DNA of 64,000 nucleotides from Lysobacterales bacterium. Lineage in GTDB: Bacteria; Pseudomonadota; Gammaproteobacteria; Xanthomonadales; SZUA-38. Under the pieces are notes generated by a model, which did not search any database, had not been told where the DNA came from, and worked only from the letters and a program-made list of their open reading frames with translations. The stretch covers positions 62,001-126,000 of the forward strand of contig JANQOZ010000023.1 of NCBI GenBank assembly GCA_028285525.1, written 5' to 3'. Below are positions 1 to 64,000 of the stretch, piece by piece; within the stretch, counting starts at the first letter, position 1; every line of letters starts with the position of its first letter. The translations under genes were made by a program, and so were the position numbers.

Positions 1-358
1 CGCTGAACCCGAGCGTCAGGTCCAGGCCGGGGTGCCAGGTCAGTCGCTGCACGGTTCCGCCGGCAGCGGGCATCACGTAAACGTCGGTGTTGCCGTCATA
101 GTTTCCGCTGAAGGCCAGCCAGCGTCCGTCGGGTGACAGCACCGGGTTCGACTCGGTTCCCTCGGCGGTGGTGACCCGCCGGGCGATGCCGCCGTCGCGG
201 GAGGCGATCCAGATGTCGTTGTCGTAGACAAAAGCCAGCTGATAGCCGCTGATGGCCGGAGACCTCAGCAGACGGGTATCCGCGGTACTGACCGCGGGAC
301 TCTCAAAGCTGGCGGTCAGCAGCAGCGTGGCGAAAAACACAGGCAGAAATAAACGCAC
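1..358 (-). CDS. Tricorn-protease-like protein, N-terminal fragment (runs off the left edge)
   Basis: Reading the minus strand from a GTG at 358 gives an uninterrupted frame to base 1, so only about 119 N-terminal residues are present. GGGAG lies about 10 bases upstream of the GTG. The first ~24 residues look like a Sec signal peptide. After them come a segment reading LLRSPAIS, a stretch around DNDIWIASRDGG, and a PDGRWLAFSG motif followed by DVYVMPAAGGTVQRLTWHPG. These are typical of the TolB/WD40-like propeller blades at the N-terminus of tricorn-type S41 peptidases, which act on peptides in the periplasm or cytosol. The catalytic part would lie outside the window, so assignment rests on the propeller only. 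Another exported TolB-like propeller protein is the alternative. Confidence 0.7.
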   Translation of the reverse strand, partial: MRLFLPVFFATLLLTASFESPAVSTADTRLLRSPAISGYQLAFVYDNDIWIASRDGGIARRVTTAEGTESNPVLSPDGRWLAFSGNYDGNTDVYVMPAAGGTVQRLTWHPGLDLTLGFS

Positions 359-471
359 TTGGCAGGCTCCCGGTTCGTGATGAGCGGACGTTAGCAGATC
401 CGGCGTGGCGTGGTTACCCCGCGGTCGAGTATTCTTGGCGCCTGACCGATGTTCTTCTCGAGGCGCATTCC

Positions 472-930
472 ATGAATCGATCCAAACCAACGCTCCTGGC
501 TTCTTTCCTCGTACTAGCGTTGCTGTCGACAGCAACGGTCCTGGCGGACGCGCCGGTTAAATTCCCGAACAAGCAGTATCCGGACTACCCGTTTTCCGAG
601 GCGGTGGCCCACGGCGGCGTACTCTACCTGTCCGGAGAGATTGGTACGGGTCCGGACGGACAGCTGGTTTCCGGCGGGATCGAGGGAGAAGCCCGTCAGA
701 CGATGAACAATATTCAGAGCAAGCTCGAGCGCCACGGCCTGACCATGGATGACGTCATCAAGTGCACCGTATTTCTCGCCGACATCGCCGAGTGGGGAGA
801 CTTCAACCAGGTATATGCCGACTACTTTGAGAAGGGCCGCTTCCCGGCACGCAGCGCCCTGGCGGCGTCCGGACTGGCGCTGAACGCGCGAGTGGAAGTC
901 GAGTGTCTGGCGGCGATGCGGGACAACTGA
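472..930 (+). CDS. RidA (YjgF/YER057c/UK114) family protein with a signal peptide
   Basis: The 152-residue product starts with a clear Sec signal peptide (about residues 1-25, ending TVLA before DAPVKF). A complete RidA domain follows. Family landmarks are YLSGEIG near residue 52, the VIKCTVFLADI strand, and the C-terminal PARSALAASGLAL followed by ARVEVEC, whose arginine corresponds to the substrate-carboxylate-binding Arg of RidA proteins. Cytosolic RidA proteins hydrolyse reactive enamine/imine intermediates. The role of an exported copy is unknown and is inferred only from the fold. It lies 28 bp upstream of an alpha/beta hydrolase gene on the same strand and may be cotranscribed with it. 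Confidence 0.9.
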   Translation: MNRSKPTLLASFLVLALLSTATVLADAPVKFPNKQYPDYPFSEAVAHGGVLYLSGEIGTGPDGQLVSGGIEGEARQTMNNIQSKLERHGLTMDDVIKCTVFLADIAEWGDFNQVYADYFEKGRFPARSALAASGLALNARVEVECLAAMRDN

Positions 931-958
931 TCACCCCACGCCGGGCAAAGGAGATTAT

Positions 959-1807
959 GTGCCGCTGCTGAGCCTTGAGGATTTCGATCTTCACTATGAG
1001 GTCACCGGCGCCGGCCCCCCTGCGCTGCTGGTTCACGGTCTCGGATCAAGCGGCGCCGACTGGACGTTTCAGGTCGCGCAGCTCTCGTCATCGTTTCAGC
1101 TGATCTGCCCCGATCTGAGGGGCTCGGGTTTGAGCGGTAAACCGCCCGGCCCCTATAGCATTCGGCAATTTGCCGCCGATCTGTGGCAGCTCATCGACGA
1201 ACTGGGGCTAAGAACCTGTCATCTGGTCGGGTTTTCTCTCGGCGGCGCGGTGGCTCTGGAAATGGCTTTACAGCAGGCGGAGCGAACAGAACGACTGGTG
1301 ACGATCAATGCGCTGCCGACCTACCGGATCGATCACTGGCGAAAGTGGATGCAGGCCCAGATCCAGCTGAATCTCGTGCGGTGGCTCGGCTTGCCCCATA
1401 CCGCTCGCGTGATTGCCAAGCGGATTTTTCCCCATGAATTTCAGGCGCCGATGCGCCGCCGGGTCGAGCAGGTGGTCGGACAAAACGCTAAAGCGCCCTA
1501 CCTGGCCACGTTGCGGGCCCTGATGGACTGGTGCGCCGCCGATCGGCTTCACCAGATCAACAAGCCGACGCTGTTTCTGTCCGCCGAGTTCGACTACACG
1601 CCGGCGGAGGAAAAGCGTGCGTTCGCCGACGAGATCGGCGCCGAGTTTCTGCTGGTCAAAGGCTCGCGCCACGGTACGCCGTTCGACGCGATCACCGCGA
1701 CCAATGCCGTTCTGGCTTCGTTTCTCATGGGTCAACCAGTGTCAACTGAATCTCTTGTCGCCGACACGGAAACGCAATTCGGAATCAATACAAAGACTCA
1801 GGCCTGA
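959..1807 (+). CDS. Alpha/beta-hydrolase fold protein
   Basis: A 282-residue cytosolic protein starting at GTG, with AAAGGAG just upstream. It shows the alpha/beta-hydrolase order: the oxyanion-hole HG in LLVHGLGSS (about residue 26), the DLRGSGLSG loop, the nucleophile elbow GFSLGG with Ser93, a probable acid in the FDYTP loop (about Asp213) and the catalytic His in SRHGTPFD (about His238). A cap domain lies between the elbow and the acid. The substrate cannot be told from sequence; members include esterases, lactonases and C-C hydrolases. It follows the RidA gene closely, suggesting a two-gene unit. The ~25 residues after the last helix look disordered. Confidence 0.88.
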   Translation: MPLLSLEDFDLHYEVTGAGPPALLVHGLGSSGADWTFQVAQLSSSFQLICPDLRGSGLSGKPPGPYSIRQFAADLWQLIDELGLRTCHLVGFSLGGAVALEMALQQAERTERLVTINALPTYRIDHWRKWMQAQIQLNLVRWLGLPHTARVIAKRIFPHEFQAPMRRRVEQVVGQNAKAPYLATLRALMDWCAADRLHQINKPTLFLSAEFDYTPAEEKRAFADEIGAEFLLVKGSRHGTPFDAITATNAVLASFLMGQPVSTESLVADTETQFGINTKTQA

Positions 1808-1837
1808 ATTGCGGCGCAGCGCTCACGGGCCTGCAAG

Positions 1838-3922
1838 TTATTCGAAGTCCGCGACAGTAATAACCTTTGGGTCAAACGTGCCGGCACCAGCGGACGCAAC
1901 GTTGCCGATGCGGATCACTCGGTTTCCGACAATCAGGCGCTGGTCGTCTTCTCCAAGCGAAAGAGTGGCGACCGGGTAGCGAGGAAGAAAGCCGATCACG
2001 GCAGCGCTGTTCGGCCCCAACGTTCCAAACGGCACCATTAGCTCCGGCAATGGGGTATACCCACTACCGCAGTTGCGCTCAAGTCGAGGGACGGATCCAA
2101 CGAAATAACAAACGGCCTCCCCGACTGTCACGCCCGTCGCGCTGCTAGCGCTCCTCGACACACCCAAGGAAACCCATTGTCCATCCCGATAAACGAAGTT
2201 TTCTCCTGGACTTCCGATCAAGCCGCCTGGGTTGAGCTGGGCGAGGACCTGATCGACTCCGTCAATTGTGACCCGCTCAAGAAACCGAACGCCGGCACCA
2301 ACGCCAAGGTTTGTTGTCGTCCAGCTGACACCGTCATACCGCTGAATGTCAGGACCCCGAACGGGTGCGTAAATGCCGCCGTCAGCCTGGTCCGCATCGA
2401 TTGCGACTACGTGAAAGGTTGATACTTCCTCCGCGTTGCTGCCGATCATCTCAAGCGCCGAACCGTTCCAACGCCGAACGCCTTCATCAGTCCCAACGAT
2501 GACTTCTGGTTGACCGTTGGACGATCGGACGCTGATCGCCTGCACAACTTCATTGGGCACCAATGTCGCACTAACGTCCGATCCGATTACCGTAACCACA
2601 GAGCTATTCCTGCGATCGCTCGCAACGATGTACAGGTCCTCACCGAAGGTTTCTACATCGATCGACGGCAGACCCGATACTTCCTCAACATTTAGCGGGC
2701 GGGAAAACTGTGCGCCGTCCCATGTCAGCAAATCGAACGTATTACCGTCTTCAAGCCTGATGAACCTGCCAGCCATTACAACGACGCCATCGCCAGGACT
2801 TGTCGCCAACACCTGCTCGATACGCCAGCCCGCAAGTGGACGAACGAAGGTCTCGGGATAGAGCCAATCCTCACCGCCCCACAATGCCACCGACCTACCT
2901 TGTCTCGACCCGAGACCCAGTACACGACCCTCAGCAGTAGTGACCCAAGGAAATCCTGGCAGAGTTGGGTCAGTGAGTTCGATGACTGCGGAACCGTCCC
3001 ACTGGAACCGACTAAACAGCAGGACGGGTGGATCCGTTTCGGGCAAGACGGCCATCGAATTGCAAAATAAGTTGATAGGGATTTCTACCCCATCAATGGC
3101 GCTCCAGCTGTCACCATCCCAGCGCGCAATACCTAAAGCATCGACGCCGTTGATGCGCTCGAAGTTGCCGCATATCACCAGGTCTTCTCCGCCCGCCGAA
3201 GGGAATGGAATGACATCATCAACTTGTACAGTTAAGCCCTCGATTGACTCTATGGGCTGCTGCCAGTCGGAACCATCCCAAATGAGCAGTCGCGCAACAT
3301 CGGGCCCCAGGAAAAACGCCCCCAAAACCACCAGCCTCTCGGTACCATTGTCGTTCCAGATCGTGAAGTCTGCGCCCTGTCCGCCAGTGATCGATGCGCC
3401 GATAGGTCGCCAGCTAGCGCCATCCCAAGCGGCCAGGCCTGGAACGTCGGGATCAGGAAAATTGAAAAGAAAAAAATCGCCAGCAGCTACCAGCTGAGGG
3501 CCATTTCCAAAATCGAACACTTCCAACGCAAACACCGTACCCGGCCCCGCTGTACTCAAGGAACCAACCTCTTCCCATCGCCCGTCCCGGAGCGACCAGA
3601 CACCACTGAATGTCGCGGCGTAAAGGTGAGAGCCGGTGCCGTCATCAAAAAACACCAGATCGTTGATGGCCGCCTCTAGCTCGGCATCGACGATTTCCCT
3701 CTCCCCAGTAACAAGGTCGTAGGCCACTACGGATGGGACCAATTCGGGTCCAACCGACCCGATCGAACCCCCGACATAAAGCCAGTCGTCCTGTATGGCG
3801 GCGGCCTTCAGGTTGCCTGCCAGCGCATCGGAGGTGAAATCCGTTAACCATTCCTCGGCCGACACACCGATGCAGAGGCATAGGAGAAACGAGCCCAAAA
3901 GGGCTTTGCTTGTCGTGAACAT
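1838..3922 (-). CDS. Secreted beta-propeller protein of unknown function
   Basis: The frame is open to 3997, but the ATG at 3922 is preferred because it begins a good Sec signal peptide (MFTTSKALLGSFLLCLCIGVSA). The mature part (~670 residues) consists of repeated units of the type YVGGS..., W-G-D-S/W-W, and short WDG segments such as ARWDGDSWSAIDG and LAAWDGASWRPIGA. This repeat style is seen in many bacterial secreted propellers and resembles the proteins at 16652-18859 and 61552-63039 of this window. No catalytic motif is visible. It ends in VITVADFE, which is only a weak relative of the FxxGFE ends found on other secreted proteins here. The function is unknown. Confidence 0.78.
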   Translation of the reverse strand: MFTTSKALLGSFLLCLCIGVSAEEWLTDFTSDALAGNLKAAAIQDDWLYVGGSIGSVGPELVPSVVAYDLVTGEREIVDAELEAAINDLVFFDDGTGSHLYAATFSGVWSLRDGRWEEVGSLSTAGPGTVFALEVFDFGNGPQLVAAGDFFLFNFPDPDVPGLAAWDGASWRPIGASITGGQGADFTIWNDNGTERLVVLGAFFLGPDVARLLIWDGSDWQQPIESIEGLTVQVDDVIPFPSAGGEDLVICGNFERINGVDALGIARWDGDSWSAIDGVEIPINLFCNSMAVLPETDPPVLLFSRFQWDGSAVIELTDPTLPGFPWVTTAEGRVLGLGSRQGRSVALWGGEDWLYPETFVRPLAGWRIEQVLATSPGDGVVVMAGRFIRLEDGNTFDLLTWDGAQFSRPLNVEEVSGLPSIDVETFGEDLYIVASDRRNSSVVTVIGSDVSATLVPNEVVQAISVRSSNGQPEVIVGTDEGVRRWNGSALEMIGSNAEEVSTFHVVAIDADQADGGIYAPVRGPDIQRYDGVSWTTTNLGVGAGVRFLERVTIDGVDQVLAQLNPGGLIGSPGENFVYRDGQWVSLGVSRSASSATGVTVGEAVCYFVGSVPRLERNCGSGYTPLPELMVPFGTLGPNSAAVIGFLPRYPVATLSLGEDDQRLIVGNRVIRIGNVASAGAGTFDPKVITVADFE

Positions 3923-4060
3923 GTTTGATCCAAATCTGGCGCTACACGACCGCAAAGTGTACGCAAAATTTCCCGTCAATCTGCACGGCAAATCCATTGG
4001 CCCACCTCGCTTTTTCTTTACGTATGAAGATTCAAAGGGTCAAAAGCAGCGAAATCAAGA

Positions 4061-5761
4061 ATGAAGGTCCGACATCAAACCAAACTTACGAAATTCATGA
4101 CGTTCCTTCAGGTGCTGGGGTTATGCATCGCCAGCGCGACTGGAATGGCGGAACCCCTGACGACAAGTTTTAGCTACCAGGGCAGCCTCAGCCGATCCGG
4201 CAGCCTGGCTACGGGCGTTTTTGACCTGCAGTTTGAGCTGTTCGACGCGCTGGAAAACGGCGCCAGCGTTGGCGCGCCGGTAACCATCGAGGACGTCTCG
4301 GTGGTCGACGGCATCTTTACCGTAAACCTGGATTTTGGCGCCATGCCGTTTGCCGGCGACCAGCTTTGGCTGGCTATCGGGGTCCGCGAGGGTGACAGCG
4401 AAGACGGGTATCAGGGCCTTGAGCCCCGGCAGGCCGTCACGGCAACCCCCTACGCGCTGCACGCGGAGATGGTGGCCATGGACGCCATCACCAGCACCGA
4501 GATCGCGGCGAACGCCGTGGGCGCCGGCGAAATCGATTCGTCGGAGGTGCAGCGCCGGCTCCAGGGCGTGTGCGCCGCCGAGTCATCGATCCGCCAGATC
4601 AACGCCGACGGCAGCGTGGTCTGCGAAGCTGACGACGTCAATCCCAGCTACTGGACGCCCAATCCGGACGACGCCCTGGAGCCGGACCGCAGCCTCCGGA
4701 TCGAGCCCGGAACGCCCTTCCCCGTGCAGGTGCGCTCCGCCAGCGCGTTCGACGACCCCCAGCTTGCGCTGGTGGAGGACAGCTCAAACCAGCTGGCACG
4801 CCTGAGTTTCTACAACGCTCCGGCCAGCTTCACCGATTTCGATAACCCGGTGATGTGGACCATCGCCGCGCAGATCACCGGGACGCCGGCCGACGAGCGG
4901 ATGAATTTCTTCAACCGTAACTTCGGCGACGTGCTCAGCCTAACCGGCGACGGCCTGGTGGGCATAAACACCGTTAAACCGCTGGCATCGCTGGATCTTC
5001 GGTCCGACGGGCAGTCCTTTTGGGGCGTTGGCAACGGCCGCGGAGATTTCTACCTGGGTGACGGGCAGGTCGGCCTGTCGATTGGCACCACGCTGGAGGG
5101 GGACGAACGAGGGACGGCACGGATCTGGACCAAGGGTGGCGCTGAGCGTCTGCTGCTTGGCTCGGAGATCCACGGCGATCAGCTGACGCTTCGCGATGGC
5201 AACATTGGCCTGGGCAACAGCGATCCGGGCGTTGACGTAGACATCGCGGGTAAGATCCGCGCCCGCGGGCTGGCACATAGCGACAGCAGCAGCCGGGCGG
5301 TGGCAGTTGAGCCGGACGGCGACCTCGTATCGGTTGAACCACAAACGCGGTTTTATTCGGTATCGCCGGCGGCGTTTACCCCACAAGGTTCAGCAACGAA
5401 CTATCTTCGAGCAGGATCGTTCGTTCAGATCTCAGACACCGGTGCTCGGGCGCTTTGGGCGCCGGTGAACCTGCCGCATGGCGCCCGTGTAACCGAAGTG
5501 ACATTCTGGTTCATTGACAACAGCGCCCAGGACCTGTTGTTTCAGCTCTTTTACTACGGCCCGAACAGCACCGTGGTTTTCGGCGACATGGCCGCCACCG
5601 CCAGCAACGGCGCCAGCCCCGACGTTCGAAGCGTCACGGACCCCAGTATTTCTGAGGCCGTGATTGACACGCAAAACCGCAATTACGCGCTGGTCGTCAG
5701 AAGTACCGACTGGCAACCGCAGTTTCGGGTACACACCGTGCGGATAGCCTACGTGCTTTAG
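4061..5761 (+). CDS. Secreted tail-fibre/adhesin-like protein
   Basis: A 566-residue protein with an exported N-terminus; the hydrophobic stretch begins at Met13, so 4097 is an alternative start. The first domain (about 35-130) has the pattern FSYQGSLSRSG...GVFDLQFELFD... and closes with the motif VTATPYALHA. That motif is common in bacterial secreted proteins that carry a short beta domain in front of a fibre-like region. A segment of short helical repeats (ITSTEIAANAVGAGEID) follows, then a central part with repeats such as GNIGLGNSDPGVDVDIAGKIRA, like phage-tail-fibre or trimeric head domains. The C-terminal ~130 residues form a separate beta-rich domain. An adhesin or surface-fibre role is inference. 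The gene is divergent from the propeller gene at 1838-3922. Confidence 0.75.
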   Translation: MKVRHQTKLTKFMTFLQVLGLCIASATGMAEPLTTSFSYQGSLSRSGSLATGVFDLQFELFDALENGASVGAPVTIEDVSVVDGIFTVNLDFGAMPFAGDQLWLAIGVREGDSEDGYQGLEPRQAVTATPYALHAEMVAMDAITSTEIAANAVGAGEIDSSEVQRRLQGVCAAESSIRQINADGSVVCEADDVNPSYWTPNPDDALEPDRSLRIEPGTPFPVQVRSASAFDDPQLALVEDSSNQLARLSFYNAPASFTDFDNPVMWTIAAQITGTPADERMNFFNRNFGDVLSLTGDGLVGINTVKPLASLDLRSDGQSFWGVGNGRGDFYLGDGQVGLSIGTTLEGDERGTARIWTKGGAERLLLGSEIHGDQLTLRDGNIGLGNSDPGVDVDIAGKIRARGLAHSDSSSRAVAVEPDGDLVSVEPQTRFYSVSPAAFTPQGSATNYLRAGSFVQISDTGARALWAPVNLPHGARVTEVTFWFIDNSAQDLLFQLFYYGPNSTVVFGDMAATASNGASPDVRSVTDPSISEAVIDTQNRNYALVVRSTDWQPQFRVHTVRIAYVL

Positions 5762-5803
5762 TCGCTGACAGGTATTTGCAGCCTGTCCCGATTGGCCGCG
5801 CAG

Positions 5804-6142
5804 TCAGCCGCCAGCCACGTAAATCTCAAGCTCGTGATTGACGCCGTCAGCGATGGCCGGGCTGTCGAAAAACTTGACCTCCGGCTCAGCGCCGGTCTGT
5901 TCCCGCATCCGGTCAAACCACTGCTGGTCGTAAAACTGCTTAGCGACCGCGCGCGACTCCCATTCATAGACACCACCGCCCGAGCTTTCGCCGGAGAGAA
6001 AATACTTGCGACGCAGGCCCGGCACGTTGGTATAGCGCGGACCGGTCTCCTCAAGCAGCTTGCGCAGGGCGCCCTCGGGCATTGATGACGACACGGGAAA
6101 GGTCACCACCACAACGACGGGCATCGATGACGTACCTTCCAT
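5804..6142 (-). CDS. YdhR-like putative monooxygenase (ABM-fold) protein
   Basis: A 112-residue protein with a good start: AAGGA lies 6 bases before the ATG at 6142. The fold is suggested by an N-terminal VVVVVTFPV strand, PGLRRKYFLSG, then GGVYEWESRAVAKQFYD, an arrangement typical of ferredoxin-like dimeric ABM/YdhR proteins, in which the last motif lies after the central strand. The family binds small aromatic or quinone-like ligands, but the reaction is unproven for most members. It lies tail to tail with the adhesin-like gene; the 42-bp gap contains a small hairpin without a T-run. Confidence 0.72.
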   Translation of the reverse strand: MEGTSSMPVVVVVTFPVSSSMPEGALRKLLEETGPRYTNVPGLRRKYFLSGESSGGGVYEWESRAVAKQFYDQQWFDRMREQTGAEPEVKFFDSPAIADGVNHELEIYVAGG

Positions 6143-6235
6143 GAGTTTTCCTTAGCTTGGCCTGACCACAGTCTGGCAAAACACAACGGGCGCGTCACTG
6201 ACAGCAGACAGCCCCTTGTGGCGAGCAGCGTTCAA

Positions 6236-7645
6236 TCAGAGGTAGGGAGAAAACAGAAAGACAAACGAATCCCGCAGTCTGACGAGCGTTGACCGGCTCA
6301 TCAGCTGCTCCCGGGTCACCGGCTGGCTGCAGGCGATCACCTGGTCCATATGCGCGCGAAGCTCCCGATTGAGGCCGCCCGAAAACACCTCGACGCCCAG
6401 CTCAAAATTGAGCCGAAGACTCCGGGAATCGAGGTTGGCTGAACCGATCAGACAGTATTCCTGATCGATACACAGCAGCTTGGAGTGGCAAAACGGCGGC
6501 GGCTGGTAGTAGACCTCAATGCCCCACTCGATGAGCTCCAGGAGCAGGTTACGGTTTGCCCAGTGCACAAAAAACAGGTTGTTCTTTGCGGGCAGCACAA
6601 TTCGTACGCGCGTGCCGCGGTGGGCCGCGGCCTGCAGAGCGGCGGTCAATTCGCGGCTGGGCAGGAAATAAGGCGTCATGATGTCGACCGAATCCGACGC
6701 GCCGGCCACCACCCCCTGAATCGTGAACGCCAGCGAGTCCAGCAAATCGTCGGGGCCATCCGGCACCACCCGGCACCGCGCTTTGCCGGCGGAGGTCGAC
6801 TGCACCACCTCGGGTACCTCGATCGCCTGACCGGTCGCAAAACGCCAATCGTCGTGAAACACCGCCTCAAGCTCGGTCACCACCGGCCCCTGCAGGCTGA
6901 AATGGACGTCCGTGACGGCACGCGGCTCGGCCGGGCTGTTGCGATTTTCATCGCCGATGTTCATGCCTCCCGCGTACGCCACCCGATGGTCGACGACCAG
7001 CAGCTTGCGGTGGTTGCGCAGATTCACGTAGACGCTGGGCGGGATCAGGCGGGGCGGCAGAAATCGCCCAACGTTGACGCCTCTGTCGCTAAGTGCCTTT
7101 GACGGCTTTTTCCAGGAATACAGCTCACCCACCCCGTCGATCAGCACCATAACGTCGACACCGCGGGCGGCAGCCGAGCTCAGGGCGTCCACAAAAGCCT
7201 GCCCCGTTTCGTCGAGCTTGAAAATATAGGTAGCCAGCAGAATCTGGCTTCTGGCCCCCTCAATTTCGGCCAGCATCGCCGGATAGGCTTCGTCGCCGTT
7301 GTGGAAGGCCCTGACCGCATTGCCGCCGGTAAGCTGCCGACCGGTGATTCGCTGACCCACGGACGCAACGCCTTTGGCGGCGGCCCCAACCAGGGTGCCG
7401 CGGGGCCGGCTCAATTCGTAGCGGACCGCCAGCGGCGAGCGCCTCATGTCGCGAGCCCGGGTCCTGACCCGATTGATGCCGAACACGAAGTAGGCCACGG
7501 GCCCGCCATAGGGGATGAAGGCGCACGCCATAATCCATCCCATGGCTGCCCGGGAATCGCGCTTGAACAAAAGAATGTGGTACACGCCCCAGGAAGCCGG
7601 AGCGATATGCAGCAAAGCCAGGAGGTAGACAGACAGAACGTCCAC
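6236..7645 (-). CDS. Cardiolipin synthase-like phospholipase D family protein
   Basis: The product is about 469 residues from the GTG at 7645; the frame continues to a TTG at 7699. Two or three N-terminal membrane segments include SVYLLALLHIAPASWGVYHILL and GWIMACAFIPYGGPVAYFVFG. Two PLD phosphodiesterase motifs follow: NHRKLLVVDHRVAYAGG and CHSKLLCIDQEYCLIGSANLD, each with the HxKx4D signature. This order (membrane anchors, then two HKD motifs) is that of bacterial cardiolipin synthases (ClsA-type). These condense phosphatidylglycerol, or phosphatidylglycerol with phosphatidylethanolamine, at the inner membrane. Exact substrate preference cannot be told. The start is uncertain because neither candidate has a strong Shine-Dalgarno site. 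Confidence 0.87.
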   Translation of the reverse strand: MDVLSVYLLALLHIAPASWGVYHILLFKRDSRAAMGWIMACAFIPYGGPVAYFVFGINRVRTRARDMRRSPLAVRYELSRPRGTLVGAAAKGVASVGQRITGRQLTGGNAVRAFHNGDEAYPAMLAEIEGARSQILLATYIFKLDETGQAFVDALSSAAARGVDVMVLIDGVGELYSWKKPSKALSDRGVNVGRFLPPRLIPPSVYVNLRNHRKLLVVDHRVAYAGGMNIGDENRNSPAEPRAVTDVHFSLQGPVVTELEAVFHDDWRFATGQAIEVPEVVQSTSAGKARCRVVPDGPDDLLDSLAFTIQGVVAGASDSVDIMTPYFLPSRELTAALQAAAHRGTRVRIVLPAKNNLFFVHWANRNLLLELIEWGIEVYYQPPPFCHSKLLCIDQEYCLIGSANLDSRSLRLNFELGVEVFSGGLNRELRAHMDQVIACSQPVTREQLMSRSTLVRLRDSFVFLFSPYL

Positions 7646-7783
7646 GGCGCTTGTCTCAGACCGGCAGTAGAGCCGGGATTTTAGCACCGGCGGGCGCAAA
7701 CCTTGTGCGATCGGCAGCGGGCTTCAGAACCACCCGGGTCGACGGCACAATAGGGCCTCGTCAGCCGATCAGGGCGCCAGCAC

Positions 7784-7999
7784 TTGAATCAGATCAACCC
7801 GCGCAAGCTGATGCACAGCAAGTGGACCGCCGTTCAACCCGTCAACCGGGAAAAGCACTTTATGGTGACCAAGGTCGAGTTCGACGAAGAAGGGTCGGTG
7901 GTCTGCTGTGAGCTCGAAGCCGTGATGAGCAAACGGACGCGGTCCATCGACTGGCGCGAACTCAAAGACGACGCGGTCTGGCGTTTTGGGTGGGGCTAG
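7784..7999 (+). CDS. TIGR02450-type small Trp-rich conserved protein
   Basis: A 71-residue protein starting at TTG. It has the family pattern NxINPxKLxxSKWTAVQPxNxEKHFxVT near the N-terminus, CELEAVMSKR in the middle, and WRELKDDAVWRFGW at the end, matching the conserved Trp-rich family by length and by the tryptophan positions. The function of the family is not established. It lies alone between the minus-strand PLD gene (divergent) and the minus-strand PAP2 gene (convergent). Confidence 0.85.
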   Translation: MNQINPRKLMHSKWTAVQPVNREKHFMVTKVEFDEEGSVVCCELEAVMSKRTRSIDWRELKDDAVWRFGWG

Positions 8000-8022
8000 C
8001 GGATTTTAGGTCAGTCGGCGAA

Positions 8023-8553
8023 TTAAAAGCGACCGCTGATCGAAAGGCCGACATAACCATCCTGGGCGAGGGGCGTCACCTGCAGCTCCTTGTACCGCGT
8101 TGTGAACAGGTGGCTGCTGGCGATGCCGATCAGCGCGCCGGCAATGACGTCCACCTCGTCATGGCGGTCAGATTCAACCCGGCTGTAGGCCACAAACGCC
8201 GCGGCGCCGTAGGCTGCACTGCCGTAGCGCCAGCCGTAGCGGCGCTGGATGAAGTGCGCCGCGGTAAACGCCTTGCTGGCATGGCCGGAGGGAAACGCGG
8301 TGCAGCAGCTGCCGTTTGGCCGCTCCTTATCGATCACCGTTTTCAGCGTCTCGGTGACAACCTCGCTGACCACGTACGACTTGAGCAGCTGTATCGCCCC
8401 CTCGTTACCCTCCTCGTAGAAAAGGGCTGCAGCGACCGCGGACGCGGGCAGCAAAATGACGCCGACCTCACCCGCTTCCTTCAGGTCAGCCTGCGCCGGC
8501 TTGAGCCAGCAGAAAAACACGGCGATCAGGGGCCAAGCGGATTTTCGAAGCAA
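8023..8553 (-). CDS. PAP2-family phosphatase, exported
   Basis: The TTG at 8553 is preferred: GGAG lies about 9 bases upstream and the product then starts with a clean signal peptide ending at KPAQA before DLKEAG. An ATG at 8616 is the alternative. The three PAP2 motifs are present in order: K-x6-RP in KTVIDKERP, PSGH in TAFPSGHASKAF, and SR-x5-H-x3-D in SRVESDRHDEVD. At ~176 residues it is a compact PAP2 member. The family dephosphorylates lipid phosphates or undecaprenyl pyrophosphate outside the cytoplasm; which of these applies here is unknown. It is divergent from the 5'-nucleotidase lipoprotein gene. Confidence 0.85.
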   Translation of the reverse strand: MLRKSAWPLIAVFFCWLKPAQADLKEAGEVGVILLPASAVAAALFYEEGNEGAIQLLKSYVVSEVVTETLKTVIDKERPNGSCCTAFPSGHASKAFTAAHFIQRRYGWRYGSAAYGAAAFVAYSRVESDRHDEVDVIAGALIGIASSHLFTTRYKELQVTPLAQDGYVGLSISGRF

Positions 8554-8749
8554 TGGTCCGGTCTCCAGAGTGACGTTGCCGCGGCAGCTACGGTCGTCTG
8601 CCGCGAACTCTATCATAGCGAGAATCACACAGAGTTGAGCTACGCAGAAACCACGGTGGGCGCGCCCCCGGTGCATGGATGAAGTGCTGTCCGCGTCAGG
8701 GGTTGAGAACGCCTGGTGACGGGCGGAAGCCCCGTGTACGCTGTGCCGC

Positions 8750-10435
8750 ATGATCAAACCAACCACTACGCTGCTCGCCCTGGTAGCGCTGCTGGCGGCT
8801 GGCTGTGCTGTCCGCGACAGCCGGCCCGACACCTTCACGCTGACGGTCGTCGGCAGCAACGACGTACACGGCGAGCTGGCGGCTCGGGACGGGCCTGGAG
8901 GGCTCGAAACCTTCTCCGGCTACGTCAACGTTCTCAGGGAAGCTCGCAAGGACGACGGCGGCGAGCTACTGCTGATCGACGCCGGCGATATGTGGCAGGG
9001 CACCCTGGCTTCCAATCTCAATGAGGGGCAGGCCACGGTCGCCGCTTTCAACGCGATGGGTTATGACGCGGCGGCGATCGGCAACCATGAGTTTGACTTT
9101 GGACCCGTCGGAGAAAAAGCAATTCCCGAGTCGGCGCAGGACGATCCGCGAGGCGCGCTGAAGCAGCGTGCCCGCGAGGCGCGGTTTCCGCTGCTCGCGG
9201 CCAACCTGCACGAGAAGGCCAGCGGCGAACGGTGGCAGTCTGACAACGTGCTGCCTTCGGTCCTGCTCAGCCGCGGCGGGATCCAAATCGGCGTGATCGG
9301 CATCATGACCCTCAGGGCGCTCGAGGCGACCATCGCCGCCAACGTTTTGGACCTGGTCGTCAACCCGCTGGCGCCAGCGATCGAAGCGGAAGCCCGAAGG
9401 TTGCGGAACCGCGGCGCCGACCTGGTGATTGTCACGTCTCACGCCGGGGGGCGCTGCCAGTCTTTCGAAGACCCAGACGATCTCTCAAGCTGCCGGGCGG
9501 AGAGCGAAATTTTCCAGGTCGCCAGGGCGCTGCCGCCCGGACTGGTTGATCAAATCATCGCCGGGCACGAACACCAGGGGCTGGCCCACCGGGTGAACGG
9601 CATTGTGATTACATCGGCCTTTTCCAACACGCGCGCCTTCGACCGGGTGGACTACCGGGTGGACCGGGCGAGCGGGAAAATCCTGAGCCAGAAGGTTTAT
9701 CCCCCTCAGCCGATCGTTTCAGACCAGCCCTATGAAGGCAGGCCGGTCACGCCAGACCCCGCGGTGGTGGCGATTGCCCGGCAGGCTACCGCAGATGCTG
9801 AGGCGCTCAAGAATCAACTGCTCGGCGTTCGACTGAGCGGTGAGTTTGGACTGAAGGGCAGTCCGGATTCCGCGCTTGGCAACCTCTTCAGCCTTGCGCT
9901 CTACGATTCGCTCGACGTCGACCTGGTACTGCAGAACGTTGTCGGCGGGCTGCGTCAGCCGCTGCCAGCCGGGGAACTGACCTACGGCGATTTGTTCCAG
10001 ACGTTTCCCTTTGATAACCGACTCGTGCTGTTCGACCTCTCCGGCCGCGAGCTTCGTCGGGTCCTCGCCTCCGAGGCGAAGCGCGGTGCTCGCACCGTCG
10101 GGATCGCTGGCGTCAAGGCGGCGATCGAATGCCGTGACGATGAGCTGGTTGTCCGGATTACCGACAGCAGCGGCGCGGTTATCGAGGATGACGATACCCT
10201 GAGCGTCGGTACCAGCGACTACCTCGCCTTAGGTGGCGCAAACGTGCTGACCGCGATTATTCCCGAGGGTGGATTTGCCATCGACACCAGCCTGCCGCTG
10301 GTGAGGGATATCCTGATCGACTGGCTTTCGAACAAAACTTCACCGTTGGACCCGGCCACGTTCGCAACCGCAGAGCTGCAAAACTGGTTTCGACCTGAAG
10401 TGTTCCCGGACAGCTGTGAGTTCAGCGAACAGTGA
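8750..10435 (+). CDS. Bifunctional metallophosphatase / 5'-nucleotidase (UshA-like) lipoprotein
   Basis: A 561-residue protein with a lipoprotein signal peptide (LLALVALLAAGC, lipobox AAGC). The metallophosphatase domain carries the metal-ligand motifs GSNDVHGEL, IDAGDMWQGT, GNHEFDFG, VTSHAGG and AGHEHQG in the usual order. A C-terminal 5'-nucleotidase domain follows from about residue 340, with the substrate-binding GNLFSLALYDSLDVDLVLQN and YGDLFQTFPFDN segments. It should hydrolyse nucleotides or related phosphoesters in the periplasm, anchored to a membrane. The specific substrate is unknown. Its 3' end abuts the convergent gene at 10436. Confidence 0.9.
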   Translation: MIKPTTTLLALVALLAAGCAVRDSRPDTFTLTVVGSNDVHGELAARDGPGGLETFSGYVNVLREARKDDGGELLLIDAGDMWQGTLASNLNEGQATVAAFNAMGYDAAAIGNHEFDFGPVGEKAIPESAQDDPRGALKQRAREARFPLLAANLHEKASGERWQSDNVLPSVLLSRGGIQIGVIGIMTLRALEATIAANVLDLVVNPLAPAIEAEARRLRNRGADLVIVTSHAGGRCQSFEDPDDLSSCRAESEIFQVARALPPGLVDQIIAGHEHQGLAHRVNGIVITSAFSNTRAFDRVDYRVDRASGKILSQKVYPPQPIVSDQPYEGRPVTPDPAVVAIARQATADAEALKNQLLGVRLSGEFGLKGSPDSALGNLFSLALYDSLDVDLVLQNVVGGLRQPLPAGELTYGDLFQTFPFDNRLVLFDLSGRELRRVLASEAKRGARTVGIAGVKAAIECRDDELVVRITDSSGAVIEDDDTLSVGTSDYLALGGANVLTAIIPEGGFAIDTSLPLVRDILIDWLSNKTSPLDPATFATAELQNWFRPEVFPDSCEFSEQ

Positions 10436-11641
10436 TCACTCAAAGCCGTTGGTAAAAATCAGGTTGGCAATCACCCGAAGGTCGACGTCTCGGACTTCCA
10501 TAGGGGCTAGCGCCGGCACCATAAACGTCTGCGTCTGAGCCGACTCGGACATGATGGTCACTTCCAGATCTACGCCTGGGTCGACCACCGTACCGTAGGC
10601 GCCGTCTTCGGGGTCGGTGACGGTGACCTGGCTGCTGCTGACAAAAACAAAGGCGCCGATCGGCACGCTGGCTTCGCCGGCCGTCACGTTGCCGGTAATC
10701 ATGGCAGCCTGCTGATCCACGGTCTCTACGTTCATGAACAGATCGTAGGGAAACTCCGGGCCGTGCAGCCCGTAGCAATCGCGGATTCTCAGCAGATAGA
10801 CCTGGTTGTCGGGGAGTACCGGGGGCTCAGCGTTCACGACCTCGGTGCCGGGTGTCGGACTTGCACCCTGATCGCAGTGGTTGTACTCCGCGATGGGTAT
10901 GGCGTTGTCGTCGAGAATTCGGTCTGGCCCAAACACCTGAACATTCGGCGTGATCTCTCCGCCATCACCACAAATCCCGTCACAAACGTCAAACCGGAAA
11001 CTACCTCGACCCATGTCGAGCAGCACCCAGTCTTCGTCTGTCTCCGAGTCAAACCAGTGGGTGTCGGATCGATCGCGCGCGCTGTCGCTGGCCCTGGCGG
11101 CTAACGGCCCGTCATCCTCTTCGAAACGGTCGACAGCCGTCGCTTCGCCGCTGGTGATTGAGCGTGCAAAGCCAGAAACAGTACTTCCTGCTGCGTCAAT
11201 CTGCTGAGCAAGCGCGTCAGAGTAGTTTTCCGAACCGATCGAAATCAGGAACGTGCTCGGTCCTGGCACGTCGTCGGCAATTTCAAAGGTGATACTGCCT
11301 ATCGGGCCGTCCGGCAGCGGCTGAAGAAGCAACGATAGGGCTATGAACGTGACCTGGCCCGGCTGATCATTGCAGGTTCCGCCTACTCCGGGTGCAAGCG
11401 AAACTGAACAGCTGTCGAAGTCCAGAAAGGAAGTTGGGAAGTCTACTGTAAATTCCAGTCCGGCCACATCGGCACCGCCAGCATCAAAAGCTATGTCGAC
11501 GGTCACCTTCTCGCCCGGCACCGCAACACCCGAGCCGACTTCCAGCCTCGGTTGGGCCGAGACCTGAAAGGTAGCAAGCATTCCCATTAGCGTGAGGTAA
11601 CGCAGCGGGGAAAACTTTGCTAGCAGCTTATCGCGGGTCAT
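10436..11641 (-). CDS. Secreted cohesin-like / PPC-like protein ending in FTNGFE
   Basis: A 401-residue exported protein (signal peptide to about VSAQ). The first domain (about 35-155) reads like a cohesin fold: VAVPGEKVTVDIAFDAGG, then GLEFTVDFPTSFLDFDSCS. A segment around EEDDGPLAARASD...DEDWVLL resembles the bacterial pre-peptidase C-terminal (PPC) domain. The last ~90 residues (ITGNVTAGEASVPIGAFVFV...) resemble a carboxypeptidase-regulatory-like beta domain. The protein ends exactly in LIFTNGFE, a motif shared with other secreted proteins of this window. No catalytic residues are recognisable; a binding or structural role is inferred. Confidence 0.8.
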   Translation of the reverse strand: MTRDKLLAKFSPLRYLTLMGMLATFQVSAQPRLEVGSGVAVPGEKVTVDIAFDAGGADVAGLEFTVDFPTSFLDFDSCSVSLAPGVGGTCNDQPGQVTFIALSLLLQPLPDGPIGSITFEIADDVPGPSTFLISIGSENYSDALAQQIDAAGSTVSGFARSITSGEATAVDRFEEDDGPLAARASDSARDRSDTHWFDSETDEDWVLLDMGRGSFRFDVCDGICGDGGEITPNVQVFGPDRILDDNAIPIAEYNHCDQGASPTPGTEVVNAEPPVLPDNQVYLLRIRDCYGLHGPEFPYDLFMNVETVDQQAAMITGNVTAGEASVPIGAFVFVSSSQVTVTDPEDGAYGTVVDPGVDLEVTIMSESAQTQTFMVPALAPMEVRDVDLRVIANLIFTNGFE

Positions 11642-11847
11642 GGTGCTGGCGCCTCGTAGTGGTTAAGTAAGCGAAAGAACTCGCTCGTTATCAGAACGAC
11701 CGATGAAGTGGAAACTTGACCCAAATGCGGATCAATTGTGTGCTCCAGGTCTCACAACGAGTAAGAAACCCTGGTTTGGTGATGAATATGAACCCGCCGC
11801 GGATTGGCGGTTCGGCAAAGCAGTGTCTTTGTCTGAAAGGTACGCGG

Positions 11848-13863
11848 CTAGGCGTCTTCGGGCTTTTCGCGGGTCAGCATCCACTTGAGCGCCGCAACTT
11901 CGCCCTTTTTGCCAATGATCGACAGATAATCGTAGTGAAACGTCGGGTCGGAGCTGAATTGATCCAGGCTCTCCACCATCTTGTCCCGAAGCTGTTCGAC
12001 TCGGGCCAAACGATCGATCGCGTCATCCAGGCCTGGGGCATCGGCCGCCTGCATAATCCGCGTTTCCAGCTGGAGACCCATCATCAGCTCAATCAGCGAT
12101 CCGCCCGGCAGCTGCAGCGCCCGGGCGGCCTGTAAACAGCCTGAATACATCGCCTTCTCCAGGTTGCCTTGGCAATTTCGAGACAACCTGGCCGCAGGCA
12201 GGCTGAGCGCAGCGGCGTAGCCGATGCTGACCATTCCCGGCGTCAGTTCCCAAACGCCCAGCACGTCGCTGGCGGGGGCGGGCCCCATGTGACGGGCGAT
12301 GACTTCAGCGCCGGTTGCCGCAAGCGAACCGAAGCCGCCGTGGAGCTTGTTGGCCTGAGTGGCTTTCTCCAGCACCGCCAATGCTTCGGCCTCTTCGCCA
12401 TTCTCGAAATGGACGACCGCTGAAAGCAGGTAGCCGAGAGCATCGTCCATCTCCTGAGTCATCAGATGGTCGGCAGCCTCGCTGAGACACTGGCGTTCCC
12501 GGTGGCAAAGTGATGCCGCGAGGCGATTGGCCAGCGCATGTTCAGGAAAACGTTTCATCAGCGTTTTTGCAGTCGCCAGCCGCTGGGGAGACTGGGCGTC
12601 TACTCGCGGCAATCCCACATAAAGCGCGAGTATCTGCGCCTCAGCGGACTGATCAGCTTCGAGGCTGCGGCGAAAATCCTCGGCCTGCATTCGCTCGTCG
12701 AGCACGTCAGTCAGCCGTTCGACCTCCGCCTTCACCATATCCGGCGTCACGCAATCGGGCGCTTCCGGCGGCTTCGGGATATCCAGGCAGCGAACACGTT
12801 CCGATGTTGAGGCCTTGAGCACCAGCTCCGCCCTCTTTCCCGGCGCCTCCATCCTGGCGGCAGTGGCCGCGAAGTCGATCGCCGTATCGAGCTCGCCGAA
12901 CTTGACGTATGCCTCGAGAACCGGCGCCACAATGCCATCGCGAAACATCTTGTTCTGCACGGCGGAGACTTTCTTGAAACGGCTTTTCAGGCTTTGCCGT
13001 TCCAGCTTGAGCGCCGACAGCTTCTCGTGATCGTTGCGCCGCTCGAAGATACGCTCCTCGATGGCGAGCGCCATGTTGTACGCCAGGCGACCGGTTCCCG
13101 GCAGCTTCATCGCTTTGGCGACAGCCAGGCAGCCGGTCATCAACGGTTCGTCCCCTGCCCGCTGGCACTGCCGACCAAGAACATGGAATGGATGTTCGAT
13201 GAGATGCGCGATCATGCCCTCGGCGAGCATCTCTTTGGCGACCTCACCCAGATTGAGCGGATCGTCTACCAAGGGTTCGGCGTTTGCAAAAACCTCAAAC
13301 AGCGCCTTAACAATCGCCCAACCGCCATGCTTGACCACGTCCCTCAGCGCCGCTTGCTCCATCCAGGCTGCTGACTCTTCCGAATCGCCACGATCAAGAG
13401 CCGCCTGCGCAAGAAACAGAGGTCCGAGTGCGTTGTTTGGATGCTCCCGATTGAGTGCCTTGGCATGGCGATGAATACAGGCATGGGACGACTCGAGAAG
13501 GGCCTCGCCACAATGCAGAAGCATCAATACCCTAGGTGCGAGCTCCGCTGGCGCTGACTGGATGACATCGTTAAGCGACCGCTCAAAATCGGGATTGTTT
13601 CGGCCGGCTGAGTTGTCGCCCCTCGGTCCCTCGGGGTAGCGCTGCAGGAGACTGTTGACCATTCGCTGGCGCCAATCGGAGCTCTGTCTTAGCTCATTCA
13701 CAAACTGCGGGCTCGAGATTTCATACCAATAGGCTTCGAGAAGCGGTTCGAGTGCAGCATCCAGCTCCTCCTGGGTGATCTGCTGGCCGCCCACCCAGAC
13801 CTTTTCCTCCGCCAGAGCGGAAGAACAGAGGAGCAAAAGTAAAAGTGAATTCAAAAACCGCAT
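11848..13863 (-). CDS. Exported protein of unknown function, helical repeat-rich
   Basis: The ATG at 13863 is chosen because it starts a signal peptide (RFLNSLLLLLLCSSALA) directly before EEKVWVGG. The ~650-residue mature protein is almost wholly alpha-helical. It has loosely repeated units of the kind GPLFLAQAALDRGDSEESAAWMEQAA, and paired Cys in segments like SLCHRERQCLSEAADHL, suggestive of degenerate TPR/Sel1-like repeats. I recognise no enzyme motif. No partner gene is close enough to suggest an operon. A periplasmic scaffold role is possible but not shown. Confidence 0.72.
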   Translation of the reverse strand: MRFLNSLLLLLLCSSALAEEKVWVGGQQITQEELDAALEPLLEAYWYEISSPQFVNELRQSSDWRQRMVNSLLQRYPEGPRGDNSAGRNNPDFERSLNDVIQSAPAELAPRVLMLLHCGEALLESSHACIHRHAKALNREHPNNALGPLFLAQAALDRGDSEESAAWMEQAALRDVVKHGGWAIVKALFEVFANAEPLVDDPLNLGEVAKEMLAEGMIAHLIEHPFHVLGRQCQRAGDEPLMTGCLAVAKAMKLPGTGRLAYNMALAIEERIFERRNDHEKLSALKLERQSLKSRFKKVSAVQNKMFRDGIVAPVLEAYVKFGELDTAIDFAATAARMEAPGKRAELVLKASTSERVRCLDIPKPPEAPDCVTPDMVKAEVERLTDVLDERMQAEDFRRSLEADQSAEAQILALYVGLPRVDAQSPQRLATAKTLMKRFPEHALANRLAASLCHRERQCLSEAADHLMTQEMDDALGYLLSAVVHFENGEEAEALAVLEKATQANKLHGGFGSLAATGAEVIARHMGPAPASDVLGVWELTPGMVSIGYAAALSLPAARLSRNCQGNLEKAMYSGCLQAARALQLPGGSLIELMMGLQLETRIMQAADAPGLDDAIDRLARVEQLRDKMVESLDQFSSDPTFHYDYLSIIGKKGEVAALKWMLTREKPEDA

Positions 13864-13958
13864 GAGCGTTTTATAGCCGAAAAAAAACCCGTTCGCCAAG
13901 GCCATAGGACACAACCCGACATGAACGCCCCAAGCACGTTCCAGCGTGGCGAGAGTCC

Positions 13959-15161
13959 TCAGGCAGATTGCTCGGTGGCTCGACCCTGTCGCGCCAGCAG
14001 CGGGCTGCGCCGAACCCAGAACAGCGCGCCCAGCGTGATGACCAGCAGCGGCAGCGGCACCGCCGCGGTGTTGAACCAGCCGAACAGGTGCATGGTGGTT
14101 CCGGCCAGCAGCGAACCGGTGGCGGCCGTTCCAAAGACACAGAACTCGTTAAACGCCTGTGCTCGAAACCGTTCGCTGTCGCGATACGCGAAGGTCAGCA
14201 TGGTGGTTCCGCCGACGTACAGAAAATTCCAGCCAACTCCCAGCAGTATGAGTGCCCAGGTGTAATGCCCGAGCGAGTGACCATCCATACCGGTCAGCAG
14301 CGCTGCGAGCAGGATGACCGCGCCGGCGCTCATCATTCTCAGGACACCGAGTCGATCGATCAGTAAGCCGGACACCAGCGAGGGCAGGTACATACCCAGC
14401 ACGTGCGCCCGGATGACCGCCGCGGTCTCAGCCAGGGAATAGCCGTCAACCTGGTGCATGCTGAGCGGGGTCGCCGTCATCAGAAAACTCATCACGCCGT
14501 AGCCGGCCGTGCCGCCGAGCACCGCGACGACAAAAACCGGCTGCCGGAGCAGCTCGCGCACCGACCGCCCTCGGTCCGACGTTGCGTTGTCCTCTGTGGG
14601 TTTGGCCATCCGCAGCGCGCTGACGAGAAACGCGCCCAGCAGATACAGACCGCACAGCACCAGCAGCGCGAGATCGTAGGGTGCCGAGGGGTTAACGCGC
14701 GCGGAGTGCTGGACCAGGTAAGGCCCGAGCAACGCGCCGCCGACCGCTCCCAGAAGCACAAAAGAAACCGCCCTGCCCGCGCGAGCCAGGCCGACACTCT
14801 CGATGGCGGCAAACCGGTACTGCTGGGAGAACGCCATGTTGATGCCCAGGGCGCTCATGGCGCAGCAAAAGCCGAGGAAGCTCCCCTGGGATACGGCCCA
14901 CAGCGTCAGCGCTGAAGCCGTCAGCGCCGACAGACAGCCGACGGCAAAGCCAATAGGGCGGCCAAAGCGGCGCATCAGCAGCGCCGCAGGAATGGTGCTG
15001 AGCGCGGTGATGACAACCATCAGGGAAATCGGCAGCGTAGCCAGCGCCGGCACCTGGGTCAGCTGTGCACCGATGATGCTGCCGAGCGTCACCATAACCA
15101 CCGACCCGGTGGCTGCCACCAGCTGGCAGCAGAACAGGATGAGCAGGTTGCGATTCAACAT
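13959..15161 (-). CDS. MFS transporter
   Basis: A 400-residue integral membrane protein with about 12 hydrophobic segments. A charged MRRFGRP loop lies between helices 2 and 3, the position of the MFS signature, and a second LIDRLGVLR loop sits in the C-terminal half. A long cytoplasmic loop rich in charged residues (around TEDNATSDRGRSVREL) divides the halves. The substrate cannot be predicted; drug/metabolite-efflux or sugar-type MFS are possible. It begins 93 bp downstream of the molybdopterin oxidoreductase gene on the same strand and may be read with it. Confidence 0.87.
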   Translation of the reverse strand: MLNRNLLILFCCQLVAATGSVVMVTLGSIIGAQLTQVPALATLPISLMVVITALSTIPAALLMRRFGRPIGFAVGCLSALTASALTLWAVSQGSFLGFCCAMSALGINMAFSQQYRFAAIESVGLARAGRAVSFVLLGAVGGALLGPYLVQHSARVNPSAPYDLALLVLCGLYLLGAFLVSALRMAKPTEDNATSDRGRSVRELLRQPVFVVAVLGGTAGYGVMSFLMTATPLSMHQVDGYSLAETAAVIRAHVLGMYLPSLVSGLLIDRLGVLRMMSAGAVILLAALLTGMDGHSLGHYTWALILLGVGWNFLYVGGTTMLTFAYRDSERFRAQAFNEFCVFGTAATGSLLAGTTMHLFGWFNTAAVPLPLLVITLGALFWVRRSPLLARQGRATEQSA

Positions 15162-15254
15162 GGCTGGTGGTGACCCACATCCGGAACGTGCGCAGCGTAG
15201 CGCAGCTGGGTCGCCTGCGGCTATGCCGAATACCGCCGGGGGAAACGCAGCGCG

Positions 15255-15947
15255 TCAGCGGTCTATTTCGAACCGCTTCAGATGGCGGTCGAATAAACGA
15301 GCCGTCTGGTCGATAAACGGCCGATAGACATGACGCAGAAGCGTTCCCGGAACCCCTCGCGCCCGCTCTTCCAGGGCCACCCTGCCCCGCTGGTGCATCA
15401 TCCAACGCAGATACCAGGGACGAAAGTGAAACTCATCGCGCCAGAACTCGATCGCCGTCAGGTGCTTGGCGTTCTTGTAGCCGTAGTGCCCTGGCGCGAC
15501 CAGACGCAGCGGGGCGCCGTGCGCGACGTTCAGAGGCTCGCCGTTGAGCGTATCGGCGAGCATCACATCTTCCGCCAGCAGGTCTTCCAGCGGCAGGCTG
15601 GTTCGGAAACCGTCCTGGCAGCGCAGCAGCACAAACTCAGCACCCGAGGCCGGCCGAGCCAGCGGCACCACGAGATCCCGATAGACGTCGGCAAACCGAT
15701 AACCGCTCCAGCTTAAGCCCCGGACGCTCCAGGTTGTGACGCAGTGAAAGTCCGAGGTCTGGCTGACGCGCGAAAGATCTCGCAGCTCCGCGCTGAGGTT
15801 CAGGGGGTATTCTACGTCGCCCCCGATGGACACCGAAATGTGATTCGTCTGCTCGGGAAAGCGGTCAGCAAACTGGCTCATGCCGAAGCGCGGCATGACC
15901 TGGCGCGCCCGCTGTCCCGGGGGTAAATCCTGGGGTTTCTCCATCAT
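15255..15947 (-). CDS. Molybdopterin-dependent oxidoreductase, sulfite-oxidase fold
   Basis: A 230-residue protein that is essentially one sulfite-oxidase-type Moco domain. Landmarks are the Moco-ligand Cys in DFHCVTTWSVRGLSWSG, then LLRCQDGFRTSLPLEDL, LNGEPLNVAHGAPLRLVAPGHYGYKNAKHL and a C-terminal WxxxxYLRWM tail. These match YuiH/YedY-like proteins. There is no signal peptide, so it is expected in the cytosol. The substrate is unknown. It is transcribed divergently from a TetR regulator across a 48-bp gap that contains a near-palindrome, so TetR control is likely. Confidence 0.85.
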   Translation of the reverse strand: MMEKPQDLPPGQRARQVMPRFGMSQFADRFPEQTNHISVSIGGDVEYPLNLSAELRDLSRVSQTSDFHCVTTWSVRGLSWSGYRFADVYRDLVVPLARPASGAEFVLLRCQDGFRTSLPLEDLLAEDVMLADTLNGEPLNVAHGAPLRLVAPGHYGYKNAKHLTAIEFWRDEFHFRPWYLRWMMHQRGRVALEERARGVPGTLLRHVYRPFIDQTARLFDRHLKRFEIDR

Positions 15948-15964
15948 GGCAAGAATCTCTTTAC

Positions 15965-15980
15965 TAGAACATATGTACTA
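15965..15980. promoter_or_regulatory. Near-perfect palindrome in the TetR/oxidoreductase intergenic region (candidate operator)
   Basis: TAGAACATATGTACTA reads as the same sequence on both strands except for one mismatched pair, with the core ACATATGT. It lies midway between the divergent starts at 15947 and 15996, next to an A/T-rich segment (ATATATAAAT) that could supply a -10 element. TetR proteins bind palindromes in such positions. That this repressor binds here is inference. Confidence 0.5.
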
Positions 15981-15995
15981 ATATATAAATACGCC

Positions 15996-16583
15996 ATGGG
16001 CCGGGTGTCAACATTTTCTGAGCAGGAAATCTTTCAGACGGTCAGCCGCCAGATGAGTGGTGAGGGTGCGGTTACATTCCGCTCGCTCGTCAAGGAAACC
16101 GGCGTCTCCATCGGCTCGCTGTATCACCGTTTTGAGTCGCGGGAGGGCCTGCTGGCCGAGACCTGGGCGGATGCGCTGACGAGTTTTCAGGAACGCTTCC
16201 TCGCGGCGCTAAAGGCTGAAGACGAAGACGCGGGAGTGAACGCAGCGGTGGCTACGCCGCGCTTCTGCCGCGCTGAACCCGAACGGGCGGCGCTGCTGGC
16301 CTGCTGCCGCGCCTCGGAGTTTCTGTCGGAGGCGACGCCCGCGGCGATCCGGGAGCGCATCAACGACGGCAATGACGAGGCGCAGCGGGCGGTCAGGGCC
16401 TATGCGTCACGCGCCGGACTGTCGCTGCAGGCCTGTCGTATGGGTCTGATGGCTTTTCCGCTGGGCGCCGTGCGCGCCTACCTGCCCGATCGGGCGGTGC
16501 CCCGCAGCGTCGATCGCTACGTTGCCGCAGCGTTCAGAGCCATCGAGGCAGAAGAGCGCCGGTCAGGCCCATCGAAAAGGTGA
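15996..16583 (+). CDS. TetR/AcrR-family transcriptional regulator
   Basis: A 195-residue protein with the usual TetR length. The N-terminal helix-turn-helix reads FRSLVKETGVSIGSLYHRFESREGLLAETW (residues ~25-55), where GSLYHRFESREGL is the standard recognition-helix region. The C-terminal ligand-binding part is typically variable; it contains a run of Cys residues (ALLACCRASEFL) that could be redox-sensitive, but that is speculation. It is divergent from the sulfite-oxidase-fold gene, its likely target. Confidence 0.9.
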   Translation: MGRVSTFSEQEIFQTVSRQMSGEGAVTFRSLVKETGVSIGSLYHRFESREGLLAETWADALTSFQERFLAALKAEDEDAGVNAAVATPRFCRAEPERAALLACCRASEFLSEATPAAIRERINDGNDEAQRAVRAYASRAGLSLQACRMGLMAFPLGAVRAYLPDRAVPRSVDRYVAAAFRAIEAEERRSGPSKR

Positions 16584-16651
16584 TAAGCCGATGTCAGGCA
16601 GATCCCTGAACGCTCCTGCAGGGCTACATCGCAACGATTAGCTTTTCTGCG

Positions 16652-18859
16652 CTAGCCCTCGAAGCCGCTGGTGAAAATCGTCTCGAGCCTGAGCGTAAAC
16701 GCGCCGATGTTCTCCGACCACACGGTCCCCGCCTGGTCGAAAGCACCCCCGACATAAACGGTGCTGCCGTCGATCATCAGCGTCTGGCCGAAGCTGCCGC
16801 TGATGTCCTCGAACAGGCCCGGCCCGATCGGATACCACTGCTGACCGTCAAAATAGGCCAGGCGCTCCGTCGGCGTGCCGCCGGAGTTGTCGAACCACCC
16901 CGTAGCAACCACCGCGTCTTCCGCGAACACCAGGTCCTCAACGCCAAAGAAACCGCCTTCGAGGCCGTCACCCAGCGCACTCCAGCTTGAGCCGTCCCAC
17001 AGAACCACCCGACCAGTCTCGAACGCACCTCGCGCGGTAAACGCGCCGCCGACATAAAGCAGGTTGTCCCGCGTCAGCAGAGCCTCGATATCGCCGGCGA
17101 TAGTGATCGTGTTGTCGGTGAAGGTTTCCCAGGTGGTTCCGTTCAGACGCAGCACCGCGCCCAGGCTGCCGGGGCGATACGCGGCGATCAGCTCACCCTG
17201 ATAGACGGCCAGCGCCGTGGGCGTTTGCGTGGCAACCGGGAGATCGGGCACCTCCGTGAGAGACGTGCCATCCCAGCTAAGAATCGGCCCGAGTCCCGAC
17301 GGTGTGGTGCCCGTGATGATCAGCTGATCGTTCCAGACCACCATGTCGCTGCCGGGAAAGTTGATGCCCTCTCCCACCGCGCTCCAGGTCTGGCCGTCCC
17401 AGCGCGCCAGGCCTGGTGTGGGCTGCCCGTCTGCCTGGTTGAAAAGTCCAACCACATAAAGGTCACCCTGGAAAACGGCCATCGCGCGGACATCACCCGG
17501 GGATCCGCTGGTCGCGTTGGTAAAGGCCAGGCCGTCACCGAGCGGCTGCCATTCGCCGGTGCGGTACTCGGCGATGAAGTCCAGGATCTCGTCCCCCGCG
17601 GCGGAGAATGCGCCGCCGGCAACCACCGCGCCGTTGTAGCTGACGATGTCCAGCACGTTGCCGTTGATCCCCTGCGACAGGCCACGCCAGCGCTGGCCAT
17701 CGTTGCAGGCAATGCCTCGACTGAAAAACAGCTGATCACCGGCGCCGGTCTGCTGCACACCGCATAACTCCGGCCCCATCTGAAAGAGATCCAGAAACTG
17801 CGGAAAGCTGCCCAGCGCGTCGGAATCGGGTACTGCCTCCCATTCCAGAGACGCATTGAGGCGGGCCACGCCCCGCGCGTCCGGATCGATGCTGGTGAAG
17901 TTGCCCGTGGCGTGAAAGAAACCCTGGGCAATCGCCAGCTTGGAAAAGTCGGTGTCGATACCCGAGCTCGAGCCGACGGCACTCCAGTCCATCGACCCTC
18001 CGTCATATTCGGAGACGGCCCCGGCAGACTGCCCGCCCCACATGGTGGCTCCGCTCGACGATGCGGCGATCAGCCCAGCGTTCACCTCGATATCTCGCAC
18101 CGGGCTTGTGTTGCTGCCCCCCAGATCGGTCCACTTGTTATTCACCGACGGGTTCCATCGACTGACGCCGGACCCCACTCCCGCGTAGATGAACCCGCCA
18201 TTCGGAAAGATGGCGTTGACCGTACCGTTCACGCCGTTGTCAGTGCCGGCGTTGTCGGTGAACAGCGGCTCCCAGTCGAAGCCGCCGGTGCGCACGATGC
18301 GCCGGGCCGAGGTCGGCATGGCCATCGCGTTGTTTACGCTGGTGAAACTACCGCCGACGTAAACGTTCAGCCCGTCGAAGGCGAGCGCCTCCACCGGGCC
18401 GTTGGGCCCGTTGCCGGGGCCGTTGATCTGAAACCAATTCTCGTCTGCCGTATGGCAAGCGAAGTAGTCGAGGCTGTCCGGCGTCAGGCCGGTAAATTCG
18501 CCGCCGATGCAGATGGTCGAGCCGAAGGGCGTGATCGCTTTGACGGGAAAGGTGCCGCCGATCGTGCCACAGTTCTGATCGTCACTCGGCAAGGTGCCCA
18601 CGTCGCCAGTGGTTGTCCAACGTCCGTTTTCGTAGCGGATCAGCACGTGGCACTCGATCGAGCCGTCCGGTGCGCGAAATTTCATCGGGACCCGGCGCGT
18701 CCCCGTACCGCCGACAAATCCGCCCGGCGCCGGTGCCACGTTACGAAGCGCCGATTCGGGAAAGCCGGCAAACTGATTGAGCCAGCTGAATTCGGGCGGC
18801 TGCGCGAGCGCTACCGGCGTGATGAGAAGGGCGGCAAGCGCCCGCAGCATTCCATGCAT
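16652..18859 (-). CDS. Secreted beta-propeller protein ending in FTSGFEG
   Basis: The start at 18859 has a strong AAGGAG site and begins a signal peptide (MLRALAALLITPVALAQ). The ~715-residue mature protein has many copies of a repeat of the form LYVGG-F/A-T...-RW(D/N)G..W..(L/V)G(D/E)G, for example VYVGGSFTSVNNAM, ARWDGQTWSAVGEGI and VLWDGSSWSALGDGL. These are propeller blades, probably two domains. The protein terminates in ETIFTSGFEG, the C-terminal motif shared with other exported proteins here. It is the largest of three propeller proteins in the window. There is no visible active site and the function is unknown. Confidence 0.82.
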   Translation of the reverse strand: MHGMLRALAALLITPVALAQPPEFSWLNQFAGFPESALRNVAPAPGGFVGGTGTRRVPMKFRAPDGSIECHVLIRYENGRWTTTGDVGTLPSDDQNCGTIGGTFPVKAITPFGSTICIGGEFTGLTPDSLDYFACHTADENWFQINGPGNGPNGPVEALAFDGLNVYVGGSFTSVNNAMAMPTSARRIVRTGGFDWEPLFTDNAGTDNGVNGTVNAIFPNGGFIYAGVGSGVSRWNPSVNNKWTDLGGSNTSPVRDIEVNAGLIAASSSGATMWGGQSAGAVSEYDGGSMDWSAVGSSSGIDTDFSKLAIAQGFFHATGNFTSIDPDARGVARLNASLEWEAVPDSDALGSFPQFLDLFQMGPELCGVQQTGAGDQLFFSRGIACNDGQRWRGLSQGINGNVLDIVSYNGAVVAGGAFSAAGDEILDFIAEYRTGEWQPLGDGLAFTNATSGSPGDVRAMAVFQGDLYVVGLFNQADGQPTPGLARWDGQTWSAVGEGINFPGSDMVVWNDQLIITGTTPSGLGPILSWDGTSLTEVPDLPVATQTPTALAVYQGELIAAYRPGSLGAVLRLNGTTWETFTDNTITIAGDIEALLTRDNLLYVGGAFTARGAFETGRVVLWDGSSWSALGDGLEGGFFGVEDLVFAEDAVVATGWFDNSGGTPTERLAYFDGQQWYPIGPGLFEDISGSFGQTLMIDGSTVYVGGAFDQAGTVWSENIGAFTLRLETIFTSGFEG

Positions 18860-19090
18860 GTCGTTCTCCTTTTCAATCCTCCGCCTGTTGATATGCGACA
18901 GATGGGCCAAAACCGCGCCACGCTGACCGGGGAAATGCACTTCAGGCCCGATTCGGGGAGGACATGCAATGGTCGTGGTTTGCAGGAGTTATGCGGTGAC
19001 CCGTTGATACATCGGGCGTCAATTCAAACTGGCCCGGGGTTCACCGAACCGTGCCGATCGACACTGCATTTTCTGTGGTCGCAGGAAATA

Positions 19091-19561
19091 ATGTCGCCTA
19101 TGTCAAAGGAACTCCACTTTAGCTGCGGCTGCGGCGCCACCGCCTGCAGCGCCAGCGCTGAGCCCCTGTTTCGTGTCTTGTGTCACTGCTCGCTCTGCCG
19201 CAAATTTCAGCAGGCGCCGTTTTCCGATATCAGCGTGTTTCGCCGGGGCTCTTTCAGCCTGCCCCCTGAAGGCGCCGTCGAATTCGAAACGTTGCGCCCT
19301 CCGCCCAACGTCCAGCGCGGGCGCTGCCGGGAATGCGGACAGCCTGCTGTCGAGGTGTTTGAAGGACCGATGATGCCGTCCATGGTGATGGTGCCGGCTG
19401 ACATGTTTCAGGATCCGGACAGGCTGCCGGAACCCTCAGCGCATATCTTTGCTGACGGCAGCATCGAGCCCATCGAGGATAACGTGAAGCAATATCGCGG
19501 CTATCTCGCGAGCCAGCTGGCGTTCTTCCGTCTATACCTCGCCGGGATCAGACGGCGCTGA
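19091..19561 (+). CDS. GFA-family (CENP-V/GFA fold) zinc protein
   Basis: The frame is open far upstream, but homology begins at the ATG at 19091 (156 residues). Zinc-ligand cysteines fit the glutathione-dependent formaldehyde-activating family: SCGCGATAC near the start, CHCSLCRKFQQAPF (the CxxC with the conserved family context), and GRCRECGQP. Most family members have no proven substrate, and activity toward S-hydroxymethylglutathione is not assured. Its last 14 bases overlap the end of the convergent hypF gene. Confidence 0.85.
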   Translation: MSPMSKELHFSCGCGATACSASAEPLFRVLCHCSLCRKFQQAPFSDISVFRRGSFSLPPEGAVEFETLRPPPNVQRGRCRECGQPAVEVFEGPMMPSMVMVPADMFQDPDRLPEPSAHIFADGSIEPIEDNVKQYRGYLASQLAFFRLYLAGIRRR

Positions 19562-21869
19562 CCGCAACGGCAACCGCCGCTTGACCCAGCGAAAGACCAC
19601 CGTCATTGGCGGGCAGGTGTTTCGGCGACAAAACCGTGATCCCGGCACTCTCCAGGCGAGCGGTGACCGAGCTCAGCATCAGCTGATTCTGAAACACGCC
19701 GCCTGAGAGGCAAACGGTCGCGAGTGCGTGACTGCGACAGAGCGTTTCAGCAACGCCCGACACGCCCACCGCAAGGCCATGATGGAACCGGGCCGCGATC
19801 AGCGCTCGCGGCGTGGCAGACTTGAGATCCTCGAGCAGCGACCGCCATAGCGAGGCCCAGGACAGATTCGAGAGCTGGTCGGTTGTTGCGACATCCACCG
19901 GGTACGGACTGGACGCGCCTTCAACAAACGCACTGCTGGCCAGCGACTCCAGCTCCATCGCCGCCTGCGCCTCGTGCGACATGCGGTCGGGACAGATGCC
20001 GAGCAGGGCCGCTACGGCGTCAAACAGGCGCCCGGCGGACGAACCCAGCGGACTGTTCACGCCGCGGTCTGACATCTGCTGGAGCATGTCGACGGGACGT
20101 GCCGCAAGCTGGTCGATGGCAGGCACGCCCTCATACGCCCGCCGCACCTCAGACCAGCCGAAGGCGGTGTGAAGGTGAGCCCAGGCGTTGCGCCAGGGTT
20201 CCTGCATGGCCTTAGTACCGCCCGGCATGGGAACCGGCTGAAATCTGCCGAGCCGCTCAAATCCCGAAAACGTGGTCTTAAGAAACTCGCCGCCCCAAAG
20301 CGTTCCGTCCTCACCAAGCCCCAGGCCGTCGAGCACGACGCCAAGCACGGGTGGTGCGTCGACTGGCAGGCCATGTTCCGCCATGCAGGAGGCCACGTGG
20401 GCATGATGATGCTGAACCTGTACCGGAACCAGCTCCGGGAATCGCTCACCTGCAATCCGGCTCGGGATGTAGTCGGGATGCGCATCGATCGCAAGCTGCT
20501 CGGGCGCAAAATCATAGAGCTTAAGATAAAGCTCGAGGTTCTCGAGGAAGTCCCGCTGCGCCGTGGCGTCTTCCATGTCACCGATATGCTGTGAAACCAC
20601 GGCCGTCGCGCCGTCCAGCCGGCAGAAGGTGTTTTTCAGCTCCCCACCCAGCGCGAGGGTTTTGCCGCGAGCCTCGAAGGAGTTGTGCAGGGAAATCGGC
20701 TCGGGCGCAAAACCTCGAGCGCGGCGCAGCAGCTGGGTATGGCCGCGCCCAGCCATCACCACCGAATCGTCCAGCCGGTTGACGATCGCCCGGTTGTGCA
20801 TCAGAAAGACGTCCGCAATATCGGCCAGCTTCTCTCGCGCCCGATCATTGTCGATAAGCTGCGGTTCGTCGCTGCGATTGCCGGACGTCATGACCAGCGG
20901 TACCTGGAAGTCTTCGAGCAGTAGGTGATGGAGCGGCGTATAGGGCAGCATGAACCCCAGCGTGTGCTGGCCCGGCGCAACGCCGGTCGCCAAATCGCCG
21001 GACCGGGCCGGCAGAATGACAATCGGCGCCTGGCGGGATGTCAGCGCTTCGACGTCAGCTTCGCTCGGCTCAGCGTACTGCCCGATGACCGCAAGGTCGC
21101 GGGCCATCAGCGCAAAGGCCTTCTGGTAGCGGCGCTTGCGCTGGCGCAGGGTGTTTACCGCGTCGTCGCTTGTCGCCAAGCACGCCAGATGGAACCCACC
21201 GATCCCTTTGATCGCGAGAATCTTGCCTTCTTTGAGCAGCGACACGGCGACAGCAATCGGATCAGCATCGGGGTTGGATGCCACACGGCCGGCAGCATCT
21301 TCCAGCCAGACCTCGGGCCCACAGACGGGACACGCGTTTGGCTGGGCGTGAAAGCGGCGATCGGCGGGGTCTTCGTATTCCGCCCGACACAAATCGCAAA
21401 GCTCAAACTCCGCCATGCTCGTATTCGGGCGGTCGTAAGGCACCTGGCGAATAATGCTGAGCCGCGGTCCGCAGTGGGTGCAGTTGGTAAAGGGGTAACG
21501 GTAGCGGCGATTCGATGGATCGCGAATGTCCTCGAGGCACGCGGGGCAGGTCGCCGCGTCCGCCGCAATGTTGGTCGCTGTCAGCCCATCGGTGCTCGCG
21601 GCGATCTCAAACAGGGGCGGCACTTCGCCGTCCGCCTCCTCGGCCGTCCGCTCCACCGCCTCAACGAGAGCCAGCGGCGGCGCATCCTGCGCGAGCTCCT
21701 GGGCAAACCGGTTCAGCTTCTCGGCTGTACCCCAGGCATCGATCAGCACGCCCTCGGCATCGTTCACGACGGTGCCCGTTACGCCGCAGTTTTGGGCAAT
21801 TCGCCAAACGTTGGGTCTGAACCCTACACCCTGCACCGTTCCGCGCACGCGGATCGACTCTCGCTGCAT
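19548..21869 (-). CDS. hypF: HypF carbamoyltransferase, [NiFe]-hydrogenase maturation
   Basis: A 773-residue HypF. It starts at ATG 21869, overlapping the hupV stop by one base (TGATG). Domains in order: an acylphosphatase-like domain with RVRGTVQGVGFRP; two Cys4 zinc fingers (CPACLEDI...CTHCGP and CDLCRAEY...CPVCGP); a YrdC/Sua5-like domain (KRRYQKAFALMARD, LMTSGNRSDEPQL); and a Kae1-like domain with VQHHHAHVASCM, DGLGLGEDGTLWGGEF and CLSGGVFQN. HypF activates carbamoyl phosphate and transfers the carbamoyl group to the HypE C-terminal Cys, source of the cyanide ligands of the active site. It is the last gene of the long maturation/sensing operon. Confidence 0.97.
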   Translation of the reverse strand: MQRESIRVRGTVQGVGFRPNVWRIAQNCGVTGTVVNDAEGVLIDAWGTAEKLNRFAQELAQDAPPLALVEAVERTAEEADGEVPPLFEIAASTDGLTATNIAADAATCPACLEDIRDPSNRRYRYPFTNCTHCGPRLSIIRQVPYDRPNTSMAEFELCDLCRAEYEDPADRRFHAQPNACPVCGPEVWLEDAAGRVASNPDADPIAVAVSLLKEGKILAIKGIGGFHLACLATSDDAVNTLRQRKRRYQKAFALMARDLAVIGQYAEPSEADVEALTSRQAPIVILPARSGDLATGVAPGQHTLGFMLPYTPLHHLLLEDFQVPLVMTSGNRSDEPQLIDNDRAREKLADIADVFLMHNRAIVNRLDDSVVMAGRGHTQLLRRARGFAPEPISLHNSFEARGKTLALGGELKNTFCRLDGATAVVSQHIGDMEDATAQRDFLENLELYLKLYDFAPEQLAIDAHPDYIPSRIAGERFPELVPVQVQHHHAHVASCMAEHGLPVDAPPVLGVVLDGLGLGEDGTLWGGEFLKTTFSGFERLGRFQPVPMPGGTKAMQEPWRNAWAHLHTAFGWSEVRRAYEGVPAIDQLAARPVDMLQQMSDRGVNSPLGSSAGRLFDAVAALLGICPDRMSHEAQAAMELESLASSAFVEGASSPYPVDVATTDQLSNLSWASLWRSLLEDLKSATPRALIAARFHHGLAVGVSGVAETLCRSHALATVCLSGGVFQNQLMLSSVTARLESAGITVLSPKHLPANDGGLSLGQAAVAVAVSAV

Positions 21870-23320
21870 CAGTGCACCGTACACACCATGCATGGATCGA
21901 AGGAACGAACGATATGCTGAACTGCTACCGGATCGACCTCGCCGTCGCGCACCGGTGCGCCCACCAGGGCTTGCTCGAGAGCGCCAGGTACGTCTGCGGC
22001 ATCCCTCGGCGAAAAATTCCAGGTTGTGGGCGACACGATCTGATAGTTCTGAATCTTTCCCTGGTCCACCTGGATCCAGTGCCCAAGGCTGCCGCGGGCT
22101 GCCTCGATCGTGCCAAAACCCTGTCCCTCGGCCGGACTTTTCCCGTGGCTGCAGAAGGGGCTTCCCGGTTCAATCTCGTCGACCCAGCGCTCCATCTCCA
22201 GCAGCACCCTGGCGGCCTCCAGCAGCCTCGCAATCACCCGACTGCGGACGTTGCCCCCGCTATGGCTCACCAGTTCCCGCAGCAGGCTGTGACCATGCAC
22301 AACCTGCCGAGCCAGGGCGCCAACCTCCACAACGTCGCCTGCCAATCTGGGGGCTTTGCACCACGTGTAGCCATCGGGCGCATCGGCGTCGGGCTCAGTG
22401 ACACCGCTGAAGGGATGACGCGGCTCGTCCCGATGCGCCATCCAGCTGGAGGTCAGATCCTCGCGGATCCAGCCCGGATCAAACATCGCCGTCACGCCTT
22501 CGTGCCAGACCCCAGGCGTGAAAAGATGGCCGCCGTCCTGTGGGTACACGCCGTAGCTCAAAAATCGGTCACAGGCCCGACCCATGTTCTCCAGATCGAG
22601 TTGGTCAGCCAGGTGGAGAAAATGGCCGAAATCGCTACTGGCTGGCGGCCTTTGGCTACGCCAGGACTCAAGGTCGGCAACGTTCCGCCAGGAACAAACC
22701 GCCTCGAGCGAATCACCGAAGAGGTGGGTTTCCAGGAAGCGGCGGAAGCTGAAGAGCAGCGTTTTGATCCGCGTTTGATCTCGCAGCTCAACGCCTCGCG
22801 TGGTCCCACCAGGCTGGATTGCCAGGCTGTGGGGCCACTTCCCAGCCAGCACGCCCATCAGATGCAGGAACTCCGCTCGCGCCGGCAAAAACTGTGCGGT
22901 CGCGGTGCCCGACTGAGCCTTGAATCGGATCGCCGCCTCCGTAAACCAGGGCTCACCCGCATAAATCTCGCGAGCAAAATCCGGCATAAAAAACAGATAA
23001 AAGTGCGTCAGGTGGTCCGCGACGTTCTCGCAGGCCAGCACCAGATTGGTCGCCAGCCGACCATTCCGGGGCACCTCCAGGCCCTGAAGCTTCGCCAGTG
23101 CTGCCGCAGCGGCAGCCGATTGAGCAACGGAACAGATCCCGCAGATTCTCGGCGTGTACACCAGCGCATCCTGGGGCTTCTTGCCCGTCAGGATTTGCTC
23201 AAATCCCCGATACAGTGGCGATACGACCCAGGCGGCATTGACGCTGTCACCCTCGATGTCGAGGTGAACCTCCAGATCGCCTTCGACCCGATTGAAGGGC
23301 CCCACCACCCGGCGGCTCAC
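21869..23320 (-). CDS. hupV: H2-sensing regulatory [NiFe]-hydrogenase large subunit (HupV/HoxC)
   Basis: A 483-residue large subunit, starting at a GTG that overlaps the hupU stop by one base. The N-terminal metal motif is RICGICSVAQS (Cys60, Cys63), with Gln67 where catalytic uptake hydrogenases have His. The C-terminal motif is DPCMVCTVH, and the protein ends at that His. There is therefore no cleavable tail, a hallmark of group 2b sensor hydrogenases (HupV/HoxC), which skip endopeptidase processing. With HupU it binds H2 and passes the signal to HupT. Length matches HoxC-type proteins. Upstream in-frame codons exist (to 23557) but fall inside hupU. Confidence 0.95.
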   Translation of the reverse strand: MSRRVVGPFNRVEGDLEVHLDIEGDSVNAAWVVSPLYRGFEQILTGKKPQDALVYTPRICGICSVAQSAAAAAALAKLQGLEVPRNGRLATNLVLACENVADHLTHFYLFFMPDFAREIYAGEPWFTEAAIRFKAQSGTATAQFLPARAEFLHLMGVLAGKWPHSLAIQPGGTTRGVELRDQTRIKTLLFSFRRFLETHLFGDSLEAVCSWRNVADLESWRSQRPPASSDFGHFLHLADQLDLENMGRACDRFLSYGVYPQDGGHLFTPGVWHEGVTAMFDPGWIREDLTSSWMAHRDEPRHPFSGVTEPDADAPDGYTWCKAPRLAGDVVEVGALARQVVHGHSLLRELVSHSGGNVRSRVIARLLEAARVLLEMERWVDEIEPGSPFCSHGKSPAEGQGFGTIEAARGSLGHWIQVDQGKIQNYQIVSPTTWNFSPRDAADVPGALEQALVGAPVRDGEVDPVAVQHIVRSFDPCMVCTVH

Positions 23321-24330
23321 TACTTGCGACCCTTCTGACTCGAGCTGACAAGGTGATCGGAGGTCGCACTTTCCTTGAGTCGCGATGGCGTTGCGGCCTT
23401 TGACAGCGAGGACAGCGCCACGAACCAGGCCTTGGGCATATCGGTGGGCAGCCCGATGGGAATGCCGGCAATTTTTGGGGTTTCCAGATGGGAATGCCCG
23501 GGTTCTTCGAAGCCTGGCGCGGTGCAGTTGATGCAGGGATAACCCCCGCGAAGGCACGACCCTTCACCGTTCCACAGCCGGGTATTGCAGTCTGCGCGAG
23601 CCTGGGTTCCGAGGCAGCCGCGGTTTTCCATCATGCACCCCAGGTCACCGGCTTTTTCTGCGCTGGCCTTAAACTCGTAGTACTCGTTTCTAGGGCAGCC
23701 GTGATGGACCAGATGATCAGCGTAGCTTCGAGGTCGGCCGAGTTCGTCGAGCTGCTCCTCAACCAGCGCGCCCGCCGCCAGCTGCATCAGGGTATCGGTC
23801 ACCCAGCCAGGGTGAACGGGACATCCGGCGATGTTCACGACCCGCATCTCGTCACCGCTGGTGAAGTCAGCCCCCAGCAAGCCGCCCGGCACGCCGCCGT
23901 CATACTGCAGGCCGCAGGACTCGGTGGGGTTTCCACCCGCGGCAGGAATACCGCCGTAGGCGGCGCAGGTGCCGATAGCCACCACAAAACGCGCTTTGCG
24001 GGCGAGCGCGTCGATGCGGTCCTTCATGACGCCGCCGTCAGGCAAACGGTGAAATTTACCGCTGCCGCCCGGGCCCATAATGACGGATCCCTCCAGGCAA
24101 AGGATGTCCAGCGGCGTCCTGTCCTGCTCGATGTCATCGAGCATGCGGTTGAACTCCGAGCCGCAGGCCTCGCTCAGCGACGGATGCCACAGCACTCGAA
24201 GCCCGGCACCCTCGATGGTGGTCAAAAGATCTGGCGACTCCGCGCCCAACAGCGACATGCTGCAACCGCCGCAACCGCCCGACTGCATCCACAGCAGATT
24301 CCCGGGCGCCGATGCGACGCTGGTTTTCAC
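23320..24330 (-). CDS. hupU: H2-sensing regulatory [NiFe]-hydrogenase small subunit (HupU/HoxB)
   Basis: A 336-residue small subunit without any Tat signal peptide, as expected for a cytosolic sensor. Fe-S ligands are visible: the proximal cluster in SGGCGGCSMS, GTCAAYGG and AGCPVHPG, then the medial/distal set in VHHGCPRNEYYEFKAS, CMMENRGCLG, ADCNTRLWN, CLRGGYPCINCTAPGF. The proximal cluster lacks the extra cysteines of the HupS protein at 39997-41094, the standard [4Fe-4S] pattern of sensors. The ATG overlaps the hupT stop (ATGA). The C-terminal tail after about residue 305 is longer and polar, possibly the contact to the kinase as in HoxB, but that is inference. Confidence 0.95.
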   Translation of the reverse strand: MKTSVASAPGNLLWMQSGGCGGCSMSLLGAESPDLLTTIEGAGLRVLWHPSLSEACGSEFNRMLDDIEQDRTPLDILCLEGSVIMGPGGSGKFHRLPDGGVMKDRIDALARKARFVVAIGTCAAYGGIPAAGGNPTESCGLQYDGGVPGGLLGADFTSGDEMRVVNIAGCPVHPGWVTDTLMQLAAGALVEEQLDELGRPRSYADHLVHHGCPRNEYYEFKASAEKAGDLGCMMENRGCLGTQARADCNTRLWNGEGSCLRGGYPCINCTAPGFEEPGHSHLETPKIAGIPIGLPTDMPKAWFVALSSLSKAATPSRLKESATSDHLVSSSQKGRK

Positions 24331-25697
24331 GATTCGACGCCGGTCGGTTTTGTCAGCGGCAGCTCAAGCGTGAAGATTGCGCCACCGTCGGGTGCATTGC
24401 GGGCCCGCAGGCTGCCGCCCTGGTTCTCCGCCAGACCGTAGCTGATCGAAAGCCCAAGCCCGGTCCCCTTACCTACCGGCTTGGTGGTAAAGAACGGTTC
24501 AAAGAGTCGATTGATGACGTGCTCCGCGATGCCGGGGCCGTAGTCGCGGACGTCGATCGCCACCCGGTCTGCCCGGGTGCGACAGGCGATACTCAGCCTT
24601 GGTTCTTCGCAGTCCTCCATCACGTCAACCGCATTCTGAACGAGGTTCATCAGGATCTGGTGGACGGTGCCTTTGCTGCCGCGAATCTCCAGCGCATCAG
24701 GCAGGTCGTAGTCGACCTGGCAGGCGCAGCGACAGCCGCGGCTGACCCAGCTGACCGCTGTCCGAATGGCGTCAGGCAGATCAAAGTGGCTTTTGGCATC
24801 CTGCTGGGGAGTCGAGTAACGCCTGAGACTTTGCACAATGTCCCGGACCCGCTCAGCACCCTCCAGCGAACCGTCGATCAGCGGCGTCAGATCGTCGAGG
24901 ATCCGATCGATCTTGAGCTCGCTGCGCAGCTGCCTCAGCTCCTCGTCATCCGCGAGCCGGTCCACGGCGTCCAGGTACCGCCGGATCCTCTCGCCGTAAC
25001 CCTTGAGCGCCGTCATGTTTCCGAAGACAAAGCTGATCGGGTTGTTCAGCTCGTGCGCCACGCCCGCCACCAGCCTGCCGAGCGACGCCATCTTTTCCGA
25101 CTGCACCAGCTGCGCCTGGGCCTGCTTGAGCGACCGATGGGCCTGGTTGAGGTCCTCATAGGCCCGTCGAAGCTCGCCGATCGGACGGCCGATCAACACC
25201 CGCCCGACCAGTCGACCGTCGGAGTCGAAGCGGCCAGAGCAGTTGATCGCCAGCAGCTGACTCTCGCCGTCAGCGCCCGCCAGCGCCACCTCCAGTTCAC
25301 TGACGCGGAGCGGTGCCGACTGAATCAATTGATTGACCTGCGCCCGACTGTCGGGCGCGAACAGCTCGGCCACGCTGACCCCGCTCAGCTCGCCCTTGGC
25401 TTTGCCGGTCAGGTCATGCAGCGCCTGGTTGGTTTGTTCGATCCGTCCGCTCAAATCACAGACGATCAGCACATCGGGCAGCGCTCGAATCACGCTTCGG
25501 ATGAACTGCTGGGCATCGACCAGCGCGGCGTTCTTTTCCTCGATCTCGTTCTGGGAGCTGACCAGGTCTGAGTAGACCAGCTCCATCTTCTGGATGACCT
25601 CGATCCAGGTCTCCTCGGGAACCGCCTCCATCAGCGGCGGCTGATCCGGGGCAGCGGTATCCATCGCGGGCAACGGGTTGGCGGAAGGGGCCCCCAT
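24327..25697 (-). CDS. hupT: Sensor histidine kinase HupT/HoxJ of the H2-response system
   Basis: A 456-residue soluble kinase with no membrane segment. An N-terminal coiled region is followed by a PAS domain (about 65-175, containing ALPDVLIVCDLSGRIEQTN) and a linker coil. The HisKA domain has the phospho-acceptor His215 in AGVAHELNNPISF. The HATPase part shows LVQNAVDVMED (N box), VRDYGPGI (G1), LFEPFFTTK (F box) and GKGTGLGLSIS (G2). In known systems the kinase complexes with HupUV, and H2 binding blocks phosphorylation of HupR. The gene starts at ATG overlapping the hupR stop by one base and runs into hupU with an ATGA overlap. Confidence 0.95.
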   Translation of the reverse strand: MGAPSANPLPAMDTAAPDQPPLMEAVPEETWIEVIQKMELVYSDLVSSQNEIEEKNAALVDAQQFIRSVIRALPDVLIVCDLSGRIEQTNQALHDLTGKAKGELSGVSVAELFAPDSRAQVNQLIQSAPLRVSELEVALAGADGESQLLAINCSGRFDSDGRLVGRVLIGRPIGELRRAYEDLNQAHRSLKQAQAQLVQSEKMASLGRLVAGVAHELNNPISFVFGNMTALKGYGERIRRYLDAVDRLADDEELRQLRSELKIDRILDDLTPLIDGSLEGAERVRDIVQSLRRYSTPQQDAKSHFDLPDAIRTAVSWVSRGCRCACQVDYDLPDALEIRGSKGTVHQILMNLVQNAVDVMEDCEEPRLSIACRTRADRVAIDVRDYGPGIAEHVINRLFEPFFTTKPVGKGTGLGLSISYGLAENQGGSLRARNAPDGGAIFTLELPLTKPTGVES

Positions 25698-27187
25698 CAG
25701 CCCATAGACCCGTTGGCCGCTTCGAGGCGCTCAACCTTCTCCAGGCCGTACCGTTCAAGCTTGCTCCGCAGCCCTACCCGGGACAACCCGAGCTCCCGGG
25801 CCGCACGGCTCTTGTTCCAGCGGTTGCGGATCAGGCTCTCCCGCAGGATCCGCACCTCGATCGATTCGATGCGCGACTTGAGCGTACCTTCTCCGGTCTC
25901 GAGGTCAGTCACAACCGCCGTATCTCGCGACGGCTCGCCGCGCAGAACGCGAGCCGACAGCAGCTCAGCTCCGAGCACCGGGCCCTTTGCTTCAACGAGC
26001 ATCCGCTGCACCTCGTTCTTGAGCTCCCGTACGTTGCCTGGCCACGGATAACGCTGCATGCAGGCAATCGCCTCATCGGTCAGGCCGTCAGCACGTTTGC
26101 CCAGGCTGTCTACTGCCTGCTGCAGGAGCGTGCTGGCCAGCATCGGCACGTCAGACAGCCGCTCCTTCAGCGGCGGCATTCGGATCGTGACGGTGGCAAG
26201 CCGGTAGTAAAGGTCTTCTCGGAATTTCCCTGCTGCCACCTCCGCTTCAAGGTCGCGGTTGGTGGCCGCAATAACCCGTACATCCACTTGCCTGGTGCGA
26301 CCGCTGCCGAGCGGGCGGATCTCCCCCTCCTGAAGCACCCGCAGCAGCTTGACCTGAAAAGCCGCGGACAGCTCACCCACCTCGTCCAGGAACACCGTTC
26401 CGCCGTTGGCACGCTCAAACAGTCCGGTGCGATCTTCCACCGCGCCGGTAAAGGCGCCCTTCTTGTACCCGAACAGTTCGCTTTCCAGCAACTCGTCCGG
26501 CAGCGCGCCACAGTTCTCAACCACAAAAGGCTTTTCCCAGCGGAGGCTGTTGTAGTGCAGCGCGCGGGCGGCGAGCTCTTTACCCGTACCGGAATCGCCG
26601 GTGACCAGCACCGAAATATCGTAGGGCGCCACCTGGCGGAGTTTTTCGCAGATCTCGTTCATCACGCTGTCGTCGGATCGAACGATGCCGTCGTTATCGC
26701 CGTAAGCATCGCGCAGCGTCTGGCGCTTAGCGGCCACCGTCTGCTTGAGCTTCGTCGGCGAGAGCTTCAGCTCGATGGACAGCAGATCGTTTTGACGATT
26801 GAGCGCAAACAGCTCGGCGGCGTTCCGCAGGGTCAAAATCAGCTGCTCCGGCGCCCAGGGTTTGGTGATGTATTGGTAGATGCCGGAGTCATTGACCGCT
26901 TCGATAATGTCTTCGGAGTCGGTGTAGCCCGAGATGATCATGCGGACCACGTCGGGCCACTGCTCGCGCACCCGCTTCAGGAATTCGACCCCCGTCATAT
27001 CCGGCATCCGCTGATCGCAGAGAATGATCTGGACCCACTCGGCCGCCAGGATCTTCTCCGCCTCAGCCACGCTGCCGGCGGTTCTTACGTCGAAATCGTC
27101 GATGAGCGTTCTCTCGAGAGACTCGAGGCTGCGAGGCTCGTCGTCGACAATCAATACGGTGGGCAGTTCGGTTGCGGGGTTGCTCAT
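25697..27187 (-). CDS. hupR: NtrC-family response regulator HupR/HoxA, sigma-54 activator
   Basis: A 496-residue regulator. The receiver domain (about 10-130) has VLIVDDEPRS, phospho-acceptor Asp58 in LCDQRMPDMTG and the KPW loop. The AAA+ domain carries Walker A GDSGTGKE, an intact GAFTGA sigma-54 contact loop, Walker B GGTVFLDEVGE and RVIAATNRDL. The C-terminal Fis-type helix-turn-helix is NKSRAARELGLSRVGLRSKLERYGL. In HupR/HoxA systems the unphosphorylated form activates hydrogenase transcription when H2 is present. The intact GAFTGA fits the two sigma-54 promoters at 36814-36829 and 41164-41180. It overlaps hypX (ATGA) and hupT. Confidence 0.95.
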   Translation of the reverse strand: MSNPATELPTVLIVDDEPRSLESLERTLIDDFDVRTAGSVAEAEKILAAEWVQIILCDQRMPDMTGVEFLKRVREQWPDVVRMIISGYTDSEDIIEAVNDSGIYQYITKPWAPEQLILTLRNAAELFALNRQNDLLSIELKLSPTKLKQTVAAKRQTLRDAYGDNDGIVRSDDSVMNEICEKLRQVAPYDISVLVTGDSGTGKELAARALHYNSLRWEKPFVVENCGALPDELLESELFGYKKGAFTGAVEDRTGLFERANGGTVFLDEVGELSAAFQVKLLRVLQEGEIRPLGSGRTRQVDVRVIAATNRDLEAEVAAGKFREDLYYRLATVTIRMPPLKERLSDVPMLASTLLQQAVDSLGKRADGLTDEAIACMQRYPWPGNVRELKNEVQRMLVEAKGPVLGAELLSARVLRGEPSRDTAVVTDLETGEGTLKSRIESIEVRILRESLIRNRWNKSRAARELGLSRVGLRSKLERYGLEKVERLEAANGSMG

Positions 27188-28905
27188 GATACGTCTCGTA
27201 CAGGCAAGTCGGGATTCCGGCGCCGGTGCTCGGCGATCGTCAGCGGCGTGCGTGACCGCGGAATCTTGTGAACAAAGTTGTAGCGGGCGATGTGATAACT
27301 CGGGTCAAAGCCATAGAAGTTGGCGCGCATGCGGGCCAGCTCTTCGTCCCGGTACTGGGCCAGAGGCTTGCGCGCTTCGTCCCGATCGCGCTGCTGGCGC
27401 TTGTTTTCCAGCCGGTCCTTAAAGTCCATTGCGGCCGCCAGGGCCGCAGCCGCTTGCTCAACGGCCGGCATAAAGCTGTCGCGACGCTGCGTCAGCGAGC
27501 GGTCAATCAACCCCAGCGACAGCGCCTCCGCGACGCCGACCGGCAGACGCGAAGCCATGATCTGCGCCGCCCGCTCCTCTCCGCAGCAGCGTGGGAGCAG
27601 GTAGGTCCAGTACTCCGACCCGAAGAGATTCCCCATGTCTTTGTAGTGAGGGTTCAGGGTCACCTCGCCATGCGACCAGACTTCGTCAGCCGCCCGGGCC
27701 AGGAAGACGCCGCCCGCGCCGGCATTGCCGCGCAGCGCGGCCACGGTCAGGCAGGACGTCGTGCGAATGATGGCCTCGCTGATGTCGTCGATCGCATTGA
27801 TGTTCCGCCAGGATTCGTCAGCCGCGCTTTCCGCTGCTTCGATCTGGTTGAGGTCCATACCGTTGGACCAGAATTCCGGCCCGCCGCACAGCACGATCAC
27901 TCGCGGCGCTGACGCCACCGCGTCCCGATACGCGCTGAGCAGCCGCTCGCACCGATCGGTGCTCATCGCGCCGTTGTAGAAGGGGAAATGCAGAAAGCCG
28001 ACGCCGTCTTGCTCGGTGTAGTGAATGTCGCGGTACCCGCCTTCCACGCTCAAATCATGCTCTCTGAGCGCTCCTGCTCGATCACTCAGCACCTGCACCG
28101 CCGGCAGCTTGAAGTTGTGGTCGCTGCGACGGTCGCGCAGACGGCCAAGCCAGGCGCCGCCGTCAGCTGTGGCCACGCCAACCGCTTCGCCGCTGCGTGC
28201 GACGATCGATCCCGGGGCCCCCTTCAGCATCGGAGCAGCATGGGCGTCATACAGAAACAGGTCTTTGCCGGTAATCGCGCTGAGTCCCGGATCGCGCAGC
28301 CCCGGAAAGCCATCCGCGCTCCGAATCTTGCGCAGCACCGTCGCCGTATCATCGACCAACCAGTCAATAACGCGGTCACCCTGTCTGGCCAGCGGCCGCT
28401 CGCGCCCCGCGGGCTGTCCAAAAGACGCCGGCGATTGCGGCTGATAGCGCCGGCTTTCGAAGCGTTCCACGGCCTGCATCACCGCTGACACAGCGGCGCT
28501 GGATACCTCGCCTCGATACAGGCTGCTCTTGCTGGCGGTACGGGTACTAAAGGTCTCGCTGGCCCAGATGTCGCCACCGTCCATCACTTCATTGGCCTGC
28601 AGGACTGTGACGCCCCAGGTCGACTCCTGATTCAGAATCGCCCAATCCAGCGCGGACGGACCGCGATCACCCACCACGCCCGGATGAACAATCAGGCAGG
28701 GCGTGCTGCGCCAGATCCGACCGGGGATCGCGCGTTTGAGGAAGGGAGCCACAACCAGATCGGGGCGGAACAGCTCGACCGCCTCGACAGACGTCGGATC
28801 GTTGATGTCGTATTCCACCGAGACGCGATGCCCGGCTCCCCGCAGCGCCACAAACAGCCTCTGCGCCAGGCTGTTGAAACTGTGGGTGAGAAAGAGAATA
28901 CGCAT
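27184..28905 (-). CDS. hypX: HypX/HoxX, CO-ligand synthesis enzyme for aerobic hydrogenase maturation
   Basis: A 573-residue two-domain protein. The N-terminal half is formyltransferase-like, with IVHPGVVGDRGPSALDWAI as the HypX hallmark, followed by a formyltransferase C-terminal-like segment. The C-terminal half is an enoyl-CoA hydratase/isomerase fold with LCGGPEFWSNGMDLNQIE and LRGNAGAGGVFLA, ending in a helical tail with DPSYHIARYNFVHK. HypX converts N10-formyl-tetrahydrofolate to CO for the Fe(CN)2CO centre when oxygen is present. Its presence fits an O2-tolerant hydrogenase. It begins 15 bp after hypE and overlaps hupR by four bases. Confidence 0.95.
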   Translation of the reverse strand: MRILFLTHSFNSLAQRLFVALRGAGHRVSVEYDINDPTSVEAVELFRPDLVVAPFLKRAIPGRIWRSTPCLIVHPGVVGDRGPSALDWAILNQESTWGVTVLQANEVMDGGDIWASETFSTRTASKSSLYRGEVSSAAVSAVMQAVERFESRRYQPQSPASFGQPAGRERPLARQGDRVIDWLVDDTATVLRKIRSADGFPGLRDPGLSAITGKDLFLYDAHAAPMLKGAPGSIVARSGEAVGVATADGGAWLGRLRDRRSDHNFKLPAVQVLSDRAGALREHDLSVEGGYRDIHYTEQDGVGFLHFPFYNGAMSTDRCERLLSAYRDAVASAPRVIVLCGGPEFWSNGMDLNQIEAAESAADESWRNINAIDDISEAIIRTTSCLTVAALRGNAGAGGVFLARAADEVWSHGEVTLNPHYKDMGNLFGSEYWTYLLPRCCGEERAAQIMASRLPVGVAEALSLGLIDRSLTQRRDSFMPAVEQAAAALAAAMDFKDRLENKRQQRDRDEARKPLAQYRDEELARMRANFYGFDPSYHIARYNFVHKIPRSRTPLTIAEHRRRNPDLPVRDVS

Positions 28906-28920
28906 CGGCGGCCCGGTACC

Positions 28921-29970
28921 TCAGCAGATCCGTGGCAGCTGTTCGCCGGTCAGCCAGTCCAAAACGCGGCTGCCGCCAAAGCTGGTTTCCATCTGGACAA
29001 ACCCGTGCTGGTCCTCGACCACTTTGCCGATGATCGCCGCGTCGCGGCCGAGCGGGTGAGCGCGCATCACCCCGAGCAGGCGCTCAGCGTCCGCATCGGC
29101 ACAGATACACACCAGCTTGCCCTCATTGGCGACATAAAGCGGGTCGAGGCCGAGCAGTTCGCAGGCCGCATGGACCGCGGGCTTCACCGGCACGGCATCC
29201 TCGTCGAGCATCATGCCAACGCCGGACTGCTGAGCCATCTCATTGAGCGCCGTCGCGAGCCCACCGCGGGTCGGGTCGCGCAGGCAGTGGATCTGATCAC
29301 TCGCCTCTACCAGGCTCGCGACCATGGTGTGTAGCGCCGCGGAATCGCTGCTCAGGCTCGTTTCAAACTCGAGGTTCTCGCGGCTCGACATAATGGTCAC
29401 GCCGTGGTCGCCCAGGCTGCCGCTGACCAAAAGGGCGTCACCCGGCTGCGCGCGGTCGCCGGAGATGTGAACGCCGGGCGGCACCACGCCAACACCGGTG
29501 GTCGTGATAAACACACCGTCGCCCTTGCCGCGCTCAACCACCTTGGTATCGCCCGTCACTACCGGAACCCCGGCATCCTCGGCGGCGGCCGCCATGCTGG
29601 CGACGATGCGCTCAAGGTCCGCCAGCGGAAACCCTTCCTCCAGGATAAAGCCGGCAGACAGGTAGAGCGGCTTCGCCCCGGACATCGCAACGTCGTTAAT
29701 CGTGCCGTGGACGGCCAGAGAACCGATGTCACCGCCGGGAAAAAACAGCGGGGAAATCACGTGTCCATCCACGCTCATCACCATCCGCCCGGCGGGCACG
29801 TCAAACGCCGCCTGGTCGTTGCCCTGACGCAGCAGCGGGTTGTCCAGATGCTTGAGAAACAGTTCCTCAATCAGCTGCGCCATGGCGCGACCGCCGCCGC
29901 CGTGACTCATATCAACCTGCGCGTTTCGGGTCTTAATCGGCACCGGAAATCGTCTCGCCACCGCGCTCAT
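28921..29970 (-). CDS. hypE: HypE, hydrogenase maturation thiocyanate-forming protein
   Basis: A 349-residue HypE ending in LPRIC, whose terminal Cys receives the carbamoyl group from HypF and is dehydrated to thiocyanate. The PurM-like ATP-binding fold is seen in HGGGGRAMAQLIEELF, SVDGHVISPLFFPGGDIG, GTINDVAMSGAKPLY and LRDPTRGGLATALNE. The length is normal for the family. The start codon overlaps the hypD stop (ATGA), so the HypD-HypE pair that assembles the Fe(CN)2CO unit is translationally coupled. Confidence 0.97.
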   Translation of the reverse strand: MSAVARRFPVPIKTRNAQVDMSHGGGGRAMAQLIEELFLKHLDNPLLRQGNDQAAFDVPAGRMVMSVDGHVISPLFFPGGDIGSLAVHGTINDVAMSGAKPLYLSAGFILEEGFPLADLERIVASMAAAAEDAGVPVVTGDTKVVERGKGDGVFITTTGVGVVPPGVHISGDRAQPGDALLVSGSLGDHGVTIMSSRENLEFETSLSSDSAALHTMVASLVEASDQIHCLRDPTRGGLATALNEMAQQSGVGMMLDEDAVPVKPAVHAACELLGLDPLYVANEGKLVCICADADAERLLGVMRAHPLGRDAAIIGKVVEDQHGFVQMETSFGGSRVLDWLTGEQLPRIC

Positions 29971-31118
29971 GCCGCGACCCCCCGCTTGGATTCAGCCGGC
30001 TGCCGGAAGCGGCCATAGCTGTAGTAAGCCGCGCAGGCACCTTCGGAGGACACCATGCAGGAACCGAGCGGGTTGTCCGGCGTGCAGGCTTTGCCAAACA
30101 GTTTGCAGTCCGTGGGGCGCTTGGCGCCCCGCAGAATCGCCGGGCACTCGCAGCTTTTGACCTCGGAGGCTTTGGCCTCGGGAATGTCAAAGCGCACCTC
30201 CGCATCCAGGGCCTCGAACTGCGACTTGATCTTCAGAGCGCTGTAGGGAACCAGACCCAGACCGCGCCATTCAAAACTGCGCCGGAGCTCAAACACTTCA
30301 GCGACCAGCGCCTGAGCCTTCAGGTTGCCGTCGCGGGTGACGACCCGCGTGTATTCGTTTTCCACCTCGTGTCGACCTTCGTTGAGCTGACGAATCAGCA
30401 TCAGCGCCGACTGCATGACGTCGAGCGGCTCAAAACCGGCGATGACCACGGGCCGCTGATACTCCTCGGCGAAGAACTCGTAGGGCCGGCTGCCGATAAT
30501 GGAGCTGACGTGTGACGGACCAAAAAAGCCGTCGATGGACACACTGCCGATCTCCCGCACCTCGGGCGACTCGAGAATGTTTTGAATGGCCGCCGGCGTC
30601 AGGACGTGGTTGCAGAATACGCTGAAGTTCTCAAGCTTCTCCGCCAAAGCCTGCCGGATCGCCACCGCCGTTGCGGGCGTGGTTGTCTCAAAACCGATCG
30701 CAAAAAACACGACCTCGCGATCAGGCGTTTCCCGCGCGATGCGCAGCGCGTCCTGGGTCGAGTACACCATGCGCACGTCTGCGCCAGACGCCTTGATTTT
30801 CATCAGGCTCTGACGCTTGCTGGCGGGCACGCGAAGCAGGTCTCCGTAGATGCACAGAATGGTGTCGTGCTCGAGCGCCAGGTGAATGGCGTTGTCGATA
30901 CGGCCGATGGGCAGCACGCAGACCGGGCAACCCGGACCGTGCACAAACCGGACGTTGTCCGGCATCAGATCCTGCACGCCGTAGCGGAAGATGGCGTGCG
31001 TATGGCCGCCGCAAAACTCCATCAGGTTGTACTGACGGCCGGGGTCCGCTTCGCGTTTGATGGCAGCCGCCAGGTTTTTGGCCAGCGAACGCTGGCGAAA
31101 CTCGTTGACGTACTTCAC
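29967..31118 (-). CDS. hypD: HypD, Fe(CN)2CO assembly scaffold
   Basis: A 383-residue HypD starting at GTG, which overlaps the hypC stop. The three conserved Cys regions are present: EFCGGHTHAIFRYGV, VHGPGCPVCVLP, and the C-terminal [4Fe-4S] ligands spread through CECPAIL, TDCKLFGKAC and LGSCMVSSEGACAAYY. HypD forms a complex with HypC and supplies electrons for cyanation of the iron. Length and motif order are standard, with no sign of degradation. Confidence 0.97.
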   Translation of the reverse strand: MKYVNEFRQRSLAKNLAAAIKREADPGRQYNLMEFCGGHTHAIFRYGVQDLMPDNVRFVHGPGCPVCVLPIGRIDNAIHLALEHDTILCIYGDLLRVPASKRQSLMKIKASGADVRMVYSTQDALRIARETPDREVVFFAIGFETTTPATAVAIRQALAEKLENFSVFCNHVLTPAAIQNILESPEVREIGSVSIDGFFGPSHVSSIIGSRPYEFFAEEYQRPVVIAGFEPLDVMQSALMLIRQLNEGRHEVENEYTRVVTRDGNLKAQALVAEVFELRRSFEWRGLGLVPYSALKIKSQFEALDAEVRFDIPEAKASEVKSCECPAILRGAKRPTDCKLFGKACTPDNPLGSCMVSSEGACAAYYSYGRFRQPAESKRGVAA

Positions 31119-31351
31119 GCCTGACCCTCCGGATCGAGGCCCGCTTCGGCAAATAGAGCGAGGGTGCGCTCCGCCTCTTCCGGGCTGATTTTGTTGAGCG
31201 CGTACCCGACGTGAATCAGCACAAAGTCATCCACGGCGACATCCTCGACCAGCGCCAGGGAGACCTCTTTTTTGACCTCGCCAAGCGCGATGGTGGCGGT
31301 GGCGGTGTCACGATCGATGGCCACAACCTGGCCGGGCACCGCTAGGCACAT
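31115..31351 (-). CDS. hypC: HypC, hydrogenase maturation chaperone
   Basis: A 78-residue HypC with the invariant N-terminal MCLAVPGQV, in which Cys2 binds the iron unit, and the conserved [13 protein letters not shown] segment whose His also contacts iron. It chaperones the Fe(CN)2CO moiety between HypD and the large subunit. It overlaps hypB by ten bases and hypD by four (GTGA). A longer paralogue, hupF, lies at 35750-36070 in the same operon. Confidence 0.97.
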
Positions 31352-32253
31352 ACCGCTGCTCCGTCGCTGACACGCTGGTGTGCCTCGCTGATCCAGGCAT
31401 AGAACTCGTCCATGCCCTCACCGCTGGTGGCCGAAACCTGGAGCACCTGGATGTCCGGGTTAACGCGGCGGGCGTTGGCGATGCAGGCCTCAACGTCGAA
31501 CGACAGGTACGGCAGCAGGTCAACCTTGTTGAGCACCATCAGGTCGGAGGCCGCAAAAATGTCCGGGTACTTCAGCGGTTTATCCTCCCCCTCGGTGACC
31601 GAGAGGATCACCACCTTGTGATGTTCGCCAAGATCAAACGCCGCTGGGCACACCAGATTGCCGACGTTCTCAATAAACATCAGGCTCTGATCGTCCGGCG
31701 CAAGCGCCTCCATGGCGTGTCCGACCATGTGGGCGTCGAGATGGCACCCTTTACCGGTATTGACCTGCAGCGCGCGAGCGCCGCTGGCCCGGATGCGCTC
31801 CGCGTCGTTGGACGTCTGCTGATCTCCCTCGACGACGCAGACCGGCACGTCACCCTGAAGGTCGGTGATCGTCCGCGAAAGGAGCGTTGTCTTGCCGGAC
31901 CCGGGGCTGGAAACAAAATTGAGCGCCAGGATTTCTCGGTGGCCGAGAAAGTGACGGTTGGCGTCAGCGTACTGATCATTCTTGCTGAGAATATCCGTTT
32001 CGATCTGCACCATCTTTGCCTGGGTCAGGCCCGGCACGTGAGCTCGGGCGGGCCCCTGGCCGTAGTGATGGTGATCGCCGTGATCCAACCCGGAAACATG
32101 GGTGCTTTCGGAATCGTGCTTGTGATGATGGTGATCGTGGTCATGGTGGTGGTGGCTGTGATCGCCGCCCGGCTCGTCGTGCTGGTGATCACGATCGAGG
32201 GTCTGACCTTCCACTGTCACTTCACCGCTGGCGCAGCCGCAGACGGTACACAT
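31342..32253 (-). CDS. hypB: HypB, nickel-inserting GTPase with a large His-rich region
   Basis: About 303 residues. Two tandem ATGs (32256, 32253) are possible; the second is preferred because GGAGG is then 7 bases upstream and the protein begins MCTVCGC, the N-terminal CxxCGC nickel site. The next ~60 residues hold about 18 histidines in clusters ([22 protein letters not shown]), a nickel-storage region. The GTPase domain has [10 protein letters not shown] (Walker A), a metal-site Cys-His in [22 protein letters not shown], and the NKVD specificity motif. It delivers Ni to the large subunits together with HypA. Confidence 0.97.
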
Positions 32254-32594
32254 CATTCAACCTCCAGTTCTTTGACTTTCATTTCATCGCCCTCCACCAC
32301 CTGCAGCTGGTAGCTGCCGCATTTCGGACAGGCATCAAATCGCTGCCGTACGGCGACATGAGTGCCACACTGCATACACCAGGCTTTGCCCGGCACATCA
32401 ACAATCTCTAGCGTCGCCTGCTCGGCGACAGTGCCGCGCGTGACGGCATCAAAGGTGAACCGCATCGCTTCCGGATCTACGCCGGCCAGCGCGCCGATTT
32501 CCAGCCAGACTGACTTGACCCGCGAAAACCCTTCGCGGGCGGCGCTGTCCTGAACAATCTGCAGCACACCCTCGGAAAGCGCCATCTCGTGCAT
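32253..32594 (-). CDS. hypA: HypA, nickel metallochaperone
   Basis: A 113-residue HypA. The start at 32594 gives the invariant [10 protein letters not shown], with the nickel-ligand His2; the frame is open upstream only because it overlaps hupK. A structural zinc site is formed by Cys73/Cys76 (WCMQCG) and Cys89/Cys92 (CPKCGS). It passes nickel with HypB. The ATG overlaps the hupK stop by one base (TGATG), and its own stop overlaps the hypB start. Confidence 0.97.
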
Positions 32595-33712
32595 CAGTGC
32601 ACCTCCAGCGAGTAGCCGACGCAGGGATCGATGGCCGTCACCAGCAGCGCCGCCTGCCTGCGGAGCGTCGACTCGTGCCGGCTGTCCAGCGCCGACAGGC
32701 TTCGAGCGAGAACCCCTCGCGGGTGGCAGTTCCACTCGGTGGGAGCCAGCACCTGATAGCGCTCGATGTGCTGGCCGTCCAGCACGGCGCGATGGACCAG
32801 GCGGCCCCGCGCAGCGTCGATCTGCGACAGGCCGGTACGCGCCGGCAATTGGTTCTCGGTGAGACCTGATGCGCCGGCATCGCCTGCATCAAGCTGTTCC
32901 GGAATACGCGCGAGTTCTGCCAGCAGTGCAACTACGCGCGTCAACGCTCCCGCGCCCCAGCGTCCGAGGGCCTGCTTCACAAGCCGGACGTGCTGCTGTC
33001 TCAGCAGGGGCGTCGTTTCCCGGGTTTCTCCCTCCCATTCGGGGAAAGCCACAAACTCATCAGACTCGTCGTCGTTGAGTCGCTGGTTGAGCTCGTCGTT
33101 CGCCATCGGCGGCAAAAACCGCGGCTCGGTAGCGCCCGCGTCTTCCCAGCGATGCGCAAGCAGGAAACCGACCAGCCGCGCGGCCGGCGTATCCACCTCG
33201 CGGCTCCAGCCGGCCAACGCCTCGCAGTCCAGCGCGACCCAGTCGACCGGCGGCCGCCCGAAAACGCCGGACCGCAGTAGATCGGTGAGCTGTGTTCTTA
33301 AGCTGGCCAGCTCACTTGAGGAAGGCTGCGCCGCAGCGACGGAACGCAGCGTTTGATTGAAGCTGCCGAGCGCCGCCAGCTGCGCCGGGTCAGCGGCGGT
33401 TTCCAGCAGCGCAGGCCAGTCGATCAGCACGCGCCAGAGGTGTTCGCGCGCCGTCTCCAGCAAGACCAGCTCCCGGTCGCGAACCTGTTCGTGGTTGGTC
33501 TCACCAGCGGCTGCTGACAGTGCCTGGCGGCCGGCCCGGAGCTGGGCCTGAGCGCAGACGCTGTAGAGCCGAGGGAGCAGGGTCAGCGCTTCGCTAACGG
33601 ATCGGTTTTCCAGCAGCCGGGCGGCCCCTACCGGGCGGCTGGATCGGATCGAGACACGTCCCTGCCCTCGGCGCGCCGAATGGATCACGATGCTGAGCGG
33701 CGCTGGGGTCAC
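32594..33712 (-). CDS. hupK: HupK/HoxV, degenerate large-subunit-like scaffold for hydrogenase assembly
   Basis: A 372-residue protein starting at GTG (GTGA overlap with hupJ). It is recognisably related to hydrogenase large subunits. PRLYSVCAQAQ (Cys53) lines up with PRICGICSVAQ of HupV, and the C-terminal end DPCVGYSLEVH with DPCMVCTVH. One cysteine of each ligand pair is lost, leaving Cys53 and Cys364. GRLVHRAVLDGQHIERYQVLAPTEWN corresponds to the large-subunit pre-C-terminal segment. Known HupK/HoxV proteins act as transient carriers of the Fe(CN)2CO unit during maturation of the membrane-bound enzyme. Confidence 0.92.
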   Translation of the reverse strand: MTPAPLSIVIHSARRGQGRVSIRSSRPVGAARLLENRSVSEALTLLPRLYSVCAQAQLRAGRQALSAAAGETNHEQVRDRELVLLETAREHLWRVLIDWPALLETAADPAQLAALGSFNQTLRSVAAAQPSSSELASLRTQLTDLLRSGVFGRPPVDWVALDCEALAGWSREVDTPAARLVGFLLAHRWEDAGATEPRFLPPMANDELNQRLNDDESDEFVAFPEWEGETRETTPLLRQQHVRLVKQALGRWGAGALTRVVALLAELARIPEQLDAGDAGASGLTENQLPARTGLSQIDAARGRLVHRAVLDGQHIERYQVLAPTEWNCHPRGVLARSLSALDSRHESTLRRQAALLVTAIDPCVGYSLEVH

Positions 33713-34203
33713 GGCGACTGTTCTGCCGTTGCGTTGCCGCCGCCCCTTAAAAACGAGCGTCGGGACATGGCCGGCCGGTTCTTGCTGGCAGCTTCTTCAG
33801 CCGGCGCCTCCATAAGGCCTTTGAGAACCTCCCGGGCCGTGGCAACCGCGGCGGCGTGGTCTTCAAACTCGAACATCGGCGAGAACAGCGAACACATGCG
33901 GTAGCTACCGATGTCGTCCTCGCTGCCGTGGATAAACTCAAACTCACCGGCGGGAAACGGCACGCACTCCTTTTCACCGGACGGCGGCGCCTGATCTCCC
34001 TCGATCTCATCGCGCGGCAGCAGCATCAGGTTCATGAACCAGGGCGTCACAAGCACGCCAAGATGCTCGTCCTGCCAGGGGCCAAAACCCACGGCTTCGA
34101 CTTCGATCTCGGGATTGAGGATCGGAATGTCAGCCATTCTCTCCCGGGCGATGCGGCGGAAGGTGGTTTCGAGCCGATCACTGACCTCCGCCGCGTCGGT
34201 CAT
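33709..34203 (-). CDS. hupJ: HupJ/HoxT, HybE-family hydrogenase assembly chaperone
   Basis: A 164-residue HybE-family protein. The family core includes NPEIEVEAVGFGPWQDEHLGVLVTPWFMNLMLLP, FPAGEFEFIHG and a MCSLFSPMFEF stretch. These proteins are thought to guide small-subunit folding and gate Tat export. The C-terminal extension contains MSRRSFLRGGG, which looks like a twin-arginine motif although it is at the wrong end for export. The HupS precursor has TRRSFLK. It overlaps hupI and hupK by four bases on either side. Confidence 0.92.
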   Translation of the reverse strand: MTDAAEVSDRLETTFRRIARERMADIPILNPEIEVEAVGFGPWQDEHLGVLVTPWFMNLMLLPRDEIEGDQAPPSGEKECVPFPAGEFEFIHGSEDDIGSYRMCSLFSPMFEFEDHAAAVATAREVLKGLMEAPAEEAASKNRPAMSRRSFLRGGGNATAEQSP

Positions 34204-34433
34204 TGGTCGGTTTCCGCCTCGAGGACCATAAAATCGTTCTTGCTGCCGTCACACTCAGGACAGCTCCAGTGGTCCGGCAGCGCAGCGAACGGCGTGCCGG
34301 GGGCAATTTGCCAGTACTCGTCACCTTCAGCGGGGTCGTAGACGTGCCAGCAGATCTTGCATTCCAGACGGGTGTCGTCAGAGATTTTGCTCGCGTCACC
34401 GCCGAAGGAACCACCGAAGAACTCGTCTTTCAC
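34200..34433 (-). CDS. hupI: HupI/HoxR rubredoxin
   Basis: A 77-residue protein from the GTG at 34433 (GTGA overlap with hupH); the upstream part of the frame is inside hupH. It has a rubredoxin iron site with Cys25/Cys28 (CKICWHVYDP) and Cys58/Cys61 (CPECDGSKNDF) plus the conserved WxIxPGTPFxxLPDxWxCP context. A ~20-residue N-terminal extension (GGSFGGDASK) precedes the fold, as in other hydrogenase-operon rubredoxins. It is thought to protect or reduce the small-subunit Fe-S clusters during assembly in air. Confidence 0.95.
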   Translation of the reverse strand: MKDEFFGGSFGGDASKISDDTRLECKICWHVYDPAEGDEYWQIAPGTPFAALPDHWSCPECDGSKNDFMVLEAETDQ

Positions 34434-35287
34434 CGGTAGACCTCGAGAATCTCGCGAAGCCGCTCGGCGCTGTCCTCCAGGTCTTCCCGCGCCGCGCAGG
34501 CCACCGCGGGCACCCGGCTGATCTCCACGGTATTGAGGATCAGCGCATCCTGAGAGTTGAAGTACTGAACCCACCAGACGTTACGTGTCCCCGTGCTGGT
34601 GATTCGGCAGTTGCCATAGCCACGAGAAAGAATCACGGCAGGGCCTGAACCGAGCCTTTCGATGAGGTACTGGAGGTCTTCATCGGTGTTGGGGAGCAGC
34701 GACAGATTGACCACGTAGGGTTCGGTGTGGTCTTCGGACAGCCGAAGCTTGTCTGAGATTTCCACCAGCAGCGAAGGCGCGTTGGCCAGGCCCTCCGGCA
34801 GCTTCTCGGCATCCACCACGAGCTCCGCCGCTGCGTGGGTAAAGACCCCGTCACTGATCAACGTCGGGATTGCACCGACCTCGACCACGTCTCGTTCCAC
34901 CGATTCGTCGTCGCTCAGGTATTGCACACGCCATACGCCGGCCAGGACGGATTCCTGAACCCTCGCTTTGACTGGCCCTTCGTAGATGATGCTGACCTCC
35001 CCGTTGCCGAGCACCTGGTCGATGAGGTGCAGATTGGCGTCGTCCAGCCCCGTCAGCGGGAGGACGACTGCCGGGGCATCGGGTGTCTGATTTGCCAGGG
35101 TGGTGGCCAGCGTGCCGAGGAACTCGATGCCGGGCTCGAGGCCCTGGATCTCGTCAGGCTCGGGAACCACCGGGACCTCGTAGGTCCAGGTCTCGGTCGG
35201 CAGCTGCATGTAGTCGAGCTCTACGCCGTCCTCTTCGGGTGGCTGCGAGCCGGCTTCAACGGTAACGGGAATAGGAAACTCTTTCAT
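34430..35287 (-). CDS. hupH: HupH/HoxQ hydrogenase assembly protein
   Basis: A 285-residue protein from the ATG at 35287; upstream in-frame sequence is intergenic. It aligns by eye with the HupH/HyaF family: a conserved PEPDEIQGL...FLGTLA region, LDDANLHLIDQVLGNGEVSI, VKARVQESVLAGVWRVQYL, GSGPAVILSRGYGNCRI and NVWWVQYFNSQDALILNTVEI. HupH works with HupG and HupJ on the small subunit before Tat export. It lies 16 bp after hupG and overlaps the rubredoxin gene. Confidence 0.93.
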   Translation of the reverse strand: MKEFPIPVTVEAGSQPPEEDGVELDYMQLPTETWTYEVPVVPEPDEIQGLEPGIEFLGTLATTLANQTPDAPAVVLPLTGLDDANLHLIDQVLGNGEVSIIYEGPVKARVQESVLAGVWRVQYLSDDESVERDVVEVGAIPTLISDGVFTHAAAELVVDAEKLPEGLANAPSLLVEISDKLRLSEDHTEPYVVNLSLLPNTDEDLQYLIERLGSGPAVILSRGYGNCRITSTGTRNVWWVQYFNSQDALILNTVEISRVPAVACAAREDLEDSAERLREILEVYR

Positions 35288-35303
35288 AGAATATCGGCCT
35301 GAT

Positions 35304-35729
35304 TCAGTGTGCGGGCGCGGAAGCGTTTTCGTCGGGGGCAAACATCGGCGGCGGCTCACTCGGCTCAGCGGCGAGAATCATCTGCACGTCTTCCAGGTAG
35401 TCCGACCAGTCGCGGATACCGGTAATTGCGCCGACATATTCACCGCCTCGCAGGAACACCAGCGTCGGGATTTTCAGAAAGTGGTAACGCAGCTTCATTT
35501 CCCGGTGCGCGGGAAACGGCACAACGGCAACCGCAAACTTGCCGGCAAACGCGTTCATCAGTTCCGGCAGAATCACCGCCAGATCGTCGGCCTCTGGTAT
35601 CGGCTTCATGCCCTCAGCAAACACCAGCACCACGTCGTGGTTGGATTCGATAAAAGCATCGAGCTCGGGGCCGGCCAGCGACGGATAGCCCTCGCGTTCC
35701 TGCATGTTCTTAATGGCTTGGGAAAACAC
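35304..35729 (-). CDS. hupG: HupG/HoxO, thioredoxin-like Tat proofreading chaperone
   Basis: A 141-residue protein with a GTG start; AGGAG lies 8 bases upstream. It has a thioredoxin-like fold of the HyaE/HupG type: VVLVFAEGMKPIPEADDLAVILPEL, FAVAVVPFPAHREMKLRYHF, KIPTLVFLRGGEYVGAI. The catalytic CxxC is absent, as expected. Family members bind the Tat signal of the hydrogenase small subunit. The C-terminal tail is proline-rich. It lies 20 bp downstream of hupF. Confidence 0.93.
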   Translation of the reverse strand: MFSQAIKNMQEREGYPSLAGPELDAFIESNHDVVLVFAEGMKPIPEADDLAVILPELMNAFAGKFAVAVVPFPAHREMKLRYHFLKIPTLVFLRGGEYVGAITGIRDWSDYLEDVQMILAAEPSEPPPMFAPDENASAPAH

Positions 35730-35749
35730 TCATGGGCTCCTTTCGGACG

Positions 35750-36070
35750 TCAGCCGCGGTTGGGCAGTTTGTTGGCTGCGGCGGCCGACGGCGGCAGCTG
35801 AGGCTCCCGGTCGATCAGATCCGCAAAAAGATGGTCGATGTTGGTCTCGCCCCGCATCACGAGATTGACGGCGGTTACTGCGTCGGTGATTTGTGCGGCG
35901 TCGGCTTCGGTCAGCACTTCCCGGGCGGCGTCCAGGAACGTCAGCAGCCAGGTTCCTACCGGCTGGTCCCCGACCAGCAGCGTGCTGATCTGACGGGTCT
36001 CACCCATACCCTCACAGATCGCGTAGCCCTCACCGGACTCCTTGACCCGCATGGGCACGCCGATGCACAT
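35750..36070 (-). CDS. hupF: HupF/HoxL, HypC-like chaperone for the uptake hydrogenase
   Basis: A 106-residue HypC/HupF-family protein with MCIGVPMRV (Cys2) and a longer C-terminal part than the 78-residue HypC of the same operon, typical of HupF/HoxL. LVGDQPVGTWLLTFLDAAREVL is the family core, where the conserved residue pattern after the second beta strand matches HupF. It protects the large subunit and delivers the metal centre in the presence of oxygen. The ATG overlaps the hupD stop (TGATG). Confidence 0.94.
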   Translation of the reverse strand: MCIGVPMRVKESGEGYAICEGMGETRQISTLLVGDQPVGTWLLTFLDAAREVLTEADAAQITDAVTAVNLVMRGETNIDHLFADLIDREPQLPPSAAAANKLPNRG

Positions 36071-36768
36071 CAGTATTTGCCCCGGTGATCGACATCCACC
36101 GCCATGGCGCCTGGGTCCAGCGGTGCGGGACGATAGGCCACGTCGAATGCGTCAGACTTCAGCACCCGCTCGTCGCCGACGCGGCAGGCTTCCGCTTCGC
36201 TGGGGCGGAGCGATTCATAGCGGGCCAGATCTATTTCAGCGCCGACAATCGATTCTGTTTCGGACAGCGGCTCTGCCCGTCGTGAAGCCTTAACGCCCAG
36301 CTGATCCAGCCAGCTCACAGCCGCCTCGACGGCCGGCGTCAGCTGCTGCTTCATCAGCCGCGAAAGACTGCCGCCAAAATCCTCGATCTGAACCGGCTGA
36401 ACGCCGACAAGCAGCAGCTCGTCGGGGTAGCGACCGAGCATCTCTGCGCTGGCCAGTACTTCTTGAAACCCCGTCTGGTGGAGGCTGACCTTTTTGGCCC
36501 CGAGGTAGCTGGGGACGTCAGCACCCTTGATCAGTTTCAGGGTGCCCGGCTCGAGGCCATAGTCGATGGCGTCAAAGATCACCAGATTGTCGGCCTGCTC
36601 CACGTGCTGCAGCAGATACATGCCCTGGGTCCCACCGTCCATCACGGTGACGGAATCATCGAATTCATAGTGACGATGAAGCTCGTCAGCGGCGCGAACG
36701 CCAAATCCTTCGTCTGCCCACAGAACGTTGCCGATACCAAGGATCAGGGTTTGAGTCTTATCGGTCAC
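36070..36768 (-). CDS. hupD: HupD/HoxM hydrogenase maturation endopeptidase
   Basis: A 232-residue protease starting at GTG (GGGAG 8 bases upstream). Family motifs are GIGNVLWADEGFG (nickel-binding Glu), IFDAIDYG (Asp) and SLHQTGFQEVL (His), followed by LLVGVQPVQIEDFGGSLS. It cleaves the C-terminal tail of HupL after nickel insertion. A tail of about 40 residues rich in acidic and polar residues extends beyond the usual ~195-205-residue length. It is the first gene of the 18-gene maturation/sensing unit, 35 bp downstream of the expected start of the sigma-54 promoter transcript. Confidence 0.95.
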   Translation of the reverse strand: MTDKTQTLILGIGNVLWADEGFGVRAADELHRHYEFDDSVTVMDGGTQGMYLLQHVEQADNLVIFDAIDYGLEPGTLKLIKGADVPSYLGAKKVSLHQTGFQEVLASAEMLGRYPDELLLVGVQPVQIEDFGGSLSRLMKQQLTPAVEAAVSWLDQLGVKASRRAEPLSETESIVGAEIDLARYESLRPSEAEACRVGDERVLKSDAFDVAYRPAPLDPGAMAVDVDHRGKY

Positions 36769-36813
36769 GCACGCACTCCCGGGTCAAAAAACGCTTTTGC
36801 GGATACGGTGCTG

Positions 36814-36829
36814 AGCAAGTTCAGTGCCA
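36814..36829 (-). promoter_or_regulatory. Sigma-54 promoter of the hupD maturation/sensing operon
   Basis: On the minus strand the sequence reads TGGCACTGAACTTGCT, with GG and GC separated by exactly ten bases as required for -24/-12 elements. Only the base after TGGCAC departs from the usual consensus. Transcription should begin near 36803, giving a leader of about 35 bases before the hupD GTG. The operon encodes HupR with an intact GAFTGA loop, so autoregulation by its own product is likely. Confidence 0.85.
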
Positions 36830-36855
36830 GTCAGCGAATCCCATGGAAACTTACT

Positions 36856-36873
36856 TGTCAGGAAAGCCTGACA
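36856..36873. promoter_or_regulatory. Perfect inverted repeat upstream of the hupD promoter
   Basis: TGTCAGG-AAAG-CCTGACA is a perfect 7-4-7 inverted repeat. Its centre is about 60 bases upstream of the predicted start of the hupD transcript. No T-run follows on either strand, so it is not a good terminator. It could be an activator or repressor site; I found no copy near the hupS promoter. The binding protein is unknown. Confidence 0.45.
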
Positions 36874-36984
36874 GTCGCCATGTGGAAGAAACTATTCCAG
36901 TTACGGGATAAAACGTATAGGTACATTCCACAGGAAGTCAGGATTTCAGGGTGCTTTAACCACAAAATCACGCGAAACAGATAT

Positions 36985-36999
36985 TGAGAATGATTCTCT
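36985..36999. promoter_or_regulatory. Fur-box-like palindrome between the two hydrogenase operons
   Basis: TGAGAATGATTCTCT has the 7-1-7 symmetry of the Fur consensus (TGATAAT-N-ATTATCA), and its core GAGAATGATTCTC is perfectly palindromic. It lies about 180 bases upstream of the hupD promoter and downstream of the hupC terminator. Iron-responsive control of this iron-demanding system is inferred, not shown. It could also serve a short transcript not recognised here. Confidence 0.5.
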
Positions 37000-37156
37000 T
37001 TACGTCAAGTGGAAGCTCGCTTACCAGCAGCAGCTGGCGCCTCCTGTCTCGCCGGATTGACAGTTACCAGCGCACTGCGGCCGGGGAACGATTGGCCGAT
37101 TGTTTGGGGTGGCTTAAGGACAGGGAAAGGGAATCCAAACATCCCGGACCCGGGCG

Positions 37157-37191
37157 AAAAAAAGGCGCCTGAGCCTGAGCTCTGGCGCCTT
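37157..37191 (-). terminator. Intrinsic terminator of the hupSLC operon
   Basis: On the minus strand an 8-bp stem (AAGGCGCC / GGCGCCTT) with a 14-base loop is followed by seven Ts. It begins about 57 bases after the hupC stop. It should end the structural transcript before the maturation operon promoter, in line with two separate promoters. Confidence 0.85.
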
Positions 37192-37247
37192 GGGCAATCC
37201 AGCGATGACCGGGGCTGGTTCGCTGGATGTCTCGCGTTAGCTCCGGC

Positions 37248-37961
37248 CTAGCGGCCGTCGTCGACGTCCCGATCGTCCTTGAACATCCGCCAGCCGCTGA
37301 CCATCGTGCTGATCAGACTCTGGCGGGACATGATGTCCTCCCGGAAGGCGACGTAGATGTGGGTCATGGCAAAAACGATGATGACCCACATACCCAGGTG
37401 GTGCCAGGTGTGCACGTCCTGGCTCTGCCCAAAGAGCGGCACAACCCAACTGGTGAACATCGTGTGCGCCCAGCTGCCGGCCTGGGTGCCTTCACCATAG
37501 AGTGCAAAGCCGGTGATGATCATGAAGATCGTGCCCCATACGAGCACAAAAAACATGACCAGCGTGGCCAGCGGATTGTGGCCGGAATACTTGCGGGGCT
37601 CGCCGGCAAAAAACATGTACCACTTCCACTCATGCCATACCCCTCCCCACCAGTCTTTGCTGAAGAAGGGCGGGAAGAAGACCTGCCGCGAGTGCTTGTT
37701 GCCGACCAGGGCCCAGTAGATCCGGAATACGAACCCGATGGCAAAGATATAGCCCGCGGTGAAGTGGGCAAAGCGGATGTACCCCATCAGGAAGTGATCA
37801 CTCGCCTCACCGGGCATGGTGGGCAGCGGGCTGCCGATGAAGTAGCCCGTGACACAAAGCACGAGCACCGACAGGGCGTTGACCCAGTGCCAGATGCGCA
37901 GCGGCGCTTCGTAGACGTAGATTGCCGGCTGAGCGCTGGCGGTGATGGCCGGGGGGCTCAT
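37248..37961 (-). CDS. hupC: HupC/HoxZ cytochrome b subunit of the uptake hydrogenase
   Basis: A 237-residue membrane protein of the Ni/Fe-hydrogenase b-type cytochrome family. It has four or more hydrophobic helices and heme-ligand histidines in LRIWHWVNAL, RFAHFTAGYIFAIGFVFRIYW, SWAHTMF and DVHTWHHLGMWVIIVFAMTHIYVAFRED. It anchors HupSL to the periplasmic face of the inner membrane and passes electrons to quinone. The ATG overlaps the stop of the preceding small gene (ATGA). It is the last gene before the terminator. Confidence 0.96.
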   Translation of the reverse strand: MSPPAITASAQPAIYVYEAPLRIWHWVNALSVLVLCVTGYFIGSPLPTMPGEASDHFLMGYIRFAHFTAGYIFAIGFVFRIYWALVGNKHSRQVFFPPFFSKDWWGGVWHEWKWYMFFAGEPRKYSGHNPLATLVMFFVLVWGTIFMIITGFALYGEGTQAGSWAHTMFTSWVVPLFGQSQDVHTWHHLGMWVIIVFAMTHIYVAFREDIMSRQSLISTMVSGWRMFKDDRDVDDGR

Positions 37962-38176
37962 GACCGCTTGCCCCGCTTACGCCATGCGCTGAGCCCGATT
38001 GCGCCGGCGGCGAGGGCCGCCAGCACCAGCAGCGCGACGTGCCACGGGTCGCTCAGCAGGTGAGTTGAGACCTCGCGCGTTGTCATGTCGTGATGGTGGC
38101 CCGGGTGGGCCAGCAGCGGGCCCGGTAGCGTGGCCAGAACCATGAGCCAGATCGTTTTGCTTTTGATTCGATTCAT
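37958..38176 (-). CDS. Small His-rich exported membrane protein between hupL and hupC (unknown)
   Basis: A 72-residue protein with a good Shine-Dalgarno site (GGAG, 8 bases from the ATG). It is 15 bp after hupL and overlaps hupC by four bases, so it is clearly part of the operon. Residues 1-23 are a signal peptide ending PLLA; the mature chain would start HPGHHHD, with His at its N-terminus and three more within five residues. One transmembrane helix (about 46-65, HVALLVLAALAAGAIGLSAW) and a basic tail RKRGKRS follow. I recognise no named family, and the known hup/hox operons I recall have no gene here. Metal binding or HupC assembly is a guess. Confidence 0.8.
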   Translation of the reverse strand: MNRIKSKTIWLMVLATLPGPLLAHPGHHHDMTTREVSTHLLSDPWHVALLVLAALAAGAIGLSAWRKRGKRS

Positions 38177-38191
38177 TTGCTGTTCTCCGGG

Positions 38192-39997
38192 TTAGCCGCC
38201 AATCGGCGAGGTGGTGACGTTGGCCAGCTCTTCGCCATCTTCCGACATCACGTGCGTTGAACACGCCAGGCATGGATCAAAGCTGTGCAGGTTGCGGAGG
38301 ATTTCCACCGGTTCGTTCGGCCGCTCAACCTTGGTGTTCATCATCGAAGCTTCAAAAGCGCCGATGTTGCCGGCCTCATCACGCGGTGACCCGTTCCAGG
38401 TGGTCGGCACCACACACTGGTAGTTTTCGATCTTGCGATCTTTGATGCGGATCCAGTGGGCGAGTGCACCGCGAGGCGCCTCGGTGAAGCCAACCCCTTT
38501 GCTTTCCGCCGGCCAGTCCGCCGGGTCCCACTTCTCACCGTTGTGGGTGGCGGTGTCGCCGGCCTTGATATTGGCGATCAGCTTGTCGAAGAAATACAGC
38601 TGCTTGTCCGCCGCCCACTGGGCCTCCAGGGCTCGGGCCGCGGTACGACCGAGGGTGGAGAACAGCGCGTCGACCGGCACGTCCAGTTCCCTGAGCACGA
38701 AGTTGATTTGCTCGGTGATTTCCTCGTGACCCTTCGCGTAGCCCACGACGTAGCGGGCCAGCGGACCCACCTCCATCGCGTGACCCCGCCAGCGCGGCGC
38801 CTTGATCCAGGAGTAGCTGGCGTTTTCGTCCAGTTCCTCGATGTGATGCTGCGAGCCCTTGGCGGTGCTGACATCGAAGTTCGGCTCGGTCACGCCGTCC
38901 CAGGGATGCAGTCCTTTGACACCCTGCGGGTACTCGTACCAGGAGTGCGGCACAAATTCCTGGATCTCATCCGGGTCACGCAGGTCGACCGGCATCACCT
39001 CTTTCAGGTTGCCGTTGATGATCGCGCCGCTGGGCATCAGCAGGTTCTCGGGTGAAAAATCGTTGGCGCGGTCCGGGATGTCCCCGTAGGCCAATACGTT
39101 CTGGCCGGAGATACCACCGCCATACAGCCACCCTTTATAGAACTTGCCGATCGCAAGGATGTCGGGGATGTAGACGTTGTTGATGAACGTCTGGGTGTCC
39201 TTCAGGATCTGGTGGATCTGATTGAGGTTCACCATATTCAGACCGCCTACCCCGCCGACACCGTCGACGTTAATTGGCGACGGGGTCCCACCCACCGTCC
39301 AGTTCGGGTGCGTGTCCTTGCCGCCCAGAATGGTCCGGGTTTTCATAATCTCTTTCTGGAAATCCAGCGCTTCCAGGTAGTGGGTCACCGCCATCAGATC
39401 AGCTTCCGGCGGCAGCAGGTAGGCCGGATTGGTCCAGTAGCCGTTCTTGAACGGCCCGAGCTGACCGGATTCCACAAACTTCTTCAGCCGGTTCTGGATA
39501 TCGCGGAAGTAGCCGGGGGAAGAATGCGGGTGATGCGGTGATACCTGCTGCTGCAGAGCAGACGTTGCCTTCGGATCTGCCGCCAGCGCGTTGACCGGGT
39601 TGACCCAGTCCAGCGCATGCAGATGATAGAAATGCACCAGGTGATCGTGCACCTGCAGTGAGAGCTGCATGATGTTGCGGATGCTGTTCGCGTTCTCCGG
39701 GATTTCGATCCCCAGGGAATCTTCCACCGCTCGGACCGAGGTCAGCGCATGAGTGCCGGTGCACACGCCGCAGATGCGCTGGGTAAAGGCCCAGGCGTCG
39801 CGAGGGTCGCGACCTTTCAGAATCACCTCCAGACCCCGCCACATCGTGCCGCTGGAGACCGCGTTGGTGATCACGTTGTTTTCGTCGATATTGACCTCGG
39901 CGCGCATATGTCCCTCGATGCGCGTCACCGGGTCGACCACAACACGCTGGCCTCCCGTGTCCAGCTGGTATCCGTTGGGAGTTGTGCTGGTCGCCAT
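38192..39997 (-). CDS. hupL: [NiFe] uptake hydrogenase large subunit HupL/HoxG
   Basis: A 601-residue catalytic subunit. Nickel ligands are Cys76/Cys79 in [10 protein letters not shown] and Cys576/Cys579 in [10 protein letters not shown] 19-residue tail ([19 protein letters not shown]) follows His582 and should be removed by Hup[16 protein letters not shown] and [19 protein letters not shown] are further family landmarks. Length and motifs fit the membrane-bound group 1d enzymes. The ATG overlaps the hupS stop by one base (TAATG). It oxidises H2 at the periplasmic side, being carried through Tat as a complex with HupS. Confidence 0.98.
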
Positions 39998-41094
39998 TAT
40001 TCCTGCTCTCCTTTGTGCTGTTTGTTCTGCTGCGCACGCTTGAGCACGGAGCCCGCGGCGTGTGCTGCCGTTGCCACGCCAACCACCGCCGCCGCGGTGC
40101 CGCCGATGCGGTCAGCATTCGACTCAATGCCGAACTGCGGAATGTTGGTCAGGCGATCGTAGAAGCTGCCCTTGTCCCAGAAGCCGTCTTCCGAGCAGCC
40201 AATGCACGGATGGCCCGCCTGGATCGGAAACGACAGCCCGCCGTTCCAGCGGACCGTGGAGCACGCGTTGTACGTGGTCGGGCCTTTGCAGCCGACCTTG
40301 TACAGGCAATAGCCGCGGCGGGCAGACTCGTCGTCGAACTTCTCGACAAACTGCCCGGCGTCGAAGTGCGGACGGCGGTAACACTTGTCGTGAATCCGCT
40401 GGCTGTAGAACATCAGCGGCCGGCCCTGGCGGTCCAGTGACGGCAACTTCCCGAAAGTCAGAATGTAGGTAACAACGCCCGTCATCACCTCAGCGATGGG
40501 CGGACAGCCGGGTACCTTGATGATCGGCGCCGTGCCGATATCCGGAACCTTGTGAATGGGCGTGGCGCGGGTCGGGTTCGGCCGCGCCGCCTGGACGCAG
40601 CCCCAGGAGGCACATGACCCCCAGGAGATGATCGCCATGGCGTCTTTGGCGGCCTTCCTGAGCTGCTCGGTATAAGGCCGGCCACCGATAATGCAGGACA
40701 TCCCGCCAGTCTTGCCCTCGTCCAGCCCGGGATTACCCTCGCAGGCCAGGATGTAGTTGCCTTTGTACTTCTCGATCGTCTCGTCGATGATCGCTTCAGC
40801 TTCGTGTCCGGCTGAAGCCATGATGGTGTCGTCGTAATCGAGCGACAGCATCGACAGGATCACGTCTTTCACCAGCGGGTGCGCGGAACGGATGAACGAC
40901 TCCGAGCAGCAGGTGCATTCCAGGCCGTGGAGCCACAAAACCGGAATCCGGGGTTTGTTCTCCATCGCGTTGGCAATCTGCGGCGCAAAGGTCGGACCCA
41001 GCCCCATGGCCGCAGCGGTCAGGCTGCAGTATTTAAGAAAGCTGCGACGGGTAATGCCCTGCCGGCGCATGACGTCGTAGAAAGATTCAATCAT
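39997..41094 (-). CDS. hupS: [NiFe] uptake hydrogenase small subunit HupS/HoxK, O2-tolerant type
   Basis: A 365-residue precursor with a Tat signal ([10 protein letters not shown], cleavage near ANA at 43). The proximal cluster ligands are Cys60, Cys62, Cys63 (LECTCCSES), Cys161 and Cys166 (GSCASWGC), and Cys197 (PGCPP). The two extra cysteines (62 and 166) are those that create the [4Fe-3S] cluster of O2-tolerant membrane-bound hydrogenases; after removal of 43 residues the first three become 17, 19 and 20, as in HoxK. The distal/medial ligands follow ([37 protein letters not shown]). A hydrophobic C-terminal helix ([15 protein letters not shown]) anchors it near HupC. Confidence 0.98.
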
Positions 41095-41163
41095 TGTGCG
41101 GGTCCTCTTCTTGCTTTTCGGTAAGGAGGCTGACGCCTGCCGAGCCAGTGGTACTGCCTTTAA

Positions 41164-41180
41164 AGCAAAGGCCGTACCAG
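41164..41180 (-). promoter_or_regulatory. Sigma-54 promoter of the hupSLC operon
   Basis: The minus strand reads CTGGTACGGCCTTTGCT. GG and GC are ten bases apart, and the match to the -24/-12 consensus is full except for T in place of C in TGGCAC. The predicted start lies near 41153, about 60 bases before the hupS ATG. It is the same class of promoter as that at 36814-36829, which supports joint control by HupR. Confidence 0.82.
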
Positions 41181-41328
41181 CTTGAGAAACCCGTTATATT
41201 TCCGTTGGTTAGAACGCTAAGACGATTTAGGCACCGGGTGAGACCGGCTGCGCTGCGCCCGCTCCGATTGCGCGAGTGGAAAACTGCTTACCACCTCGAC
41301 CGGGGGCTAAACCGGACGGCAGGAAGGC

Positions 41329-41754
41329 CTACTCAAACGACTCCAGCAGCAGGTTCGACTCGGTCGCGGAAACACCCGGGAGCAGTCGGATTGCGCCGAC
41401 AATATGATTAAACGAAGCCAGCGAATCGGTCTGGATTTCGGCGATCAAATCCCAGCGTCCGGTGGTGTGGTGGACAGCCGTCACCTGCGGGTTGCCGCGG
41501 AGCTGAGCGATCACGCCCGGTTCCTCTGCGCTCTCCGTCTTGATGCTCATCAGCGCACGCACCGCCGTGCTGGAGAGCTCAGCGCCAAGCTTCACCGTAT
41601 ACCCTGTTACGACACCCTGAGCTTCGAGGCGCCGCATTCGGTTTTGCACCGTCGCCCGCGAGACGCCGAGAGCCCGCGCCAGGTCCACCACCGAGATCCT
41701 GGCGTTGTCGCGCAGCAGCGCAATCAGCTTCCGATCCTTGCTGTCCAGCTCCAC
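41329..41754 (-). CDS. Lrp/AsnC-family transcriptional regulator
   Basis: A 141-residue regulator starting at GTG. The N-terminal helix-turn-helix is NARISVVDLARALGVSRATVQNRMRRLE, and the C-terminal RAM domain has VRALMSIKTES, VIAQLRGNPQVTAVHHTTGRWDLIAEIQT and LLPGVSATESNLLLES. It lies divergent from the ornithine-cyclodeaminase-like gene at 41895, the usual Lrp arrangement for an amino-acid-responsive control of the neighbour. It is unlikely to govern the hydrogenase operon downstream, which has its own promoter. Confidence 0.92.
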   Translation of the reverse strand: MELDSKDRKLIALLRDNARISVVDLARALGVSRATVQNRMRRLEAQGVVTGYTVKLGAELSSTAVRALMSIKTESAEEPGVIAQLRGNPQVTAVHHTTGRWDLIAEIQTDSLASFNHIVGAIRLLPGVSATESNLLLESFE

Positions 41755-41839
41755 CTGAACGCCCTACCTGAACATTTCGACAGTCTAATAGTAGCAAAAC
41801 GACAGAATTAAGAGCTTATTGATCATTTTTAGGTCTAAA

Positions 41840-41854
41840 AGTTAGCCGCTAACT
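41840..41854. promoter_or_regulatory. Palindrome in the lrp / ornithine-cyclodeaminase-like intergenic region
   Basis: AGTTAG-CCG-CTAACT is a perfect 6-3-6 inverted repeat between the divergent starts at 41754 and 41895. It lies 41 bases upstream of the plus-strand ATG, a position suited to an Lrp-family operator. Binding by the adjacent Lrp protein is inferred. Confidence 0.45.
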
Positions 41855-41894
41855 CCTTTACGCTTCGTGTTCGATTCACCCAAGGAGTATCGCC

Positions 41895-42944
41895 ATGACC
41901 CGTTTTGTTGATGTACCAACCATCAGTCGCCTGATCCGTCGAGTCGGCCCGGCCGAGTTTGTGCGGGGCATGGCAGACACCATGCGGGCAGACTTCTGCC
42001 GCTGGGAAAGCTTTGATAAGTGCGCGCGGGTCGCCAGCCACAGCGATGTCGGCGTCATCGAGATCATGCCGATCTCCGATGGACAGCGGTACGGCTTCAA
42101 GTATGTGAACGGGCACCCCGGGAACCCTGCGCGTGGCGTCTCCACCGTTATGGCGTTTGGCGCGCTAGCGGACGTCGACACCGGTTACCCGGTGCTGCTG
42201 TCCGAACTGACGCTGGTCACGGCCTTTCGGACAGCCGCGGCCACAGCACTCGCCGCCCAGGCGTTGGCACGGCCGGAATCACAATCCTTGGGCCTGATTG
42301 GCTGCGGTGCGCAAAGTGAGTTTCAGGTGCTGGCCTTCCATACGCTGCTGGGCATCAACGACGTGCGGGTGTTCGACATCGACGAGGCCGCTATGGAGAA
42401 ACTTCGCCGGCATATGTCCCGATTCCCAGGTCTGCAAGTCCGACCCGCGGGCTCTGCGGCTGAGGCCGTTCGCGGCGCTGACCTCGTGACGACCTGCACC
42501 GCCGACAAGACCTGGGCCACGATTCTGACCCCCGACATGGTGGAACCGGGCATGCACATCAACGGCGTAGGCGGCGACTGCCCGGGCAAGACCGAGCTCC
42601 ATGCCGACGTGCTCCGCCAGGCCAAGGTTTTTGTCGAGTACGAACCGCAGACCCGCGTGGAAGGAGACATTCAGCAGCTGCCGGCCGACCATCCGGTTCA
42701 CGATCTTTGGCGTGCCGTTGCGGACCCCAAGGCGGGGCGGGACAGTCAGGAGCAGGTCACCGTATTCGACTCGGTCGGCTTCGCGCTCGAAGATTTTTCG
42801 GCCTTGCGCTACGTCTACCAGCTGGCGCTGGAGCTGAATGAAGGGCAGGACATTGCCCTGATACCGGAGCTCGACGATCCGAAAGATCTGTTCGAACGCG
42901 CGCTGGATACCGCCGGACAGTCAATAACCCGCAAAGCGGCCTGA
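41895..42944 (+). CDS. Ornithine cyclodeaminase / mu-crystallin family protein
   Basis: A 349-residue protein with a strong AAGGAG site. The family pattern shows in GFKYVNGHPGNP (substrate loop with Lys), VSTVMAFGALADVDTGYPVLLSELTLVTAFRTAAATALAAQALA, the Rossmann glycine-rich LGLIGCGAQSEFQVLAF, and ADLVTTCTAD with GMHINGVGGDCPGKTELHADVL. Members use NAD to deaminate ornithine to proline or reduce related imines; which reaction applies here is not settled. It is divergent from an Lrp regulator and followed by a hairpin. Confidence 0.9.
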   Translation: MTRFVDVPTISRLIRRVGPAEFVRGMADTMRADFCRWESFDKCARVASHSDVGVIEIMPISDGQRYGFKYVNGHPGNPARGVSTVMAFGALADVDTGYPVLLSELTLVTAFRTAAATALAAQALARPESQSLGLIGCGAQSEFQVLAFHTLLGINDVRVFDIDEAAMEKLRRHMSRFPGLQVRPAGSAAEAVRGADLVTTCTADKTWATILTPDMVEPGMHINGVGGDCPGKTELHADVLRQAKVFVEYEPQTRVEGDIQQLPADHPVHDLWRAVADPKAGRDSQEQVTVFDSVGFALEDFSALRYVYQLALELNEGQDIALIPELDDPKDLFERALDTAGQSITRKAA

Positions 42945-42956
42945 TGGAATTCGAAG

Positions 42957-42984
42957 AGCTGGACGGCCGCACGGCCGTCCAGCT
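42957..42984. terminator. Strong hairpin between convergent genes, likely bidirectional terminator
   Basis: AGCTGGACGGCC and GGCCGTCCAGCT form a perfect 12-bp stem around a four-base loop. The plus-strand side is followed by only TTC after the stem, so it is a weak T-run. It lies between the cyclodeaminase-like gene and the convergent acyl-CoA dehydrogenase gene. Confidence 0.65.
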
Positions 42985-43005
42985 TTCACTGTCGCCAGTG
43001 GGCCG

Positions 43006-44772
43006 CTAGAACTGTTCGTCAGCCAGCGCCATGGTGCTGGCGCTACCGACCGTTGCTGCCGCCAGGTAGGCCCCTGAGCGGGGCAGCAGGTGGTCAGCAT
43101 AGAACCGGGCGGTGGCGATTTTGGCCTGATAAAACGCCTCGTTCTCGTTGCCGGCGGTAAGACAACGCTGCGCCGCGATGGCGCTTCGCGCCATCTGCCA
43201 GCCGCCGACCACGGTTCCGGCGAGCATCAGATAGTTGAAGGACGCGGCTCCGGGGGCATGCAGATCGTCTCCCCCGTTGGCCAGCAGCCAGCGTGTCGCT
43301 TCCTCCAGCTGATCCACTGCGCCGCTCAGCGCTTCCTCCCAGCCAAAGCCTCCCTGCTCGGCAATACTTCTGATCTCAGCCAGCATGGTCTGCATGCCCT
43401 CCCCGCCGTCGCGCATCACCTTGCGCCCCACGAGATCGCCGGCCTGAATACCGGTCGTACCCTCATAGATCGTGGTTATGCGCGCATCGCGGTAGTACTG
43501 AGCTGCGCCGGTTTCTTCGACAAAACCCATGCCGCCGTGAATCTGGATACCGAGGCTGGTCACTTCCTGGGAAACCTCGGTGCACCAGCCTTTGACGATC
43601 GGCGTCAGCAGCTCCCACCGGGCGCGGTGCCGAGCGCGGGTTTCCTCGTCGGCGTGATGCTTGAAGAAGTCGCTGGCGGCCGCCGAAGCATAGGCCACAG
43701 CCCGGCATGCCTCGGTCTGGGCCTTCATCAACATGAGCATACGGCGCACGTCAGCGTGCTTGATGATGCTGACGCGCTCGCGCTCACCGGGCAGATTGCC
43801 CTGCACCCGATCCTTGGCGTAGATCACCGCCTGCTGATACGCCCGTTCGCACAGCGCCAGACCCTGCAGCCCAACACCGATTCGAGCGTCGTTCATCATG
43901 GTGAACATGCACGCCAGGCCGCGATTTTCTTCGCCCACCAGATAGCCGACGGCGCCGTCCGACTCGCCGAAACTCATCACGCAGGTCGGGCTGGCGTGGA
44001 TTCCCAGCTTGTGTTCGATGGAGACCACCTTGAGATCGTTTCGCTCGCCGGGCGTGCCGTCAGCGTTCGGGAGGAACTTCGGTACCAGGAACAGCGAGAT
44101 GCCGCCCACGCCCGGGGGAGCGTCGGGGAGCCGAGCCAACACGAGGTGGATGATGTTGCCCGTCAGCCCATGCTCACCCCAGGTGATATAAATTTTCTGG
44201 CCGCGAATCCGGTAGTGATCACCCTCTCGGGTCGCTTCGGTACGCACGGCGGCGAGGTCTGAACCGGCCTGGGGCTCGGTCAGGTTCATCGTGGCCGACC
44301 ACTCACCGCTGATCAGCTTCGGCAGGTAGGCGTCTTTCAGCGCGCCGCTGGCATGGGCCTCGATGGCTTCGATGGCGCCCTTGGTCAGCAGCGGGCAAAG
44401 CGACAGGGACAGGTTGGCGGAATTCCACATCTCCTCCACCGCCATGCTCACCAGCTGCGGCAGCCCCTGGCCGCCGAATTCCGGGTTGTGCACCAGGCTC
44501 AGCCAGCCGCCGTCTGCCAGTTCGTTGTAGGCGTCGCCAAACCCGTCGGGCAGCAAGACCTCATCACCCTCTACCCGAGCCCCCTCGGTGTCACCCACCC
44601 GATTGAGAGGGGTCAGTACCTCGCCAGCCAGCTTGGCCGCTTCTTCCAGGACGGTTTCCACAAGCTCCGGCGACGCCTCTTCGAAACCTGGCAGTGTGGC
44701 AATCTCTTCGAGACCCGACAGCTCGCGCTGCACAAACTGCATGTCGGTGACGGGGGCACTATAGGTGGTCAT
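43006..44772 (-). CDS. Acyl-CoA dehydrogenase (long form with C-terminal extra domain)
   Basis: A 588-residue flavoprotein. Family signatures are WSATMNLTEPQAGSDLAAVRT, IRGQKIYITWGEHGLTGN, ASPTCVMSFG and the C-terminal MGFVEETGAAQYYRDARITTIYEGTTGIQAGDLVGRK, which contains the catalytic Glu in the YEGT segment. The N-terminal extension and the ~130-residue C-terminal helical domain match the longer subgroup often annotated as 3-methylmercaptopropionyl-CoA-dehydrogenase-like or FadE5-like. The exact acyl substrate cannot be assigned. It oxidises an acyl-CoA and passes electrons to ETF. Confidence 0.9.
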   Translation of the reverse strand: MTTYSAPVTDMQFVQRELSGLEEIATLPGFEEASPELVETVLEEAAKLAGEVLTPLNRVGDTEGARVEGDEVLLPDGFGDAYNELADGGWLSLVHNPEFGGQGLPQLVSMAVEEMWNSANLSLSLCPLLTKGAIEAIEAHASGALKDAYLPKLISGEWSATMNLTEPQAGSDLAAVRTEATREGDHYRIRGQKIYITWGEHGLTGNIIHLVLARLPDAPPGVGGISLFLVPKFLPNADGTPGERNDLKVVSIEHKLGIHASPTCVMSFGESDGAVGYLVGEENRGLACMFTMMNDARIGVGLQGLALCERAYQQAVIYAKDRVQGNLPGERERVSIIKHADVRRMLMLMKAQTEACRAVAYASAAASDFFKHHADEETRARHRARWELLTPIVKGWCTEVSQEVTSLGIQIHGGMGFVEETGAAQYYRDARITTIYEGTTGIQAGDLVGRKVMRDGGEGMQTMLAEIRSIAEQGGFGWEEALSGAVDQLEEATRWLLANGGDDLHAPGAASFNYLMLAGTVVGGWQMARSAIAAQRCLTAGNENEAFYQAKIATARFYADHLLPRSGAYLAAATVGSASTMALADEQF

Positions 44773-45119
44773 TTCTTAATCTCCATTCGTCATTTCAGTC
44801 GCTTTGCGCCTCGCCGGCGGGGGTTACAGGTATCCGCAGCAAAAATGGGGCGACGGCAGCAGCTGGCGGTCTTGTGACTGGTCAGCTGTGGCGGAAGTTC
44901 AGTCAGGCGGCAAGCGGAACCATGATCGGTGCTGCGTTGCCATAGCCATGCCTTGACGGCAGACCTGAACTAATGGCCGAGACCGGCGCGAAGTCACACA
45001 ATTCGTAAAGTCGACGATTTCGTGTTGACCTCGACCGCTGGAGCCTCCATAGCCAGGGCACAGCGGTTCAGGCATAGTCGAGCGTCTTCACCGCTGGATT
45101 TTACCGGAAAAGCACGCCC
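44773..45119. other. Intergenic region without a recognised gene
   Basis: About 350 bases separate the divergent acyl-CoA dehydrogenase and SDR genes. It must contain both promoters. A TTGACC hexamer at about 45024 has a candidate -10 partner 17 bases on, but the -10 match is poor, so I do not call it. I see no ORF with a good start, no RNA fold and no clear repeat. Confidence 0.5.
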
Positions 45120-46067
45120 ATGAAGACCCTGATCTCAGCCGCTCTCCTGATCTTTTGCGCCCTTGAGGGCAATGCGTTCGCCGACGAAACAAGCCAGAAG
45201 GCCGTCCTGGTCACCGGGGCGAGTTCGGGCAGCGGACGCGTGATCGCCGAGACCCTGGCGCAGCGCGGTTACTACGTCTACGCAACGGCTCGCAAACAGG
45301 CCGACCTCGACGCGCTCAACGCGATCGACAACATCCAGGCCGTGCGCCTTGACGTCACCAAGCAAGCCGAGATCGACGCGGCGGTGGAGACCGTTCGAAA
45401 GGGTGGCCGGGGGCTCTACGGGCTGGTCAACAACGCCGGTGTCGGCGTGATGGGTCCGCTGATCGAGATTCCGGAATCTGAGGTCGACTTTGTCATGGAG
45501 GTCAACGTCCTAGGGCCCTATCGGGTCACGCAGGCGTTTGCGCCGATGATCATCGAGTCGAAGGGGCGCATCACCACCACCGGTTCCATCTCCGGAATCT
45601 TGTCGGGCGGATTCTACGGCCCCTACAGCATGAGCAAACACGCTATGGAGGCTTTTACGGATTCGCTGGCGGTTGAGATGAAAAAGTTCGACGTCCGCGT
45701 CAGCATCATCGAGCCCGGCGGCTTCAGCTCGCCGATCGGCAAGAAAATCTACGAAAAGATGCAGGCGGAAGGATTCAGCATGCAGGACTCCCTTTATAAG
45801 GAAGAGTGGGAAAGTAACTGGGTCCTCAGCGAAAAGGGCGAGATCGACCTCGAAAACGACGTCCCCGAACGAATCGCAGCCGCCGTCATCGATACCCTCG
45901 AGTCTGAGAATCCAAGGACACGTTACATGGTGGTCGGCGAGCGCGGCTCGGCGGAAGCGACGATTCGAAAGGCCATGCAGGAGATGATTGAGCTGAACCA
46001 GGGGCAGCCGCATGCGCTGAGCCGCGAAGAGCTCGTTGCCATGCTCGATGAGCTGGTCGGGGAATGA
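45120..46067 (+). CDS. Short-chain dehydrogenase/reductase with an N-terminal signal peptide
   Basis: A 315-residue classical SDR: nucleotide motif VLVTGASSGSGR, NNAGVGVMG, catalytic Ser in TTGSISGI, YSMSKHAM (Tyr-x3-Lys) and IEPGGFSSPI. The unusual feature is a Sec-like N-terminal sequence (LISAALLIFCALEGNAFA) of about 21 residues before the domain; SDRs are normally cytosolic. The stop overlaps an in-frame ATG of the PQQ dehydrogenase gene, so the two may be cotranscribed. The substrate is unknown. Confidence 0.88.
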   Translation: MKTLISAALLIFCALEGNAFADETSQKAVLVTGASSGSGRVIAETLAQRGYYVYATARKQADLDALNAIDNIQAVRLDVTKQAEIDAAVETVRKGGRGLYGLVNNAGVGVMGPLIEIPESEVDFVMEVNVLGPYRVTQAFAPMIIESKGRITTTGSISGILSGGFYGPYSMSKHAMEAFTDSLAVEMKKFDVRVSIIEPGGFSSPIGKKIYEKMQAEGFSMQDSLYKEEWESNWVLSEKGEIDLENDVPERIAAAVIDTLESENPRTRYMVVGERGSAEATIRKAMQEMIELNQGQPHALSREELVAMLDELVGE

Positions 46068-46129
46068 CCGTGCTCGCAGGCGTCAGGGGACGCGGCACCT
46101 CAGGTGCCTGCCACGCCGACAAACTCAAT

Positions 46130-48235
46130 ATGACAAGCCATCGAAGATCCCGTGACTTTCTTACCCGGCTCAGCGTGATTTTGCTGGCGCTGATCGTTGG
46201 CGCCTGCAGCGAGGCTCCCGAGGAATCTGCGAAAGTTGAATCGGAGCCAGGTCACGACGTTCGCACGAGCATCGGCTTCGAAGCGGTGGCCACCGATCTC
46301 GAGTGGACTTTGCACGGCAACGATCCCGGCGAGAAGCGTTTCTCCTCTCTGAAGCTGATCAACCGCGAGAACGTGAGCCGGCTGGGGCTTGCCTTCGAGG
46401 TGCCGCTTCAGTCAACGCGCGGGGTCGAGGCGACGCCGATCATGGTGGATCGCACGCTGTACCTCACCAGCACCTGGTCCCGGGTGCTTGCCGTCGACGC
46501 GGTCAGCGGTGCGGTGAAGTGGCGCTATGATCCCGAGGTGCCTCGATCCTGGGCCCGGAGGCTGTGCTGCGACGTGGTCAACCGCGGCGTCGCCGTTTGG
46601 GAAGACCGGGTGATTTTCGGCACGCTCGACGGCCGACTGATTTCCCTGGACCGCGCTTCCGGAGAGGTCGTTTGGGAGGTCGATACGCTGATCGACCGCA
46701 ACCGTTGGTATTCGATCACCGGGGCGCCACGGATCGTTAAAGACAAGGTGATTATTGGCAACGGCGGCGCTGAATTCGGCGTGCGTGGCTATGTCAGCGC
46801 TTACTCCGTCAGCAACGGCGAGCTGGCCTGGCGCTTCTTCACCGTCCCGGGAGACCCGGAGCAGCCCTATGAGCATCCGGAGCTGCAGAAGGCGGCAGCC
46901 ACCTGGGAGGGCGTGCCGGACTGGAGCGGCCTCGGCGGCACGGTTTGGGACTCCATGGCCTTCGATGCCGAGCAGAACCTGCTTTTTGTGGGCACCGGAA
47001 ACGGATCCCCCTGGTCTCGCGATAAGCGCAGTGCGGGCGGCGGGGACAACCTGTTCCTGGCGTCGATCCTGGCGTTGAACCCCGATACGGGAAGACTCGT
47101 CTGGCACTACCAGACGACACCCGGGGACAACTGGGACTACACGGCCACTCAGCAGATCACGCTCGCGGATATCACGATCGACGGTGAGCCCCGTAAGGTG
47201 CTCATGCAGGCCCCCAAAAACGGCTTTTTCTACGTGCTCGACCGCACGAACGGCGAACTGATCTCAGCCGAGCCGTTTGTGCACGTGAACTGGGCGAGCC
47301 ACGTCGACCCGGAGAGCGGCCGGCCCGTGGAAACCGGGCTGGGCGAGTACAACAGCGAGCGCGACGCCTACGTGTTCCCCTCGCCGGCTGGCGGGCACAA
47401 CTGGCAACCCATGTCCTACAGCGAAGCAACCGGCCTCGTCTACATCCCAACGCGGGACGTGGGCTGGGTGTTCACGCCGGAAGACGACAAGTGGTTTACC
47501 TACGGCGTGGATAACCTGGAGGAGCTGACGGACGGGGCCACGGTGCCGGACACGGCCGGCCACCTCAAGGCCTGGGATCCTATCGAACAGAAAGTGGTCT
47601 GGCAGAAGGAGTCGACGCTGATCTGGAACGGCGGCGTGCTGTCGACAGCCGGTGGCCTGGTGTTCTACGGCACGGCCGCCGGCGAACTGCTGGTGCTGGA
47701 CGACCGCACGGGTGAAACGCTGCACAGCATCACGCTCGGCACGGGCGTCATCGCGCCTCCGATCACCTACGCCATCGACGGCGTGCAGTACGTTGCGCTG
47801 GCGGCCGGTTGGGGCGGGCCGGCGTTCAATACCATGCAGGGTACTGAAGCGGCCATGACCTATCTCAACAGCGGCCGACTGCTGGTGTTCAAGCTGGATG
47901 GTGGCCCGGTGCCGATGCCCGCTGAGCGTCCACCGCTCCAGCCGTTCTACGCGCCGGAAATCGCCCAGAGTGACCCGGCAACCCTCGAGCACGGCCGCGG
48001 ACTCTATGGCGTCCACTGCGGTGCGTGCCATGGCTTTTACGGGAGCACCCCGCTCCTGCCGGACCTGAGACGGTTAACGGCCGATAAGCATGCACTTTTC
48101 AACGAGATCGTGATCGGTGGACTGCTCGAGGGCAACGGCATGCCCAACTTCTCCGATACGCTCAGCGAAGCCGACGTCCTGGCCGTTCAGGCCTACGTTG
48201 CCAGTCTGGCCCGCAACGCCCTGTCGGGAAATTGA
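46130..48235 (+). CDS. PQQ-dependent dehydrogenase fused to cytochrome c, lipoprotein
   Basis: About 701 residues from the ATG at 46130, which starts a lipoprotein signal (LTRLSVILLALIVGAC); the frame itself opens at 46064. The propeller domain is quinoprotein alcohol-dehydrogenase type: vicinal Cys pair in RRLCCDVVNRGVAVW, GTGNGSPWSRDKRSAGGGDN, PGDNWDYTATQQ and LIWNGGVLSTAGGLVFYGT. A C-terminal cytochrome c domain has the heme site CGACH followed by GGLLEGNGMPNFSDTLSE. It oxidises an alcohol or aldehyde-type substrate in the periplasm and passes electrons to the chain. The substrate is unknown. The neighbouring exported SDR may belong to the same pathway. Confidence 0.92.
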   Translation: MTSHRRSRDFLTRLSVILLALIVGACSEAPEESAKVESEPGHDVRTSIGFEAVATDLEWTLHGNDPGEKRFSSLKLINRENVSRLGLAFEVPLQSTRGVEATPIMVDRTLYLTSTWSRVLAVDAVSGAVKWRYDPEVPRSWARRLCCDVVNRGVAVWEDRVIFGTLDGRLISLDRASGEVVWEVDTLIDRNRWYSITGAPRIVKDKVIIGNGGAEFGVRGYVSAYSVSNGELAWRFFTVPGDPEQPYEHPELQKAAATWEGVPDWSGLGGTVWDSMAFDAEQNLLFVGTGNGSPWSRDKRSAGGGDNLFLASILALNPDTGRLVWHYQTTPGDNWDYTATQQITLADITIDGEPRKVLMQAPKNGFFYVLDRTNGELISAEPFVHVNWASHVDPESGRPVETGLGEYNSERDAYVFPSPAGGHNWQPMSYSEATGLVYIPTRDVGWVFTPEDDKWFTYGVDNLEELTDGATVPDTAGHLKAWDPIEQKVVWQKESTLIWNGGVLSTAGGLVFYGTAAGELLVLDDRTGETLHSITLGTGVIAPPITYAIDGVQYVALAAGWGGPAFNTMQGTEAAMTYLNSGRLLVFKLDGGPVPMPAERPPLQPFYAPEIAQSDPATLEHGRGLYGVHCGACHGFYGSTPLLPDLRRLTADKHALFNEIVIGGLLEGNGMPNFSDTLSEADVLAVQAYVASLARNALSGN

Positions 48236-48263
48236 AATAGGGCTGAGCAGCGGGTCTATCGAG

Positions 48264-48737
48264 TCAGCGGCTGAGTAGGGTTGGCTGCAGCGTGTCGTCG
48301 ACCTGGACGCCTCGCAGTTCGCTGATGCGTCGCCTCAGGGTGTCACGCTCGTCGCTGATCAGGCGCCAGTAGCGACTCTGGCAGGCCTGATCGTTGCCGA
48401 TCAGCCGAACCTGGTCGCGGTCGTCAAAGTGCAACGTGTTGTTGAAGCGACATTGATCAAGCTGCCGCGAATATTCGTCGATGATCTTTTCCGACCGGCG
48501 CCGCGCTGAAGCAATCTCTTTGCGCAGCTCAGCACCATCCAGAGCGGACTCGGTAGGCTCTTCGCTGGCTGTTCCTTCGTCTGCCAGCGTGGGGGAAGGC
48601 ACGGGGTAGCGCCACAGCAGACTGCGCGTTTGGGACTGCTCTGCATAAACTGCCCCATCCGCTTCAACGGCAGGCGTTTCAGCGCTCGTGACCAGCGGCC
48701 AGGGCAGCAGCATCGCTAAAAGTACACCTCGAATCAT
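48264..48737 (-). CDS. Exported coiled-coil protein of unknown function
   Basis: A 157-residue protein with a signal peptide (GVLLAMLLPWPLVTSA), then a low-complexity acidic stretch. A charged helical region (AELRKEIASARRRSEKIIDEYSRQL) carries two Cys in QCRFNNTLHF and NDQACQSRYW that could form a disulfide. It ends in another helix. I recognise no family. It is convergent to the PQQ dehydrogenase gene. Confidence 0.65.
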   Translation of the reverse strand: MIRGVLLAMLLPWPLVTSAETPAVEADGAVYAEQSQTRSLLWRYPVPSPTLADEGTASEEPTESALDGAELRKEIASARRRSEKIIDEYSRQLDQCRFNNTLHFDDRDQVRLIGNDQACQSRYWRLISDERDTLRRRISELRGVQVDDTLQPTLLSR

Positions 48738-48838
48738 CGAACCACCTGTTTACCACGGCCCAATTGGTAGACATTGGGACTGTCGGTCTCTGAGTCAATC
48801 GTTTCAGGTTCAAACTATGGACGCGAATAGCCGCGCTG

Positions 48839-50878
48839 TCAGCCCCCCGGAACTGACGATCCAGTGACCGCTAAGTCGGTACCGTCAGCCAGACGGTCCG
48901 CCTCAGCCCGGCAGTTGTATGGCAATGCCGGCTCTGCGCAGAAGTCCGGCCAGCGGCCTGACTGCAGCCAGTACTCCAGCACGCCATCGCGCTGAAACAG
49001 CTGCATGACGCGTCGATCCCGGCGCATACGCTGCAGCGTTGGCTTGTACAACACCGACAAAATAAAGTCGTCCCCGGCAGCGATGCGCTCGGCGGCAAAA
49101 GAAAACATCTCCTCAGCGGTTGCGACGGCGCCGAGCAGCTGCGCGCCGTCGTAAACGTTCAGCCAGCCTTGGGCCATGCCGGTTCGCATCTCCAGCACCA
49201 GGGCCTCGCGGTCCTCGGGTGAAGTGCCCTGCTCCTGACCGTCGATCAGACGGTAAAGCAGCTGCGCGTAGCGAGGATCATGACGCGCCGCCGCCCGCTC
49301 CACCCAGCCCCGTGCAGCCGGAAAGTCCTGCCACTCGAAAATCAGCAGGCGGAAGTAAACGAACGGCTCGACCGACCATCGCGCAACCAGGTCCTCCCAG
49401 GCATCACGCAGCCCTTCGGTGCGACCCGCGGTATACAGATACTCCAGATGGACGCCGTTCGGGAGCAGCGACAGCGGATCCAGGCTGCGGGCTCGTGCGG
49501 TCAGGTCCACCGCATCACCGATGAACCCCAGCTCATGCTGCATGATCGCCATCCGCAGCGTCACAGCGGGATGATTCGGTGCAGCGCCCAGAATTTCGCG
49601 ATACCGCCGGTCGGTCTCGAGCGACCCGGCAACGCGCTCCCGGTAGTCGGCGGTCGCCAGCGCCAGCCGCGCCAGGACGTGCCCGGGGTCAAGGGCCAGC
49701 GCCCGACGCGCCGATTCGCGAATCGCAATGAGTCGGGTTGGAGGGTCCTGACCGTTCAGCGGGTTTTCGGGCCTCACCAGGAGCAGATTCAGCAGCGCCA
49801 GCGCGTGCTGGGCCAACGCGTCGGCAAATCTCGGATCGCGCTCAATGGCCGCTTCCAGGTAGTCGATGGCTCGAACCAGGTTCTCCGGCGGGCCGCCGCG
49901 CAGCAGGGTTGTCGCCCTGAGGTACGCGTCGTAAGCCAGCGGGTCCGGAGAAGACTCAAGCGCAACATCTCGCGAGGGCTTGGTGGCGCCCAGTCCGGCC
50001 AGGATTTCGCGCGACAGCTCGAAGGGAATATCGAAAATCTCTGCTGCCGGCGCCTCCACCACGTCAGACCAGATAACAACCCCTCCCGGAGCCTCCACCA
50101 GCTCCGCGCTGACGCTGACGCCCGAAGGTGTCCGGCGCACCACCCCGGTGACCGCATGGGTCACCTCCAGCTCCCGAGCCAGGCGCTCAAAGTCTCCGTC
50201 AAAATCTCGATAGCGAAAGGTGGTGCTGCTGGCGATGACCGACACGTCCGGGCTTTTCGTTAGCGATGACAGAAGCTCATCCGCCAGGCCGTCAGCGACG
50301 TAGTCTTCGACGCGTTCGTCGTCGTCGCCCCGATTTCGCCAGGGCAATACCGCAACCACGGGCGCTGGGTCGAATTGGCCTTCAGCCGCCGGCGGTTCGG
50401 TAACGCTGGGACGGACGAAAAGCACCGTCAGCGCCAGTAAGGCACCGATCGCCAGGACCGCAGCTACCCACTTTCCTGCGGGTGGGCGCGGGGTGTCAGT
50501 AGCGGCGCCATCAGCTCCCGCAGGACGCTGGGACGGGTCAACCGACCGGGGTACAGGCACCTCAGCGAGCCGGTAGCCATGCTTCGGAATGGTCTCGATA
50601 TAGCGGCGAGCGTCGCGCGCGTCACCGAAAGCTTTACGCAGCAGGGAGATTGCCCGGGTCAGGCTTTCGTCGCCGGAGAATTCGCTGGCCCAGACCGACT
50701 CGATCAGCTCCTGTCGGGCAACCACTTCTCCAGGACTCCGGGCCAGCATGACCAGGACGGCCATGACCTTCGGCTCCAGCAGCGTCGCGCCGTCGGGGCC
50801 GGTGACCAGATGCCGGGCGGGCTCGATGGTGAAGTCACCGAGCTGAAAGGGGCCTGCGCTGAGGTCTGGGCGGCTCAT
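48839..50878 (-). CDS. CadC-like winged-helix regulator with TolB-like and TPR domains
   Basis: The ATG at 50878 gives about 679 residues. The N-terminal OmpR/PhoB-type DNA-binding domain (about 10-105) has LLEPKVMAVLVMLARSPGEVVARQELIESVW and SLRKAFGD, ending ETIPKHGYRL. One transmembrane helix (VAAVLAIGALLALTVLFV) follows. The periplasmic part begins with a TolB-like domain (VVAVLPWRNRGDDDERVEDYVADGLADEL) and continues in TPR repeats. Such one-component membrane regulators sense periplasmic states. The target and signal are unknown. It ends upstream of a small exported protein gene with a 101-bp gap. Confidence 0.85.
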   Translation of the reverse strand: MSRPDLSAGPFQLGDFTIEPARHLVTGPDGATLLEPKVMAVLVMLARSPGEVVARQELIESVWASEFSGDESLTRAISLLRKAFGDARDARRYIETIPKHGYRLAEVPVPRSVDPSQRPAGADGAATDTPRPPAGKWVAAVLAIGALLALTVLFVRPSVTEPPAAEGQFDPAPVVAVLPWRNRGDDDERVEDYVADGLADELLSSLTKSPDVSVIASSTTFRYRDFDGDFERLARELEVTHAVTGVVRRTPSGVSVSAELVEAPGGVVIWSDVVEAPAAEIFDIPFELSREILAGLGATKPSRDVALESSPDPLAYDAYLRATTLLRGGPPENLVRAIDYLEAAIERDPRFADALAQHALALLNLLLVRPENPLNGQDPPTRLIAIRESARRALALDPGHVLARLALATADYRERVAGSLETDRRYREILGAAPNHPAVTLRMAIMQHELGFIGDAVDLTARARSLDPLSLLPNGVHLEYLYTAGRTEGLRDAWEDLVARWSVEPFVYFRLLIFEWQDFPAARGWVERAAARHDPRYAQLLYRLIDGQEQGTSPEDREALVLEMRTGMAQGWLNVYDGAQLLGAVATAEEMFSFAAERIAAGDDFILSVLYKPTLQRMRRDRRVMQLFQRDGVLEYWLQSGRWPDFCAEPALPYNCRAEADRLADGTDLAVTGSSVPGG

Positions 50879-50980
50879 GCCAGATAATACTAGCGTGATT
50901 GCACTGCGGCCGGGCAGATCCGGCCTGACCGCAACGTGGCAGCGCGAAACGCCCTGCGCGTGCTGGGCCAATCGTCGGCG

Positions 50981-52123
50981 TTAAGTTTCGATGCTGACGC
51001 CCGGCTCCAGATTGGCGCGGGAAAGATCGCCCTGATAGTGGTCACGCACCTTGGGGTCCATAACCCGGCGCCACAGCGGCGGAATGCCCGCGAGCATGAT
51101 CATAGCGGCGTAGCCGGCGGGCAGCTGAGGCGCTCCCTCCATGTGTCTGAGCGCCTGATACGCACGGCTGCCGTGCGCGTGATGGTCCGCGTGGCGCTGC
51201 AGCTGGTAGAGCATCAGGTTCGAGACCCGATGATTACTGTTCCAGGAGTGTTGGGGTTTCGGTCGCTCAAGCTTGCCGCTGGCGTCACGCTGGCGCAGCA
51301 GGCCGTAATGCTCGACGTAATTGACCGTCTCCAGCAGCAGAAAGCCGATCACCATCTGCAGCAACAGCCAGGGAACAACCGCCCCTCCGAAGCCGGCAAT
51401 AACCGCCGCAAACAGCACAACCGTCAGGATCCAGCCCTGGAAATTCTGGTTACCTAACGACCAGACCGACCGTCCCTTACGCTGGAGTCGCTCGCGCTCG
51501 AGCCGCCAGGCAGACCGCAGACTGCCGAAAACTGTACGCCTCCAAAACCGGTACAGCGGCTCACCGTAGCGGGCGCTCGCTGGGTCCTCGAAGGTCGCGA
51601 CGCGCACGTGGTGACCGCGATTGTGTTCGACATAGAAATGTCCATAGCCGGACGGCGCCAGCGCAAGCCGCGCCAGCCACGCCATGAGTCGGCCCTTCTT
51701 GTGGCCCAGCTCGTGTGCGGCGTTGATCCCGCCGGCGCTCGATAGACCAATGGAAAACGTCAGGCCTAGCTTGGCGAACAGCGACAGGTCGAGGCTGGTC
51801 AGCGCCCAGGCGCCGGCCACAATCAGCACGTACTGCAGCGGTATGTGGGCAATCACCAGCCAGCGGTAATAGGCGTCAGACTCCAGCGCCGCGACGGCGC
51901 TCTCCGGCGGATTGGCCTGATCTTCGCCTACCCAGACATCGAGCAGCGGGAGGAGCATATAGACGTAAATCGGAGTCAGGAACCACCAGATGTCCCAGCC
52001 GGTAGACAGCGCCGCAGCAGCACCTACAAACGGGAGAATCAGCCCGGTCAGGCTGAGGAGCCAAAGGTAGCGGTTACGGTCTTTCCAGGCGATCGGACTG
52101 AGGGCGTCGGCAGTAACGCTCAT
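50981..52123 (-). CDS. alkB: AlkB-type alkane 1-monooxygenase
   Basis: A 380-residue integral membrane protein with about six helices and all AlkB histidine boxes: HELGHKKGR, EHNRGHHVRVAT and LQRHADHHAHGSRAYQ, plus the NYVEHYGLLR signature. It hydroxylates medium- to long-chain alkanes at the terminal carbon, using rubredoxin. No alkane rubredoxin gene lies beside it; the rubredoxin in the window (hupI) is hydrogenase-specific. The divergent AraC regulator at 52228 and the direct repeats between them suggest substrate-induced control. Confidence 0.95.
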   Translation of the reverse strand: MSVTADALSPIAWKDRNRYLWLLSLTGLILPFVGAAAALSTGWDIWWFLTPIYVYMLLPLLDVWVGEDQANPPESAVAALESDAYYRWLVIAHIPLQYVLIVAGAWALTSLDLSLFAKLGLTFSIGLSSAGGINAAHELGHKKGRLMAWLARLALAPSGYGHFYVEHNRGHHVRVATFEDPASARYGEPLYRFWRRTVFGSLRSAWRLERERLQRKGRSVWSLGNQNFQGWILTVVLFAAVIAGFGGAVVPWLLLQMVIGFLLLETVNYVEHYGLLRQRDASGKLERPKPQHSWNSNHRVSNLMLYQLQRHADHHAHGSRAYQALRHMEGAPQLPAGYAAMIMLAGIPPLWRRVMDPKVRDHYQGDLSRANLEPGVSIET

Positions 52124-52175
52124 ACGGGTTCTCCATGTGACGCCCTCAAGTATGCGCGTCCTTCATCGAGTTGAT

Positions 52176-52209
52176 TTGACATTTCGTGACTCAAAGTTGA
52201 CATTCGGTG
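52176..52209. promoter_or_regulatory. Direct repeats in the alkB / araC-family intergenic region
   Basis: TTGACATTTCGTG (52176-52188) and TTGACATTCGGTG (52197-52209) are two direct repeats of 13 bases with two differences, starting 21 bases apart, that is two turns of the helix. This is the geometry of an AraC-family operator. They lie just upstream of the ATG at 52228, so the GTG at 52207 inside the second repeat is an unlikely start. The regulator's identity is inferred from position. Confidence 0.6.
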
Positions 52210-52227
52210 CCAATAAGCGGAACAGCC

Positions 52228-53259
52228 ATGATTTACAGCGTTAGAGCCGGATCACTGCACGGCTACGCAGACCTGGTTAGCAGCCTCGGGCAGGATCCGC
52301 TGGCGCTGCTGACGGAGACCGGTCTGCCTCGAGAATGCCTGCTGCCCGATCGGGAGGACGACTACCTGCCGCTGGAGCAGTTTGAGCTTGCGCTGGCGCT
52401 CGCGGCCAGCCGCTGCGCCACGGCTGAGTTTGCCGTCATGCTCGGCTCGCGCCAGCAGCCTCAGGCCTTGCTGGGCGCGCTCGGATACGCGCTTCAGCAC
52501 TCGTCGACCGCCGGCGCTGCGCTGCAGGAACTGCGGCGCTACTTCTTTTTTCAGGTCCGCGGCGCCAGGCTCGAACTCGACGCTGACCGCTCCACGGTGA
52601 GCTTTTCTTTTGCCCTGGCCGGGAACCCGAGCCTGATGGCCAGTTTCCGGCACTCGGCCGAACTCTGTCTGGGCGCCGGCCTGTCGCTGATGCGCCAGTT
52701 GATCGGCGTTCGCTGGTCGCCGGCGGCGGTGCACTTCTTTCACGAGCCGCCCGAGCCGAGAGCGGTCCGGGCACGCTACGAGCGGCTGTTTGCCGCGCCG
52801 GTCCGTTGGGATCAGCCTGCCAACGCGCTGATCTTTCCGCGTAGCGACCTCGATCGCCCACTGGAGTCAGCCGACGCTGGCCTGCAGGCGCTGACCCACC
52901 GATACCTCGAACAGCTCCGTCGCGCCTATCAGGATGACTTCAAGGCCCAGACGACGTCGATGATTGAACACGCGCTGAAGTCGGGTCGCTGCTCGATCGA
53001 CGAAGTGGCGGCCCTGAGCGGGATCCATCGCAGGACGCTGCACCGCCGGCTGGCCGCCGAGGGCGCAAGCTTTCGCGAACTGCTGGATCAGGTGAGGCGG
53101 CGGCTGGCGCGCCGCCTCCTGACGACCTCAAAACTCTCCGTCGCGGAGATCGCCGAATTGGTCGGCTACTCGGAGACGAGCGCGCTTACCCGGGCCTGTC
53201 GGCGCTGGTTCGGTTGTTCTCCGCGCGCGCTGCGCCGCAACGCTAAAACCGCCGAGTGA
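52228..53259 (+). CDS. AraC-family transcriptional regulator with arabinose-binding-type N-terminal domain
   Basis: About 343 residues from the ATG at 52228. The N-terminal half is of the AraC_binding/arabinose-type ligand domain (LPLEQFELALALAASRCATAEFAVMLGSRQQPQALLGALGYALQHSSTAG is the core). The C-terminal domain has two HTHs: SIDEVAALSGIHRRTLHRRLAAEGASF and LSVAEIAELVGYSETSALTRACRRWFGCSPRALRR. It lies divergent from alkB, its likely target. Its 3' end overlaps the convergent MipA-family gene by 17 bases. Confidence 0.92.
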   Translation: MIYSVRAGSLHGYADLVSSLGQDPLALLTETGLPRECLLPDREDDYLPLEQFELALALAASRCATAEFAVMLGSRQQPQALLGALGYALQHSSTAGAALQELRRYFFFQVRGARLELDADRSTVSFSFALAGNPSLMASFRHSAELCLGAGLSLMRQLIGVRWSPAAVHFFHEPPEPRAVRARYERLFAAPVRWDQPANALIFPRSDLDRPLESADAGLQALTHRYLEQLRRAYQDDFKAQTTSMIEHALKSGRCSIDEVAALSGIHRRTLHRRLAAEGASFRELLDQVRRRLARRLLTTSKLSVAEIAELVGYSETSALTRACRRWFGCSPRALRRNAKTAE

Positions 53260-54067
53260 ATGCCGTAATGAAAAACAGCTGGGTTTCGTCCTGGACGACC
53301 GGGCTGTCCGCCGGGTCGCCCAGCAGACGACCGCCCCGAAGCAGGCCGGTCCAGCGCCAGTTCTTCGACACCGGAAGGCTGACAAGACCCTGCAGCGCCA
53401 GGCTCTCAAGCCCCGAACCGGCGTCAAAGGCGGTCAGTCCGGAAGTCAGACTTTCCTGAGCGCTGACGCTGTAAAGGGCGCTGTTGTAACCGCTGTCGCC
53501 AAGGCGCACGGTGGGGCCGACGCTCCAGAAGCCACCCCGGCCGATCCGTCCCCGCCGCGCCGCCGACAAATCCGCGTAAAAACCTTCATGACCGCTGGCG
53601 ACCGCCTGGGAGAAGGAAGCCTGCAGGCTCCAGGGTCCAGCGCCGTAGCGCACATAAGCTCGCGCTTCCAGCGCGGGACCAAAATCCTCCAGGCCGGGCA
53701 GGTCCTCGTCGTCCCGATTGGCAAAACCGGGCGCCAGCGCAACTCCGATGTCGAGGGAACGACTTCCGTCATCGGCGCGTTTGCGCAACAGCCAGGCGCC
53801 GATGCCCTGCGGCACGTTGACGAAGTACTTCTCACCGACGCTGTCGACGTAGCGCAGATCGATATAAGGCACCGGCAGCACGCGGTAGTCTTCCGACCCC
53901 TGAAACTCTGGATTGACGATGACGCCCAGACCATATTCAGCGCGCCACCCGGCCTCGGCCTGCGGTGCGGCTTCAAGCTGCAGCTCAGCCTGAGCACATG
54001 CGTTGTGCGCGGCCAGCGCGAGCAGCGCCGCCGAGATCACACGCCAGGTTTTTTGCGGCAGTTTCAT
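53243..54067 (-). CDS. MipA/OmpV-family outer-membrane protein
   Basis: About 274 residues from the ATG at 54067, which has AAGGAG upstream and a signal peptide ending NACAQ. The mature chain has alternating aromatic/hydrophobic segments typical of a beta-barrel: YGLGVIVNPEFQGSEDYRVLPVPYIDLRYVD, then FVNVPQGIGAWLLR and a closing strand ending RRF (aromatic C-terminus). MipA/OmpV proteins are outer-membrane barrels, some linked to murein synthesis (MipA), others of unknown role. No partner is evident. Confidence 0.87.
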   Translation of the reverse strand: MKLPQKTWRVISAALLALAAHNACAQAELQLEAAPQAEAGWRAEYGLGVIVNPEFQGSEDYRVLPVPYIDLRYVDSVGEKYFVNVPQGIGAWLLRKRADDGSRSLDIGVALAPGFANRDDEDLPGLEDFGPALEARAYVRYGAGPWSLQASFSQAVASGHEGFYADLSAARRGRIGRGGFWSVGPTVRLGDSGYNSALYSVSAQESLTSGLTAFDAGSGLESLALQGLVSLPVSKNWRWTGLLRGGRLLGDPADSPVVQDETQLFFITAFTRRF

Positions 54068-54312
54068 AGCCGTCAACTCCTTCACTGTTCGGCCCGGAGG
54101 TTGACGCTGGCGCCGCCAATACGCCGTGAAGGCAGGCTGCAGAAAGTGCGGTTTCGGCACGGAAAAAACTGTGGCCAAGCAAAGTTTTTCTGGCCGAAAG
54201 CCCTTGAAAACGCTCAGCAGGAGCGCCCAAATAGGGGATCGAATTGAAAAAGGCTGAAGCGGCTCCGGCACCACCGATTGGCAGGTCCGCGAGGCGGCTT
54301 AGGAAGACAACC

Positions 54313-54690
54313 ATGACGCATCGAAAAACAACAATAACGATAGCCCTGCTGGCCACCCTGTCGGTTACTACGGCGTTTGCGCAGGAACCCGCCGTAACGG
54401 CCGACAACAACCGGTCGGCGTCGCAGGCTGCGGCACCTCAAACCGCGACCGTCGATTCATCGCGTGTCGCTCTCGACAGCGAGGCCGGTCAGCCGCTGCT
54501 GGTCATCGACGATCAGTCCGGCACGCTGGGGCGCATCGAGCGACCGGCCCGGCTGGGCGAACCAAACAGCCTTCAGGCGATGGATCCCACCGAGGTGGGC
54601 GTCACCGAATTTGTCAGATTCCAAGACGCCGAAAACCGTCCGCGCCTGCCGCGCGACGGGGCACGGAATACCGCCCGGCCCAACAACTAG
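54313..54690 (+). CDS. Small exported protein of unknown function
   Basis: About 125 residues from the ATG at 54313, the start of a signal peptide (ITIALLATLSVTTAFAQE); an in-frame ATG at 54244 is less likely. The rest is rich in polar and acidic residues (DSSRVALDSEAGQPLLVIDDQSG, GRIERPARLGEPN) without a recognisable domain. The 3' end faces the TPR lipoprotein gene with a gap of 33 bases. No function can be assigned. Confidence 0.6.
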   Translation: MTHRKTTITIALLATLSVTTAFAQEPAVTADNNRSASQAAAPQTATVDSSRVALDSEAGQPLLVIDDQSGTLGRIERPARLGEPNSLQAMDPTEVGVTEFVRFQDAENRPRLPRDGARNTARPNN

Positions 54691-54723
54691 GCGTCTGATC
54701 AGGGCCCGTTCAGCGGCCGCTGA

Positions 54724-55938
54724 CTAGCCCAGCCAGAGCCTCGGTTCGCGATCCGAATCGGATGACGCTGATCCACTGGCCTGACGCTCGATGCGAGCCG
54801 CAAGCTGGCTGAAGAAAAAGTTCTTTCTTGGGCTGGCTGCGTCGGCGGCCTCGATGCTGGCACGCGCCTCCTCCAGTCGTCCCAAAGCGAGCAGCGCATA
54901 GCCTCTGGACGCCATGACGTGAGGGTCGGTCGGATACTTTTCCGATGCAGCCTCCAGGACTTCCAGCGCCTCCTGGGGTTGCTGGTTATCGGTAAGACAA
55001 TACGCCAGCGCCCAGGACTGGTAAGCGCCTGACTCCAGCACAGCCGATCGCCTGGCGTGCTCGACCGCTCGCGCGTAGTCGCCCAGCTCGTGATAAAACA
55101 AGGCGATGTTCGCTTCCGTATACGACTCGTTGTTGCGGCCTTCCTCGAGCGATATTTCCCGATAGCGGTTCACCAGGCTCTCGATATCCTCCACCTGACC
55201 CGCTGCCGCCTGCGCCATAGCCATACGAAAGAACGTCGAACGCCAGGTCGTCTGGTTGGCGCGACCGGCCTCTGCCGCCGTCACCGCTTCGGCATAACGT
55301 CCGCTGCGGTACAGCGCCTTCGAGTGCAGGTAATAGATCCACGACGCCTCCCATCGCGCCGGGTCCGGTTCCACACTTAGCGCCTGCCGGGCCGCCTCGG
55401 CACTTTGCTCGAACTGCTCCAGCGTCAGATGTGACGACGCCAGTTCGTACCACGCCCAGCGGTCGTTCGGATAAGCATCGACCACCCGCCGCCACTGCAT
55501 CGGCTCATCAGCTTTCTCGTCGTTGACGCGCGCGGCCAGGGCTGCCAGCCAAAGCTGGTCCCGCGGCGCCAACCGGTCTTTCCCCTGGGTTGCGGCCAAC
55601 AGATGGGCTTTGGCTTTGTCATATTTCCCCGACTTTCCGAGGGCGTAGACCAAAAGCAGGTTGGCTTTGGGGTCCTGAGGGTCGTCAGCGACAACCGCAT
55701 CGAGGGCCGCTACGGCATCGGGATAGGCATAGCGATTGGGCGCATCAAACAGAAGCCGGCTGGCGTTATCGAGCCCGCCGAGGGTGGCTGCGTCGGTCGA
55801 CTGTTCTGCGGCCTTCGTCCCCGCGCCGGTTTCCTCGCGGTTGGTACCCTGTTCAGCGGCCGGGTGGCAGCCAGCCGCCAGCATTGCCGTTGCCGCCAGC
55901 AGGAAAGTCCTGGATACAAGCTTTTTGAGGAGATTCAT
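54724..55938 (-). CDS. TPR-repeat lipoprotein
   Basis: About 404 residues from the ATG at 55938; the lipobox is in FLLAATAMLAAGC. The mature part has repeated TPR-type pairs of helices, for example ANLLLVYALGKSGKYDKAKAHLLAATQG, NDRWAWYELASSHLTLEQFEQSAEAARQAL and DPHVMASRGYALLALGRLEEARASIEAA. It should be membrane-anchored on the periplasmic side and bind other proteins. No enzyme motif is seen and the partner is not evident from the neighbours. Confidence 0.85.
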   Translation of the reverse strand: MNLLKKLVSRTFLLAATAMLAAGCHPAAEQGTNREETGAGTKAAEQSTDAATLGGLDNASRLLFDAPNRYAYPDAVAALDAVVADDPQDPKANLLLVYALGKSGKYDKAKAHLLAATQGKDRLAPRDQLWLAALAARVNDEKADEPMQWRRVVDAYPNDRWAWYELASSHLTLEQFEQSAEAARQALSVEPDPARWEASWIYYLHSKALYRSGRYAEAVTAAEAGRANQTTWRSTFFRMAMAQAAAGQVEDIESLVNRYREISLEEGRNNESYTEANIALFYHELGDYARAVEHARRSAVLESGAYQSWALAYCLTDNQQPQEALEVLEAASEKYPTDPHVMASRGYALLALGRLEEARASIEAADAASPRKNFFFSQLAARIERQASGSASSDSDREPRLWLG

Positions 55939-56111
55939 TAGATGCACCAAGCAGAAGGACTATCGTGAATATACCCGACCGCGCCGGTTCTGACACAACG
56001 GACTCCAGCCCGGCCACCGGTCACGTGTAAGCGCCAAAATCTCGGCAATAACCTGGCAAAACGTCCAATTAATTCGGACACGAAGCGCAGCCTTTGGCAT
56101 ACTCAGGACCG

Positions 56112-56693
56112 ATGTTCCCCAGACTCTTTGCCGCCGTCACGGCGGCCCTGTTCCTCGCCATGCCCGCGCACCGCCCGGCGGCTTTCGCCAGCGGCCCCGG
56201 CACCTGCATTGCCGAAGCCAGCGCCATCACCGGCATGGGCTCGAGGACGCGGAATCTGCCGGGCGCAGGTCCGTTTCAGCTGATGTTCGACATGGGCGGC
56301 ACCACCTACATCCCTGGCGAGGTGCACATGATTTCGGTCTTCGCCACCGACGCCTCGGAGTTCAACGGATTCCTTGTCTACGGCGAGACCACCATGGGCG
56401 CCCGGGTCGGCACCTTCGACAAGAGCGACAACAACATCGGCTCACCGGTTGTGACCTGCCCGGATTCCCCGGAGGCTACGGCTTCCCACACAAGCCTCGG
56501 GCCGACGGCCGTCACGGAGATCATCATTCCGTGGACGGCGCCGGCCAGCGATGTTGGCACGATCGACCTGCGCTCAATTGTGCTCAGCGGTGCCCGGAGA
56601 TCGCGGGATGACCAGGAGTTTTTCTTTCCGACCGTGCTAACGCTCACGCCCGGTGCTCCCGACGTTGTCTTCGGCGATGGCTTCGAACTTTAG
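56112..56693 (+). CDS. Small secreted protein ending in FGDGFEL
   Basis: About 193 residues from the ATG at 56112 (in-frame ATG 56094 also possible), with a signal peptide (FAAVTAALFLAMPAHRPAAFA). The mature part reads FDMGGTTYIPGEVHMISVFATDASEFNGFLVYGET and resembles a single reelin-like or immunoglobulin-like beta sandwich. The protein ends in DVVFGDGFEL, sharing the FxDGFE motif with other exported proteins here. It lies 18 bp upstream of an SDR gene on the same strand. The function is unknown. Confidence 0.78.
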   Translation: MFPRLFAAVTAALFLAMPAHRPAAFASGPGTCIAEASAITGMGSRTRNLPGAGPFQLMFDMGGTTYIPGEVHMISVFATDASEFNGFLVYGETTMGARVGTFDKSDNNIGSPVVTCPDSPEATASHTSLGPTAVTEIIIPWTAPASDVGTIDLRSIVLSGARRSRDDQEFFFPTVLTLTPGAPDVVFGDGFEL

Positions 56694-56711
56694 TGGAGTG
56701 GACTTAGGCTC

Positions 56712-57470
56712 ATGAATGTATCGCTCGATGGCCAGACCGCGCTGATCACCGGAGCCAGTTCGGGCATCGGTCGCGGAGTCGCGCTCGCGATGGCGGCCGC
56801 CGGCGCCAACGTCGCCGTCAATTACCCAACCGCCGAACAGCAGGCTCAGGCCCAGGCTGTCTGCGATGAGATCGGCACCCTGGGTGGCCGATCCGCTGCC
56901 TTTGAAGCCGACGTCAGCGATGAAGCCGCGGTTGGGCGACTCGTCGACGAGGTCACGGCAGAGCTGGGCGCTATCGACATCCTGGTGAACAACGCGGGCA
57001 TCGCCAACGCGGCGCCGGTGCATAAGATGTCGGTCGACCAGTGGGACCAACTGATCGCAATTCACCTGCGCGGTGTTTTCCTGGCGACACGGAGCGTGCT
57101 GCCCGGTATGTACGAGCGCGGGCGGGGTCGGATCATCAGCACCGCTTCGCAGCTCGCCTACAAAGGTGCCGCCGGCTTTGCGCACTACACGGCGGCCAAA
57201 GGCGGAATCATCGGTTTCACCCGCTCCCTGGCTCTTGAGCTTGCAGACAGCGGCATTACCGCCAACTGCGTTGCGCCGGGCGCCACCGACACCCCGATGC
57301 TAGCCGACGTGCCGCCGGACATCCTGGAACAGGTCCGCCAGGCGATCCCGGTTAAACGGATCGCCGCGGTGAGCGACATTGTTCCCAGCTACGTTTTCCT
57401 GGCCTCCGACGCGGGGCGTCACTACCAGGGGCAGTGCCTCAGCCCAAACGGCGGGGACGTCTTTCTGTAG
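56712..57470 (+). CDS. Short-chain dehydrogenase/reductase
   Basis: A 252-residue classical SDR: ALITGASSGIGRGVALAMA, DVSDEAAVG, NNAGIANAAPVH, catalytic Ser in STASQLAYKG and YTAAKGGIIG, and the VAPGATDTPM segment that precedes the substrate loop. Length and pattern match 3-oxoacyl-ACP-reductase/glucose-dehydrogenase-like members. The substrate is unknown. It is preceded by the gene for a small exported protein. Confidence 0.9.
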   Translation: MNVSLDGQTALITGASSGIGRGVALAMAAAGANVAVNYPTAEQQAQAQAVCDEIGTLGGRSAAFEADVSDEAAVGRLVDEVTAELGAIDILVNNAGIANAAPVHKMSVDQWDQLIAIHLRGVFLATRSVLPGMYERGRGRIISTASQLAYKGAAGFAHYTAAKGGIIGFTRSLALELADSGITANCVAPGATDTPMLADVPPDILEQVRQAIPVKRIAAVSDIVPSYVFLASDAGRHYQGQCLSPNGGDVFL

Positions 57471-57549
57471 GCACCGCAGCCACGCCTTGCGCCGGGTTGG
57501 GCCGCGCCGGATACTGACGTTCGGCCCGAACCGCAAGGACCCAGACCCC

Positions 57550-58239
57550 ATGCTTTTGAGAACCTGTGTACTGAGCCTGGCCCTATTGGGCGTGAGCTTT
57601 GCCGAAACGTCGACCGAGAAAGCGGCGCTGCTGGCCTTGCTGGAGGCGCATCCGGCAGGACAGCCGGTGTCGGAAGCTGTGGCAGCCCGCATCGACGAGG
57701 CCGCCAGCGCTCTGGAGGCGACGGCGCCGACGCCGGCGCTGGTCGATCAAATCGCCACGGTCAGCGGTCTCTGGACCAACCTATACAGCAGCCAGGGAAT
57801 CGTCGGCGAGATCGATCTGAAGTTTATGACCCGAACGCTGCCGGGTGGCGGGCAGAAAGGCGGCAAAGCGAGATCGCTGACGGTGCTGCAGGAGCTACTG
57901 CCGGAGCAGCGCTTCTACCGCAACATGATGAACATGGTCACGAGCGACGGTGAAGTTCCGTTCTTATACATCGCAACCGCCGATCTGGGTCTCTCAACAT
58001 CGGTCGGCAACGACCTGGAAGTGGCCTTCCACACGATCACCTTCGCCCCCGCCAGCGCCGACGTCTCGCTGAGCCAGCTGCGACAGGCGCTGGGGCTGGC
58101 CGAAGACAGCCCGCTGTCGATCAGCGTTCCGCAGGACCCGAAGCGACCGCCGTCCACCTCCAGGGTGACCTACCTGGATGAGGATCTGAGGATCAACCGC
58201 GGCAAAGACTACGTCGCGATCCTCCGCAAGGTGCGTTAG
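57550..58239 (+). CDS. PAP/fibrillin-domain-like exported protein
   Basis: About 229 residues from the ATG at 57550 (a leading signal-like segment LLRTCVLSLALLGVSFA). The C-terminal part ends YLDEDLRINRGKDYVAILRKV, which closely resembles the PAP/fibrillin (plastid lipid-associated) C-terminal motif; the middle part reads VSGLWTNLYSSQGIVGEI, similar to the W-x-L-x-Y start of that domain. The family is best known from plastids and cyanobacteria and binds lipids or small hydrophobic compounds. The role here is unknown. Confidence 0.68.
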   Translation: MLLRTCVLSLALLGVSFAETSTEKAALLALLEAHPAGQPVSEAVAARIDEAASALEATAPTPALVDQIATVSGLWTNLYSSQGIVGEIDLKFMTRTLPGGGQKGGKARSLTVLQELLPEQRFYRNMMNMVTSDGEVPFLYIATADLGLSTSVGNDLEVAFHTITFAPASADVSLSQLRQALGLAEDSPLSISVPQDPKRPPSTSRVTYLDEDLRINRGKDYVAILRKVR

Positions 58240-58256
58240 CTCGCGCCAATGCCCTG

Positions 58257-59087
58257 CTAGTGCATCTCCTCACCGCCGCTGACGTTCATCGCCTCACCGG
58301 TGATGTACGACGCGTCGTCTGAGCAAAGAAACGCGGTGGCGTTGGCGGTGTCATCTACGAGCCCGACTCGCCCCAGCGGAATCCGCTGTCGCAGGCCCGC
58401 CCGATATTCCTCGACGGTCACGCCTCGATAGCGAGCGAAGTACTCATTTTGCTTGGCCCCCAGACCCGTCGTGACGTGATTGGGGCAAACCGCGTTGACC
58501 GTGATCTGATCTTTGGCAAGCTCGATGGCCGTGGCTCGGGTCAGGCCCACCATGCCATGTTTCGACGCCACGTAGGCCGGCAGGTGCGGAAAGCCCGACT
58601 TGGCCGCCTGGCTGGCGATGTTCACGATCCGGCCGCCGTCACCCTGCTTACGCATCTGGATGGCCGCCGCTTTGGTGCACAAAAACGCGCCGGTGAGATT
58701 GATGTCGATCACCAGCCGCCAGTTCTCGGCGGTGACTTCCTCCAGCGGCTGCATCATGTATCCAACACCCGCGTTGTTCACCATGATGTCGAGCCGTCCA
58801 AACTCGCTGACGGTCGTTTCGATCAGGCGATTGATCTGCGCCTCATCGCGGACATCGCAAGCAACCGTGATGGCTTTGGCGCCGGCGTCTCTCAGCTCCT
58901 GGGCGATCGCCTCCATCTCCTCGGAGGCCCCGACGTTATCGGCTGACAGCACACCCTCGGTTCGGCCGATATCGCTGACGACAACAGCCGCACCTTCGTC
59001 CGCCAGCCGCTTGAGAATGCCCTGCCCCAGCCCCTCTTTACGACCGGACCCGGTGCAGATCGCCACCTTGCCTTTGAGCGAACTCAT
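58257..59087 (-). CDS. Short-chain dehydrogenase/reductase
   Basis: About 276 residues from the ATG at 59087, overlapping the stop of the HapK-like gene by four bases (ATGA). SDR motifs are AICTGSGRKEGLGQGI, NNAGVGYMM, SIAS-type NIASQAAKSGF, YVASKHGMVGL and CPNHVTTGLG. The glycine-rich motif contains an inserted Lys-Glu (GSGRKEGLGQG). It has a ~15-residue lid segment (GAKQNEYFARYRGVTVEEY). The substrate is unknown; coupling to the REDY-like protein suggests a shared pathway. Confidence 0.9.
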   Translation of the reverse strand: MSSLKGKVAICTGSGRKEGLGQGILKRLADEGAAVVVSDIGRTEGVLSADNVGASEEMEAIAQELRDAGAKAITVACDVRDEAQINRLIETTVSEFGRLDIMVNNAGVGYMMQPLEEVTAENWRLVIDINLTGAFLCTKAAAIQMRKQGDGGRIVNIASQAAKSGFPHLPAYVASKHGMVGLTRATAIELAKDQITVNAVCPNHVTTGLGAKQNEYFARYRGVTVEEYRAGLRQRIPLGRVGLVDDTANATAFLCSDDASYITGEAMNVSGGEEMH

Positions 59088-59401
59088 GTGTCCAGGCTCT
59101 CGCACAGCATGAAGGTTGGTCCATCAGCGAAGGCCTGGAATTCGCCGGCAACTTTACGCATGGTGTCGGTCGCACATTCGGCGCCAAACTTTTCCATGTC
59201 AGAGATCTGGATGAGCTCCACGTATTGATAGGGGGCGGCCTTGCCGTCCTTGCCCAGCAAGCCCGTGGTACGGAAGGCGTCAAACCCGTCGACCCCGTCA
59301 AGCCCGCGGACCGTCGGCAGATCGGTGCTGCGCGCCCACGCCTCATAGGCCTCGCGGCTCGCGTCATCCTTCAAATTGAACAGCACAACAATGGTGGTCA
59401 T
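59084..59401 (-). CDS. HapK/REDY-like small protein
   Basis: About 105 residues from the ATG at 59401. It matches the REDY/HapK family by eye: a TTIVVLFNLKDDASREAYEAWAR start, TDLPTVRGLDGVDGFDAFRTTG, QYVELIQISDMEKFG and GEFQAFADGPTFML. The fold is a ferredoxin-like alpha/beta sandwich as in small dimeric proteins of natural-product pathways. It is translationally coupled to the SDR downstream (ATGA). The function is unknown. Confidence 0.75.
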   Translation of the reverse strand: MTTIVVLFNLKDDASREAYEAWARSTDLPTVRGLDGVDGFDAFRTTGLLGKDGKAAPYQYVELIQISDMEKFGAECATDTMRKVAGEFQAFADGPTFMLCESLDT

Positions 59402-59471
59402 GAATGGCTCCTTGATCGGGGGCCGTAAATTTACCACGCATTGACAGCCCAACGTGGCAGAATCCCCACCC

Positions 59472-61448
59472 ATGAGCGAAACCATTTACCCAACACTCTT
59501 CAGCCCGCTGGACCTGTCCGGACAGCGGCTGCGCAACCGTCTGGCCCACGCGTCGATTCTGACCCGAATGGTGCGGGATGGGCGCCCCGGCGAAGCCATG
59601 CTCAACTACCTCGGCGCGAGGGCCCGGGGCGGTACGGGCATGATCGTGACCGAGCCACTGGCCATGACCCGACACAATCCCGATGCGGGCAAGCTGCGGG
59701 CCTATGACGACGTAGCCCTGGGCGGCCTCAAGCAGGTTGCGGATGCTGTAGAGTCAGCGGACACGCGCCTGCTCGGACAGATCCAGGACCCGGGTCGCGG
59801 CAGGCACGCCGTCGGCCGTAACGACTCAGCGATCAGCGCGACGGCGCTGCCGGACGATCTCAGCTGGACCGTACCCCGTGCACTGACCGAACAGGAGATC
59901 CGAGACCTGATCGAGCAATGGGCCGAGTCGAGTCGCCGGCTCCAGCAGGCGGGTTTTTCCGGCGTCGAGATATCGGCCGGCCACGGGCACATCTTTCACC
60001 AGTTCCTGTCACCGTGGAGCAACCGTCGGGACGACCACTACGGTGGGGACAACGAACGGCGCTGCCGTTTGATCATCGAGCTGATGCAGGCCGTCCGTCA
60101 GAGCTGCGGCGACAATTTTATTATCGGCGTTAAGCTGCCCGGCAACGACGGGGTTCCCGGCAGCATCGACCTTGAGCAGGCCTCAGCGATTGCGGCTGAG
60201 GTCGCCGCCAGCGGCGTCGCCAGCTACTGGACCTTTTGCTGGGGCGCTCACGCCAACTCGCTGTATCAGCATCTGCCGGATGCGCACGGCGAACGCCATC
60301 CGTACCTCGACGCAATCCGTGATCTGCGCCAGGCCCGGCCAGAAATCCCGACCGGTGCCATCGGCTACATGACCGATCCCAACGAGTGCGAGAAAGCGCT
60401 GACCGACGGAACAGCCGACATCGCCTTTCTCGGACGGCCACTGATCACGGACCCGGCTTTCGGCAACAAGGCGGAGCATGGTCTGGAGGCGACCATTCGC
60501 TACTGCGTGTCCTGCAACACCTGCTGGCGCGCCATCATCGAAGGCAACCTGCTGCGCTGCGACAACAATCCTCGCGTCGGGGAGCCGGATGAGGAGGTCT
60601 GGGAGCCAGCGCCGGCGGCAATTACCAAGAAGGTTGTCGTGGTTGGTGCCGGCATCGCCGGACTCGAGGCGGCACACGTGGCCGCAGCCAGAGGACATCA
60701 GGTCACGGTGTTCGGCACCTCCGACGAGTTCGGCGGCAAGACCCGGGTCCACGCGGAGCTCCCCGGTGGAGAAAACCTCAGCAGCATCTACGACTATCAA
60801 TATCTCCAGGGCCAGCGCTCGGGGGTAACCTTTCACTTCGACGGCAAGGCCTCCGCCGAGCAGGTCAAAGCGCTGGAGCCTGACGTTGTTCTACTCGCCA
60901 CCGGCTCCACCACCACCCTGCCCCATTGGCTCGACGAGGAGTGGGCTGAGATGATCCCGGACGTCCGGGAACTGGCGACGCAGATGCTGGCACGACCAAC
61001 CCCCACCGACGGCACGCTCGTGCTTGTGGACTGCGACCACACGGAGATGACTTACGCGGCCGCCGAGCTGTTTGCCGGCCTGTTCGAAAAGGTGGTGCTG
61101 GTGACGCCGCGGGAGCGCTTTGCGTCGGACGTATCCCTGATCAACCGTCAGGGAATCTACCAGCGGCTCCATGACAAGGGCATTGAGCTGCTCACCTGCC
61201 TTGAGCCGGTGAATCTCGACGATCTTGGGGAAGCGCAGCTCGCCCTGCGCAACGTCTACAACCAGCGCGAGCAGATGGTGGAAGACGTGGTAGCAATCAC
61301 GTACGCCGGCCCGCGCCAGCCCAACCTGGAACTGCTGGCGCCGCTCGAGGAAGCGGGGATCGAGGTTTTGCGGGTAGGCGATGCCGCTGCCCCCCGCGGC
61401 GTGATGGCCGCCACCGGCGAAGGACACCGGGTGGGCAGCGCGCTTTAG
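59472..61448 (+). CDS. OYE-type NADH:flavin oxidoreductase with Fe-S site and C-terminal FAD/NAD(P) domain
   Basis: About 658 residues from the ATG at 59472. The N-terminal TIM barrel has LFSPLDLSGQRLRNRLAHASI, GVEISAGHGHIFHQFLSPWSNRRDDHYGG and QIQDPG-like flavin contacts. A [4Fe-4S] site is visible as CVSCNTCWRA...LLRCDNNP (C-x2-C-x2-C-x11-C, similar to trimethylamine-dehydrogenase-type spacing rather than 2,4-dienoyl-CoA reductase). The C-terminal part starts with VVVVGAGIAGLEAAHVAAARGHQV, a dinucleotide-binding motif. The substrate could be a methylamine-type compound or an enoyl thioester; it cannot be chosen from sequence. Confidence 0.9.
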   Translation: MSETIYPTLFSPLDLSGQRLRNRLAHASILTRMVRDGRPGEAMLNYLGARARGGTGMIVTEPLAMTRHNPDAGKLRAYDDVALGGLKQVADAVESADTRLLGQIQDPGRGRHAVGRNDSAISATALPDDLSWTVPRALTEQEIRDLIEQWAESSRRLQQAGFSGVEISAGHGHIFHQFLSPWSNRRDDHYGGDNERRCRLIIELMQAVRQSCGDNFIIGVKLPGNDGVPGSIDLEQASAIAAEVAASGVASYWTFCWGAHANSLYQHLPDAHGERHPYLDAIRDLRQARPEIPTGAIGYMTDPNECEKALTDGTADIAFLGRPLITDPAFGNKAEHGLEATIRYCVSCNTCWRAIIEGNLLRCDNNPRVGEPDEEVWEPAPAAITKKVVVVGAGIAGLEAAHVAAARGHQVTVFGTSDEFGGKTRVHAELPGGENLSSIYDYQYLQGQRSGVTFHFDGKASAEQVKALEPDVVLLATGSTTTLPHWLDEEWAEMIPDVRELATQMLARPTPTDGTLVLVDCDHTEMTYAAAELFAGLFEKVVLVTPRERFASDVSLINRQGIYQRLHDKGIELLTCLEPVNLDDLGEAQLALRNVYNQREQMVEDVVAITYAGPRQPNLELLAPLEEAGIEVLRVGDAAAPRGVMAATGEGHRVGSAL

Positions 61449-61493
61449 GCTGCGTCGCCGAGACCAGAAAAAGGCCTAGGCGCCCAGCAGGTG

Positions 61494-61514
61494 GCGCAGT
61501 TTTGCGCGTTTTTT
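61494..61514 (+). terminator. Short GC hairpin with T-run after the OYE-type gene
   Basis: GCGCA-GTTT-TGCGC is followed by G and six Ts on the plus strand, 46 bases after the stop at 61448. The stem is short (5 bp) but all-GC at the base. It should end the transcript of the flavoprotein gene before the propeller gene at 61552. Confidence 0.6.
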
Positions 61515-61551
61515 CGCATGTCGCTGATAACCACAGCAATGGATCAGCGAA

Positions 61552-63039
61552 ATGGTCAACGGACGGACTGCCAAACCCCTTTTTCTGCTGCTCGCCGCAC
61601 TGCTTCCAGGCGCAGCAAGCCTCGCTTTTGAGCTGAACGACACGCCGGCTACCGAGGTCCTCAACGGGATTACGGCACCCTCTCGCGATTTTGCCATCGC
61701 GGTGGCAAACGGCGGTGAAATTGTGCACTTCCAGGACGGCGACAACGGGACGCTGCAGCCTCCGGTGACCACCAACGACCTGTTCGACGTCTACGCTGCC
61801 TCGCCAACGGCCGCCATTGCCGCCGGCAGAGATATCGTTCTCTACTGGGATGGCAGTACCTGGTCACCCATCGTTGAGACCAGCGAGAATGACCCTGTCC
61901 CGTTTACCGGACTCTGGATCACTCCAGAGGAGGACACAGCGCTCTACGGTCGGCTGGCCACCGGCACCGGCTTTGGTCTTAACTTGGTCTGTTCGTATTT
62001 TCCAAACAGTGACACGCCGGACGGGCCCTGCCGGGCCTACCAAGCTCCGATGCTAACCGCCTGCGGAAACAGTGACGACATCAAAGTCATACTCGGTTCT
62101 GGCGAAATCCTGAATTTGGACAACGGCCTAGTTGGCCTGTTGCCCGGCGACTTGGTCTTTGATGAAGCTGGCAATTTGGGTTTCACCGGTGCCTGGCCCG
62201 TACCCGGCAGCTGCCTTCCGGGACCACTTGCACCGCGGGAGATCTACGCAACCCGCCTCAACCAGATTTGGCGTTTCGACGGTACTGCGTGGACTAATCA
62301 GAACGTCCCGGTGCCTGGTACGGATACCCTCAGCTGGATCGGCGGCACCGGGCCGGGCAACGTGATTGCGGTCGGCTTCAGGCCGGGAGGGAGTCCCGGG
62401 GAGAACATCGGCATCGCCTGGCGGTTTGACGGCGTGAACTGGACCGAGCTGACGCTGCCTGCGGGCACGCCGGGGCTGACCGATATCGCGGCAAACCTGA
62501 GCTTTCAGGACACGTTTTTTATGGATGGCTTCGAGACAGCAGCGGCAGCGAAGGTGATTGAGCCCCCGCCGCCAGGCGGCCTGGGTGTTGATATCCTCGC
62601 CGCGGCCGAGGGCGGCCAGTTCCTTCAGAACTCAACGCTATTCCCCGACGACGCGGCTGACATCACGCTTAGAAAAGAGCTGATCACGCCGGGGCCCTAC
62701 CGAAACGGTGACCGCATTGAGTACCGCATCACGGTCTTCAATCTTGGCCCGGGGGATGCGACCAACATCCGGTTCCTCGACGGCTATCGGGCCGTGAACC
62801 TGACGCTCGCTGATGACGGCTGTGGCATGACTGAGTTCAACAATCAGGCAGGCTGGCGCTACCGCGAGGTCAACATTCCGAGCCTGGCCTTCGGTGAAAC
62901 GCTCACCTGCGTTATGAGCTTTGACGTTATGGGTAATCCGGGGGAGGAGCTGTTCAACTACGCCGCTGCGGACTCTTTCGACGATACCAACTTCGGCAAC
63001 AACCGAGATGAGGTGTTTAGCGTACCGATTGACCCATAG
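61552..63039 (+). CDS. Secreted beta-propeller protein with a DUF11-like C-terminal domain and internal FxDGFE
   Basis: A 495-residue protein with a signal peptide (PLFLLLAALLPGAASLA). Residues ~30-320 carry repeats like those of the other two propeller proteins (IAAGRDIVLYWDGSTWSPI, IWRFDGTAWTNQNVPV, IAWRFDGVNWTELTLP). At ~320-328 it has FFMDGFE, the motif that ends other secreted proteins here, but it is followed by AAAAKVIEPPPPGG and a new ~130-residue domain (RNGDRIEYRITVFNLGPGDATNIRF, VSDNCxM-like CGMTEF, NFGNNRDEV) of the DUF11 type. It appears to be a propeller joined to a second adhesion-like domain. The function is unknown. Confidence 0.8.
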   Translation: MVNGRTAKPLFLLLAALLPGAASLAFELNDTPATEVLNGITAPSRDFAIAVANGGEIVHFQDGDNGTLQPPVTTNDLFDVYAASPTAAIAAGRDIVLYWDGSTWSPIVETSENDPVPFTGLWITPEEDTALYGRLATGTGFGLNLVCSYFPNSDTPDGPCRAYQAPMLTACGNSDDIKVILGSGEILNLDNGLVGLLPGDLVFDEAGNLGFTGAWPVPGSCLPGPLAPREIYATRLNQIWRFDGTAWTNQNVPVPGTDTLSWIGGTGPGNVIAVGFRPGGSPGENIGIAWRFDGVNWTELTLPAGTPGLTDIAANLSFQDTFFMDGFETAAAAKVIEPPPPGGLGVDILAAAEGGQFLQNSTLFPDDAADITLRKELITPGPYRNGDRIEYRITVFNLGPGDATNIRFLDGYRAVNLTLADDGCGMTEFNNQAGWRYREVNIPSLAFGETLTCVMSFDVMGNPGEELFNYAAADSFDDTNFGNNRDEVFSVPIDP

Positions 63040-63063
63040 GAGAAAGTCGGGCGCTTAAGGCGA

Positions 63064-64000
63064 CTAAGAGACCTCCAACCAAAGGCTGCCGCCGCCAAAC
63101 GGCGGACGCCCCTCTCGCCCAAGAGCCTTGGCAACCTCCGCGGGAAAGACGCTGGCCGCGTAGTTTGCTCCGAAAAAGACCCGATACCGGGTGGAATCCA
63201 TCAGCAGCGCCTGCAGAACGTACTGCTCGTTCCAGCTTCGGTTTTCTTCAAGCACCCAGGCCTTCGGATACTCCAGCGGAAAGAAGATGTCGTGCACGTG
63301 GACCCTGACGCCGGCGGCAAGCCGCGGCAGGACCTCGAAAAACAGGTAGTTTACGTCGCTCCCGGTCTTGGCAACGTGGGACGAGTCGATAAAGAGGATG
63401 TCGCCCGCCTCAAGCTGGTCGAAGGTCTCAAGCGGCAGCTCCTGCACGCGTTTGACGATGACCTCGCTGATACCCGGCACAGGCTGCGTCAGAAACGGGC
63501 GCGGATAGGGTTCAACGCAGGTTACGCTCATCGCGTCGTCGAGCACCCGATGGCTGACGTCAGCCGCAAGAAGAGACGAGAACCCGCTACCGATCTCCAG
63601 ATACCGAGCCGGGCGCCAGGCGTTGAGCAGGACAAACAGCAGGCGACAGTCCAGCCAGCTGAACTGACTGTTGCGAACAAAAAACTGCCAGGGTTCGGCG
63701 TCGTTCGGCAGAGTCTCTGGGTAATCGAAGCCCGCCATAAACTGCGGAAACAGCCTGTTGAGCACCTCCAGATGTTGCTCCCGTGAAAATCTCAATCCGG
63801 GTAGCTTCGTTCTCGGCGCCCAGATCCGGTCCGCCTCCGCCGACGCCTCAGCCGGATCCACCACCGGAGAGTAGAAATGACCGTTCGGGTGCGCCGTCAA
63901 AACCTCATTTGAACGCTCCACGTTTTCGAGCCGAGCCTGAAGCTGATCTCGCTCAACCCTCAGCGTGTCATGCGCCGCAACGAGTTGATCGTTTTCCTGA
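63064..64000 (-). CDS. Class I SAM-dependent methyltransferase with N-terminal coiled coil (5' end outside the window)
   Basis: The frame stays open to the window edge. The most upstream readable part is a coiled-coil segment (QENDQLVAAHDTLRVERDQL, then LQARLENVERSNEVL). An internal GTG at 63921 lies within it and is an unlikely start. The enzyme domain shows ARYLEIGSGFSSLLAA (SAM motif I), VTCVEPYP (motif for the second strand), GDILFIDSSHVAKTGSDVNYLF, and VHVHDIFFPLEYP, matching Methyltransf_24-type class I methyltransferases often seen in glycan or surface-polymer loci. The substrate is unknown. Confidence 0.85.
   Translation of the reverse strand, partial: QENDQLVAAHDTLRVERDQLQARLENVERSNEVLTAHPNGHFYSPVVDPAEASAEADRIWAPRTKLPGLRFSREQHLEVLNRLFPQFMAGFDYPETLPNDAEPWQFFVRNSQFSWLDCRLLFVLLNAWRPARYLEIGSGFSSLLAADVSHRVLDDAMSVTCVEPYPRPFLTQPVPGISEVIVKRVQELPLETFDQLEAGDILFIDSSHVAKTGSDVNYLFFEVLPRLAAGVRVHVHDIFFPLEYPKAWVLEENRSWNEQYVLQALLMDSTRYRVFFGANYAASVFPAEVAKALGREGRPPFGGGSLWLEVS

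Follow-up and report, generated by a model that had tools for sequence, protein, structure and literature searches.

A 72-residue His-first protein encoded between hupL and hupC resembles the front of the HupE nickel permease and has relatives beside nickel-enzyme genes

The stretch of DNA analysed here (the window; 64,000 nucleotides from a Lysobacterales bacterium) contains a [NiFe]-hydrogenase operon in which a small gene, designated mini-HupE ("HupE-N"), lies between hupL and hupC. Profile and structure-model comparisons show that its product (MNRIKSKTIWLMVLATLPGPLLAHPGHHHDMTTREVSTHLLSDPWHVALLVLAALAAGAIGLSAWRKRGKRS, 72 aa) is homologous to the N-terminal module of the nickel permease HupE/UreJ but encoded on its own. 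This protein, and the related small proteins that we term minis, probably catch nickel outside the inner membrane for the use of nickel enzymes.

The gene in the hupL-hupC gap

The operon runs on the minus strand in the order hupS, hupL, mini gene, hupC, hupD, hupF/hypC-like, hupG/hyaE-like, hupH, rubredoxin and hupJ/hybE, with no hupE after hupD (Table 1). Fifteen nucleotides separate the hupL stop codon from the start of mini-HupE, which overlaps hupC by four bases (ATGA, 37958-37961). The initial annotation had described a small gene at this position, of 72 codons and with the same overlap, and both the sequence and the families of the neighbouring genes agree; mini-HupE is confirmed as a real gene and more than a chance open reading frame. 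The anatomy proposed for its product, an exported His-first protein with one helix and a basic tail, also stands, with export as a prediction and with the predicted N-terminal His conserved in every relative. The mature numbering used below depends on a signal-peptide cut after LLA predicted from sequence; on this numbering histidines occupy positions 1, 4, 5, 6, 16 and 23, and the soluble part comprises only about 20 residues. Scans of Pfam and NCBIfam gave only chance-level matches to the protein (SteA-like_C and Metal_resist; ArtM), neither a riboswitch nor any other Rfam match was found over positions 32000-43000, and promoter and terminator scans gave nothing better than the shuffle level.

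Table 1. Features of the mini-HupE locus (window positions; residue numbers refer to the unprocessed protein unless marked mature).
Feature	Position	Strand	Basis
mini-HupE gene ("HupE-N")	37958..38176	minus	72 codons + stop; profile E 1.5e-21 in own genome, model contains window protein
Ribosome-binding site GGAG, 8 nt 5' of mini-HupE ATG	38185..38188	minus	sequence
Predicted signal peptide, residues 1-23, cut after LLA	38108..38176	minus	sequence; AlphaFold helix 4-15; cleavage inferred
Predicted mature segment HPGHHHDMTTREVSTHLLSDPWH			
HPGHHHD, predicted mature N-terminus, residue 24 = H1	38087..38107	minus	H24 column invariant
His39 (mature H16) = first His of HupE HX5DH	38060..38062	minus	invariant; hhalign register
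His46 (mature H23) = last His of HupE HX5DH; Asp to Trp in window	38039..38041	minus	invariant, hydrogenase-linked minis
Single transmembrane helix, residues ~44-65	37982..38047	minus	hydropathy; AlphaFold helix 44-70, pLDDT ~90
Basic tail RKRGKRS, predicted cytoplasmic	37961..37981	minus	sequence, positive-inside rule
hupS, small subunit, Tat signal	39997..41094	minus	TIGR00391
hupL, [NiFe]-hydrogenase large subunit	38192..39997	minus	PF00374
hupC, b-type cytochrome subunit	37248..37961	minus	TIGR02125
hupD, maturation protease	36070..36768	minus	TIGR00140

Judged from their translations, the other minus-strand genes of the cluster (21869-33712) appear to encode a regulatory hydrogenase that senses H2 (HupUV/HoxBC), its HoxJ/HoxA-like sensor kinase and regulator of the NtrC type, and HoxX-like, HypE, HypD, His-rich HypB, HypA and HupK-like proteins. 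The HypB-like protein (31342-32256), which is encoded in the same cluster as mini-HupE, has a long His-rich N-terminal stretch and is likely to be a cytosolic nickel store.

Slot contents and relationship to HupE/UreJ

A survey of GTDB genomes scanned with HupL yielded 80 loci with a window-like large subunit. The position between hupL and hupC is occupied in these loci by a full HupE (187-202 aa), by a HupE piece of 121 or 149 aa, by a mini (62-78 aa), or by nothing; empty slots, in which the hupL-hupC gap is a few nucleotides, are found in many close relatives. The minis in the slot have in common a signal peptide, a start of the form AH-x-G-x-H, a second His and a single helix. The 121-aa piece is found in three loci (L095, L102 and L105; two from Methylococcales), whose genomes encode other full HupE-like copies besides. 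Class- and order-wide searches added further slot loci with both full HupE and minis, and a genome from the same family as the window (L143) has a full HupE in the slot. In Methylococcus capsulatus the gene order is hupSLECD.

The initial annotation had found no such gene among known hup and hox orders, which does not hold, as the gap is a recurrent HupE slot in which mini versions recur. Its description of the protein as unassigned is correct insofar as curated families give no match, but the same position is taken by full HupE in close relatives. The search it proposed, for the same small gene in the hupL-hupC gap of other genomes, succeeded through HupL synteny. A direct search with the window mini alone recovered no relatives in genome contigs or plasmids, because the family diverges fast. 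A tree of HupL built with FastTree places the window and the mini-carrying locus closest to it (L032) in a clade with loci that have a full HupE (L035/L143), with 98% support. Since the mini state takes about six changes on this tree, at least four of them on well-supported branches, the slot content changes repeatedly; the tree is compatible with shortening of a full gene and with gain of a mini.

Alignment of 21 minis (mean column identity 38%) leaves only H24, H39 and H46 invariant (mature 1, 16 and 23), and these columns correspond to invariant columns of HupE. Minis of the Thiodiazotropha clade have a spacing between the last two histidines that is shorter by two. HupE is a nickel permease, and the full HupE proteins in the slot (e.g. 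L038) have H1, G3, H16, D22 and H23 in the same register as the window mini. Comparison of mini and HupE profiles restricted to the mature part gave a score of 26.7 (E 1.7e-4), and the maximum in 100 column and block shuffles was 18.2. One 71-aa mini (L017/L142) exceeds the PF04955 cut-off (29.5 versus 23 bits, positions 2-53 of 179), and 8 of 22 minis match this family at E values up to 1. When a profile of 21 hydrogenase-linked relatives, window protein included (A1), was run over 369 genomes, the next-best matches after the minis were longer open reading frames, all ten of which, among those tested (124-193 aa as submitted), proved to be HupE_UreJ proteins (PF04955). AlphaFold models predict helices at residues 33-42 and 44-70 in the mini (mean pLDDT 77) and at 35-45 and 47-60 in a slot HupE (mean pLDDT 87); in both, a break of one residue separates a short helix from the membrane helix, and His residues lie at matching places. 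A sequence search found no solved HupE structure.

The likeness to HupE/UreJ (PF04955; e.g. Rhizobium leguminosarum HupE) thus covers the operon slot, the signal peptide, the conserved AH-x-G after it (A23, H24 and G26 in the window, given the predicted cut; invariant columns in HupE), the first-helix His pair and the helix-break-helix arrangement. We nevertheless do not class the window mini as HupE because of its Pfam score, which is below the cut-off and amounts to no PF04955 match, the loss of Asp from HX5DH, and the number of helices. The motif at the first membrane helix reads HX5WH in the window, with both His kept, whereas minis L017, L141, L183, L186, L188 and others retain HX5DH. After its signal peptide the mini has one membrane helix and lacks FHGHAH, in contrast to the model of full HupE, which has several more helices.

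Genomic neighbours and importers

We counted A1 matches as mini-size if the frame was up to 100 aa and covered at least 45 of the 70 model positions at E values up to 0.03. This rule, chosen after the list of matches was seen, gave 20 minis, 11 of them from loci outside the model, and all 11 held-out gammaproteobacterial minis adjoin nickel-enzyme genes. Two are located by hydrogenase genes (a hynL-type large subunit in G124, and hyaD with hypA/hypB in G043), six by ureD (G305, G163, G240, G150, G262 and G009:C25) and three by sodN (G157, G268 and G139); G360, which the size rule excludes, also adjoins hynL. Neighbour identities were confirmed by Pfam for UreD, Sod_Ni and the HypE AIRS domains (one case each), and otherwise rest on tblastn or inspection by eye. 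A phylum-wide search with a profile built from nickel-linked members (A3) provided 21 further small matches for which contexts were examined, and 13 of these adjoin hupL, hypE, ureD-like, ureG or sodN. Of the remaining eight, five belong to one genus, one lies within a B12 cluster next to a gene for a CbiX-like chelatase, and two others have no nickel gene nearby. The raw counts, which have no matched control set, make the enrichment beside nickel genes look large.

The five minis of a single genus (g413; L241, L243, L244, L248 and L240; e.g. AHSGHGHIEAASIWHWLFEFDHIGW) have no nickel gene that we could find nearby, and in the one annotated context (L241) the neighbour is tatC. The CbiX-linked mini and one other are members of DUF6732 (PF20506). 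The former (L257:3484-3714) lies directly 5' of the CbiX-like gene, which suggests that some members may serve cobalt. DUF6732, a family of unassigned function, resembles the minis in consisting of small His-first proteins with a signal peptide and one helix, but the window protein does not match it.

The importers encoded in mini-carrying genomes vary. Among HupE_UreJ_2, CbiM and NicO, the families sought, no constant partner was found in the genomes checked, some of which may be incomplete. The window genome has no PF04955 HupE, NicO or CbiM/NikM, and encodes two HupE_UreJ_2 permeases (L112, at G000:C98:126397-126858, and G000:C100:34768-35217), which are candidate partners of the mini. L112 is preceded by an exported open reading frame that has a His (SPHPLKLSL...) near its predicted signal cut, and the pair resembles an anglerase with its permease. 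Most Thiodiazotropha genomes possess CbiM and lack HupE_UreJ_2, and in two mini-carrying genomes of 1.6 Mb (G219 and G319) we found no CbiM, NicO or HupE_UreJ_2, and no full HupE with the mini profile. We reject the idea that a mini is always accompanied by another full HupE, as there is none in the window genome or in most Thiodiazotropha genomes with minis.

Proposed role and alternatives

Nickel is what hydrogenase, urease and Ni-SOD share, which leads us to propose nickel supply as the common role of the minis. The N-terminal His (His1) of HupE/UreJ-2 proteins has been found experimentally to bind metals (PMC12537917). As the mini keeps the HupE entrance and lacks the channel, we infer from these two lines a membrane-anchored, periplasmic nickel-capture site. 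Cleavage of the signal peptide would leave a free N-terminal amine and His1, which together with His4-6, His16 and His23 may form a putative Ni(II) site where the inner membrane faces the periplasm, with the helix and basic tail as the anchor. The mini would capture or concentrate nickel and pass the metal to an importer, by which the co-encoded hydrogenase would be metallated; the metal could be received by an importer other than HupE, probably not the same one in every species. We lean somewhat towards this account of a stand-alone homologue of the HupE front that hands captured nickel on for hydrogenase metallation. The occurrence of some minis in non-nickel contexts and the empty slot in many relatives count against it, as do the missing PF04955 match and motif Asp of the window protein and the want of a constant importer among the families sought.

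Two other systems bear comparison. The anglerases Ang-1 and Ang-2, which are fused to HupE_UreJ_2 (PMC12537917), share with the mini a His as first mature residue (a prediction for the mini, where it is conserved in all members), the periplasmic side, a HupE-type system and a proposed capture of metal, but the mini has no permease fusion and, judging from its length and AlphaFold model, none of the separate folded metal-binding domain. NikL, NikN and CbiN (PMC2667541, PMC2868824) are membrane-bound accessory subunits of ECF nickel/cobalt transporters; they serve nickel uptake, as is proposed for the mini, and show a similar linkage to nickel genes. These subunits, in contrast, belong to NikMQO operons, and the window genome lacks CbiM/NikM; the distinction is drawn from operon context.

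It is conceivable, though improbable, that the membrane-bound hydrogenase includes the protein as a small subunit with a structural or assembly role, stabilising HupL-HupC contact or HupC heme loading much as CydX acts in cytochrome bd. The position between hupL and hupC, the translational coupling to hupC, and a size and single helix typical of such subunits fit this idea, but homologous minis lie by urease and Ni-SOD genes without a cytochrome b, and others follow large subunits of the HynL type, downstream of which no hupC was found. Many close relatives moreover have hupLC with an empty gap, and the full-length occupant of the slot is a nickel permease. Contact with the heme-bearing HupC, which had been suggested from the window sequence, is therefore rejected as the main role.

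Metal binding, as copper or nickel, had been suggested as well, and the metal role is supported, with nickel preferred over copper on account of the HupE homology and of the hydrogenase, urease and Ni-SOD genes nearby. Copper is often the preferred metal of N-terminal His sites, and the mini might accordingly bind or buffer transition metals such as copper or zinc in the periplasm with no specificity for nickel. An anglerase domain tested by EPR indeed bound Cu2+ (PMC12537917). We consider such a general function unlikely, since the neighbours are mostly nickel genes, and once probably cobalt, and no copper gene was recognised next to the minis examined.

Decay of hupE into a functionless remnant would agree with the presence of a full HupE at this position in the sister clade, with the 121-aa intermediates and with the loss of the motif Asp in the window copy. 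The related mini genes are, however, under purifying selection: dN/dS lies between 0.09 and 0.35 for close pairs, apart from one uninformative, near-identical pair (1.06). His1, H16 and H23 are conserved over great divergence, the gene is precise, having a start, a stop and a tail of its own, and minis recur in other nickel operons, so that we regard a remnant as a poor explanation. That several mini copies together make up an independent, minimal nickel permease is very unlikely, for although G219 and G319 show none of the importers sought, these genomes may use NikABCDE, and the mini lacks FHGHAH (the second HupE His motif) and the other HupE helices.

The nickel-capture reading may extend beyond the window. 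We put forward, tentatively and at slightly less than even confidence, that Proteobacteria possess widespread, unnamed single-pass His-first microproteins resembling the HupE front, encoded in operons of three unrelated nickel enzymes ([NiFe]-hydrogenase, urease and Ni-SOD), which would capture periplasmic nickel with various importers or alone. No description of such a gene in a hup, ure or sodN operon was found in the literature searched, which lay mostly outside subscription journals. The route of nickel from the periplasm to its enzymes is poorly known where HupE, NikM and NicO are absent, as in the window genome, and a protein of 72 residues that retains no more of a permease than its metal-facing entrance would supply a small, testable part of this route and could serve to mark nickel genes. 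Its existence further suggests that parts of permeases can survive as microproteins, which automatic annotation overlooks or labels hypothetical.
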